A stretch of 64,000 bases of DNA from Deroplatys truncata. Lineage: Eukaryota > Arthropoda > Insecta > Mantodea > Mantidae. Under the pieces are notes generated by a model. The model was not told the origin of the DNA. It worked only from the letters and a program-made list of their open reading frames with translations, and searched no databases. Shown piece by piece: positions 1-64,000 of this stretch. Position numbers and translations under genes: made by a program. Position 1 is the stretch's first letter. Each line of letters begins with the position of its first letter. The stretch is from the NCBI GenBank assembly GCA_030765065.1, contig CM060976.1:59132539-59196538 (forward strand), read 5' to 3'.

Positions 1-171
1 CGCTACTCACATTTGTTGATATGATTTTGTATGTTCACTGCTCTCTCTTAGAATATAACTTGGTTTTCTGATGCTGGCTATCATTTATTGTTACAATAGC
101 CAACCCCTGAATTAAAGAGTTAATTTTGGCAAGCGCCCCGAACACTTCAGAGTTCGCTAACCGGCTGCACA

Positions 172-223
172 GCCAGCCTGCCAGCCAGCCAGCCTGCCTG
201 CCTGCCTGCCTGCCTGCCTGCCG
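172..223. repeat. CAGC/TGCC tetranucleotide microsatellite
   Basis: Short GC-rich run of CAGC then TGCC repeats in an otherwise AT-rich area. A reverse-strand reading across it gives a QAGR-type repeat peptide, which is an artefact of the repeat. Confidence 0.85.
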
Positions 224-1584
224 AGGTGATACCGGGCCGACATGAAAGAAACCGTACTCTGAAATGGTCACTTGCCTTCTACAAAAACACCGGAAGTGTA
301 GTTCCTCAGCTTGTATGTATTGCTGAGATTTTCAAATAAAATGTGCATGGATTCAACAAGCTTGTCTTTAGAAGTTAAGGGGGGAATTAAAGCTCCATTC
401 CACCAGTGCTAAACCTGCTAAATTATTGTCTCAGAAACTATTTAACATATCATACTGAAATTCTTACAGGATGTAAATGAATGATCTCCAATCTCATTTA
501 TCTACTTTTATCCAATACTATTGTTTATTAGGGTTGATAGAATTCTTTTTCTGAAATGTATCATCTTATAATTAAAGTTTATCAGCAATTATTTTTTTAA
601 TTAACTAGCCGTTTTATTAACACCAAGGTAGATGGACAACAGGATTTAGAGGTTTTTTTATCATCCTAAAATTTAGTTTAGCCATATTCAATACTTACGG
701 AGAAAACGGTCACTTATACAAAAAAAAGTCATTCACAGAAAATGCGTTCAAAACAAAAATTGAGAAACCAAACTCGCATATATTTGAATAAAAAAATTAA
801 CATGGCTTGAGCACAAAGACGCTGCCATATTTAAAATTACTACCAATTTGTAGAGTAAAACTTCCTCTAAAAAGCTAGGCTAAAGTTATCTCTCTACTCC
901 AAACTGTGCAGGGATTATGATTTTTTTCCGTGAAGTGGGTAGAATTCACAGTAAAACATGGCAGATGCAATGCAGTATTTAAAAGTGTGTTAAAATATAA
1001 ACATTATGCCTACAATGATAAATATATATCAAATTAAAAAAGAAATTGTAATTTATAGGACATAGAATGTATCTTTGGGCAATGCTTGCTATTTAGCCTT
1101 CACTCAAATGACTATTTTTTTTCAGTTTTTCAGTTCTTCATCGTGTGGGTGTAAGCTCTTAACTTTCCCCACAATCATCCCGCGACTACCCCCTTTCCCC
1201 TTGGTAGTTTATTTTTAGGGAAAAACTTCAGTTACACTAGTCACACCTTACACTGAGAAAGAATTGAAGCAGAGCATTCGCATTGAATTTCTTTAATTTG
1301 TGAAGATAAACTGCACCAAGTCAATGGAAATGTCAGGTGTAGATGTCAGAAGAACATAAAGGTCGTAGGACAACACTTCCAGGGAAATTATCGTAAATTT
1401 CACAATGTGATTTCCTTCATATCGGTCCACCCGCACAAGGCCGGTCAGCTCGGCTACAGCAGGCTTGGCTGTCGGTTAGTGACCTTTCAAATGTTCGGAG
1501 CGCTTGCCAAAATTGATCCTGCATATTGAGGAAACAAGTTCAGAAATAACACAATTATTGTATCTTCTATTCTAAACAAGCAAA
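224..1584. other. No gene seen; AT-rich intergenic DNA
   Basis: No ORF, RNA gene or recognisable element. Many A and T runs; nothing supports coding sequence on either strand. Confidence 0.6.
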
Positions 1585-1775
1585 ATGACTCCACGGTAAC
1601 GTGTGAAGCTCGCTTTTGGGAAGTCCGGGTTCAATTCTCATTTACCACCCTCTCTGACCTTGGGTTTTTGTGCTTTTACTGGTCAGTAGGCGAATTCTGG
1701 GGCGGTTTCTGTTCTATCGCGATTTCCTTTCCCTCATTTTCCTTTCATTCCACTTTTTTCTCATTATTCAGGCGT
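1585..1775 (+). mobile_element. tRNA-headed SINE, degenerate
   Basis: A B-box-like GGGTTCAATTC follows an A-box-like stretch (ACGGTAACGTG), giving a tRNA-like head at about 1585-1635. Downstream, a core GGCGAATTCTGGGGCGGTTTC at about 1689-1710 resembles the core of the other SINEs in the window. A pyrimidine-rich tail region with TTTCCTTTCATTCCAC is also found in the SINE at 11.2 kb. No clear target-site duplication, so the ends are approximate. Confidence 0.5.
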
Positions 1776-3085
1776 GCTTACAGGTTTTTGTGGCATGTCT
1801 GCCATTTTAACCACCTTATATAAATCACATATGTTGCATCAAGAATGCTCTCAAATTAAACAAAACTAACTTTACACGCAAGAATCAATAATGAGCTAAA
1901 TATGGAATAACTGCACGATTTAAAACGTGTAACGCAGAAAAACAATTAAACGGTTAATATTTCGAAAACGGCGAATGATAGGAGAAATATTTCGATATAA
2001 ATGGAGACTTTTATTGATCTCTTCGTTTTCTATAGCAAAATTTACGCCTCTTTTTGTGTTTGTTTGCAGAAAATATTCGGCAGGAAAATGTCTTAATGTG
2101 TATTTATCAAAATGCTTGAGCAATTTTTAAGAAAATATGTATATAAATTCTTCATGTAAACACTTTGGGATAGTGAAATTTCCTGAAAATCACTATATAA
2201 CATGCTAAACTGAGGCCTGAATTACTTATGAAACTTTTGTTTTACCCAACTTTGTGTTCTTTGATTATGCTGTTACAAATAGACCAACACACATATCGGT
2301 TAGCGGTACGTATTAGTATAGTTTTTAAAAGGGTTTTCTGGGAGTTTCTGGTGAAATCTCAAAACTTTCTTTGTGATCAAAGGTAATGATTTCTCTACCT
2401 TAGATACTTACGTGGTGGAGGCAGATTGTATTTTAAAACGTACAGTTTTATTGTTTGTAAAAGTTATGAACCTAAACTGCGAGTTCGTAAGTGCTATTGG
2501 TTATATATATACATAAGTTTGTTAGGTGGTAGTATACAAAATCTCCTTTCTTATAGCAGACATTAAAAACTTGCGTTAGAAGTTTATTTTAAGAATCTGT
2601 TACATATTATACCAAGCTGTGTAGTATGTGTAAAGAAAAACGAATATATTAATTCATAGCATGTGAGTTAAAAGCGTAGGAATCAGAGAATTCGCAGGCT
2701 TAGAAAATGCTGGAGCTCCTGGGTGCTATTTACAAGAGATGTAATTTCTGAAACTGGGAAACATCTGACTACTAAGCTCTAATAGTGTTAGAGATAGTAA
2801 TAGACTAAAAGTTCCTTTAGTTTTTTGTTGTACATTCACTTGCGCTACCAAAGCCTTCAGCGCTTCTTTCAAATGTTTTTTCTGTAGTGTCCCGAGCTCT
2901 TCAAAGCAGCCATAGAAGCAGAAAATGGCTATTTCTTCCTCTAGCACGTCATAATTATATTACTATAGCAGAAGCAAAAAGCTTTGCAGGAAAAAAGCAA
3001 TAACGCGCTGGCAGCTAGAAGACAAAAGGGCGTGACCCGAAACAGAGGAAGGAAGAGACTTAATGCTTGTTTGAAGAGAGTAGTA
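1776..3085. other. No gene seen; AT-rich intergenic DNA
   Basis: Only short ORFs without recognisable motifs. No repeat structure that I can define. Confidence 0.55.
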
Positions 3086-3425
3086 CTAAATGTTATTTCG
3101 TTCGCTTCCGGTTCCAGGGACGAAGGCAACCAGGTCTGACCTGTCGGTACGAATCTCCCCGGCAGCAGTTACAGGGGTGGGAGGATTTGGGCTTCGATCC
3201 AAGACTTTGATACGGCCGCAATGATGAAGTGTGCCCGTATACGGCAAAGTTGCGGTCGCACATGTTACACTCAAGATGGATGCTCCATGGCCCTTTATCA
3301 TTGTGTGGCAAATGGGCCATCGGTCTCCAGTGAAAACCGCCCAAGTCGTGCTTCGGAAAAACCGCAGACTCGACCAGTGCCATTTCCTCTAACCACACCG
3401 ACAAAATGGAGATTTTTACAGCAAT
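3086..3425. other. GC-rich anonymous block, probable old repeat
   Basis: Markedly more GC-rich than its surroundings and open on the reverse strand for 103 codons (3093-3404), with a C-x2-C pair in that reading. I do not recognise the peptide. The compact GC-rich block in AT-rich DNA looks more like a transposon-derived segment than a host exon, but the sequence alone does not settle this. Confidence 0.3.
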
Positions 3426-4860
3426 AAAAATGGCAAAGCTTAAAACAGAGCTACCTAATTACTAAACGTACATTGAACTCTTTAAAGCAATCCTTCTCTA
3501 AGTTTGTGATACTACTAAAAAAGAATCTAGTGAAAGATTGCAAATGTAAAGACAAATACTTATTTTCTTGCAGATAAAAAAGCATTCATAACAGTCACGT
3601 AACTCTAAGCATAATTATGTCATAGGAACATGCGATACTGAGACCAAGAGTGTACACGTATATTCTACAGCTATACTAAGCATATTTGCCCACTGAACTT
3701 CCGAAAGGAAGAGATGAGCTCAGGGAGGTAAAAGGGCGGTGGTTATATCTGTTGGCGGCACAGCCCAGAGGGATTCCGAATGTTGTGCATTTCGACACAG
3801 GTCCCTGCTATACCATTACTAAACAAGGTAAACAATTATCCCTCAAAGTACATTCTCTGCACACCACTGTCCACTGAGCCTGCAAATTTGAGGGTAATTG
3901 AAACAAGAGACAGGGAGGGACAGGTAATAATTAATTCTTCTTGCCAATAGGGAAAGCCCAGAAAAGGTGAGGATGGTCGATCACTTACAGATTGAACCTG
4001 GGACCACCACATGAACATCAGATCTCCAAATCTGGGTTTCCTTAAGCCTGTCCAGTTTCGTAGGACCTGTTCCGAATCCTGCACCCGATTGAAGTGTATC
4101 CATGCGACGTGATAATGTATCTTTGTATTTGTGCATTTCGTTCAATGGAATATACACTACGATCGGTGCAAACTGCTGGAAAATTTATAAGGTAATTCTA
4201 AAAGAGATGGAAGACAAGTTCAGAGATATGTAACATAATTATTTAATAAAAGAAGTTTCCTGCCCAAAGGAAACCAATATTTTTATGTGCTTTTACGAGA
4301 TGTGCATACACAAAGTGCCTAACCCATTTCAAAGTGTAGCTACTAAACGTAATATTTCTTTAAAATATGTAGGACTTTTAACGTACAGGACAGACATGGT
4401 CATCCGACCTCCGCTAATACAAACTTCCGTTTAATCCTAACCTGTCGGCAGAATAAAAAAATCCGTAAACATCACAAATTGTTGAGTGTACACGTATAAG
4501 CAGTATTCGGGGTTCTGGACTGCACAAATGATCGGACACTGCCGCGCGTTGAGCCATTATTAGACGCAACTGGCCAGAAATAGACTGTTGCAAAAATGTA
4601 GCAATGCCCGGTTTACATTAGTTCACGTGCAATTTTTAAATAATAAATAAAACCTGTCAGTTGTATTTATTACACGCTTATCCGATAAGGCAAGGCCGTC
4701 TAAGTCGGATAACTGGGACTCTACTCGTTTCTAAACCGCTCGAATAATTATGTTACTCATAATCATTCCATAACTGCAATTATGTTTACATAAATCATTA
4801 AGTACTTCGTTCAGAGGGCTCTTTCTATTACTACCTTTGACGGAATTACATTTTATTCGT
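3426..4860. other. No gene seen; tRNA-like scrap near 3.97-4.07 kb
   Basis: Read on the minus strand, about 3975-4065 contains GTCCCAGGTTCAATC, a B-box-like motif, after a head resembling a tRNA D-arm. It is probably a decayed SINE fragment. The rest is AT-rich with no gene. Confidence 0.35.
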
Positions 4861-4879
4861 GCAGTAATTACAAAGTGTT

Positions 4880-5420
4880 TTTAAAGTACTGATAATTTAA
4901 AAAAAAGCAACAGAACATGATTTTATAAATACTTTATTATGATTCATTACCTTACAACCGTACATTACTTCTTCACATACTCACTGCCGTTATTCAGGCA
5001 CTCATCGTAACGGAAAACCAGTTTTTGTATGCCTTCGGTAAAGAATGATGCCGCCTGTAATGAAAGCCCAGTATACACTTCTTGTTCCACAACATCATCG
5101 CCATTAAAATGTTTTACACCAAGAAATTTCTTGAGACGAAAATCGCTTGTTGCCAAATCCGGACTGTAGGGAGGGTGGCCAAATTGTTCCCAACCAAATG
5201 ATGCGATCCGATCTTGAGTTTGACTATGTATGGCCGGACATTGTTACTCATTATTGTTTCCCCATAAACCTCACACAATGTTTTGTGGCGTAACATTTCT
5301 GGCATTCAATAAACGAATCGCTAATCTGACTTCACAGTCGGCGGGTCATTCGATTGTTTTGAACACTTGAAACACTCTAACAATAGAAAAACACAAAGTG
5401 ACGATCCCTCACGGTTGCGT
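4880..5420 (-). pseudogene. mariner transposase, internally deleted relic
   Basis: Plain Tc1/mariner DNA transposon relic on the minus strand. The 3' part (4965-5215) encodes the usual mariner C-terminus: a GWEQFGHPPYSPDLA-type catalytic-region motif, an LKKFLG segment, an EGIQKLVFRYDECLN-type tail and a stop. The 5' part (about 5260-5330) reads like the mariner N-terminal DNA-binding region (AIRLLNARNV, then LCEVYGETIMSNN) in a different frame. The two parts join directly at an NNVRP stretch, so most of the linker and the first catalytic aspartates are missing and there is at least one frameshift. Terminal inverted repeats were not identified. It cannot encode a working transposase. Confidence 0.75.
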
Positions 5421-5494
5421 CCGGCTTCCTAATGAATAGAGAAAATGATCCGGCATGCTCAAAATCGCGACTGCAGGCAAATAATACTTACTTT

Positions 5495-6265
5495 AAAAAT
5501 CTGATGTGATACATTCACATAACTTTCTCTATCTCTATCGTTTATTAGTGGGTATACAAAATATTCTTACTAAAGCTCAATTTTCTGTCTACTATATTTT
5601 AATCCAAATAAATTTTTGCAGAAATACCTACATTAAACATTTCGTCATAGATACAAAGAGAACAGCGATAATCAAATGCTTAAGAATTGGACAACATACG
5701 CTGGCCTTAAAATTCCATACTGTTTCCATGCAATCGTAAGAAACAACCTAATGTTGACAGGACTTTATACAGAATGACCGAAAAATGAATAATTCAAACC
5801 TTTAATAACGGATATCTCGGAAATGGCTTATGCCACAAAAACCTTACTTTGAATAAACTGTGTTTCAAACACATCTATATTTTTGAGCAGTAGGTTGTCT
5901 ATCGCTTAACATTTACCAGTTATACAAGATTATATAAACTTTCTTCCAAATGAAGGTACTTCAAGGTATTCCCAGAAAATTCAATACATACATTTTATTT
6001 CTCGTGTAAATATCTTTAATGTGAAGTATGTTAATCAAAATCGTTAGAATCATTTGTTAGAAAATAAATAAAAACTTAATAATCTTCCACATAGAGATAG
6101 TATGGAGTGACAAGTTTCTTAAAAATCTTCAGTGTCACGTCTTTGGAATGTGCGGAACCTAAATACCAAGTTTGGTATTTATACGACTTCTCGGTATCGA
6201 ATTTTTGGCTGGAATGCAATACATCACACATCCCCTTCTTTACTATACGTAGTAGACAAAATAAA
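5495..6265 (-). mobile_element. ACTTTCTCTAC-end interspersed element, near full length
   Basis: Same family as the copy at 24983-25876, in opposite orientation. It starts with AAAATCTGATGTG-type sequence leading into ACTTTCTCTA, and ends with ACGTAGTAGACAAAATAAAA. Non-coding; the 70-77 aa ORFs across it are not conserved between copies. The GT tract present in most other copies is missing here. Confidence 0.75.
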
Positions 6266-7160
6266 AATATGCCTCTTTGTTTAGAAAGCAAGGGTATTTA
6301 TTTCTTAAATAAACAAACAATTAAAAATAAAGTATAGCAAATTAAAGTCAGGAAATTCGCCTTTCCCGCTTTTGTTTATACTAGTATAAAATTAACACAA
6401 TAAACAGATACAGCCACACAATACAATAAAATTAGATGGAAAGCCAACCTTCAACTTGCCCAAGCCAGTTTATTCTGAATCGAAGAGGATAAAGCTCCTG
6501 CCCAAAATGAGTAAATGTGGGACTTTCTAGTCTGCCTCTCTGATTTTTGAGTTTGTACTAATTGGGTATTGTTAGCGTGGCACTTCCGCAAACGCTCATT
6601 CGCCTCACCTAGTTTCTCTTCCAAACGATGGCGGAAAGTTAGCGTGACTCTAGCAAAAATAGTTTGGCTTAAAGTCTTCACTCGCTTACTGTGACAAAGT
6701 GCCATTGTGAGGAAGAACCCATATTACCGCAAGAGCAAGGGACTACCGTTTGATATTTTAGCAAATCTCAAGTATTCTAAAACGTTTTACTGACCTGTTG
6801 TTCTATGTGCCTTTAAGCCTATAACTTGATATTTTGTTTTCACCTATTCCATTATACCCTATAACGTTGTGTTGTAATGATATGGATTTGAACACGGTTC
6901 TGCACGTGTCATTTATGCTTGTATAAGACTTTGGACAATCCCCACTTTAATACATAAGATGATCATTAAAAAAATTAAATAGTTATCTGAATCTAACATC
7001 GCGTAAGAAATATTAAGGTTAACATAATAAATGAACACTGTTTGATACGAATGACGTATATGTATTAGTGTATATATGACCTACGGATGTAGTGGAACTC
7101 AAAACCTGTTGAAATAAATCTTTCTCCAGCTACTGTACCTAGATATCTGGCAGAGAAAGC
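6266..7160. other. No confident gene
   Basis: An 84-codon minus-strand ORF (6451-6705) has a charged, possibly helical middle (RLEEKLGEANERLRKC) but no family I recognise. Otherwise AT-rich without features. Confidence 0.4.
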
Positions 7161-7164
7161 AAAC

Positions 7165-7440
7165 ATTTAAAATAATGTATACTTCAGAAATGGTTATTGG
7201 CTCAATGCATTTTAATTGATAAATTGTGTATATTAAAAAGACTTACATTTTTTCTGGGATTTGTCTCTCTCTTAATACTTAAAAGTTACACATAATTTAG
7301 GAAGTATGAAAAAGCTATGAAGTCTATGTAGAGAAAACTTAAGAGATAAATTACTCTCAAATGTCCCAAAAATGCGATATTTTAATGAAAATCGTTACAA
7401 CCAATTTTAGAAAATAAATATTTTTCCCGTGTAAAGCGTT
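7165..7440 (-). mobile_element. ACTTTCTCTAC-end element, partial copy
   Basis: Matches the middle of the family: a TTGTGTATTTTAA-type stretch, then GCGATATTTTAATGAAAATCGTTA and a GTGTAAAG-like end. Truncated, with the SINE at 7488 close to its right end. Confidence 0.5.
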
Positions 7441-7487
7441 GTCGAGTTGCAGAAAAATCTTTGAATTTGTTTTCTCCTGTATTCCTG

Positions 7488-7832
7488 AATAAATAAATAA
7501 ACAAATAAATAATAATAATCTAGCTGTCGCTACAGCCCACAAGTTCCTAGTCATATCATTGAGACTGCCGGCCTCACGCCCACGTACACACGGCATCATC
7601 CAACCGATACGAGAGGCAATGTGGCCAGCACCATGCATCTTCCAACCGGAATATTGGCTTCCGTGGCCGCAATCGCTGCATCTCGCAGCTCCTCAGTTTC
7701 CTCAACGATGCTGAGTGGGCCCCGGTTCTATGCCAGGAACTTAAAATCAGCACCCCCATGAGTGGGATCGAACCGAACGCATTCCGGGTCGGGAACCACA
7801 GCTACACGGTCTAGCTCACGGCGCAGGCCACT
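7488..7832 (-). mobile_element. tRNA-headed SINE with (ATTT)n tail
   Basis: Read on the minus strand it starts with a tRNA-like head (GCCGTGAGCTAGACCGTGTAG, then GTTCGGTTCGATCCCAC as B-box) at about 7832-7755. It has a GC-rich body and ends in an AAATAAAT-type tail at 7488-7520 on the plus strand. The order head, body, simple tail is the SINE plan. No clear target-site duplication. Confidence 0.7.
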
Positions 7833-9073
7833 TATACTGAACTTAATGGCAAGTTTAACGTCTCCGACTTTTTAATTTTTTATGCTGCTCTGTTTTGTAT
7901 TTTGGCCCAGCTCTCTCTCACATACACATACACACATACATGCACGCATAAACAGTATTTTTAAAACTGGTTATTTTTCTTAACTGGTTCAACATACGGG
8001 GACAAAGAAGTCCATTCATAATACTATCCGTTAGTTTAAAGATATTTCTATCTATAAATAAATTTAAATTGAAACACTTTACTTTGTATCCCTTAATGAT
8101 TTTTCATGCTATTGTTAGTTACTTACGTATTATTCTATATATGTTCTAGGTATAGTCTTTGTTTTTTCATTATTGTTTGGTATACCTAATGTATTTAGTA
8201 CGATAACGTTGTGGTCGAAAAAAAGAAGAGGTCTGCGACTTTATATAAACACATTAAAAACATTAATATGTGCTCTTGAATTACTTTTTCCAAGCCTTGG
8301 TGCGTAAAATAATGATTTATCTCCTGATCTTGTACGCTTTTGTTATTTTGTATAGCCTGGTAACAACCTGCATGGTTTTCATTGTTAGATAAAACAGTTT
8401 CATGTGACGAGTAGATAGCACAACGCAAAGCAGTTCCCAAAGAAGGCGATTTATCAATAGCTTGCGACATTCTGACAGCGAACAAGCTCTTCCATCATCC
8501 TCAGATGTAACTTAGCCTGATAACGTAACGTCGCAAGAAAACAAATCCAACAGCTCCATAAACTTCTTCCAAACATTACAGCATCGTTTCAATTGCTGCA
8601 GGCTACGACGTTACAGTTGTCTTCTTTCTGACAAATGTTCTCCCTCCGGTCTAGAAATATTTACTTTTTAATGCCTGCTAATACTTTCAGATGTTTCTTA
8701 AAGTTTATCAGAATCACAGCTGGCAAAAATTTGTTTTCTGTTGCTAAGCGGAATAACCACTTTGATCAGGCATAGTGATGAAATGGAACTCGAAAGTTTA
8801 GCTAACCTATATTTAAATCTAAAATGTACTTTGATACAAACAAGATGCTATTAAATTAAATACAAGCCCCGTACTCTTTCATTACAAGGTTTTGTTAGAT
8901 ACAACTTTGTAAAAGTGTTTGGGATCACTGTAGAATCTAAACCTACTTTGGAATTACATATTAAAGATATCTATATCGGATTATCAAAAGTATGATATCT
9001 ATTGAGGAACATGAAGTTATGTTTACCAAGTAGAAATAAATATGTAAGCATAATGTTATACGCAGATAATATA
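7833..9073. other. No gene seen; AT-rich intergenic DNA
   Basis: A 96-codon minus-strand ORF (8195-8485) shows no motif I recognise. A CA-rich tract sits near 7915-7950. Confidence 0.45.
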
Positions 9074-9790
9074 CGACGGTAAGTCAATAAGATCCGTACA
9101 AAAGTTTTAATTTTTTGTAGGTTGCTATATTGGTTTGTGCGCGCGCAAGTCATGATATTGTTCCTTTGTCTCCGCTTGTGGAATGTTCGACCATTTTCAC
9201 TCCGGTGAGTGTTGCCTTGTTGCATAATAAGCATTGATACGCCCCTCACCGTTTGCACCAAAGAAGAACAGTGTGCGGTTATCGCTTTTTTGTCGTCTGA
9301 AGGTGTACCAGGAGACGAAATCCATCGAAGAGTTTTCTACAATATGGGGGTAATATTTCACTTAGGCGAAATTTGTACGAATGGATTGAAATGTTCAAAA
9401 ATGGTCGTCAACTGTGAAGGACGAGTAAAGAGCAGGACGCCTATCCATATGCACTAGTAACGCCAACATTGAGCAAGTCCATATCCTGATTCAGAGAACC
9501 GACGCGTGACTGTCGATGAAGTGGCAAACCATATGTTTTTTATCCACTTAAAAATGCCTTAAGGAGGCGTCGATTCACCACCGACCAAGAAGTGAAGAAA
9601 GCGGTGCATACATGGTTTGCTACTCGGTCGAAAAAACCTTTTTCTGAGCGCATCAGAAAGCTTGTGAACGATGGACCATGTGAATTGACAAGCAAGGTAA
9701 ACTACATTGAAAAATGAGGTAATTTTAAGTTTCTGTTGTCATTATTATAAATTTAAAAACTTATGTGCGGATAGTTATTGACTTACCCTC
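9074..9790 (+). mobile_element. Internally deleted mariner with both TIRs and TA sites
   Basis: A bounded 717-bp element. The left end (GGTAAGTCAATAAGATCCG from 9078) and the reverse complement of the right end (GGTAAGTCAATAACTATCCG) form imperfect ~33-bp inverted repeats, and both sides abut TA (9072-9073 and 9791-9792), the mariner target. Inside, 9257-9330 encodes a mariner N-terminal helix-turn-helix piece (CTKEEQCAVIAFL, GVPGDEIHRR). About 9505-9530 reads RRVTVDEVANHM in another frame. About 9543-9717 encodes the typical C-terminus (RRRRFTTDQEVKKAVHTWF) up to a stop. The catalytic centre is missing and there are frameshifts, so it is non-autonomous. Confidence 0.85.
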
Positions 9791-9884
9791 TAGTAATAAT
9801 ACAGAATGGTGAAGATAATTTATAAAGTTCAGTATATAAGCTAATTCAAATTGGAAAAGAATATAAGTTGAAAATATATACAAG

Positions 9885-10377
9885 CAAAACGAAGGTAATG
9901 TCCATCGGGGTAAATACCCTGTGCACTCAAAAATAATATTTGAAAATAAAATACTGAAAAAAGTAACTTCTGTTGATTATATGGAGACAAGAGTATTAAA
10001 AATAAATTGAATAAATTTCAATAAATTTGTGGAACAATAAATAGAGCTCCTCAAAATAAAACCCGAAAAGATACAAAATTAAAATTGTATAAGGTAATGG
10101 CTATACCATGTTAATGTTAGCTAACATATGAAAGGGATAAAAGTAATATACAGTCAGCGGAAATAAAACTATACGAGGAGAATTAAGTGTATATAACTTA
10201 AGTGTAAACTTATACGAGTATAAAAAAATTTAGAGTTCACCTATATCGACAAGTATGACAGAATCTCAGTCTTGTTGAATAGCTATCGGTCTCAAGTAGA
10301 AGAGAAGCTGGACGTCGAGGAAGAGATGGTCATAGCACTGGAGTTGGGGCAGCCAAGAGTGTATAATACTTGCAATG

Positions 10378-10451
<74 letters not shown>
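9885..10451 (+). mobile_element. LINE 3' end: reverse-transcriptase C-terminus plus (ATT)n tail
   Basis: Frame-by-frame reading gives pieces typical of the C-terminal part of a non-LTR retrotransposon ORF2: TSKTKVMSIG (9886 on), KILKKVTSVDYM, NKLNKFQ-stop-ICGTINRAPQNKTRKDTKLKLYKVMA (about 10003-10105), then NIQSAEIKLYEE. About 10300-10370 resembles the last codons and 3' end, running straight into an ATT microsatellite at 10377-10451, which I read as the element's tail. 5'-truncated, with at least one internal stop and several frame changes. The clade cannot be fixed from this fragment. Confidence 0.7.
10377..10451. repeat. (ATT)25 microsatellite
   Basis: Uninterrupted trinucleotide tract. 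The long poly-Tyr and poly-Asn ORFs on the two strands are artefacts of it. Confidence 0.95.
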
Positions 10452-11220
10452 GAAGAGATTTCGAGTTAACTACATACTGCTGCGTTAAGTTCAGTTTAAA
10501 GAAAAAAGTTTGGTCAAACGTAACATCAGACATCACATCGTCTGATGTGTAGAATTGGATGTATTACTAATAATAACTGAACCGTTTTTTACATTGTGTG
10601 ATCTTATCAAGTTCTATCTTATTTCAGTTACAGAAAGCGCGTGATCCAGCATATTTGGTTACATTATGAGCTTTAGCTTTTGTTGGACTCTCCTACAATA
10701 TCGTTTAATTCTGTTCTTACTTGCAGAGAGTTTGCCCATGTTCCACTTTTTCTTACCCACAGAGACAGTTCTGTGATTCAGGGTTTAAACGCACTTGTAC
10801 CTGAAACACTTTTATTACCACTAATTTACAGTTCAGCAACTTTAGAGCTTTAGGATTTATTTTTATTTTCATTGGACGTTTAACAGGAGTAATTCTATCT
10901 GGTTCAGCTATTGATATTATTCTTCAAATCACTCTCAAAAAGAAATTAGTTTGATATAATATGAATTCACAACATTAGGCATTAATGGGTTAATAAAACT
11001 TGCATTTTTGCAGGTTATTACGGCTATTTTGAAAGCATTTTGAGATATATTGGGATAACAGTACTCGTGTAAATACAGCGTTTATTTTAGAAAAGACGTC
11101 CATAAATAGGGAACGGATTTTTATATGGTAAAAAAAGTTAAAATATGTATGGTTTATGTGCTAAAAAGAAGAAAATGTTTGGTAAATATCTTAAAACATT
11201 TGGTAACATTTTTAAAACTT
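10452..11220. other. No gene seen
   Basis: AT-rich, with no recognisable element up to the SINE target-site duplication at 11221. Confidence 0.5.
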
Positions 11221-11234
11221 TTACTTAAGTTCAC

Positions 11235-11594
11235 GGCGGCGCCGTGGCCCAGTGGTTAGACCTCCCACCGAGGCGGCCCGGGTTCAATCCCAGGGACCTG
11301 CATGTGGGATTTGTGGTAGAAGAAGCGGCGTTTGGGCGGGTTTCCCCCCGCCATTCATTCCACCAACTGCTCCATCATCACCTTTCCTTTCATCCATTTC
11401 ACCAACATTTCGTTTCATCTACTTCCTTCATCCCTTACCAGGCATCGGCCTGACCACCCATCCTGGATGCTCTGTCTGATCCATGAGTGTCTGCTCCTCG
11501 ACGGGCCTCTGACCCCAGGCACCCGCTTGTAAGTCCTGGGGGGTGTAAGTCCTACATAAGAGGAGGGTAAACAGATAATGAATGAATGAATGAA
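11235..11594 (+). mobile_element. Complete tRNA-derived SINE with 14-bp target-site duplication
   Basis: The head contains an A-box (TGGCCCAGTGG) and a B-box (GGGTTCAATCC) at about 11245-11292, as in RNA polymerase III promoters. The body has GGCGTTTGGGCGGGTTTCC at 11327-11346, similar to the shared SINE core. The tail is (TGAA)n. A perfect 14-bp duplication, TTACTTAAGTTCAC, flanks it at 11221-11234 and 11595-11608. Complete and probably fairly young, since the duplication is intact. Confidence 0.92.
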
Positions 11595-11748
11595 TTACTT
11601 AAGTTCACAGAAAATTATTCTTTTGCTTTAGTTAGAGATACTTACCACTCACAAAATTACAATTCTTCTCCAAATAGTGTTTTATATTGTGAAAATGATC
11701 TTTACACTCATAAGATGTCAGACGTGCATGTTTAAACGAAGGGATGTC

Positions 11749-11816
11749 ACTCTCTCTCTCTCTCTCACACACTCACACACACACACACACATCCACTCAC
11801 TCACATACACACACAC
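11749..11816. repeat. (TC)n(CA)n compound microsatellite
   Basis: TC run followed by interrupted CA runs. Confidence 0.9.
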
Positions 11817-24462: not shown

Positions 24463-24930
24463 TTTATTACTTTCTCTGCTACTTACCTATAGTAAGCAAA
24501 GCAAAAAATTTGGTACCGAGGTGTCACCGGAAATAGACTTTTTAGAGCGATCTAATAAATACATAAAAAATATTATAAGAAGGTCTGTGCGTGTCTGTGA
24601 ACAACATAACTTAAAGACCAAAGACCGAGATAAATAACCAAACTTGGCATCTATCCAAGAATGCGAAAAGAATATTTAAAAAAAATCCCAACCTCAACTC
24701 CCTTTAGATGGAAACATTTTCGTTTTTTTTGATTTTCTGAAAAACTGCCCTCACGATTTTGATTAAAATATCATATGTTTAAAGTACTTACTTGACTAAA
24801 AAATGTACATCTGAATTTTTTGGAATAGCCTGTGAAATGCTTTTCATCTTTAATTAATTTTACACAATTGGTAAACCGTAAGAGAAAGTCAAAACCTTAC
24901 TATACAATTAAGTATATCTTGTCAAAGCAC
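24463..24930 (+). mobile_element. ACTTTCTCTAC-end element, 3'-truncated copy
   Basis: Starts TTATTACTTTCTCTGCTAC and follows the family for about 470 bp before losing it. Only 50 bp separate it from the next, nearly complete copy in the same orientation. Confidence 0.7.
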
Positions 24931-24982
24931 AGTTTGTCCAGTTTTTTGTGTCGTTAACACATAAAATATTCCTTGTAATGGG

Positions 24983-25876
24983 TTTTATTACTTTCTCTAC
25001 TACGTATAGTAAGTAGGGGAAGTATTGCATTCCACCCAAAAATTCGATACCGAGATTTCACCGGAAATACACGTTTTGAGACCTCCTGAATCCAAAAAAA
25101 GCATTTTTGGAAACATGTCCGTGTGTGTGTCTGTGTGTGTGTGTGTGTGTCTGTGTGTGTGTCTGTGTGTGTGTCTGTGAACAGGATAACTCAAAAACGA
25201 ACAATCGGATAAGCACCAAATTTGGTATTTAGGTTCAGTATCTTCCAGAGATGCGACACGAAGGTTTTCAAGAAAATCCCCCCACCCCAGACTACCCTTT
25301 ACATGGAAGATTTTTCGAAAATTTTAATTTTCTCAAAAATGGCTCTAACGATTTTGATGAAAATATCATATGTTTAGGGTAATGTCATGAGAAATGAAAT
25401 GTATATCTCGAATTTTCTGGGAATGTCTCCAAAAGTATTCTTCATTGTGAACGACTTTTGCATAACTGGTAAACCATAAGAGATAGACAAAAATTTACTA
25501 CACAAAAAATGTAGATCGCGTTATAATACACAACTTATGTCATATACATTTCTTTTGTTGAGTGAACCGTTTTCGAGATATTGCTTGTTATTTCCTTAAA
25601 TTTTCCAATACTTATACTTTTTCTCAAATGCGTTATTTTCATTTTTTTTATGTCCTGGACATGCAAAGGGAATGGAATGCGTCACATAGCAACCAGCGTT
25701 AAAACATTTGACTATCCCTTAAAAGCTACAATATTTTCCTTGCATCTACAAGAAAATTACCAATAAGATTGACATCTCGATATATCGATTAACATGAAGC
25801 ATATGGAGAATAGGCGTTTGTAAAATTAGGTTGTACAAGAGTAGAGAAAGTTATGTGAGTGTAACACATCAGATTT
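24983..25876 (+). mobile_element. ACTTTCTCTAC-end element, full-length reference copy
   Basis: 894 bp, from TTTTATTACTTTCTCTACTACG to GTAGAGAAAGTTATGTGAG plus a conserved GTAACACATCAGATT end. ACTTTCTCTAC at the left and GTAGAGAAAGT near the right form an 11-bp inverted pair. Very similar to the reverse copy at 52176-53045. No coding capacity, so a non-autonomous DNA element is the likeliest reading; the autonomous partner is unknown. An expanded GT tract lies at about 25118-25180. Confidence 0.85.
25118..25180. repeat. (GT)n tract inside the interspersed element
   Basis: Interrupted GTGTGTCT repeats, expanded relative to other copies of the host element. Confidence 0.9.
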
Positions 25877-27145
25877 GTTTTTATATATGCTTTTCTCTTC
25901 TGGCATGCGCCATTCGTTTACTTTTCTTTAGTTCTTGTGCAGTTCTTCTTTAGTTCTACTGTATCCAACAGCGAAATTACATATTAAAGTTTATCGGGAT
26001 TGACAAGTAGTAGATCGAATAATAACTTCTGTAGAAATATTTTTTTTAAATAAGTAATGAAAGTCAAATGAATGCAACACATAATACCTTTTTATATTAT
26101 CCTTAATGCAACATAGTTTGTATTCCTCTGTTCCTCTCTTACTCGGTCTCAAAACAGTGTATTTTTTTCAGGGTTAGTACATTTGGACGAATTAAAGAAA
26201 ATCTTAATGGGTTACAGTCTCACGACTTTTTCTATTTGTTTTATTCATTTTTGTTGTTAGTCTAAAAATGAACATTATTTTTCTGTTTACTTCCTATCAA
26301 ATAAATAGTAAACATTGTCCTAAAAGGTTTCATTACATATTTTATTGTAGCTAAAGTTGAGTAGTATAGAACGATAGTCAAATGTTTAAAATACCAGCCG
26401 TTATAATCTAGCCTTGATGTTACGTACTCTTTGCATGACCTCACGGTAAACAAAAGAATGTTCGTATTTCAGATATTCATTCTTAAAATGTTGAAAAATG
26501 ACATAGAAATTATCTAATATCTAGTAAATGGCTAAGGCTACAAAACAGTTATTTAATATATATTGCATATTTTAGGAGTTTTTTTTGCATTTTTCTGCAG
26601 TAAACTTCTCTCTATGTAATATAATTAAACAAGCTACTTCCTTTAATGAATGAAGAGGATTTGAAAAGCTATTCACAACACATTCAAGATATATATTCTA
26701 TGAATTCTGCATGGCCATAAATTAAAATGTAATCATATTACATAAACATGTAATAATCAGATTATTTTCTTGTCTTTTAGACCAAAAGGACTAGCAAGTT
26801 ATTTCCAATAAAGGTATATGTTCTCCCTTTCACTCTGTCTCTGTCTCTCTGTCCCATTTTTTATGTCACTTTCAACACCTCGGGTCATACCGACGGCTTT
26901 GTTTTTATAACTATTGCCCATCGGCAATGTTGTTCACTCGTTTGCAGTTTGTAATACTTGTTGGATTTCTCTATTACTTCAGGTTTTCCTGTGCACATTT
27001 TCTCTCTTCCGAAATCTAGCAAGGATTCGGAATAATTCTGGGTAAAGAAAACTTACACTAGTCTGCATGATATCGGATGACTGAAAACTAATAAGTGATT
27101 CTGACTCACTTTTTATGCTGATTTCAGAACTGCTTTTAGTGTTTT
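25877..27145. other. No gene; two scraps of the interspersed family
   Basis: 26056-26085 is a bare family end (GAAAGTCAAATGAATGCAACACAT) and 26204-26550 a decayed partial copy in reverse orientation (see next entry). The remainder is AT-rich. Confidence 0.5.
26204..26550 (-). mobile_element. ACTTTCTCTAC-end element, decayed partial copy
   Basis: Begins GGTTACAGTCTCACGACTTTTTCTA and keeps family landmarks such as ATAGTCAAATGTTTAAAA and CTCTTTGCATG before fading. Confidence 0.5.
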
Positions 27146-27149
27146 TCTA

Positions 27150-27743
27150 TCACGTACAGTTTGTTCACAATTTCACTTCAAAAATATAGAGATATAAAGA
27201 TATTGCTTCCGCCACTACACATAAAATTGGGCTTGATGAAGCAATTTGTAAGGGCTCTATCACAGGATGGACCCTGCATCAAGTACCTTTCAAGTACCTT
27301 TCCCTTCATTACACAAGACAAATTAAAGGCTGGAAATTTTGTTGGTCCTCAAATAAAGAAATTGATGGATGAAGATTTTGAGAAGACAATGAATGAGAGA
27401 GACATAGAAGCATGCACCGCCTTCCGATCAGTTACTGAAAACTTCTTAGACAATAACAAAGATCCAAATTACAAGGCCATTGTCGAAACAATATTGGAAA
27501 ATTTCAAGAAGATGGATTGTGAATTTTCTGCATTCACATATCGAGTATTTTCCAGAAAATCTGGGACACTATAGTGAAGAGCAGGGTGAACGTTTTCACC
27601 AAGATATTAAGGAAATGGAGAGGAGGTACCAGAGGAGATGGAATTAAACTATGATGGCCGACTACTGTTGGATGTTGAGAAGGGACAGTCATCTTCAAAG
27701 ATCTGCAAGGAAGTCAAAGAAGAGAAAGTTTGAAAAAAATTAA
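27150..27743 (+). pseudogene. Transposon-associated ORF of unknown function, broken
   Basis: 27161-27574 is open for 137 codons and contains ILLPPLHIKLGLMKQFV, then NFVGPQIKKLMDEDFEKTMN and NNKDPNYKAIVE. The next frame (27543-27743) carries on with EYFPENLGHYSEEQGERFHQDI, MADYCWMLRRDSH and a basic tail. From memory, a multicopy arthropod protein family of unassigned function ends in this order; I infer transposon origin from that multicopy habit and not from a visible catalytic site. One frame change and one internal stop are visible, and a short stretch before the EYFPEN motif seems lost, so it is probably dead. Upstream exons or the N-terminal half are not visible here. Confidence 0.6.
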
Positions 27744-28449
27744 ATGAAACACTTTGGTTTCTTGTTTTGTTAAAATGTAGTCAATAAATAAATAAGGGGA
27801 GTTCTTGAGAGTATTCTTAAAATGTTTCTTGAATAAAGACTTACCTTGTGTGAAATGCATTTGAATACTTTTCTACGCTCGTTAGTAAAATTGTCAAAAC
27901 ATTACTTATTTTGTGTAAAAATCTGACGTAATAGAAAAAACGGAAGTTATTTCTGTAATCAGCATAAAAACTTGATTCAAGAACACCTACTTTTAAGAAA
28001 TCATCTGAAAAAAAGTTTGAAAATGCAGACTAGTGTTATCAGCCTGCAGAGAAGCTGAAACTTGAACCTTTGTATTTGGAAGCCAGCATGCCAATAACCG
28101 AAGAACAATGCTTTTTATTAATCGTCTCGTTTCATCAGAAAGTACTTTAAAGAAGGGGGTTGATTCGATGCGTCCACTGTAGTTTGGGGTTGTGTTACCG
28201 GTTCCCCTGTAATATGTAATTCCCCTGTAAAGATACAGCACGTGTCATCGGTAGCTGTTTGTTTAGTTTAATTGGCGATTTACTGGGTTATCCTTAAGTT
28301 TCATATAAATGCTTTCTCCATACTTTAAGTACTCTAACACAGGCAACTATTTCATGTTTGCATTTTACGCAGAAATGGCACAGGTATACTAGTAGGGGCA
28401 AGAATTGTCAGCACTACTCTCTCGCTCGAGCTAACTATCATGGGGGTAG
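27744..28449. other. No gene seen
   Basis: AT-rich with short anonymous ORFs only. Confidence 0.5.
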
Positions 28450-29262
28450 TATAATAGAGGACTGCAGGGCCCAGGCCAAGCCCTCAGGCACAGGCCGGAC
28501 CCGGCCCTCGGACTCGGGCTCGGGCTTCAAAATAAAAGAGAAAAAATTATCAGATTCAACATATGCATTGTACTTTCCATGTAAATATCTTAAACATTTA
28601 ACAATTTAATCAAATTCATTAGCCCCATTTTTTATAAAATAAAAAATAACGAAAACGCTTTCCCTGTAAAGGGAAATTAAAGACCAAGAAGATTCATTTA
28701 TCACATTTTCTGTCCTGCGATGTTGATATTCCCGGAATAGTACAATTCTCACAGAATGCACACATCCATAGCAGTATCCGTTACTTAGTAATACTAGTGA
28801 TAATAAATAAACGCTCGCCTCGGCCAATTGCGAATAGCGTTACAAACTGCAAACTCCGCCTCCCTCCGTTCACCCATATACAGGACATCCTGAGCATAGT
28901 GCAGTGTAATAGCGGCGGCATGTGGTCAATAAGCCCGCTTGCTACATGTGGGTGTCAGGACCTCAGCCGACTTCAACCGCCACTATTTATGTAAAAATGC
29001 TCTTCAATTGGTCTCAAGGACCTAAATGCATCACTTAGCACGTCTCTCCCTGCAGTGGTAAAACTCTTATGCCCGTACCGAAATCCAACTCGAGTTCCTT
29101 CGCACCGCAGGCAACAGCGTTGTGTGGAATAATGATAATAATAATCATAATAACAACAACAAATAATTTCAAAACAATTTAACTAAACCAAAATTAGCCA
29201 ACCGGGTCCGGGTCGGGTGGTATAGTATAATTTTTCCGGGCTGGGTTCAGCTTAGACGTACC
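28450..29262. mobile_element. Possible degenerate hAT-like element with GC-rich ends
   Basis: 28462-28535 is a run of GGCCC/CGGGCTCGGGC-type words, and 29198-29255 carries the complementary type (CCGGGTCCGGGTCGGG, then CCGGGCTGGG). Opposed GC-rich ends of this kind are known in some hAT-superfamily elements. No transposase, no clear 8-bp duplication and only loose complementarity, so this is a weak call. Confidence 0.3.
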
Positions 29263-29561
29263 AAATCACGGTTTACCTCTCTGAGCTTAGGTAGATCGTA
29301 ATGTTGCGACGTAATGTTCTACATTTAGGTGGACAACTTAAAACCCCACATGCGTTGCAGTCCCCTGGCTTCTCTGCTTGCTTCTATACAAACTATTCTT
29401 ATAAAAGCTTTATTATTCCACATATTTCTTGATAATCCAGATACAATTTCAATTCACACGTACACATTTCGTTGTAGGATACGGCAGGTAAAGTGATAGA
29501 TTTAAAAGAGCGTGGCGAATTATAATGGCTATTAAATCTCATTCCCTTTATGTGACTAGAA
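29263..29561. other. No gene seen
   Basis: AT-rich spacer. Confidence 0.5.
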
Positions 29562-30391
29562 AAAAAAATATCTGGTGTGTTAAATTCACAGGGCTTTCTC
29601 TATTCTCTAGCGCTTTTTAGTGGGTATGCATATTATTCTTACGAAAGTTTATTTTTCTATCTTCATTTTAATCGAGATAAAGCTTTCTGGAAATAGCTAC
29701 ATTACACAATTCCTTATAGCGACAAAGGAAATAGCGATAGTCAAATGTTTTAAAACTGGACCTTATACGCTAGCCTTAAAATTCCATCCTAGTTCCATGA
29801 CATCGCGTGAAACAATTGAATGTTCAAAGGACTTTAAGAGAATGACCAAATATTGAACAATTCGCACCATTAATAACGGATATCTCGGAAATGGCTGATG
29901 CCACAAAAAATTATTTGAAATAAATTGCGTCCCTTAAATAGATCTACATTATCTGTGTAGTACGCTTTCGTCTATCGCATACCGTTTACAGGTTACACAA
30001 GATTATACGAAATTCCTTCCGAATGAAGAGGAATTCAAAGGCAATTCCCAGAAAATTCAAGATATAATTTTATGTGTTTAATACATGGTGTTTTAATTAA
30101 AATCGTTAAAACAATTTTTAGAAAATAAAAAATTTCGAAAAATCGCCATTAAAGGCTAGTTTTGGGGTGGGGGATTTTCTTGAAAATCTTTATGACCTAT
30201 CTTAGGAAGGTACTGAACCCAAATAGCAAGTTTAGTATTTATTCGACTTATACTGTTCACACACACACACACACTCGGACCTATTTCTGATAATGTTTTG
30301 TATTTGTTTTTCCTTGAAATCTCGGTAGCTAATTTTTAGGTGAAATGCAGTACATTCTTTACTTACTTGTGCGTGGTAGAGAAAGTAAAAA
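29562..30391 (-). mobile_element. ACTTTCTCTAC-end element, full length, diverged
   Basis: From TCTGGTGTGTTAAATTCACAG and GCTTTCTCTA to GGTAGAGAAAGTAAAA. Includes a CA run (about 30260-30276) at the GT-tract position and the landmark CCAAATAGCAAGTTTAGTATTT. Confidence 0.8.
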
Positions 30392-30409
30392 CCAATAGCC
30401 ATCACGCGG

Positions 30410-30903
30410 TTTAAAATTCAAACAAATAACAAGGAATACCTCGGTAGTGGTTAACTCCACAGAAAAAATATGCAACTTAAATTGTGTGTTTTAACGAGAT
30501 CTGAATTTTTTATGTAGTATCTTGTGTCTTTTAAGTAGAAGCTACCAATTATACAAATCATTCAGAAAGAAGACTTTTCACAGGCTATTCTCAGAAAATC
30601 CAAGACATACATTTTACTTGTTATGCAAATACAATAAACATGCGGTGTTTTATTAAAAATTGTTAGCCATTTTTAGAAAATCAAACATGGCGAAAAATGG
30701 TTCATGTAAAGGGTAGTTGTATGCAGGATGAACTTAAATACGATGTTTGACATTTAACCGACGTTATGTTTGAGTTGTTGTTCACAGACAAACACACACA
30801 CGCATAAAGCCCTTTATAAAATTCTTTTATGGATTCAGGGAGTCTCAAAACGTGTATTTTTTGTAAAATCTCGGAATACAATTTTTGGGTGAAGAAAGTA
30901 AAA
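30410..30903 (-). mobile_element. ACTTTCTCTAC-end element, partial copy
   Basis: Second copy directly after the previous one, same orientation, lacking its outer 5' part. It ends GGTGAAGAAAGTAAAA and has the CA run at about 30787-30802. Confidence 0.7.
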
Positions 30904-32283
30904 CATTTCCCCTGCATGATTAATTTGCTACGCTGTGGCCATTCTATGTTATTACACCAAAAGGACTTCAACATACATTGGTTTTCCTAATCAGGATTAT
31001 GATATCAAATTATAAGTAAATGAAACTAAATGTCGGCCACATTCTCCTGTTTGCGTAAATCGGTTCGAAACTGCATCGTTGAGTAAAACGAACGATTTTG
31101 CCGAGCTACCGTTGAGTATTAATTGCTTTTCTTCTCAAACATCAGAACAAAGCCTTTTGATTACGTCTTTGTAGCTTCATTAGCAAATATTGTGCTCCAT
31201 AATATTATGAATTTCCCTCCTTTGTTCAAGCTCATTTTGGAGCTTTATATTCTGCTTATTCTTTGGCATTTCTTTAGCTAAATATTTTGCTTAGGTCGAT
31301 TGTGTTCTACCCCGTGAAAATGCCCAGTTCTGGACTCAGTTTACAGATGGATATAACTCTTGCTTACTGTAATCCGTTTGAAAACTCTATTTTTCTGCGT
31401 CTTACAATTAAAAGTTGCAGCGGCCATTTAAATAATAAATTAATCTACTACATATATTTTATGTAAATAAATACAATTTTCAGTAGAAATTGAAAGTTAT
31501 ATATGCCATGGATATATGAGCCGTATTTAATTATAATAAATGGATTCACATCCTCCCTTGGGTACGAATTTACTTTTTACTTACAGAACATTAATGAATG
31601 TTAAATAGAAGTTGAAACCGATTTATGCCCATCGAAAGAGCACACTGAAATGTGTAAAACCCACGAATACTACAACCTATTGCGCATATATCCTTTATTA
31701 TCATAAATACTGACACCAAAATTTACCCCTTATCTCTCGATTGACGAAACTACGTAGCGGCTTCCGGAATTTTTTATATTGCCTAAACATCCTTCCTCAG
31801 CAGTATTAACTATCGATATTCAATATTTATTTTTGTTTCAAGACGGAATGTTCTGCGAAAGAAAATCATATAGCTGTAATAGAGTTACATAAGTGTCCGA
31901 AGGAAAGGCATTTTTCAATTTGTTGAAACCACTGGAATTTCACTAGATTTTTATGGGACCATTAAAACATCTTTCTAGTGTTGATGATTAACCAAGATGT
32001 GGCCGTCCTCACTCGGTTGGAACCCCGCATATGATAAAGTGTAGGAACGCGTCAGAAGAAATACTGTTAGGAAACAAAACGTAATGGCGTAGCAGCTTCA
32101 AATGTTAATAATGACTGCCTCTGGGCTATTAAATTCAAGACCTAGGACTTCGGGCTTACCCCGGATGTACAGGACACATACTCAACACCCGCCTTAAGAA
32201 GATTAGACTGGAGTGATCACGTAACCTCCTTAGACGGCACGCCAAAAATCAGCATCGGAGAATCATCTTTTGTGGCAGTAATT
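30904..32283. other. No gene seen; AT-rich intergenic DNA
   Basis: About 1.4 kb without recognisable repeats or coding sequence. Confidence 0.5.
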
Positions 32284-33135
32284 TGTATCACAATAATGTA
32301 AATGCCAGAGTGATTGTAGTGTAAATAAGCATTATTGTATGACATTGATTTGAGATGTTTGTTAATTATAAGCATTGTTAGGAAATAACTTAACACGGCC
32401 TCACTGAAACTGACAATAGGAGCGGATAACAATGCGCGAGGGGGTGAGTTGAATATTAATTAGAAGAGACAAACAAATGACGTCAGATTGGCGCGCTTTT
32501 CTTAGAAATAGCGGGAATATTTTCCCTTAAGCATATGTTTTCGTAGTTTTTGATTGGATATAAAAATAGACGCTAATGTTGGCGCGTTTTATTAACCAAT
32601 AGCAGCTCGGTTATAATCTTTAGGCATATCGGGGTGTGGGAGTATAAAACGCTAAAGTCAGAGGCAGATTTCGTCAGTCCAACAGAAGCATTCGCGTGTA
32701 ATACGTTCATCAGTTCAACATAAGTATTCGTGAGTTATACGTCGCGTAGTTTAACGGAAGCATACATAAAGTACACGTTACGCAATTCTACAGAATCTCT
32801 CGCGTCTTAAAGTTTGTTATAAATGTGAAACACGCGAATTAATAATGTGCAGTAAATAAGTGATTATAGTGATATTAGAAAATATAAGTTTCAGTCTGGC
32901 GTGTATCAAGAGTCAATATGTGAACTCAATTAATTGTGATGGTAATAAAAGTGTAAAAACAGATTATTTTATCAGTGTTATCTGTGAGTAACAAATCCTT
33001 TCCGTTTACACACCCTGTTCAAGAGATTTGCTTGACCGAGAAATAATAGCTAGCCGGAGGACAATGAACCCAACATTCAAAGTAGTAATGCAATAACAGG
33101 CGCCCAGCAAAAGATAACACGAAGTGACCGCGACA
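32284..33135 (+). mobile_element. LTR of a retroelement fossil (second copy)
   Basis: Starts TGTATCACAATAATG and ends GCGACA, about 852 bp, the same family as 16307-17162. TGACGTCA near 32477, TATA box GAGTATAAAA near 32640, tandem CAGTTCAACA-type units near 32675-32760 and AATAAAAGTG near 32944 are in the same places. A solitary LTR with a short stretch of leader. Divergence from the first copy suggests separate insertions and not one element's two ends. Confidence 0.75.
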
Positions 33136-33304
33136 AATTGGCTTCCATACGTGGTGCAGATAAACATAAAGCATCTTCCAACTACTGCTAACAAATATTC
33201 CACTGTAAATTGGCGCACAAACGTGGGGCTAACAAACCATCTACTTCACTTTCAAACAAAACAAATGTTCATAATAGAGTAGAAATTCAACAGAGGGAAC
33301 GACA
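33136..33304 (+). other. LTR-element leader with two primer-site-like motifs
   Basis: Directly after the LTR is a tRNA-Lys-like primer-site variant, and a closer match (AATTGGCGCACAAACGTGGGGC) recurs at 33208-33229, 72 bp on. Fossil leader without coding remains. Confidence 0.5.
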
Positions 33305-33735
33305 GAGTGTATGCTCAGGGTCGTGAGGAATCCCCAAGTTGCTACTCGGGTTCTTCGTGGCTATCATCCAGCATCAGTGATGGCTTAGTTGGAAGTCCCG
33401 TACAAAGGGGGTATTGATGTTTATTTCTGCTTAAAGGGGGTCAGGACCATTATCAATGTGTATGTAGAGGAAGACCTGAAAACTCTTAACCAGACAATAT
33501 TCGCCGGTGATCACCAAATCTTCCAACAGGACAACATTCTGGCCCATAAAGCTCGGAAGACTCGGCAGTGGCTCAGGCACAACGTTCCTGATTCCATTAG
33601 CCATACGGATTGGCCAGTCTAGTGAACTGTGGGAAATTTTGGAGGCCAAGGCTAGCTCTTCAATCATCGCAACCTTGGAAGTCCAAAAAGATCCCTGAGT
33701 CGAGCAGGGGCACATCTGGGCATAAACGTCGTGCA
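33305..33735 (+). pseudogene. Tc1/mariner transposase C-terminal relic
   Basis: Reads VATRVLRGYHPASVMAW, then VYVEEDLKTLNQTIFAG and FQQDNILAHKARKTRQWL (about 33523-33576), the second-aspartate motif of mariner-type DDE/D transposases, then VPDSISHTDWP. After a frame change, 33620-33700 reads SSELWEILEAKASSS. The N-terminus is absent, and terminal repeats were not found. The giant palindrome begins 26 bp after this relic, so the target was already old transposon DNA. Confidence 0.75.
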
Positions 33736-33754
33736 TACTGTTTATAGGCGATTG

Positions 33755-33760
33755 GCCATT
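33755..33760. repeat. Left 6-bp target-site duplication of the Polinton-like element
   Basis: GCCATT directly outside the AGTAGG terminus, repeated perfectly at 50473-50478. Six bp is the known Polinton duplication length. Confidence 0.85.
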
Positions 33761-33780
33761 AGTAGGTTATTTAGGAGAGA

Positions 33781-35450
33781 TCGAGCACAGTTTTTTGGGC
33801 ATATATGGGAAAGGATAGGGAAAACGAGGCTAGATGGGGAGGTTCAAGGAGGAAAATGGGTTTATATGGGGGAGATAGGGAATACGACGTCTGATACTAT
33901 GCTAGACAGGGTTGAAGGAGGGAAATACGTTTATATGGAAGAAATAGTAGAGAGGTGTTAGGCTAGACAGAGGTGGAGAAGTAGAGCATGGTTTATATGA
34001 AAGGTATAGGAAAACGAGGAGGGGTGTTAGGCTAGACAGAGGTCGAGAAGTAGAGCATGGTTTATATGAAAGGTATAGGAAAACGAGGAGGGGTGTTAGG
34101 CTAGACAGAGTTGAAGGTTAGAGCATGTCTTTTATATGAGAGAGGTAGGGAACAGGAGCAGGGGTGTTAGGTAGACAGAGGTCAAGAAGTAGAGTATGGT
34201 TTATATGAAAGGTATAGGAAAACGAGGAGGACTGTTAGGCTAGACAGAGTTGAATGGTAGAGTATGTCTTTTATATGAGAGAGGTTGGGAACAGGAGGAG
34301 GGGTGTTAGGCTAGACAGAGGTTGAGGAGTAGAGTATGGTTTATATGAGAGATATAGGAAAACGAGGAGAGGTGTTAGGCTAGACAGAAGTCAAGAAGTA
34401 GAGTATGGTTTATATGAGACGTATAGGAAAACGAGGAGAGGTATTAGGCTAGGAGGGTTTAAGTATGCGTTTATAAGGAGAGACGAGAAAACGGAGAGAG
34501 AACCTATGTTAGGATACACAGGTGTTTAAAGCTAGAATGTGTTTTATATAGGTTAGATAGGAAACCAAAGAGATACTCAGCTAGACAGGGGACAGGAGAG
34601 GAATGCGCTTTATGAGAGGTAGGGGATACAGGGAGTGGTGTTAGGCTAGACAGAGGTTGAGAGTAGAGTATGCGTTTATATGTATGAGAAGTATAGGAAC
34701 AGGAAGAGGGGTGCTAGGCTAGACAGAGGTCAAGAAGTAGAGTATAGGAAAGGTATAGGAAAACGAGGTGGACTGTTAGGCTAGACAGAGTTGAAGGGTA
34801 GAGTATGTCCTTTATGTGAGAGAGGTAGGGAACAGGAGGAGAGGTGTTAGGCTAGACAGAGTTGAAGGGTAGAGTCTGTCTTTTATATGAGAGAGGTAGG
34901 GAACAGGGGTAGGGGTGTTAGGCTAGACAGAGGTTCGAGGTGTAGAGTATGGTTTATATGAGAGATATAGGAAAACGAGGAGAGATATTAGGCTAAGCAG
35001 GTCGAGTATGCGTTTATAAGGAGAGACGAGAAAACGGAGAGAGATCCTATGCTAGGATAGACAGGTGTTAAAGTTAGGTTAGATAGGAAACCAAGGAGTG
35101 ATACTCAGCTAGAGGGGGGCAGGAGGAATGCGCTTTACGAGAAGTAGGGGATACGGGGAGTGGTGTTAGGCTAGACAGAGATTGAGAGTAGAGTAGGCGT
35201 TTATATGTATGAGAAGTATAGAACAGGAGGAGGGGTGTTAGGCTAGACAGAGGTTGAGGAGTAGAGTATAGTTTATATAAGGGTATAGGAAAACGCGGAG
35301 AGGTGTTAGGCTAGACAGAGGTCGAGGAGTAGAGTATGGTTTATATGAGAGGTACAGGGAAACGAGGAGAGTTGCTAGGCTAGACAGATAGTGAAGCAGT
35401 AGGAATATGGACTTATATACAGGAGAGATAGGGAATAGGAGGGGAGGTGC
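33781..35450. repeat. ~69-bp tandem array, left arm tip
   Basis: About 24 variable units with the word GTGTTAGGCTAGACAGAGGT and TTTATATGA, spaced about 69 bp where regular (33954, 34023, 34092). No coding sense. Mirrored at 48785-50450. Confidence 0.9.
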
Positions 35451-35532
35451 TAGATCTTGAAAGCGACTTTAGACGTGAACTTCGCGGAAAACTGTTTCAT
35501 GTCAATGTTCTTGACTTGCCTATCATGTAACC

Positions 35533-36178
35533 CATTCAGGGAAAAGGTGACCAGCAAAGGGAAAAAGGTGACCAGCAAAGGGAAAAAGGTGACCAGCAAA
35601 GGGAAAAAGGTGACCAGCAAAGGGAAAAATGTGACCTGCAAAGGGAAAAACGTGACCAGCAAAGGGAAAAACGTGACCAGGAAAGGGAAAAAGGTGACCA
35701 GCAAAGGGAAGAACGTGATCAGCAAAGGGAAAAAGGTGACCAGCAATGGGAAAAAATGTGACCAGCAACGGGAAAAACGTTACCAGCAAAGGGAAAAAGG
35801 TGACCAGCAACGGGAAAAACGTGACCAGCAAAGGGAAAAAGGTGACCAGCAAAGGGAAAAAGGTGACTAGCAAAGGGAAAAAGGTGACCAGCAAAGGGAA
35901 AAAGGTGACCAGCAAAGGGAAAAAGGTGACCAGCAAAGGGAAAAAGGTGACCAGCAAAGGGAAAAAAGGTGACCAGCAAAGGGAAAAATGTGACCAGCAA
36001 AGGGAAAAATGTGACCAGCAAAGGGAAAAATGTGACCAGCAAAGGGAAAAATGTGGCCAGCAAAGGGAAAAAGGTGACCAGTAAAGGGAAAAATGGGACC
36101 AGCAAAGGGAAAAAGGTGACCAGCAAAGGGAAAAAGGTGACCAGGAAAGGGAAAAAAGGTAACCAGCAAAGGGAAAAG
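35533..36178. repeat. 21-bp tandem array, left arm
   Basis: About 30 units of the type GTGACCAGCAAAGGGAAAAAG. The length is a multiple of three, so all six frames stay open (VTSKGKK, DQQREKG, PLLVTFF) and give long ORFs that are artefacts. The right arm carries six more units. Confidence 0.95.
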
Positions 36179-36194
36179 CTAACCCAATCACACT

Positions 36195-36600
36195 AGCAGA
36201 TAAGTAATTCAGTTAGTATCACAGGGTAGGACAGATCCTGGGAAGCGAATATAGCATAGTTTCGTATTTCACAGGTAACTCAGCTAGTATCGTAGGTATT
36301 TAGCATAATTCAAGTGTGATAGGTGTTTAGAGTAATTCAGCTAGCATTACAGGAGGATAGGTTCCAGGGTCGGTTATAACATAGCTTCGTATTTTACAGT
36401 TAGTTCAGGTAATATCGTAAGTATTTGGGTAATCAGCATAGTTTCACAGATACTCGTGATAATTTCGATCAGAGATTTGTATCAGAGCTAGTTAAGGTAA
36501 TTTCACATGATTCGGGTAGTATCACAGGTATTTAAGTCATTTTAACAAGTAATTCAACTAGTATCACAGCTACTCATTGTAATAGAGAGAGTAATTAGAT
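36195..36600. repeat. Loose repeat zone, left arm
   Basis: The word AATTCAGCTAGTATCACAGG recurs in variants near 36206, 36274, 36332, 36401, 36508 and 36550, spaced roughly 40-110 bp. A third repeat layer between the tip and the polymerase gene; mirrored in the right arm (about 47508-47913). Confidence 0.7.
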
Positions 36601-36749
36601 TATAAACATTTCTCATCCAACGTAACAACAATTTATATACTTTTTCTAAATCTTACAAACTTATTATATGTTAAACACTTATTGTACGATGCAGAGAGGG
36701 ATAAACTGCATATTGGTTCACAAATTGAAAAGCTTTGCGTCAACATACC

Positions 36750-36755
36750 TTTATT
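36750..36755 (-). terminator. Polyadenylation signal of the left polymerase gene
   Basis: AATAAA on the minus strand about 210 bp after the stop codon; the mirror copy is at 47353-47358. Confidence 0.5.
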
Positions 36756-36963
36756 TTTTTAGTTCATTGTAGATGTCTCTCCCCTTTTATCTAGGCTTGA
36801 GACTAGCACTAGGATTGCTCCTAATGGCAGGGTTACCACCTTCCCTTCCATCTTCTTCTTTCTTCATCAGGCGTCTGCTAGTCGCATACACAGCACACGG
36901 ATAAACTTAATTTTTTAAGATTGTAGACTCACGAGAAAATCTTCATCTTCAACTTACATTCTC

Positions 36964-39900
36964 TTAAGCACTGTTTGTAATGGCGTAATGTCCATATGCA
37001 TAGGTAGTTATTCCATCCTCAGCAATAATTCTTTTATCATCAAAGGGATTCAATGCAATTTTATTCACTTGCACTGTGGTAACATCATGCTTTCGTGATA
37101 GGATTAGATTCATGGGCGTTCTGATGATTTCACAGGTTTTAAGACAGTCTGTATAGCTGTCAAACGAAATGTACTGCTTAATAGCGCTACGTTTTATACC
37201 TTTAATCTTTTTTATCATTGAGCCTTGAATATCTAAGGCATACATCTTAGGACGTAGTCCAACAAAGCGTAGGATGATTTTGCTATTAGCCTCATCTTTA
37301 AATTTTCCCAATACCTTCTTGTTCTGAGTAGAGTGGCATATATGATTGACAGGGTAATCAGCTGTATCCAGATGCTCAAGAAAACGTAACTTGTCCTGGT
37401 ACACATCTTCAGTTGTTACACGATGAATGAATGAATCAGTGTCCATATACATAAGCTTCAGGTTTTCAGCTCCATAATAAGGCAACAACACATCGTAATG
37501 ATAGCTATACATTAATGTCTTGGAGATGTCCAACACACTCATACCAATGTATATAGGCTTGTTGAATACAATCTGACGAGAGGCCATATGTACAGCAGCT
37601 AGATTAGCAGCATATATCGTGCTGTCGATAAACGTAGGCTTAGCGATCAGCTTCTCTAGAGTTTTTTCATTGGTCACCAGTCGTATGTCCATACGGTTAC
37701 GCAGGTTCTCCATAGTTTTTCCAAACATGGCGTTGTTAAAGAGCTTGTAGAGATCCTTCTCGAAGTCATTTGCAGCTTGTTGTCGTAGCCTGTTGTTAAA
37801 TTCCACATAAGGTTTCAACCACCGAGACTGTCGGAATTGTAGCACACGATGGATTTTTGTTAGTCGTAGTCCATGACTAAGAGCTTGCTTCAAAGCCATG
37901 TAATGCACTACATACTTCTTTCGAGGTCCAAGATGGGGTATCAGTTTCTTTGTAGATGCTTCCAATGGCTTCATACACTCAGGCAGGAAAGGTAGATCGT
38001 TGTGTAGATCGTGAAGTTCTACAGGATACTCGATATCGACTTCTAATATGTAACCATGAGAATCATCTTCTTGTAGTGTTTCTAAGTTGATTTCTTCAGG
38101 CGAAACCCACTGAAATCCACCATAAGGAAGGGCGTGACACATTGCCCACCCATATTGGTTATTAGCATCCTCGTATGTGATAAATTGGGTTGGTCTCGAC
38201 GGATCAAACTTCTCCATATAAGGGTTATTAGCCTCTGCATACCGATGGGAAACTTGACATAAACCTCCTCTTATACCTGATTCCACCATGAGTAGTTGAT
38301 CATAATCTTGTAACAGCTCCAGCTTAATTCCTGTATACAACAACATGGCGTCCCATGTAAGTCCTGGAGAGGTAAAATAATGGGCAGGATCAACTTTGTG
38401 TGTTTTAAGGGTTTGCTCTCTGAACGTCTCAAAGACATCAGCTAGGAGTAGTACATCTGAGGTTACGTAGAGATCGCTGTACTCTCCCAGGTTTCTCACA
38501 TTAAACAGCTCCCATACATTTCTAGCATGATCATAGTCAGCATCACTAATTTCTTCTTCATTTAATCTATTGTAGAAGGTGTGCTTAGGAGGCAAGCAGG
38601 TCTCGTACAGGGCATCCCAGGAAGTGACGTAATCATAGGTAAATACCCCCTTACGAGTCATCAACTTCAATTTGTCTTCTCCGAAGTACTTTAGTGTTTC
38701 AGGATATGAGGTTAGATTTTTTACCAACTTATCCAAGCTTGTACTGAGGAAACGGAAGCTGTCCACAAATCGAAGCTTTATATCTCCTACATACTTGGTG
38801 AATGAGATATAGCTTTCTTCAGAGTTAGGAATTACCTCCACACGTTCACTTGTACAACCCAGCTCCTTAACAATGAAATGAGAGTCATATCCGCTAAGGT
38901 TATGCATGAAGACTGGTATATATTTAGGTGTTTTACAGGCTAAATTACATTCATTATGAAGACTTCCACGATATTCACCGCTGATGTGGTCATGGTCGCG
39001 TACTTTGTAGTTCTCTTCTGTAAAGGGTTTTCCGCACAAGTAGCATGTCGTAGAAGACTCAAAATCCTTTTGCTGTTGATCCGTAAGTTTCAGAGGCTTA
39101 GCAGATTTGTATACGGCATCAATCATTTTTGCAAGAGATGTCAGGTACAGCATAAACTTCTGAGCAGCATCAGCACCACGATACACATAGGGTTGCTTAG
39201 GAAGACCAGTTTCGAGATGTTCAACACTGGATGTAGGCTTCACGTAAACACAGAAGCTCATTGGTGTGTGCTCTTGATAAGGGGTTGTATAGGAAGTTTC
39301 AGGATTGGGTATACACGTGTGGCATGGAGTGAGAATACTCTCAAAATCAGCATAGATGACATAAGGTACTTCCAGCATCCTCTCAACATTTTTAAACTGT
39401 ACAATTGATTTATCCTTGGTAGGCATAACTACCCTTGCAACACCATGTTGATTACAGGTGGCTGCATGTTCTTGTAGTTTTTCCAGTCCGTTTCGTCCAT
39501 ATCGATCATCAAAATGTGTAAAACAGCGCTTACAAGTATAAACCCGTCCATTATGGTTAGTTTTCTGTCGTCGAATGAGTTTCTCAAAATTCTTTATATA
39601 TACGTAGTGATGTTTTCCACTATCATCATTCAATAGTAGCATGTCGCAGTGCTCAGGTAGTTCAATATCAGCAACCTTTATCGGATACACTTCATGCTTC
39701 TCATCTAGCCCGAAAACGTTAATAGACATATTGTTAAGCTTCTCAAATTTAGGTATTTGAGAAAGTGGAGTAGGATAGGAAACACAGCTGAAGTCGTACT
39801 TGTCTTGAAGTTGTTTGTATTTGTTCACACGCTGTGCATTCTTCTCAACATATTTGGCTAGTACAGAGTACATGAAACATTTCTCGTCGGTAAAGTTCTG

Positions 39901-40617
39901 AATGTTTATACACGCTTCTTTAGCTCCGACAGATGACGGTAGTGGTATGTAGCTACTTCCTCGCAACGGATTGTACTTGTTGATACGAAGTCGAAGTCCT
40001 TCCACTGCAAGCAAAGCCCAGTTGCTACCCTTAAGCTGAGACTCCTCCATTTCAGTCACCAATTTCTTGAATTTCGCTTCCAGTGTTGAGTCCAGATCTG
40101 TTTCTAGGAAAACAGGATGATTCCTTGTTTTAAATGTTTTGTCGCAGGTTTCTCCAATACTGTTAACAAATCGACACTCCGCCAGCAGATTAATTTTAAC
40201 ACTCTTGTGAATACCAAGCTCTTTATACACAGCCTGGATTATCCGTTGTTTTGCCTCTTGCAGATACATATTCAGGTCCTTATGTGATTCACATCGTATA
40301 AAATACGATTTCAATCGTCCTTCGAATGAAGTTTCGTATTCTTTCATATCACAGTCCTCCATTGTTGACAGTAACTGATGTTTAGTGGGCTCCAACCTTC
40401 TTTTCTTCTGAGGGATGCTTATTTCACATATATCTTCATGTCGCTGCCCCTTATAACCATCATTGAAGGTCAAGCTACAATGTTTACATTTGAAGAGCTT
40501 CTTACAGGTCATCTCGTGTCTTCTCTTGTGATAACCTCGGAGGAACTTCTTCCCACATTTTCCGCATGCATATCCAGTAGCGCTTGGAATAATATTATTG
40601 TACGCTGAGTTATTCAT
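36964..40617 (-). CDS. polB: Protein-primed-type DNA polymerase B, Polinton family, looks whole
   Basis: 1,217 aa, in the range of Polinton polymerases. Two C2HC zinc fingers open it (C18, C21, H34, C38 and C44, C47, H60, C64), and a third is at 362-388. Proofreading exonuclease: ExoI DFE at 424-426, ExoII HNLSGYD at 572-578, ExoIII YxxxD at 717-721. Between ExoI and ExoII an endonuclease-VII-like HNH motif, CYLC (525-528) to RDHDH (540-544) and HNECN, is inserted. Polymerase: motif A EDANNQYG at 816-823, motif B NNAMFGK at 961-967, motif C YMDTDS at 1057-1062, then KMY at 1124-1126. It would copy a linear genome from a protein primer in the nucleus (known for the family). The start follows a TATA/initiator promoter by about 130 bp. 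No terminal-protein domain is obvious. Confidence 0.92.
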   Translation of the reverse strand: MNNSAYNNIIPSATGYACGKCGKKFLRGYHKRRHEMTCKKLFKCKHCSLTFNDGYKGQRHEDICEISIPQKKRRLEPTKHQLLSTMEDCDMKEYETSFEGRLKSYFIRCESHKDLNMYLQEAKQRIIQAVYKELGIHKSVKINLLAECRFVNSIGETCDKTFKTRNHPVFLETDLDSTLEAKFKKLVTEMEESQLKGSNWALLAVEGLRLRINKYNPLRGSSYIPLPSSVGAKEACINIQNFTDEKCFMYSVLAKYVEKNAQRVNKYKQLQDKYDFSCVSYPTPLSQIPKFEKLNNMSINVFGLDEKHEVYPIKVADIELPEHCDMLLLNDDSGKHHYVYIKNFEKLIRRQKTNHNGRVYTCKRCFTHFDDRYGRNGLEKLQEHAATCNQHGVARVVMPTKDKSIVQFKNVERMLEVPYVIYADFESILTPCHTCIPNPETSYTTPYQEHTPMSFCVYVKPTSSVEHLETGLPKQPYVYRGADAAQKFMLYLTSLAKMIDAVYKSAKPLKLTDQQQKDFESSTTCYLCGKPFTEENYKVRDHDHISGEYRGSLHNECNLACKTPKYIPVFMHNLSGYDSHFIVKELGCTSERVEVIPNSEESYISFTKYVGDIKLRFVDSFRFLSTSLDKLVKNLTSYPETLKYFGEDKLKLMTRKGVFTYDYVTSWDALYETCLPPKHTFYNRLNEEEISDADYDHARNVWELFNVRNLGEYSDLYVTSDVLLLADVFETFREQTLKTHKVDPAHYFTSPGLTWDAMLLYTGIKLELLQDYDQLLMVESGIRGGLCQVSHRYAEANNPYMEKFDPSRPTQFITYEDANNQYGWAMCHALPYGGFQWVSPEEINLETLQEDDSHGYILEVDIEYPVELHDLHNDLPFLPECMKPLEASTKKLIPHLGPRKKYVVHYMALKQALSHGLRLTKIHRVLQFRQSRWLKPYVEFNNRLRQQAANDFEKDLYKLFNNAMFGKTMENLRNRMDIRLVTNEKTLEKLIAKPTFIDSTIYAANLAAVHMASRQIVFNKPIYIGMSVLDISKTLMYSYHYDVLLPYYGAENLKLMYMDTDSFIHRVTTEDVYQDKLRFLEHLDTADYPVNHICHSTQNKKVLGKFKDEANSKIILRFVGLRPKMYALDIQGSMIKKIKGIKRSAIKQYISFDSYTDCLKTCEIIRTPMNLILSRKHDVTTVQVNKIALNPFDDKRIIAEDGITTYAYGHYAITNSA

Positions 40618-40750
40618 CTTTATTCTTGATGTAATAACGTATTAATCCTTCTTCAAGGGAAATGTAGACCTCTTCACCTTGATATCACTTAGAAAGCTGA
40701 TTATTCTTGGAGAGAACACAATGTTAACACCTCAAGACTAATTAGCGCAA

Positions 40751-40783
40751 TGAACTCCAATGCCCTAGATCACCGTATTTATA
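40751..40783 (-). promoter_or_regulatory. Core promoter of the left polymerase gene
   Basis: Minus-strand TATAAATA (40776-40783) and arthropod-type initiator TCATTG with its A at 40751, 32 bp apart, which is the normal spacing. The transcript would have a ~133-bp leader before the ATG. Confidence 0.6.
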
Positions 40784-40809
40784 GAGGGAGCACGAGCCTT
40801 TTAGATCAA

Positions 40810-40965
40810 TCATAAACTCGCTCCATAGCTACCTGTATATGTTTGCTCCACGCGTATTAACCTCACGCCCAGAGTCAGGATGTTTATGACGTCACACCCA
40901 GAGACAGGATGTCTGGCAGTTTCAAACACGTTTAAACTCGTCTCGTAACTACCTATATATGCTGT
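40810..40965 (-). promoter_or_regulatory. Upstream repeats and CRE-like site, left promoter
   Basis: Two similar ~30-bp blocks (AAACTCGCTCCATAGCTACC near 40814 and AAACTCGTCTCGTAACTACC near 40933) flank two CCCAGAGNCAGGATGT words and one TGACGTCA (40887-40894), the CREB/ATF consensus. This suggests cAMP/stress-type control; inference only. Mirror copy at about 43143-43298. Confidence 0.4.
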
Positions 40966-41529
40966 CACACCAACAAGAGAAGTATTCCCACACGCTCATT
41001 CAGTCAGATGTTCCATTCCAAGCCTACCAACACCCATTACACCAAAGCTAGCACAATCTCAAAGGCTTAAAAGGTAACGTAGAGGATTTTCCTCATTATT
41101 TACTTAAATGTATGTATATACTACATTATTTCATGTTTTCATTCCCTTTTCAATTCTTCCTTTCCATATTCTTTCAGAAAGACCATTACATTTCACTACA
41201 ATCACGAGAAAAGCATTTTTTCCAGAGTTTCACAGATTCTAAGCTTCTAGAATCGAACCCTGTAATAGTTTTAATAAATGTATTTTTAGTAATTTAGCTC
41301 CCTCACATCAGCATCTACCATTTAATCTTTACTCGAACCTGATAGGATTCATAGGCTTGAAGATATATGAAATCACCCCTTCGGGATTCGATCTGAGTAC
41401 TTTAAAGTACCTTTTTTTGTCATGATAACGATATTTAGGAACTAGGTACTCTGTTTACGGTTTACTTGACGTGTCTATATAAATTAGATGACGAGTTATT
41501 AAATTTGCAAGTAAATTTCATTAAATCGG

Positions 41530-42579
41530 AGAGCTGGCGTAGTTAATTTATGCATGGAATGCAATTAATATGCTAATTAGCCCCACCCCCACTAATTAGC
41601 CCCCCTCTCATTTCCACCCTACTGTTTAATCGCTTATATCTCCTGAATGAAAAGAGATAGAACAATGGGATAAAAACTAATCAATTCTTTGGAATGCGCC
41701 GCGTCCTTGAGATATTAATCCGAGTTGTCCGGGATGCCTGGGTTCGAATCTCACGAGTAATTACAAATTCAACTTCTAATAACTCAGAGACTAATTAAGA
41801 TAAAGACGCCAAATAAATTTTATTACATTTATATCATTAGGTAGTTTCTTCTGAATGTACATTTGGATACCTGGTGTCCTGGGTTCGATCCTTAATTTTA
41901 AATCTTCATTATCTCGGAAACTAAGAAAGGTAGGGGGATGGACCAAAGCATGTTTGATAGCTGTTATAATGTGTAATTAATACTGTATATAATTTTCAAT
42001 CAGTTGTCCCTAGTTCGAATCCCGATTTTTAAATGATTTCCTTAATTTTTCTCTGTATACTAGAATATATCACTTAGATTGATTACGTAACTGTATACAA
42101 CTCTTTTTAACGTAGCAAACTAATTTTATAAATAATTTTGTTTCTGGTGTTCTGGGTTCGAATACCGATAAAATGTAATTTAATTATAAATTTAATAACT
42201 CCTAAACTACTTAAGATAAAGACGTCAAATAAACTTTATTACATTTATATCAATAGGTAGTTTCTTGCGGATCTATATTTAGGGATCTGGTTTCCTGAGT
42301 TCGATTCTTAATTTTAAATCTTCATTATCTCTGGAACTAAATGAGGTAGAGGAGTGGGCCAAAGCATGTTTGATAGGATCTGTACTGGGTAATTAATGCT
42401 GTATATAATTGTCAATCAATTGTGCTTGGTTCGATTCCCATCTTTTAACGAGTTCCTTAATTTTCCTCTGTACACTAGAATATATCACTTAGATTGATAG
42501 CGTAACTGCACACAGCTTTGATTAACATGTCAAGCTAATATTATAAATTATTTTGTTCCTGGTGTTCTGGGTTCGAATA
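41530..42579 (+). repeat. Central spacer: higher-order repeat of B-box-bearing ~140-bp monomers
   Basis: The only non-palindromic part of the element. GGTTCGA-type motifs lie at 41741, 41882, 42012, 42155, 42298, 42428 and 42570, with spacings of 141, 130, 143, 143, 130 and 142 bp. Every third monomer matches best, giving a 414-415 bp trimer present about twice. Motifs such as GGTTCGATTCCC fit the tRNA B-box (TFIIIC site), but I see no A-box at a proper distance. The series runs on into the right arm (AGATCGA at 42714, GGTTCGATTC at 42849). No ORF. Confidence 0.85.
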
Positions 42580-43324
42580 CCGATTTAATGAAATTTACTT
42601 GCAAATTTAATAACTCGTCATCTAATTTATATAGACACGTCAAGTAAACCGTAAACAGAGTACCTAGTTCCTAAATATCGTTATCATGACAAAAAAGGTA
42701 CTTTAAAGTACTCAGATCGAATCCCGAAGGGGTGATTTCATATATCTTCAAGCCTATGAATCCTATCAGGTTCGAGTAAAGATTAAATGGTAGATGCTGA
42801 TGTGAGGGAGCTAAATTACTAAAAATACATTTATTAAAACTATTACAGGGTTCGATTCTAGAAGCTTAGAATCTGTGAAACTCTGGAAAAAATGCTTTTC
42901 TCGTGATTGTAGTGAAATGTAATGGTCTTTCTGAAAGAATATGGAAAGGAAGAATTGAAAAGGGAATGAAAACATGAAATAATGTAGTATATACATACAT
43001 TTAAGTAAATAATGGGGAAAATCCTCTACGTTACCTTTTAAGCCTTTGAGATTGTGCTAGCTTTGGTGTAATGGGTGTTGGTAGGCTTGGAATGGAACAT
43101 CTGACTGAATGAGCGTGTGGGAATACTTCTCTTGTTGGTGTGACAGCATATATAGGTAGTTACGAGACGAGTTTAAACGTGTTTGAAACTGCCAGACATC
43201 CTGTCTCTGGGTGTGACGTCATAAACATCCTGACTCTGGGCGTGAGGTTAATACGCGTGGAGCAAACATATACAGGTAGCTATGGAGCGAGTTTATGATT
43301 GATCTAAAAGGCTCGTGCTCCCTC

Positions 43325-43357
43325 TATAAATACGGTGATCTAGGGCATTGGAGTTCA
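43325..43357 (+). promoter_or_regulatory. Core promoter of the right polymerase gene
   Basis: TATAAATA (43325-43332) and initiator TCATTG with A at 43357, the exact mirror of the left promoter. TGACGTCA at 43214-43221. Confidence 0.6.
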
Positions 43358-43490
43358 TTGCGCTAATTAGTCTTGAGGTGTTAACATTGTGTTCTCTCCA
43401 AGAATAATCAGCTTTCTAAGTGATATCAAGGTGAAGAGGTCTACATTTCCCTTGAAGAAGGATTAATACGTTATTACATCAAGAATAAAG

Positions 43491-46400
43491 ATGAATAACT
43501 CAGCGTACAAGAATATTATTCCAAGCGCTACTGGATATGCATGCGGAAAATGTGGGAAGAAGTTCCTCCGAGGTTATCACAAGAGAAGACACGAGATGAC
43601 CTGTAAGAAGCTCTTCAAATGTAAACATTGTAGCTTGACCTTCAATGATGGTTATAAGGGGCAGCGACATGAAGATATATGTGAAATAAGCATCCCTCAG
43701 AAGAAAAGAAGGTTGGAGCCCACTAAACATCAGTTACTGTCAACAATGGAGGACTGTGATATGAAAGAATACGAAACTTCATTCGAAGGACGATTGAAAT
43801 CGTATTTTATACGATGTGAATCACATAAGGACCTGAATATGTATCTGCAAGAGGCAAAACAACGGATAATCCAGGCTGTGTATAAAGAGCTTGGTATTCA
43901 CAAGAGTGTTAAAATTAATCTGCTGGCGGAGTGTCGATTTGTTAACAGTATTGGAGAAACCTGCGACAAAACATTTAAAACAAGGAATCATCCTGTTTTC
44001 CTAGAAACAGATCTGGACTCAACACTGGAAGCGAAATTCAAGAAATTGGTGACTGAAATGGAGGAGTCTCAGCTTAAGGGTAGCAACTGGGCTTTGCTTG
44101 CAGTGGAAGGACTTCGACTTCGTATCAACAAGTACAATCCGTTGCGAGGAAGTAGCTACATACCACTACCGTCATCTGTCGGAGCTAAAGAAGCGTGTAT
44201 AAACATTCAGAACTTTACCGACGAGAAATGTTTCATGTACTCTGTACTAGCCAAATATGTTGAGAAGAATGCACAGCTTGTGAACAAATACAAACAACTT
44301 CAAGACAAGTACGACTTCAGCTGTGTTTCCTATCCTACTCCACTTTCTCAAATACCTAAATTTGAGAAGCTTAACAATATGTCTATTAACGTTTTCGGGC
44401 TAGATGAGAAGCATGAAGTGTATCCGATAAAGGTTGCTGATATTGAACTACCTGAGCACTGCGACATGCTACTATTGAATGATGATAGTGGAAAACATCA
44501 CTACGTATATATAAAGAATTTTGAGAAACTCATTCGACGACAGAAAACTAACCATAATGGACGGGTTTATACTTGTAAGCGCTGTTTTACACATTTTGAT
44601 GATCGATATGGACGAAACGGACTGGAAAAACTACAAGAACATGCAGCCACCTGTAATCAACATGGTGTTGCAAGGGTAGTTATGCCTACCAAGGATAAAT
44701 CAATTGTACAGTTTAAAAATGTTGAGAGGATGCTGGAAGTACCTTATGTCATCTATGCTGATTTTGAGAGTATTCTCACTCCATGCCACACGTGTATACC
44801 CAATCCTGAAACTTCCTATACAACCCCTTATCAAGAGCACACACCAATGAGCTTCTGTGTTTACGTGAAGCCTACATCCAGTGTTGAACATCTCGAAACT
44901 GGTCTTCCTAAGCAACCCTATGTGTATCGTGGTCCTGATGCTGCTCAGAAGTTTATGCTGTACCTGACATCTCTTGCAAAAATGATTGATGCAGTATACA
45001 AATCTGCTAAGCCTCTGAAACTTACGGATCAACAGCAAAAGGATTTTGAGTCTTCTACGACATGCTACTTGTGCGGAAAACCCTTTACAGAAGCGAACTA
45101 CAAAGTACGCGACCATGACCACATCAGCGGTGAATATCGTGGAAGTCTTCATAATGAATGTAATTTAGCCTGTAAAACACCTAAATATATACCAGTCTTC
45201 ATGCATAACCTTAGCGGATATGACTCTCATTTCATTGTTAAGGAGCTGGGTTGTACACGTGAACGTGTGGAGGTAATTCCTAACTCTGAAGAAAGCTATA
45301 TCTCATTCACCAAGTATGTAGGAGATATAAAGCTTCGATTTGTGGACAGCTTCCGTTTCCTCAGTACAAGCTTGGATAAGTTGGTAAAAAATCTAACCTC
45401 ATATCCTGAAACACTAAAGTACTTCGGAGAAGACAAATTGAAGTTGATGACTCGTAAGGGGGTATTTCCCTATGATTACGTCACTTCCTGGGATGCCCTG
45501 TACGAGACCTGCTTGCCTCCTAAGCACACCTTCTACAATAGATTAAATGAAGAAGAAATTAGTGATGCTGACTATGATCATGCTAGAAATGTATGGGAGC
45601 TGTTTAATGTGAGAAACCTGGGAGAGTACAGCGATCTCTACTTAACCTCAGATGTACTACTCCTAGCTGATGTCTTTGAGACGTTCAGAGAGCAAACCCT
45701 TAAAACACACAAAGTTGATCCTGCCCATTATTTTACCTCTCCAGGACTTACATGGGACGCCATGTTGTTGTATACAGGAATTAAGCTGGAGCTGTTACAA
45801 GATTATGATCAACTACTCATGGTGGAATCAGGTATAAGAGGAGGTTTATGTCAAGTTTCCCATCGGTATGCAGAGGCTAATAACCCTTATATGGAGAAGT
45901 TTGATCCGTCGAGACCAACCCAATTTATCACATACGAGGATGCTAATAACCAATATGGGTGGGCAATGTGTCACGCCCTTCCTTATGGTGGATTTCAGTG
46001 GGTTTCGCCTGAAGAAATCAACTTAGAAACACTACAAGAAGATGATTCTCATGGTTACATATTAGAAGTCGATATCGAGTATCCTGTAGAACTTCACGAT
46101 CTACACAACGATCTACCTTTCCTGCCTGAGTGTATGAAGCCATTGGAAGCATCTACAAAGAAACTGATACCCCATCTTGGACCTCGAAAGAAGTATGTAG
46201 TGCATTACATGGCTTTGAAGCAAGCTCTTAGTCATGGACTACGACTAACAAAAATCCATCGTGTGCTACAATTCCGACAGTCTCGGTGGTTGAAACCTTA
46301 TGTGGAATTTAACAACAGGCTACGACAACAAGCTGCAAATGACTTCGAGAAGGATCTCTACAAGCTCTTTAACAACGCCATGTTTGGAAAAACTATGGAG

Positions 46401-47144
46401 AACCTGCGTAACCGTATGGACATACGACTGGTGACCAATGAAAAAACTCTAGAGAAGCTGATCGCTAAGCCTACGTTTATCGACAGGACGATATAAGCTG
46501 CTAATCTAGCTGCTGTACATATGGCCTCTCGTCAGATTGTATTCAACAAGCCTATATACATTGGTATGAGTGTGTTGGACATCTCCAAGACATTAATGTA
46601 TAGCTATCATTACGATGTGTTGTTGCCTTATTATGGAGCTGAAAACCTGAAGCTTATGTATATGGACACTGATTCATTCATTCATCGTGTAACAACTGAA
46701 GATGTGTACCAGGACAAGTTACGTTTTCTTGAGCATCTGGATACAGCTGATTACCCTGTCAATCATATATGCCACTCTACTCAGAACAAGAAGGTATTGG
46801 GAAAATTTAAAGATGAGGCTAATAGCAAAATCATCCTACGCTTTGTTGGACTACGTCCTAAGATGTATGCCTTAGATATTCAAGGCTCAATGATAAAAAA
46901 GATTAAAGGTATAAAACGTAGCGCTATTAAGCAGTACATTTCGTTTGACAGCTATACAGACTGTCTTAAAACCTGTGAAATCATCAGAACGCCCATGAAT
47001 CTAATCCTATCACGAAAGCATGATGTTACCACAGTGCAAGTGAATAAAATTGCATTGAATCCCTTTGATGATAAAAGAATTATTGCTGAGGATGGAATAA
47101 CTACCTATGCATATGGACATTACGCCATTACAAACAGTGCTTAA
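43491..47144 (+). pseudogene. polB: Protein-primed-type DNA polymerase B, second copy, broken
   Basis: Inverted mirror of the left polymerase gene: same length, no length change across the gene (mirror coordinates sum to 84,108 at both ends), and the same zinc fingers, exonuclease, HNH and polymerase motifs. Broken, with about one break; otherwise it differs from the left copy at only a handful of residues, so the duplication or last exchange between arms is recent. It reads outward, head to head with the left copy, 2.9 kb apart start to start. Confidence 0.88.
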
Positions 47145-47352
47145 GAGAATGTAAGTTGAAGATGAAGATTTTCTCGTGAGTCTACAATCTTAAAAAATTA
47201 AGTTTATCCGTGTGCTGTGTATGCGACTAGCAGACGCCTGATGAAGAAAGAAGAAGATGGAAGGGAAGGTGGTAACCCTGCCATTAGGAGCAATCCTAGT
47301 GCTAGTCTCAAGCCTAGATAAAAGGGGAGAGACATCTACAATGAACTAAAAA

Positions 47353-47358
47353 AATAAA
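47353..47358 (+). terminator. Polyadenylation signal after the right polymerase gene
   Basis: AATAAA, mirror of 36750-36755. Confidence 0.5.
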
Positions 47359-47507
47359 GGTATGTTGACGCAAAGCTTTTCAATTTGTGAACCAATATGC
47401 AGTTTATCCCTCTCCGCATCGTACAATAAGTGTTTAACATATAATAAGTTTGTAAGATTTAGAAAAAGTATATAAATTGTTGTTACGTTGGATGAGAAAT
47501 GTTTATA

Positions 47508-47913
47508 ATCTAATTACTCTCTCTATTACAATGAGTAGCTGTGATACTAGTTGAATTACTTGTTAAAATGACTTAAATACCTGTGATACTACCCGAATCA
47601 TGTGAAATTACCTTAACTAGCTCTGATACAAATCTCTGATCGAAATTATCACGAGTATCTGTGAAACTATGCTGATTACCCAAATACTTACGATATTACC
47701 TGAACTAACTGTAAAATACGAAGCTATGTTATAACCGACCCTGGAACCTATCCTCCTGTAATGCTAGCTGAATTACTCTAAACACCTATCACACTTGAAT
47801 TATGCTAAATACCTACGATACTAGCTGAGTTACCTGTGAAATACGAAACTATGCTATATTCGCTTCCCAGGATCTGTCCTACCCTGTGATACTAACTGAA
47901 TTACTTACCTGCT
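47508..47913. repeat. Loose repeat zone, right arm
   Basis: Mirror of 36195-36600: variants of CCTGTGATACTAGCTGAATT. Confidence 0.7.
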
Positions 47914-47929
47914 AGTGTGAGTGGGTTAG

Positions 47930-48701
47930 CTTTTCCCTTTGCTGGTTACCTTTTTTCCCTTTCCTGGTCACCTTTTTCCCTTTGCTGGTCACCTTTTTCC
48001 CTTTGCTGGTCCCATTTTTCCCTTTGCTGGTCCCATTTTTCCCTTTACTGGTCACCTTTTTCCCTTTGCTGGCCACATTTTTCCCTTTGCTGGTCACATT
48101 TTTCCCTTTGCTGGTCACATTTTTCCCTTTGCTGGTCACATTTTTCCCTTTGCTGGTAGCCTTTTTCCCTTTGCTGGTCACCTTTTTTCCCTTTGCTGGT
48201 CACCTTTTTCCCTTTGCTGGTCAGCTTTTTCCCTTTGCTGGTAACGGTTTTCCCTTTGCTGGTCACGTTTTTGCCTTTGCTGGTCACGTTTTTGCCTTTG
48301 CTGGTCACCTTTTTCCCTTTGCTGGTCACCTTTTTCCCTTTGCTGGTCACCTTTTTCCCTTTGCTAGTCACCTTTTTCCCTTTGCTGGTCACCTTTTTCC
48401 CTTTGCTGGTCACGTTTTTCCCGTTGCTGGTCACCTTTTTCCCTTTGCTGGTAACGTTTTTCCCGTTGCTGGTCACATTTTTTCCCATTGCTGGTCACCT
48501 TTTTCCCTTTGCTGATCACGTTCTTCCCTTTGCTGGTCACCTTTTTCCCTTTCCTGGTCACGTTTTTCCCTTTGCTGGTCACGTTTTTCCCTTTGCAGGT
48601 CACATTTTTCCCTTTGCTGGTCACCTTTTTCCCTTTGCTGGTCACCTTTTTCCCTTTGCTGGTCACCTTTTTCCCTTTGCTGGTCACCTTTTCCCTGAAT
48701 G
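47930..48701. repeat. 21-bp tandem array, right arm
   Basis: About 36 units (reverse complement of the left array), 126 bp longer than the left array, i.e. exactly six units. A few units have their own variants (for example GTTTTTGCCTTTGCTGGTCAC). Confidence 0.95.
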
Positions 48702-48784
48702 GGTTACATGATAGGCAAGTCAAGAACATTGACATGAAACAGTTTTCCGCGAAGTTCACGTCTAAAGTCGCTTTCAAGGTCTAG

Positions 48785-50450
48785 CACCTCCCCTCCTATT
48801 CCCTATCTCTCCTGTATATAAGTCCATATTCCTACTGCTTCACTATCTGTCTAGCCTAGCAACTCTCCTCGTTTCCCTATACCTCTCATATAAACCATAC
48901 TCTACTCCTCGACCTCTGTCTAGCCTAACACCTCTCCGCGTTTTCCTATACCCTTATATAAACTATACTCTACTCCTCAACCTCTGTCTAGCCTAACACC
49001 CCTCCTCCTGTTCTATACTTCTCATACATATAAACGCCTACTCTACTCTCAATCTCTGTCTAGCCTAACACCACTCCCCGTATCCCCTACTTCTCGTAAA
49101 GCGCATTCCTCCTGCCCCCCTCTAGCTAGTATCACTCCTTGGTTTCCTATCTAACCTAACTTTAACACCTGTCTATCCTAGCATAGGATCTCTCTCCGTT
49201 TTCTCGTCTCTCCTTATAAACGCATACTCGACCTGCTTAGCCTAATATCTCTCCTCGTTTTCCTATATCTCTCATATAAACCATACTCTACACCTCGAAC
49301 CTCTGTCTAGCCTAACACCCCTACCCCTGATCCCTACCTCTCTCATATAAAAGACAGACTCTACCCTTCAACTCTGTCTAGCCTAACACCTCTCCTCCTG
49401 TTCCCTACCTCTCTCACATAAAGGACATACTCTACCCTTCAACTCTGTCTAGCCTAACAGTCCACCTCGTTTTCCTATACCTTTCCTATACTCTACTTCT
49501 TGACCTCTGTCTAGCCTAGCACCCCTCTTCCTGTTCCTATACTTCTCATACATATAAACGCATACTCTACTCTCAACCTCTGTCTAGCCTAACACCACTC
49601 CCTGTATCCCCTACCTCTCATAAAGCGCATTCCTCTCCTGTCCCCTGTCTAGCTGAGTATCTCTTTGGTTTCCTATCTAACCTATATAAAACACATTCTA
49701 GCTTTAAACACCTGTGTATCCTAACATAGGTTCTCTCTCCGTTTTCTCGTCTCTCCTTATAAACGCATACTTAAACCCTCCTAGCCTAATACCTCTCCTC
49801 GTTTTCCTATACGTCTCATATAAACCATACTCTACTTCTTGACCTCTGTCTAGCCTAACACCTCTCCTCGTTTTCCTATATCTCTCATATAAACCATACT
49901 CTACTCCTCAACCTCTGTCTAGCCTAACACCCCTCCTCCTGTTCCCAACCTCTCTCATATAAAAGACATACTCTACCATTCAACTCTGTCTAGCCTAACA
50001 GTCCTCCTCGTTTTCCTATACCTTTCATATAAACCATACTTTACTTCTTGACCTCTGTCTACCTAACACCCCTGCTCCTGTTCCCTACCTCTCTCATATA
50101 AAAGACATGCTCTAACCTTCAACTCTGTCTAGCCTAACACCCCTCCTCGTTTTCCTATACCTTTCATATAAACCATGCTCTACTTCTCGACCTCTGTCTA
50201 GCCTAACACCCCTCCTCGTTTTCCTATACCTTTCATATAAACCATGCTCTACTTCTCCACCTCTGTCTAGCCTAACACCTCTCTACTATTTCTTCCATAT
50301 AAACGTATTTCCCTCCTTCAACCCTGTCTAGCATAGTATCAGACGTCGTATTCCCTATCTCCCCCATATAAATCCATTTTCCTCCTTGAACCTCCCCATC
50401 TAGCCTCGTTTTCCCTATCCTTTCCCATATATGCCCAAAAAACTGTGCTG
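48785..50450. repeat. ~69-bp tandem array, right arm tip
   Basis: Mirror of 33781-35450. The stretch from the 21-bp array to the tip differs from the left arm by only 1 bp in net length. Confidence 0.9.
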
Positions 50451-50472
50451 GATCTCTCCTAAATAACCTACT

Positions 50473-50478
50473 GCCATT
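50473..50478. repeat. Right 6-bp target-site duplication of the Polinton-like element
   Basis: GCCATT, identical to 33755-33760. Confidence 0.85.
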
Positions 50479-50997
50479 TAAAGTTTTTTGTAAAGGCTAA
50501 AGATTGATATTTTGAGTGAAATGATAGTGCAAAGTGTTCATCATAAACTGTTCTGTTAAATGGTAAACGAAAACTTTTAAATTTTTTTCATTTAACCCTG
50601 AAATTATTCCTTAAATCTGTGACAGAACTCATTATATGACTAGGTATACACGAGTTACAGATGTGATAAAGGACGTGCGGGTGGGGGTCGTCGATGTACA
50701 ATAGGAGTAATTTTAAACTGGTGGCGCGAAGTGTTGAGAAGCGGGCGAGGAAGAAAGAGAGAAGAGAAGAGAAGAGAAGAGGAGAGGAGAGGAGAGGAGA
50801 GAGAGAGAGCTGTGGTTGTGAATTTAGTGAACCTTACACCGTGATTTGTATACAGATCATTCCGAAGCAAGCTTTTGTCTATAAAAATGAATCCTCTTAA
50901 CGTTGGGAATGCGTTATATAATCACTTTAAAGAAAGGAATTTCCAGCTCTCGGTTTTAACCAATTAAGACGAGACGAGGCTTCAGTATTTAGTAGAT
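50479..50997. other. No gene; purine tract at 50738-50812
   Basis: AT-rich flank with a GAGAA/GGAGA run that has nearly all its purines on one strand. ORFs through it are repeat artefacts. Confidence 0.6.
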
Positions 50998-51363
50998 ATT
51001 ATATTATTCGCAGTAAATTCTTTTCTTTGCGATGTAAATATATTTAATATATGCATTTTAATCAAAATCGTTTGGGCCATTTTTAAGAATATCACAATTT
51101 GAAACATTTTCATGTAAAGGGTAGTTTTGGGTGCGGATTTTCTTGCAAGCCTTCGGGTCGCAATTTTGGAAGATATTGAACCTAAATAACATGTTTAGAA
51201 GCTATCCGACTTTTCGTTTTTGGGTTATGCTGTTCACGCTAAAAATTGTTTTTTGGATTCAAGAGCCTCAAAACATGTATTTTTGGTGAAATCTCGATAT
51301 CTAGTTTTTGGGTGGAATGCAATACCTTCTCTACCTACTATGTACGAGGTAGTGAAAGTAAAA
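50998..51363 (-). mobile_element. ACTTTCTCTAC-end element, partial copy
   Basis: Holds the right part of the family in reverse orientation, from the ATTTTAATCAAAATCGTT landmark to GGTAGTGAAAGTAAAA. It lacks the GT tract. Confidence 0.7.
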
Positions 51364-52175
51364 GTGCATTGTGAGTAATCAAATAAAGGTAATGGCTCAT
51401 TTCTAGCACTACCTTCTAAATAAGAAAGTTTCGTGTGTGCGGGGAGTACCACCTAAAACTACCCCCGCAAACCTCTCTGAAGCTAAAGAGGAATTGGAAA
51501 ACGACGTTCACATAAATGGGGCTTATTAATGTAGATGATATAGGTCATTCAAAAATGTAAGCATATACCATTTTCAACATTAATTTATCTTTTTTTAAAT
51601 GTTAACCCCGTATATGTTAACGCAATTGATATGATGGTATGTGCCATTAAAAATAGCATCTGTTACATCGCAATAGATTAATTACATCCGAGAAATTGTA
51701 GCGTGAAGTCGACGCCTGAGATACAATGAAATGAAATTCATTTGAATATTCCGAGCTTCAAAAACGTCCTTGAATCACAAGCGCGAACTTCACGTTGTAG
51801 TTAATTGCGAGGTGATCGATATATTACAATGCGACATAGGATATTCTTAGTGTCATTTGCGCTTTATCAATTGCTAAAGTAACTGGATGAGACTCAAGAC
51901 CTCATCCAAGGGAGTAGTCGCTCCTGTTATTGTGAGCTCAAACTGGCCCAATGAGTAGTATCTATGAGTACCCCTTCTCAAGGTTACGAGAATGTCAGGC
52001 AAGAATCTTAGCCGTAGAGAAGACAACTTTCCTAGAGGTAGAAACCCCAAAATCAAGCCCGGTCCACCAGAGTGGAGCTTATGCAATTCACCCATGTAGA
52101 AAATATAGAACGCATAAGCTCCAATTAGGAAAAATACGGCAGATTTAAGTGGACAAACAAAACTGAAGATTATAG
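51364..52175. other. No gene seen
   Basis: Anonymous DNA; ORFs of 65-73 codons on opposite strands overlap and show no motif. Confidence 0.5.
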
Positions 52176-53045
52176 AAAAAAATCTGATGTGTTACACTCA
52201 CATGACTTTCTCTACTCTTGTACAAACTATTTTTACAAACGCTTATTCTGCATATGCTTCATGTTAATCGAGATATCGAGATGTCAATCTTATTGGTAAT
52301 TTTCTTGTAGATGCAAGGGAAATATGGTAGCTTTTAAGCGATAGTCAAATATTTTAACGCTGGTTGCTATGTGGCGCATTCCATTCTCTTTGCATGTCCA
52401 GGACATTAAAAAATGAATAACGAATTTGAGAAAAAGTACAAGTATTGGAAAATTTAAGGGAATAACAAGCAATATCTCGAAAACGGTTCACTCAACAACA
52501 AAAATGTATATGACATAAATTGTGTATTTTAACGCGATCTACATCTTTTGTGTAGTAAAATTTTGTCTATCTCTTATGGTTTACCAATTTACCAAAAGTC
52601 GTTCAGAATGAAGAATACTTTTGGAGACATTCCCAGAAAATTCAAGATATACATTTTATTTGTCATGAAAATAGCTTAAACATATGATATTTTAATCAAA
52701 ATCGTTAGAGCCATTTTTGAGAAAATTAAAATTTTCGAAAAATGTTCCATGTAAAGGGTACTCTGGGGTGGGGGGGATTTTGTTGAAAACCTTCGTGTCG
52801 CATCTCTGGAAGATACTGAACCTAAATACCAAGTTTGGTGTTTATCCGACTGTTCGTTTCTGAGTTATGCTGTTCACAGTCACACAGACACACACACAGA
52901 CACACACACGGACATGTTTCCAAAAATGCTTTTTTTGGATTCAGGGAGTCTCAAAACATGTATTTCCGGTGAAATCTCGGTATCGAATTTTTGGGTGGAA
53001 TACAATACTTCCCCTACTTACTATACGTAGTAGAGAAAGTAAAAA
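52176..53045 (-). mobile_element. ACTTTCTCTAC-end element, full length, young
   Basis: From AAAAATCTGATGTGTTACAC and GACTTTCTCTAC to GTAGTAGAGAAAGTAAAA. Very close to the 24983-25876 copy, so recently active. Interrupted CA tract at about 52879-52912. Confidence 0.85.
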
Positions 53046-53062
53046 TGGTGTGAACATGCATT

Positions 53063-53612
53063 GTAGCGATCTGACGTGGAGTTCAATCACGGACGGAGAC
53101 TTGCATCAGATTGCGCTAAGTTTCGAAAAAAATTGTAATTAAGGTAGTGGTAGGATTGAGGCTACCGAGTTGTTTCTCAGGATCATATTTATTGACCACG
53201 AAAGTGGATCAATCCTCTCAATTCGTTTCACTACTCCTAACGACGTAACAGAACAGCCTATCTAGGGCTCCGGGCCCACCCTAAGAAGTTAACACTTTCC
53301 ACTGTGTTATTATGTGAATTATTCTTTCAAACGTCCGAGAGGTACTATTATATGCGAGTACCATTACGTTCTTAGACAATCACCCCCTGTTCCGAGGGGC
53401 CCCAGCGTCACTCTTAGTTTATTCAAGAATATAGTCATTAGGCTTTTATACAATCCCTGGGTATTTATCTAGCACCCTTATGACGCCTTCCGCCCCGGTC
53501 CCGACCAGCTCAATCATCTGAACCTATTCCCCCATGTTGTAAGCAACACCTGGGGTGGTCAGCTCCCTGGGTCGCTACAAATATGGATCGAATTCCACGT
53601 CAGGTCGCTACA
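53063..53612 (-). mobile_element. Probable solitary LTR fossil, minus strand
   Basis: Read on the minus strand: TGTAGCGACC start (about 53612 and again near 53578), TATA box GTATAAAAG near 53440, AATAAA near 53190 and GC-rich U3-like sequence. At 53063 the plus strand shows TGTAGCGATCTGACGTGG, an inverted near-copy of the far end, so the block is also bounded by ~26-bp inverted repeats. LTR kin or a TIR element; undecided. Confidence 0.4.
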
Positions 53613-53614
53613 GT

Positions 53615-53745
53615 ATTAAGAATGGAAAAAAAGTATACCTCTGAATATTTTAAAATACAAACCAAGAGGTAAGAGAGTTTGTGGCCGACCTAATAAGAGA
53701 TGGATTGACCAGATTCTTGTTTTAAATGGGGCCGAAACAGAGTAA
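53615..53745 (+). pseudogene. LINE ORF2 last codons, relic
   Basis: Reads EKKYTSEYFKIQTKR, then after a frame slip KRVCGRPNKRWIDQILVLNGAETE and stops. A GRP-x-KRW-x-DQ segment just before the stop is typical of the ORF2 end in several non-LTR retrotransposons. The 5' part is missing. Confidence 0.6.
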
Positions 53746-53929
53746 TAATAGTCTAATCCATAACGAATGATAATGAATCACGCTGTGTATCCATACACGA
53801 AAACTGAAATGAATAAAGCTTTACCTCTGTAGGAAAAGAGTTGTGGTCACGGGTTTCTGATATTCTCATGGTGTGATGTTTATATACTACCCAGGAGAGC
53901 AGAACCATCACCGGAGAGTATTACGCTTC

Positions 53930-54290
53930 ACTACTGTTCTAGTTGAGGGATACTGTTAAAGCTAACGTCCACAACTTGCGAAGGAGAAGGTTCTCCTTCA
54001 TCACGATAGTATGCCTTCACATTCATCTTAAATTGTTACTGCTAAACTACATGGCCTTTGCTTCCAGATACTTTTATATCCACCATATTTTCCGGATTTG
54101 CCTCCGGATAACTTTTCGTTTCCGAACCTGAAGAAATGGCTAGGTGGACAGAGATTCATATTACGTTGTCAGTTAAAGCTGACACAAGTTTCCACTTTGA
54201 ATAATTTAACAAATGCTTTTTTACTGAAGGTATTAAAATTTTTTAAAGTCCTTGGACTAAAGCGTATGATTCCAAAGGGATTATGCTAAA
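53930..54290 (+). pseudogene. mariner transposase C-terminal relic
   Basis: Reads VLLHHDSMPSHSS (about 53990-54028), the second-aspartate region of mariner transposases. After frame slips comes PPYFPDLPPDNFSFPNLKKWLGGQRF (about 54080-54155), the third-aspartate region, then a scrambled C-terminus. Several frame changes; dead. A different subfamily from the 4.9-kb and 9.1-kb relics. Confidence 0.7.
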
Positions 54291-57006
54291 AAATAACAAA
54301 AACACTCCTTAAATCTTTTTTTCTTTCCTTGGCCTGGTCAATAACTTCAAGAACGTCACTAGTATAACCTCATTGAAAAGCTTAACAGATTTCTTTGTGG
54401 AAAAATCAATGACCCTGTGCTGTGAAGGGTGTAGTTTTTGAGTGAGACGGACCACTGATATTCGCCGGCAAACAACGTTTGTTAGCCTTACCGCATAGAA
54501 CCTACCGTGTTAATTGGTTAGTTAAGGTGGAAAAAATTATGCGACTCTCCGGAGGCAGGCAGAACCTCAATTCAAGCCCCGAATATTCCGTTCATTTTCT
54601 GAGGCCAATGACTTGGGTTACTGTGTACGCCATGATTTGGCCCATGGAATGCTCTCCGAAGCGACTGGGATATATAACTATCCAGAAACGCTGACGCGCC
54701 GACGGACCTTTGCTCTCTCCCCAGTGTATAAAAGCCAATTCAAACTGACCCACTCTGATGACAAAAGCATGCATTTACGGCTGTGATTGCAGAGGTTAAA
54801 AACCGATAAAGGATAGAAATTAGAAGGCTTCTGACGCAGTGGCGAAGTCGCATATTAAGTTAGTTTTCATTGGCATAGAATAGCTCATAAGTTCTTATTT
54901 AAACTTAATTTCACTGAATACCATAATATACAATTCACTGTCACAACCCTTGATTAAATTTGCTTAGTCTCAGTATGTTTCAGTGATCGAAGCGGCAACG
55001 CGAGGGTAGGAAATATGACGCAACCACGAGACAGGCAGAAGATAGGCTAAGTACCATTGACAAATACTAGTGAATGCTACCATTATCTTGAGTACTTCCA
55101 CCTTACACCCACTCTTAACTCCACCACGCAAACTAATCTAACACCAACAGCATGAACTTCCAGTATACTTACACTCTCCCAATCCTAATATTTAAGGTGC
55201 ATTTCACCTGCATGAATTCCCAAGGGGACATACTTGGCATATTAGTTAAGTATGTTTCTTAGAAACCTGCACGACGCTCAAGCATACATTCCATGGGAGC
55301 CCCTTAATTTATCACCTCTGAATCCCCGGGTGCTATAGCGGTAACCGCACACCTTTCTCCATCGCTCCGTTCCTGTGGGCTAACTGCACGAGGAGGCCAG
55401 ATAGACTTTCTCTTGGTTGATCACCACTGGGAGGGGTCTAGGTAAGGCCCTTTCCCTCCCTCTTCGGCGGGTATAAGAAATTTAAAAAAGGCGATAAACC
55501 GACAGTAGTAATTTACCAAGAGGAGAAACCGCAACACTGCGAGGCTGGCAGGTCAGAATCACTTACTGCATGGCAAAATCGTTGCTGCACGTTTCCAACT
55601 TGATGTCAGAACTCACTTTCTGCCAGGTCTTGGAAAAAGCCGCCATTGCTAAAAGTTGGGAATGCTCGTCGATTTGTTAGGAGAATCCTTGGCAAAGCAT
55701 TTTCAGATGATATAATATTTGCCAGTTTGTTTTTCAGCTTGATTGAAACAAGCCAATCAATTTTATTGCTATTTTACAAGGACTATGATTGTAATAAAGG
55801 AATACTGATAGTAATTCTGAAGGTTGCAGTTTCTATTTTTTCTAAAAGTGAATTGCTTGTCAGTAAATTGCAAGTGAGCATAGTTAAATGTGTCTAGTAT
55901 GGCGATATTGATAAATATAAGCACAATTATTTTGAATTCTAAATTTTAAAGTTAAAGGCTAGTTTTTCGAGAAATTTTCTAAATGCAGTAGGCTTTTATG
56001 TCACATTGTTCAACCAAAAACTCATTAAGCTATAAAACGTGTTATTTTGATAAAATAAAACTGTGAAAAGCAGAAAACATTACAAATCATAAAAAGTTTC
56101 CTATATATCAAGGCAGGTCCTCATTGTTCCTTCATAATAGCTTAGATGACAGGTGTTGTGAGTAAGATATAGTTAAATTGCACTGATATAGTTAAATTGC
56201 ACTAGTAATATATTTATTTACACATGCATCTCAATTTCACATTGCTTACGTTCACAATGTTACTCTACTCGCCTGGGTATACTAGACACAGTTTCCACAT
56301 TTATAGCTCAGTCTAAAAGAGCAGTATTTCTTAGAGTACACGCTACAGACAATTATATTCTGAGTAAGTTTAGCATTTTAGGCATATCTCGAAGTTAGAG
56401 ATTGTAGTATTGTAGAATAAATGCTTGCTTGCGGTGAAATTCCAGCCACATTAATCAAATCTCTGCTCTGCTGACATCTGCAACACTGGTATTAGCCGTG
56501 TTTTAGCTGTAGACTTAGTATGAATATAGCATCAAAGGTAGGTTGACCCCAGAGTTATGCTATATAATACATGTATGCTGCCGCAGCGCTTGCAAAGAAA
56601 TATATCCCAGCAGATATACCATATAATGAACACGTAGTGACAACCGCAATAATCATTGAATATCTTACTACAAAAAGGTGGACCTTCTCGTTGTATCACA
56701 GTTACTTGTATTACAGCAGATGTATTCTGTTTCAATTTTTGTCGCAAACTGATTTTAGTTTCAGATGCTTTTAAACGAGAGAATATTCATATCATGCTTT
56801 GCTTAGTCGCATTCACCCTATTATTGCAACTGAACTAATAGAGAAAACAATGTGCTTAAAGCAAATGTTTGTACCTCCATCTGTGTTACAGAACACAGAA
56901 TTTAACTTGTTTTGATATGGTGATAAGAATTAAATTGCAAATACTTTCAAAATATAACAAGATAAGACTTTTAGATTAAGGGGAGCCTATACCATGAATA
57001 TGAACA
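54291..57006. other. No gene seen; possible SINE scrap at 55.32-55.49 kb
   Basis: 55322-55490 is a GC-rich block with a tRNA-D-arm-like GGGTGCTATAGCGGTAACCGC, possibly an old SINE head. The rest is AT-rich with no recognisable product. Confidence 0.4.
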
Positions 57007-57829
57007 AAACATCTTGTGTGTTACATTCACAGGACTTTTCTACCTTGTATAATTTATTAATGGGCATAAAAACGTACCTTACGGAAGCTTATTTTTCTGT
57101 CAACTTCATTTTAATTAGGATAAAAATGTGCAGAAATAGCTATATTAAGCAACTCTTTATACATACAAAGGGAGCAGCGACAGTTAAATGTTAAAAACTG
57201 GTCACTATATGCTGACCTTGAAATTTCACTCTCTTTCCATGCAATCGCGAGAAACAAATGAATGTCGACGGGGCTTTAAAAAAGTGACAAAGATATTGAA
57301 AAACGTAAACCGTTAATGATGCCACAGAAAAACGTATTTGAAATAAATTGTGTATTTTAAGGAAACATACCTTTTTTCTGGAATGCATTTTTGTCTATCG
57401 TGTAACGTTTACCAGTTATACAAGATTATACACAATTCCTTCCGAATGAAGAGAACTTTACAGGCTATTCCCAGTAAATTCAAGATCTATATTTGTTTGT
57501 CATGTAAATAGTTTTATAATGCGGTATTTTAATAAAAATCGTTAAAGCCATTTTTGAAAAATCGACAATTTCGAAAAATATTTCATGTGTACAGCAGTTG
57601 GGGTGGTGAAATTTCTTGAAAATGTTCGTGTGGCATCTTTGGAGGATATTGAATTTAAATAGTAAGCTTGGTATTTATTGGACACACACTCGGACTTTTT
57701 TTCTAAAAACTGTTTTCTGAGGTTCAGAAAATCTCAAAACATGTATTCCAGGTGAAATCTTGATGTAGAATTTTTGGATGAAATACAACAATTCCACTAC
57801 CTATTCTACATAGTAGAGAAAATAAAAAT
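57007..57829 (-). mobile_element. ACTTTCTCTAC-end element, full length, diverged
   Basis: From ATCTTGTGTGTTACATTCACAGG to ACATAGTAGAGAAAATAAAA. CA run near 57683; more diverged than the 52-kb copy. Confidence 0.8.
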
Positions 57830-60185
57830 AATTATCTTATTTTCACTTTTTAGCTAAATATGAGCAGTGTAAGATTATGGTAATGTATTTTTAAGTTCAC
57901 CTCAAAAGTGCCCGTCAAATGCTATTTGTTACAGCCCTACCGGCTTTGGTTAGTCGCGTTTAGATTTATGCAACTTTGTATTTAGCCATATATTTCTCAA
58001 GAACCACTCAAAATATTTATATGAAGGCACCGTAGGATTTTCAAAGTGTCTTAATGATATCCTTGAATCAATCCAGCTTACGGTCGTTTTGCTTTCACTT
58101 CCGAGTCTTCACATTTGTAAATAAGTGAAAAAGAACATTTGATAGTGTTTGTATCATTGCTTTAATAATGATGCACTTTTCTCAGAACGTATGAAAGTTG
58201 CTAAAATTTGTTAACAAGATCAATGTTATTGCGTTCCCTACAACAGGTTGGAAAGGTTTTTTTTATTTTAGGTTGATCACAGAACTAGAAATAGTTTTTT
58301 GGAACAGTAAAAAAAAAAATCCGTGGTATTAATTATTTTGAAGAAAAGAATCTAGGCCTTTGTATAGTCAAGTACATGAAACCGCACATCCCACACTCAG
58401 TCTTCACTCCTTAACTGGTTCTCACACTTCACGAATGTTTGTCTTACTCCTCCCCTTTCCTTCGCTCTTGAGGCTGAATCCGACCTATGTTCATACCTTA
58501 ATGTTTAAATACAAGACCTTTGACATCAAACCAATACCGGACGTATTCATCTAGAGGCTAGTGCGAATCGTCTTTGCGAAGCACGTCTTCCAGCCACTCA
58601 AATGAGATGTTTCCATACTCCTCTCCTTTCCCCGCTCAACTATGTCTCGCGTTTATTCATACATTAGTGCGTGTCGGAGCTTGAATTCAAACCTATAAGG
58701 GATTGGCTCACCCAGGGCTGGTGCAGAATACAAACGATAAGGACTTTCTGCACAAGCTCTGTTTATAAGAAATATAACATTGTACTTTATGTCGCCAACA
58801 AAGTGCACCTAAAGCTCAGAAATTTAACATTCCTCACTGAAGGTTACTTTTTGTAATCCAATAGCTGTTATCAATTTTTCTCAAATTATACATATCCCTG
58901 GAATTTGTTAATATTAATTAAAATTGGGTCCACTTTTCATACACACATTCATTCAGTGTGTGTGTGTGTGTGTGTGTGTAAAGTTTAAGCCTTACGCTTT
59001 GATAATATATTAAATAGCGGGACAAATACAAAACACTATGAACTTCAGAATTTTGCTGTTATTGTTTATCATTTCTATTCTATACATCCTCTAAATAACT
59101 CACTTTTTCTTACAAAAAGCATCTCGCCCTATTAAATTCACAGATTTTACTAATAATACATTGAATAATTTTCATTAAACACTTATCGCCTGTTTTCGTG
59201 GTGTGCCACTTTCTTCCCTTCCAAAAGTTCAATTATGTGTGTAGTAGCAGAATGGCATATTCAAGACGACGCGGCTTGGGCGTCGGAGTATGTCATTGGC
59301 GAATGAAGTCGCCAATAATGAGGCGGCAGCACTGCAATGGAGGAATGGAGAATTATTCAGCTTGGCCCGCTTGAGTGACTTGGCACGAGGATCACGTCGA
59401 GGAAACGCTGAGAGGCACTCCTACCGGTAGCACACTAACACGGAATGCGAGTCAAAGTGCACTATTCTTTTTATCTAGCCAAAATTTATACAACAGCTTT
59501 AGTGAGTAACTTTTCAAAATTATTTAACTTGAAGTGTGCCAAGTAGACAGGGCTAGCAGACAAAGAGAGATGGCTATAACGTTCTTTTGTATGATATAAA
59601 CAAATTTTCTTACGCGGGGAAAGCAGGATTTAAACGCTGTCAATACGTCATAATTTGCAATGTTACAATACTTTTCAAGAATTGAAACAGGAGTCAATAT
59701 ACATTATATTCACTAATTATGTAGTAATTACCAAGTAATTACTAGGTGACACAAACATATCATGTAAAAACCGTTATATTGGAAGAAATAAAATAGCAAA
59801 AGAAATATTCTCATGTTTTAGTTACAAGTTATTCCTACCTATATCGAGTAGGGTAATTCCTTATTCTAAGCTTCCTTCGCATTTTACGTTCACATATAAC
59901 TGGGCTATGCGCTAGGTAGGAATAAACAAACAAATGTAACAGTGGTTACAAACCAGTGAGAAAATAATTTGCAAAGACGCAGCAGGATGCTCCTTGCAGT
60001 GAACTACTATACTCCATCCAGCCCAAGAAAGATCCTGGTGTAAACAAACGAAACGTGCCACTGTTCAATACTACACTGCATGTATTATCACCCATTTTAT
60101 ACTTAAAATAATAATAACAACGGTGAATAACGATAGTATCTTAATAAAAGTTCCATTTAAACATAACTTAAATAACTAGCTTCTA
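57830..60185. other. No gene seen; degenerate ~170-bp duplication near 58.45-58.7 kb
   Basis: ACTCCTCCCCTTTCCTTCGCTC (about 58447) and ACTCCTCTCCTTTCCCCGCTC (about 58617) suggest an old tandem duplication. A (GT)n tract is at 58956-58979. 59210-59460 is a GC-richer anonymous block. Confidence 0.4.
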
Positions 60186-60306
60186 TTTTTATTTTCCCTA
60201 CCACATACGTAGTAGGTAGAAAACGTATTGCATTCCACTCAAAATTCGATAACAGATTTCACTGAAATACGTGAATACAAAAAAAGCATTTTTAGAAAAA
60301 GGTCCA

Positions 60307-60340
<34 letters not shown>

Positions 60341-60900
60341 CGCGTGTGCGTGTCTGAGAGAGAGAGAGAGAACAATATAACCCAAAAACGAAAAGTTAGA
60401 TATTCAACAAACTTGGTATTTTTGTATAGTAGCTTCCAAAAATACCATACAAAGATTTTAAAGAAAATCCCCCACACCAAACTAGCCCTTACATGTAACA
60501 TTTTTCGAAATTGTTTTGTTTTTCTAAAAAAATGGCTGAAACGGTTTTGATTAAAATACCTTATTTTATATACGTTTAAATTACAAATTAAATTTATATC
60601 CTGAATATTTTGCAATAGCCTTTGAAGTCCTCTTCATTTAGAAGAAATGTTGTACAGTCTTGTATAGCTGATAATCGTTAAGCGATAGATGAAAATGTAC
60701 TGCACAAAAAATGTAGATCTCTTTATAACATACAATATATTTAAAATACGCTTTTCTGTGGCATCAGCCATTTCCAAGATATCCGTTATTAATATTTCAA
60801 ATTGTTCAATACTTAGGCATTCTTTTAAAATGCTATCAAGTTTCAATTGTTTCTTGCGATGTCATGGAATTTTAAGGACGATGTATACCGTCCAGTTGTA
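60186..60900 (+). mobile_element. ACTTTCTCTAC-end element, near full length
   Basis: Begins ATTTTTATTTTCCCTACCACATACG and follows the family to about 60900. Its internal GT site has grown into a GT-GC-GA compound tract. Confidence 0.75.
60306..60372. repeat. (TG)n(CG)n(AG)n compound tract
   Basis: TG run, then alternating CG, then an AG run. Alternating purine-pyrimidine with CG is the sequence type that most readily adopts Z-DNA. Confidence 0.9.
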
Positions 60901-62949
60901 AAACACATCGCTTTCCCTGAAGTCGGTTGTTGCTTCACTTATGGAAAGCCAATTTGAAGTAGCAGTTGTATTGTAGTTCAACTGCTGGGGAACCGAACTT
61001 GAAGTAGTTGCAACCGCACGCATGGTACCCGGTAGTCCCAAATTTAAAAGTATTAACTTTGTGATTTGCCTGTTTCTTTAAAAATGATATATTTATGTTT
61101 GCCTCGGCTGCGTCAGTATTATTGTTAGAGACATGGATTTCTTTGCAAGGGGTGGTGCGGCTGAAGAATGTAGGCTTACGCAGATTATAATTATTACTTC
61201 ACTACATTTATTAATCCTTGACACAATTTAAATAACACTTCACTGGTATAGAGAGCTGTGAGATTCTTTTATTAATTACTTGCACTTTTTAATACGTAAA
61301 CTATTTTCTGCTCACACGAATACGTATTAAATTTCTCCAGGACGCATCTCGCGTCCGGTTAGGAACACTGTCAACAACCAACGCGTCCAGTTATGAGCGC
61401 TGTCTACAAGCAACTGACTTGATTTCTACCGCCTAAATTTGTAAATTTCTGTATTTCAAGTCTGATTGGCTATTCCTAATCTAATAGAATACTTTTATTT
61501 AACTTAAGCTTTTTTTCTGGTTCTTGATTGGCTTTTTTATAAACTGTCTCAAAATTTACATTATTGTTGCTCCAATAATGACTAGTAGCATTATGCACTT
61601 TCTTACTCATTATTGCCTCAAGGTTACCTCATTTTTAGCAACTTTTAACCTATTATTCTCACAGCTCCTACAATATTAAATTACGTAATACATTCAGATA
61701 ACATGATTACATGTTTACAATAATATAAACATATAAAATGACTGTAATATACACTTTTTATATATTGTTACATACACGTATTGCTTTAAGGCGGGCTGTT
61801 ATTATATTTTATACATTATATAATTTGACTAAAATCATTTAAGTGTTAACAATACTGCCTCATCCCTTTGAATTTAAAATGAAATGTGTAATGCAGCCAT
61901 TTTGGAAGGATTGATTTCGATTAAAATGGAGTAGATAGGAAAATAAAATTTGGTAAGAATAATGTGTATTCCTACTAATAAGCGATAGAGGGTCATGTGA
62001 ATGTAATACAGCAGATTTTTTAACATAGCCATGCTGACATCGGTATTCTCGGTTGTTCATTGGAGGGAAACAACGATTGAGCTAATGCAGTATTGTTTGT
62101 GCAGCTGAGGGCGTAGTACTTCAGAGCAGTGTAACTAAACTAGAAGTCACAAAGTGATATTTTTCACCACAGTGGTGAAAAAACGATAGTTTTGAATGTG
62201 CTCAACTTTTAGTTTGAGCGTTATAATATGCATTTCCTGAAAAGGCTGTCAGAAGCAACTAGTTTGCCTGCGAATGCTTTGCACTAAGTTGAGACAGGTT
62301 GATTAAAACTACTTTAGATTTCCAGCTGGGTGTCTCGCTATTACCAAGGACTCCAGTTAACACGTACGTTTTTACTGATTAACAATATTGCATGGCATTT
62401 CAGCATTCTTGAACTAGGACCTTTAGTTTAAGAAGTATGGGGTCATGATTTGTTCAATACTGTGTGTTTGTGCAGTGAAAGATAACAGGTGGTTAAGGTA
62501 ACATTGTGAAGCAAAGATCGTAATATCTTGAGCCCCTGAAATTAAAACAGCTGAGTACTTGTTATGGCGCAAGAGAGGAAACTGCACCATGAGTTCACAA
62601 AATGTCAAGCGCTGAGTGATACTACGTGCATTGTGTATCTTAGGACCCAGTCTGCGTCCGGAAGGATTCTAGGGTGTTAAACTGTACAATAATATTAACT
62701 CGTATTATGGAGACATTAAAAGTCCTATCCCGCCAAAGTTAAATCTGCTGAATTCACGATCCATTAAATCAGAAACTGTTTAAGAGATCAGACTGAATTG
62801 TTTACAGGGCGAGAATAGCACGACTTCTAAGTTCTGTTCACTATAACTTTGCCCCGTATCTCTTAACGGTCACGTGTACCAACCACCTCTCATTGGCTGT
62901 CGACGTCGACAGGTAGCTGTGGGATACAAATTAGCTCCTTATTATTTAT
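60901..62949. other. No gene; one element scrap and two short palindromes
   Basis: 61862-62020 is a right-end scrap of the interspersed family (GGTCATGTGAATGTAATACAGCAG). Perfect palindromes at 62160-62182 and 62897-62912 are described in the findings. Otherwise anonymous. Confidence 0.5.
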
Positions 62950-63774
62950 TATTACTTTCTCCATTATGTATAGTAAGTAGAGGAAGAATTGGTTTCCATC
63001 TAAAAATTCGATACCGAGATTTAACCGGAAATACATATTTTGAGGTGACCTGAATCCAAATAAACCATTTTTGGAAACATGTGCGTATGTGTGTGTCTGT
63101 GAATAGCATAACTCAAAAATGAAAAGTCGGATAAATACCAAACTTGGTATTTGAGTTTAGTATCTTACAAGGATGCGACACGAAGATTTTCAAGAAAATC
63201 CGCCATCCCATACTAACCTTTACATGGAACATTTTTCTAAAATTTTGTTTTTTCAAAATTGACTAACGATTTTGATTTAAATACAATATTTTTAAGATAT
63301 TTTAATAGCAAATGAAATGTAATCTTGAATTTTCTGGGAATGTCTCTAAAAGTCCTCTTCATTCTGAATGATTTGCATAACTGGCAAACCGTAAGAGATA
63401 GACAGAATTTTACTACACAAGAATAAAATGCAGAGCTTGTTAAAACACACAATTTAAGTCACATACTTTTTTGTTTTTTGTCGAGTGAACCATTTCCAAG
63501 ATGTTCCTTGTTATATGTTTTAATTTTTCAATACTTATCTATACTTTTTCTCAAATAGGAATTATTACTTTTTTTTTTTTTGCTTGTTCAGGGCATACAA
63601 AGAGAATGAATGCTCCACATCGCGACCAGGTCTTAAAAGCTTTGACTATCGCTTAACGTTTACCATATTCCCCTTGCACCTACCGGAATATTAGCAATAA
63701 TGTTTATTTCGAATAACATGAAAAAGTAGTTTGCGCAAGATTAAGGAAAGTCATGCAAGTGCAACACATCAAAC
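62950..63774 (+). mobile_element. ACTTTCTCTAC-end element, full length
   Basis: From TATTACTTTCTCCATTATG to GGAAAGTCATGCAAGTGCAAC. All main landmarks present; short GT tract near 63088. Confidence 0.8.
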
Positions 63775-64000
63775 GTTTACTTTTATTTCTTCAACACTGT
63801 TTGAATAACCAAATAGCATGTTATGATTATAAATATATATGTATATATATAAAATCAAACAAATTAACTGATTACAAATAATTAAAGGGATGAATAAATG
63901 ACGAAATAACGATATAAAAGCAGAGGTGCAACATGATTTAGTGAATAATGTTGTCAAGATGTTAAAATGATAGAAATGTCCTAGTAGAATGCATCTTCTG
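63775..64000. other. No gene; short (TA)n near 63825-63850
   Basis: AT-rich end of the window. Confidence 0.6.

What the first reader, a model, noticed from the sequence alone, without database searches (positions are those of the whole stretch)
33755..50478. A 16.7-kb integrated giant palindrome with Polinton ends but almost no Polinton genes
Seen: termini AGT...ACT, a perfect 6-bp duplication GCCATT, and inverted arms of 7,769 and 7,893 bp covering about 94% of the element. Known: Polintons have AG-type termini, 6-bp duplications and terminal repeats of several hundred bp to about 1 kb. Inference: a doubled-end Polinton derivative, normal in total length but made of two copies of one genome end, that still inserted as a unit. 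I know of no described element of this plan.
Basis: partly seen in the sequence, partly recalled or inferred. Interest (0 to 1): 0.95.

Follow-up and report, generated by a model that had tools for sequence, protein, structure and literature searches.

The report
Giant palindromic Polinton-derived mobile element
A stretch of DNA that reads almost the same on both strands, carrying one virus-type DNA-copying gene in each half, turns out to be one of many insertions of a mobile element built as a giant palindrome, a plan I found no description of.

Summary
Observation confirmed: element 33761-50472, ends AGT/ACT, 6-bp duplication GCCATT, inverted arms of 7,769 and 7,893 bp. It is not a one-off. 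In the window's own 4.29-Gb genome, a 35-base piece of the arms' gene matches 4,443 places (control 0); of the first 100 listed (exact matches, one contig), 88 form 44 mirror pairs, median 7.17 kb apart, none close in another arrangement. Of 20 other insertions tried, both ends were located in 18; 17 have perfect 6-bp duplications, all different words. In 14 of these 18 the inside was also seen to be mirrored; these are 15.4-20.5 kb, median 17.2 kb. The centre is mirrored at 37 of 40 scored sites; the window copy has lost about 1 kb of one inner arm. The only gene recognised is a protein-primed polymerase (pPolB), one per arm, under purifying selection between clades (dN/dS about 0.2). Arms of one insertion are sisters in a tree in 10 of 11. 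Best reading: a Polinton-derived one-gene replicon with two identical ends, copied through a fold-back hairpin and integrated by another Polinton's integrase. The copying and integration steps are inferred.

The parts
33755..33760 (.). left target-site duplication GCCATT
50473..50478 (.). right target-site duplication GCCATT
33761..41529 (+). left arm of the palindrome (7,769 bp), lacking about 1 kb of its inner end compared with most other copies
42580..50472 (-). right arm paired with the left arm (7,893 bp)
41530..42579 (.). apparent spacer: central loop and inner end of the right arm, present in both orientations at 37 of 40 scored sites
41530..41631 (+). central loop (conserved motif at 41551) and one side of its short stem; end position approximate, read by eye
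33950..35419 (+). subterminal 69-bp repeats, strongly purine-biased strand
48846..50283 (-). mirror copy of the subterminal repeats
35538..36177 (+). 21-bp minisatellite, 30 copies
47931..48696 (-). 21-bp minisatellite, 36 copies (mirror)
36964..40617 (-). protein-primed DNA polymerase B gene, open over 1,217 codons, transcribed towards the left end
43491..47144 (+). mirror polymerase gene, frame interrupted (open frames of 1,001 and 207 codons)
41258..42850 (.). roughly 140-bp repeats with a GTTCGA core, running from the right arm into the centre and inverted in the left arm

Best explanation
Shown: a mobile family of giant palindromes (median 17.2 kb in 14 insertions, two arms of about 8.5 kb, a short central loop), with a pPolB gene in each arm, AGT/ACT ends, inserted at many sites with 6-bp duplications. 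Inferred mechanism: it descends from a Polinton by doubling of the polymerase end, with loss of integrase, ATPase and capsid genes. Both ends are the same origin. pPolB starts DNA synthesis on its own terminal-protein domain at an end and displaces one strand; that strand is self-complementary, folds into a hairpin of about 8.5 kb whose single open end is again an origin, and copying from there through the loop rebuilds the duplex. Both arms thus come from one template in every cycle. Integration is by a retrovirus-type (RVE) integrase supplied in trans by ordinary Polintons of the same genome.
For: Ends and duplications: perfect 6 bp in the window and in 17 of 18 other insertions with both ends located (20 tried), 17 different words; the eighteenth 5 of 6. 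All 14 located insertions whose inside was seen to be mirrored are among the perfect 17. Palindromic plan: 44 mirror pairs among 100 listed polymerase hits, no other close arrangement; centre mirrored at 37 of 40 scored sites; 16 of 20 fetched centres align to their own reverse complement across the middle. pPolB: 38% identity over 1,123 aa to the pPolB of an environmental viral contig that also has an rve integrase and an A32-like ATPase; residues I recognise from memory as exonuclease and polymerase motifs are invariant in three sequences; Cys247 and His337, fitting the vOTU protease domain described for Polinton pPolB (PMC11071308 passages), are invariant in 10 sequences. Purifying selection: dN/dS 0.18-0.24 between clades at dS 0.12-0.13, 0.17 within clade 2. 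One template per insertion: arms differ at 0-14 of about 3,654 positions within an insertion, against 0.2-4.5% between insertions (left arms); arms are sisters in 10 of 11. At the centre the first five stem positions vary on both sides together (TAAAC with TAAAC in 8, TAATC with TAATC in 5, of 16). Possible helpers: a Polinton family with rve integrase (129 scored copies, 3 with a stop inside) and ATPase (150 scored copies) in the same genome.
Against: No extrachromosomal hairpin or duplex has been seen. Arm-to-arm gene conversion after insertion would also make arms sisters. One insertion of 11 has arms that are not sisters. Deeper in the central stem the two sides agree less well: only 4 of 16 copies match at all 20 positions compared. 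The loop motif is found 715 times with up to 2 mismatches, well below half of 4,443 and partly in another element class, so many copies must have a changed or lost centre. The candidate helper shows no nucleotide similarity to this element and its ends were not found, so recognition of these ends by its integrase is untested. Of 8 unpaired polymerase hits tested for a mate arm, 3 showed none in the expected 1.8 kb. For 4 of the 18 located insertions (11.9-12.8 kb long) a mirrored inside was not established. dN/dS between insertions of clade 1 is 0.32-1.06, on few changes.
Confidence: 0.68

Rival explanations
1. The family is palindromic and mobile, but arms are kept alike by gene conversion between them after insertion (as in sex-chromosome palindromes, recalled), not by hairpin copying.
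For: In 4 of 11 insertions both arms have the same longest stop-free piece, shorter than the full gene, as if broken alike; private changes shared by both arms are found in 10 of 11 insertions.
Against: Arm differences are few in clade 2 (0-2 of about 3,654 in 5 insertions), where copying shortly before insertion suffices; the one-sided central deletion and the minisatellite differences of the window copy were not evened out.
Confidence: 0.25
2. An ordinary Polinton enlarged its terminal repeats after or around insertion (break repair using the other end), so each palindrome arose separately.
For: Such repair keeps the target duplication; of the 8 transitions between the window's arms, 7 lie in the outer 2.9 kb.
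Against: The same centre and much the same mirror spacing recur at many sites; insertions of two polymerase clades share the plan, so it was inherited.
Confidence: 0.04
3. The palindromes are assembly artefacts.
For: Long palindromes are a known assembly hazard (recalled); all 10 arm differences inside the window's polymerase gene are transversions, against 3 of 11 outside, which could be base-calling error.
Against: Matching 6-bp duplications, each a different word, at 17 of 18 located sites.
Confidence: 0.02
4. The element is one segment of a two-part system: a polymerase palindrome plus an integrase/ATPase element that depend on each other.
For: A polymerase-only family and a family with open integrase and ATPase genes coexist; the latter also occurs in inverted pairs at C72 and C9.
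Against: The C72 copies have polymerase sequence of their own beside the integrase (32-43% identity to the window's), and the arms there are not bounded by AGTAGGT ends; no shared ends were seen.
Confidence: 0.08

Closest known systems
Polinton/Maverick elements
   Same: pPolB with 38% identity to a pPolB next to an rve integrase; AGT//ACT ends, 6-bp duplications and about 17-kb length as given for vertebrate Mavericks (PMC8097293, passages and section 7).
   Different: No integrase, ATPase, protease or capsid gene found; inverted repeats of 7.8 kb here and about 8.5 kb elsewhere cover nearly everything, against 46-1,447 bp in intact vertebrate Mavericks (same paper). A cryptophyte survey allowed terminal repeats of 100 bp to 8 kb in its filter and speaks of hundred-to-thousands of bp (PMC12220804 passages), so long repeats as such are not unheard of.
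Hairpin derivatives of protein-primed linear plasmids (kalilo deletion derivative; 'hairpin plasmid' of yeast pGKL1)
   Same: Protein-primed replicon reduced to a form that exists as hairpin and duplex. Kalilo: title only, seen in a reference list. pGKL1: recalled.
   Different: Those are deletion by-products in mitochondria or cytoplasm (recalled); this is an integrating family in a large genome, with open polymerase genes under selection and thousands of gene copies.
Palindromic defective adenovirus genomes
   Same: One genome end doubled in a protein-primed virus (recalled; the listing showed no paper on it).
   Different: Defective by-products, not a lineage (recalled).
Foldback transposons (FB, Galileo, Tetris)
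   Same: Long inverted repeats as the main feature (listing and starts of abstracts).
   Different: Other enzymes, and repeats without a polymerase gene inside (recalled).

Membership tests
[quoted passage not shown]
   Pfam DNA_pol_B_2 7e-25; 38% identity over 1,123 aa to a pPolB beside an rve integrase. Priming itself not tested
Polinton/Maverick | AG-type termini and 6-bp target duplication | tested here: met
   window and 17 of 18 located insertions perfect
Polinton/Maverick | retrovirus-type integrase | tested here: not met
   10 of the stop-to-stop pieces listed scanned against Pfam without a family above cut-off; 35 open frames of two relatives by tblastn hit only the polymerase in the window
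Polinton/Maverick | packaging ATPase, protease, capsid genes | tested here: not met
   as above; weak for fast-evolving capsid genes
Polinton/Maverick | terminal inverted repeats of ordinary length | tested here: not met
   arms 7.8 kb in the window; whole elements mirrored to the centre in most others
Protein-primed hairpin linear plasmid | near-complete palindrome with one polymerase gene per arm | tested here: met
Protein-primed hairpin linear plasmid | exists as free hairpin or duplex with protein-capped ends | not testable with these tools
   no reads or DNA available
Foldback transposon | inverted repeats covering most of the element | tested here: met
Foldback transposon | own transposase of a known cut-and-paste type (recalled) | tested here: not met
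   only pPolB recognised in the element

The most novel reading that the evidence does not exclude
A separate class of mobile element: a self-complementary, one-gene replicon with a single kind of origin that regenerates both halves from one strand by fold-back copying, and spreads to about 2,000 sites by borrowing the integrase (and perhaps the capsid) of ordinary Polintons, as a lasting lineage and not as a defective by-product.
Probability: 0.5. Interest if true: 0.95.

Novelty: new variant of a known kind. Interest (0 to 1): 0.9.

Why it matters
It would show that a doubled-end, hairpin-type derivative of a protein-primed replicon, otherwise known to me as a dead-end by-product, can become a stable and very successful genomic lineage. 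It gives a natural test bed for how Polintons replicate (arms record each copying cycle), for trans-use of a viral integrase, and for how a large genome tolerates on the order of 2,000 palindromes of about 17 kb, structures usually thought unstable.

Tried and rejected
Post-insertion enlargement of terminal repeats: my first rival, from the spread of substitutions in the window; set aside for the family once the same centre was found at many sites. The break without microhomology at 41529|41530: I first read it as the palindrome's birth junction; other copies show it is a later deletion. Viral contig searches: searches found nothing; two searches gave the same two relatives, whose held parts (15.6 of 17.4 kb and 13.6 of 15.1 kb) show no long inverted repeat (longest 62 nt; none in the second). 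Nine short loci from bacterial MAG records encode relatives; six of the nine were checked and show no inverted repeat of 60 nt or more. tRNA and Rfam scans of the window: nothing, although the 140-bp units carry a GTTCGA core. A second palindrome at C72 (L110) looked at first like a partner segment; it is an inverted duplication of another Polinton, with polymerase sequence at its outer edges and, by position against L111, ATPase sequence at its centre.

My notebook gives 24 substitutions between arms and 4 stops in the integrase set; recounting searches gives 21 and 3, used here.
Full report
What is there. The element lies at 33761-50472 between two copies of GCCATT. Arms 33761-41529 and 42580-50472 pair with 21 substitutions; three of five indels are in a 21-bp minisatellite. 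Each arm runs from the outer end inwards: AGTAGG terminus, 69-bp repeats with strong purine bias (GC skew up to 0.67), 21-bp minisatellite, a pPolB gene read towards the end, and roughly 140-bp repeats. The left gene is open over 1,217 codons; the right one is interrupted. The window holds no Rfam match at gathering score and no tRNA, and no other gene of the element was recognised (10 of the stop-to-stop pieces were scanned).

The polymerase. Pfam names it DNA_pol_B_2 (E 7e-25 for the C-terminal part); the whole left-arm protein missed that model, while the right-arm frame hit it. It has an endonuclease VII-like motif and N-terminal zinc-finger similarity. An environmental viral contig encodes a relative with 38% identity over 1,123 aa beside an rve integrase and an A32-like ATPase. 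The held parts of that contig and of a second one show no palindromic plan. PMC11071308 (abstract and passages) describes Polinton pPolB as terminal protein, vOTU protease, exonuclease and polymerase in one chain, and cytoplasmic linear plasmids as derived from Polintons by loss of the capsid module.

A family, not a one-off. The whole-genome search answered, after repeated attempts: 4.29 Gb, 818 contigs. The end probe gave 95 matches, including pairs of facing ends 9-20 kb apart. The inner-arm probe gave 40 hits, 28 of them in 14 mirror pairs including the window. The polymerase probe gave 40 hits, 30 in 15 mirror pairs; of the 10 unpaired, 8 were tested at the expected place of the mate: 5 had an inverted arm there, 3 did not. 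These lists are capped. The least biased count is a 35-base polymerase piece with up to 2 mismatches: 2,225 and 2,218 matches, reversed control 0 and 0. Of the first 100 listed, all exact and all on one contig, 88 form 44 pairs in the expected orientation; distances run from 2.2 to 12.1 kb, median 7.17 kb, 24 of 44 between 7.0 and 7.25 kb; 12 hits are unpaired in that list, and none are close in another orientation. This suggests on the order of 2,000 elements, or near 1% of the genome; that is my estimate from half the matches and includes damaged copies.

Insertion. For 20 other insertions I fetched both end regions. In 18 both ends were located: 17 have identical 6-bp duplications, 17 different words, and one has 5 of 6 (first seen in 83, 88, 90). 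For one of the two failures my coordinates were wrong; the other was not located. Lengths are 11.9-20.5 kb. For 14 of the 18 the inside was also seen to be mirrored; these are 15.4-20.5 kb (median 17.2 kb) and all have perfect duplications. The other four (11.9-12.8 kb) may be shortened; their inside was not established. The ends fall into subfamilies (AGTAGGTTATTT, AGTAGGTTATTA, AGTAGGTAAATA). This matches vertebrate Mavericks, which have AGT-type ends, 6-bp duplications and 12.7-24.6 kb length, but repeats of only 46-1,447 bp (PMC8097293).

The centre. Of 20 fetched centres, 16 align to their own reverse complement across the middle, three have spacers of 117, 327 and 529 bp, and one is a partial copy. 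The centre probe is mirrored at 37 of 40 sites; the window is one of the three exceptions. In 16 copies with both anchors the loop region is 106-147 bp, with a short stem and, read by eye, an asymmetric part of about 75 nt. The first five stem positions agree on both sides in 13 of 16 copies, in two variants (8 TAAAC, 5 TAATC); further in, agreement falls, and only 4 of 16 copies match at all 20 positions compared. The stem holds AGTAG on one side and CTACT on the other, like Maverick ends. The loop motif occurs 715 times (control 0). Among the first 100, 54 are single and 46 form 23 pairs, all in +/- order, 9-19 kb apart. So another element class seems to carry the loop motif near both ends, and fewer palindromes keep the motif than the polymerase count would give. 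A simple idea, untested, is that a short Polinton-like inverted repeat served as the fold-back point that first doubled the arm.

Arms evolve together. In 11 insertions (the window and 10 others) the two polymerase copies differ at 0-14 of about 3,654 positions; left arms of different insertions differ by 0.2-0.9% within clade 1, 0.2-1.6% within clade 2 and 3.9-4.5% between clades. In a tree of 22 arms, 10 of 11 pairs are sisters, support 0.73-0.995. In 4 of 11 insertions both arms have fully open frames; in 4 both arms have the same, shorter, longest stop-free piece, as if broken alike. dN/dS is 0.18-0.24 between clades and 0.17 within clade 2; between insertions of clade 1 it is 0.32-1.06, on few changes. 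So the gene was kept working while the lineage spread, and a new insertion carries two copies of one sequence. Hairpin copying explains this directly; gene conversion after insertion is the main alternative and is not excluded.

Where the integrase could come from. A Polinton family with rve integrase and A32-like ATPase is abundant and little diverged: 129 scored integrase copies at 97-100%, 3 with a stop inside, and 150 scored ATPase copies at 96-100% (lists capped). It shares no nucleotide similarity with the palindrome in the four pieces compared; polymerase sequence beside its integrase at C72 is 32-43% identical to the window's. Helper use is therefore an inference.

Novelty. Ten searches of an open-licence library listed no paper whose title or abstract start describes a palindromic Polinton. 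I saw passages of PMC6431247, PMC8097293, PMC11071308 and PMC12220804, section 7 of PMC8097293, and otherwise listings. Subscription papers are mostly missing. The nearest precedent seen in print is a title: a kalilo plasmid derivative that forms hairpin and duplex DNA.

Noticed in passing
36964-40617 against 43491-47144: All 10 arm differences inside the window's polymerase gene are transversions, against 3 of 11 outside it (Fisher p 0.001). Base-calling error or an unknown mutation process; the 10 other insertions compared do not show such a run.
   Followed up: partly
G000, loop motif pairs such as C1:42702007 and C1:42718217: The central loop motif also forms 23 inverted pairs 9-19 kb apart among the first 100 matches, as if it lay near both ends of another element class; possibly the non-palindromic parent.
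   Followed up: partly
L110 (G000:C72:158000-167500), 384-4659 and 5046-9258: A second giant inverted duplication, made of integrase and polymerase parts of another Polinton family; no AGTAGGT ends in the stretch. A similar inverted pair is at C9:40755565 and C9:40758781.
   Followed up: partly
5479-6193, 22090-22949, 24985-25885, 29562-30391, 51021-51366, 52171-53046, 57003-57829, 60185-60905, 62943-63700: A dispersed repeat of about 0.35-0.9 kb, roughly 68-91% alike between copies, at least nine copies in the window in both orientations.
   Followed up: no
16299-17193 and 32276-33165: Two 0.9-kb copies, 85% alike, holding 36-bp tandem repeats.
   Followed up: no
33389-33622: Open frame resembling a Tc1/mariner transposase fragment (recalled likeness; no Pfam hit) just left of the insertion.
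   Followed up: no
L005-L013: Polinton-type polymerases in contigs filed as bacterial MAGs, 29-53% identity in matched segments, probably eukaryote or virus contamination.
   Followed up: no
41258-42850: Roughly 140-bp repeats with a GTTCGAATC-like core, like the B box of tRNA genes (likeness recalled); no tRNA found.
   Followed up: no
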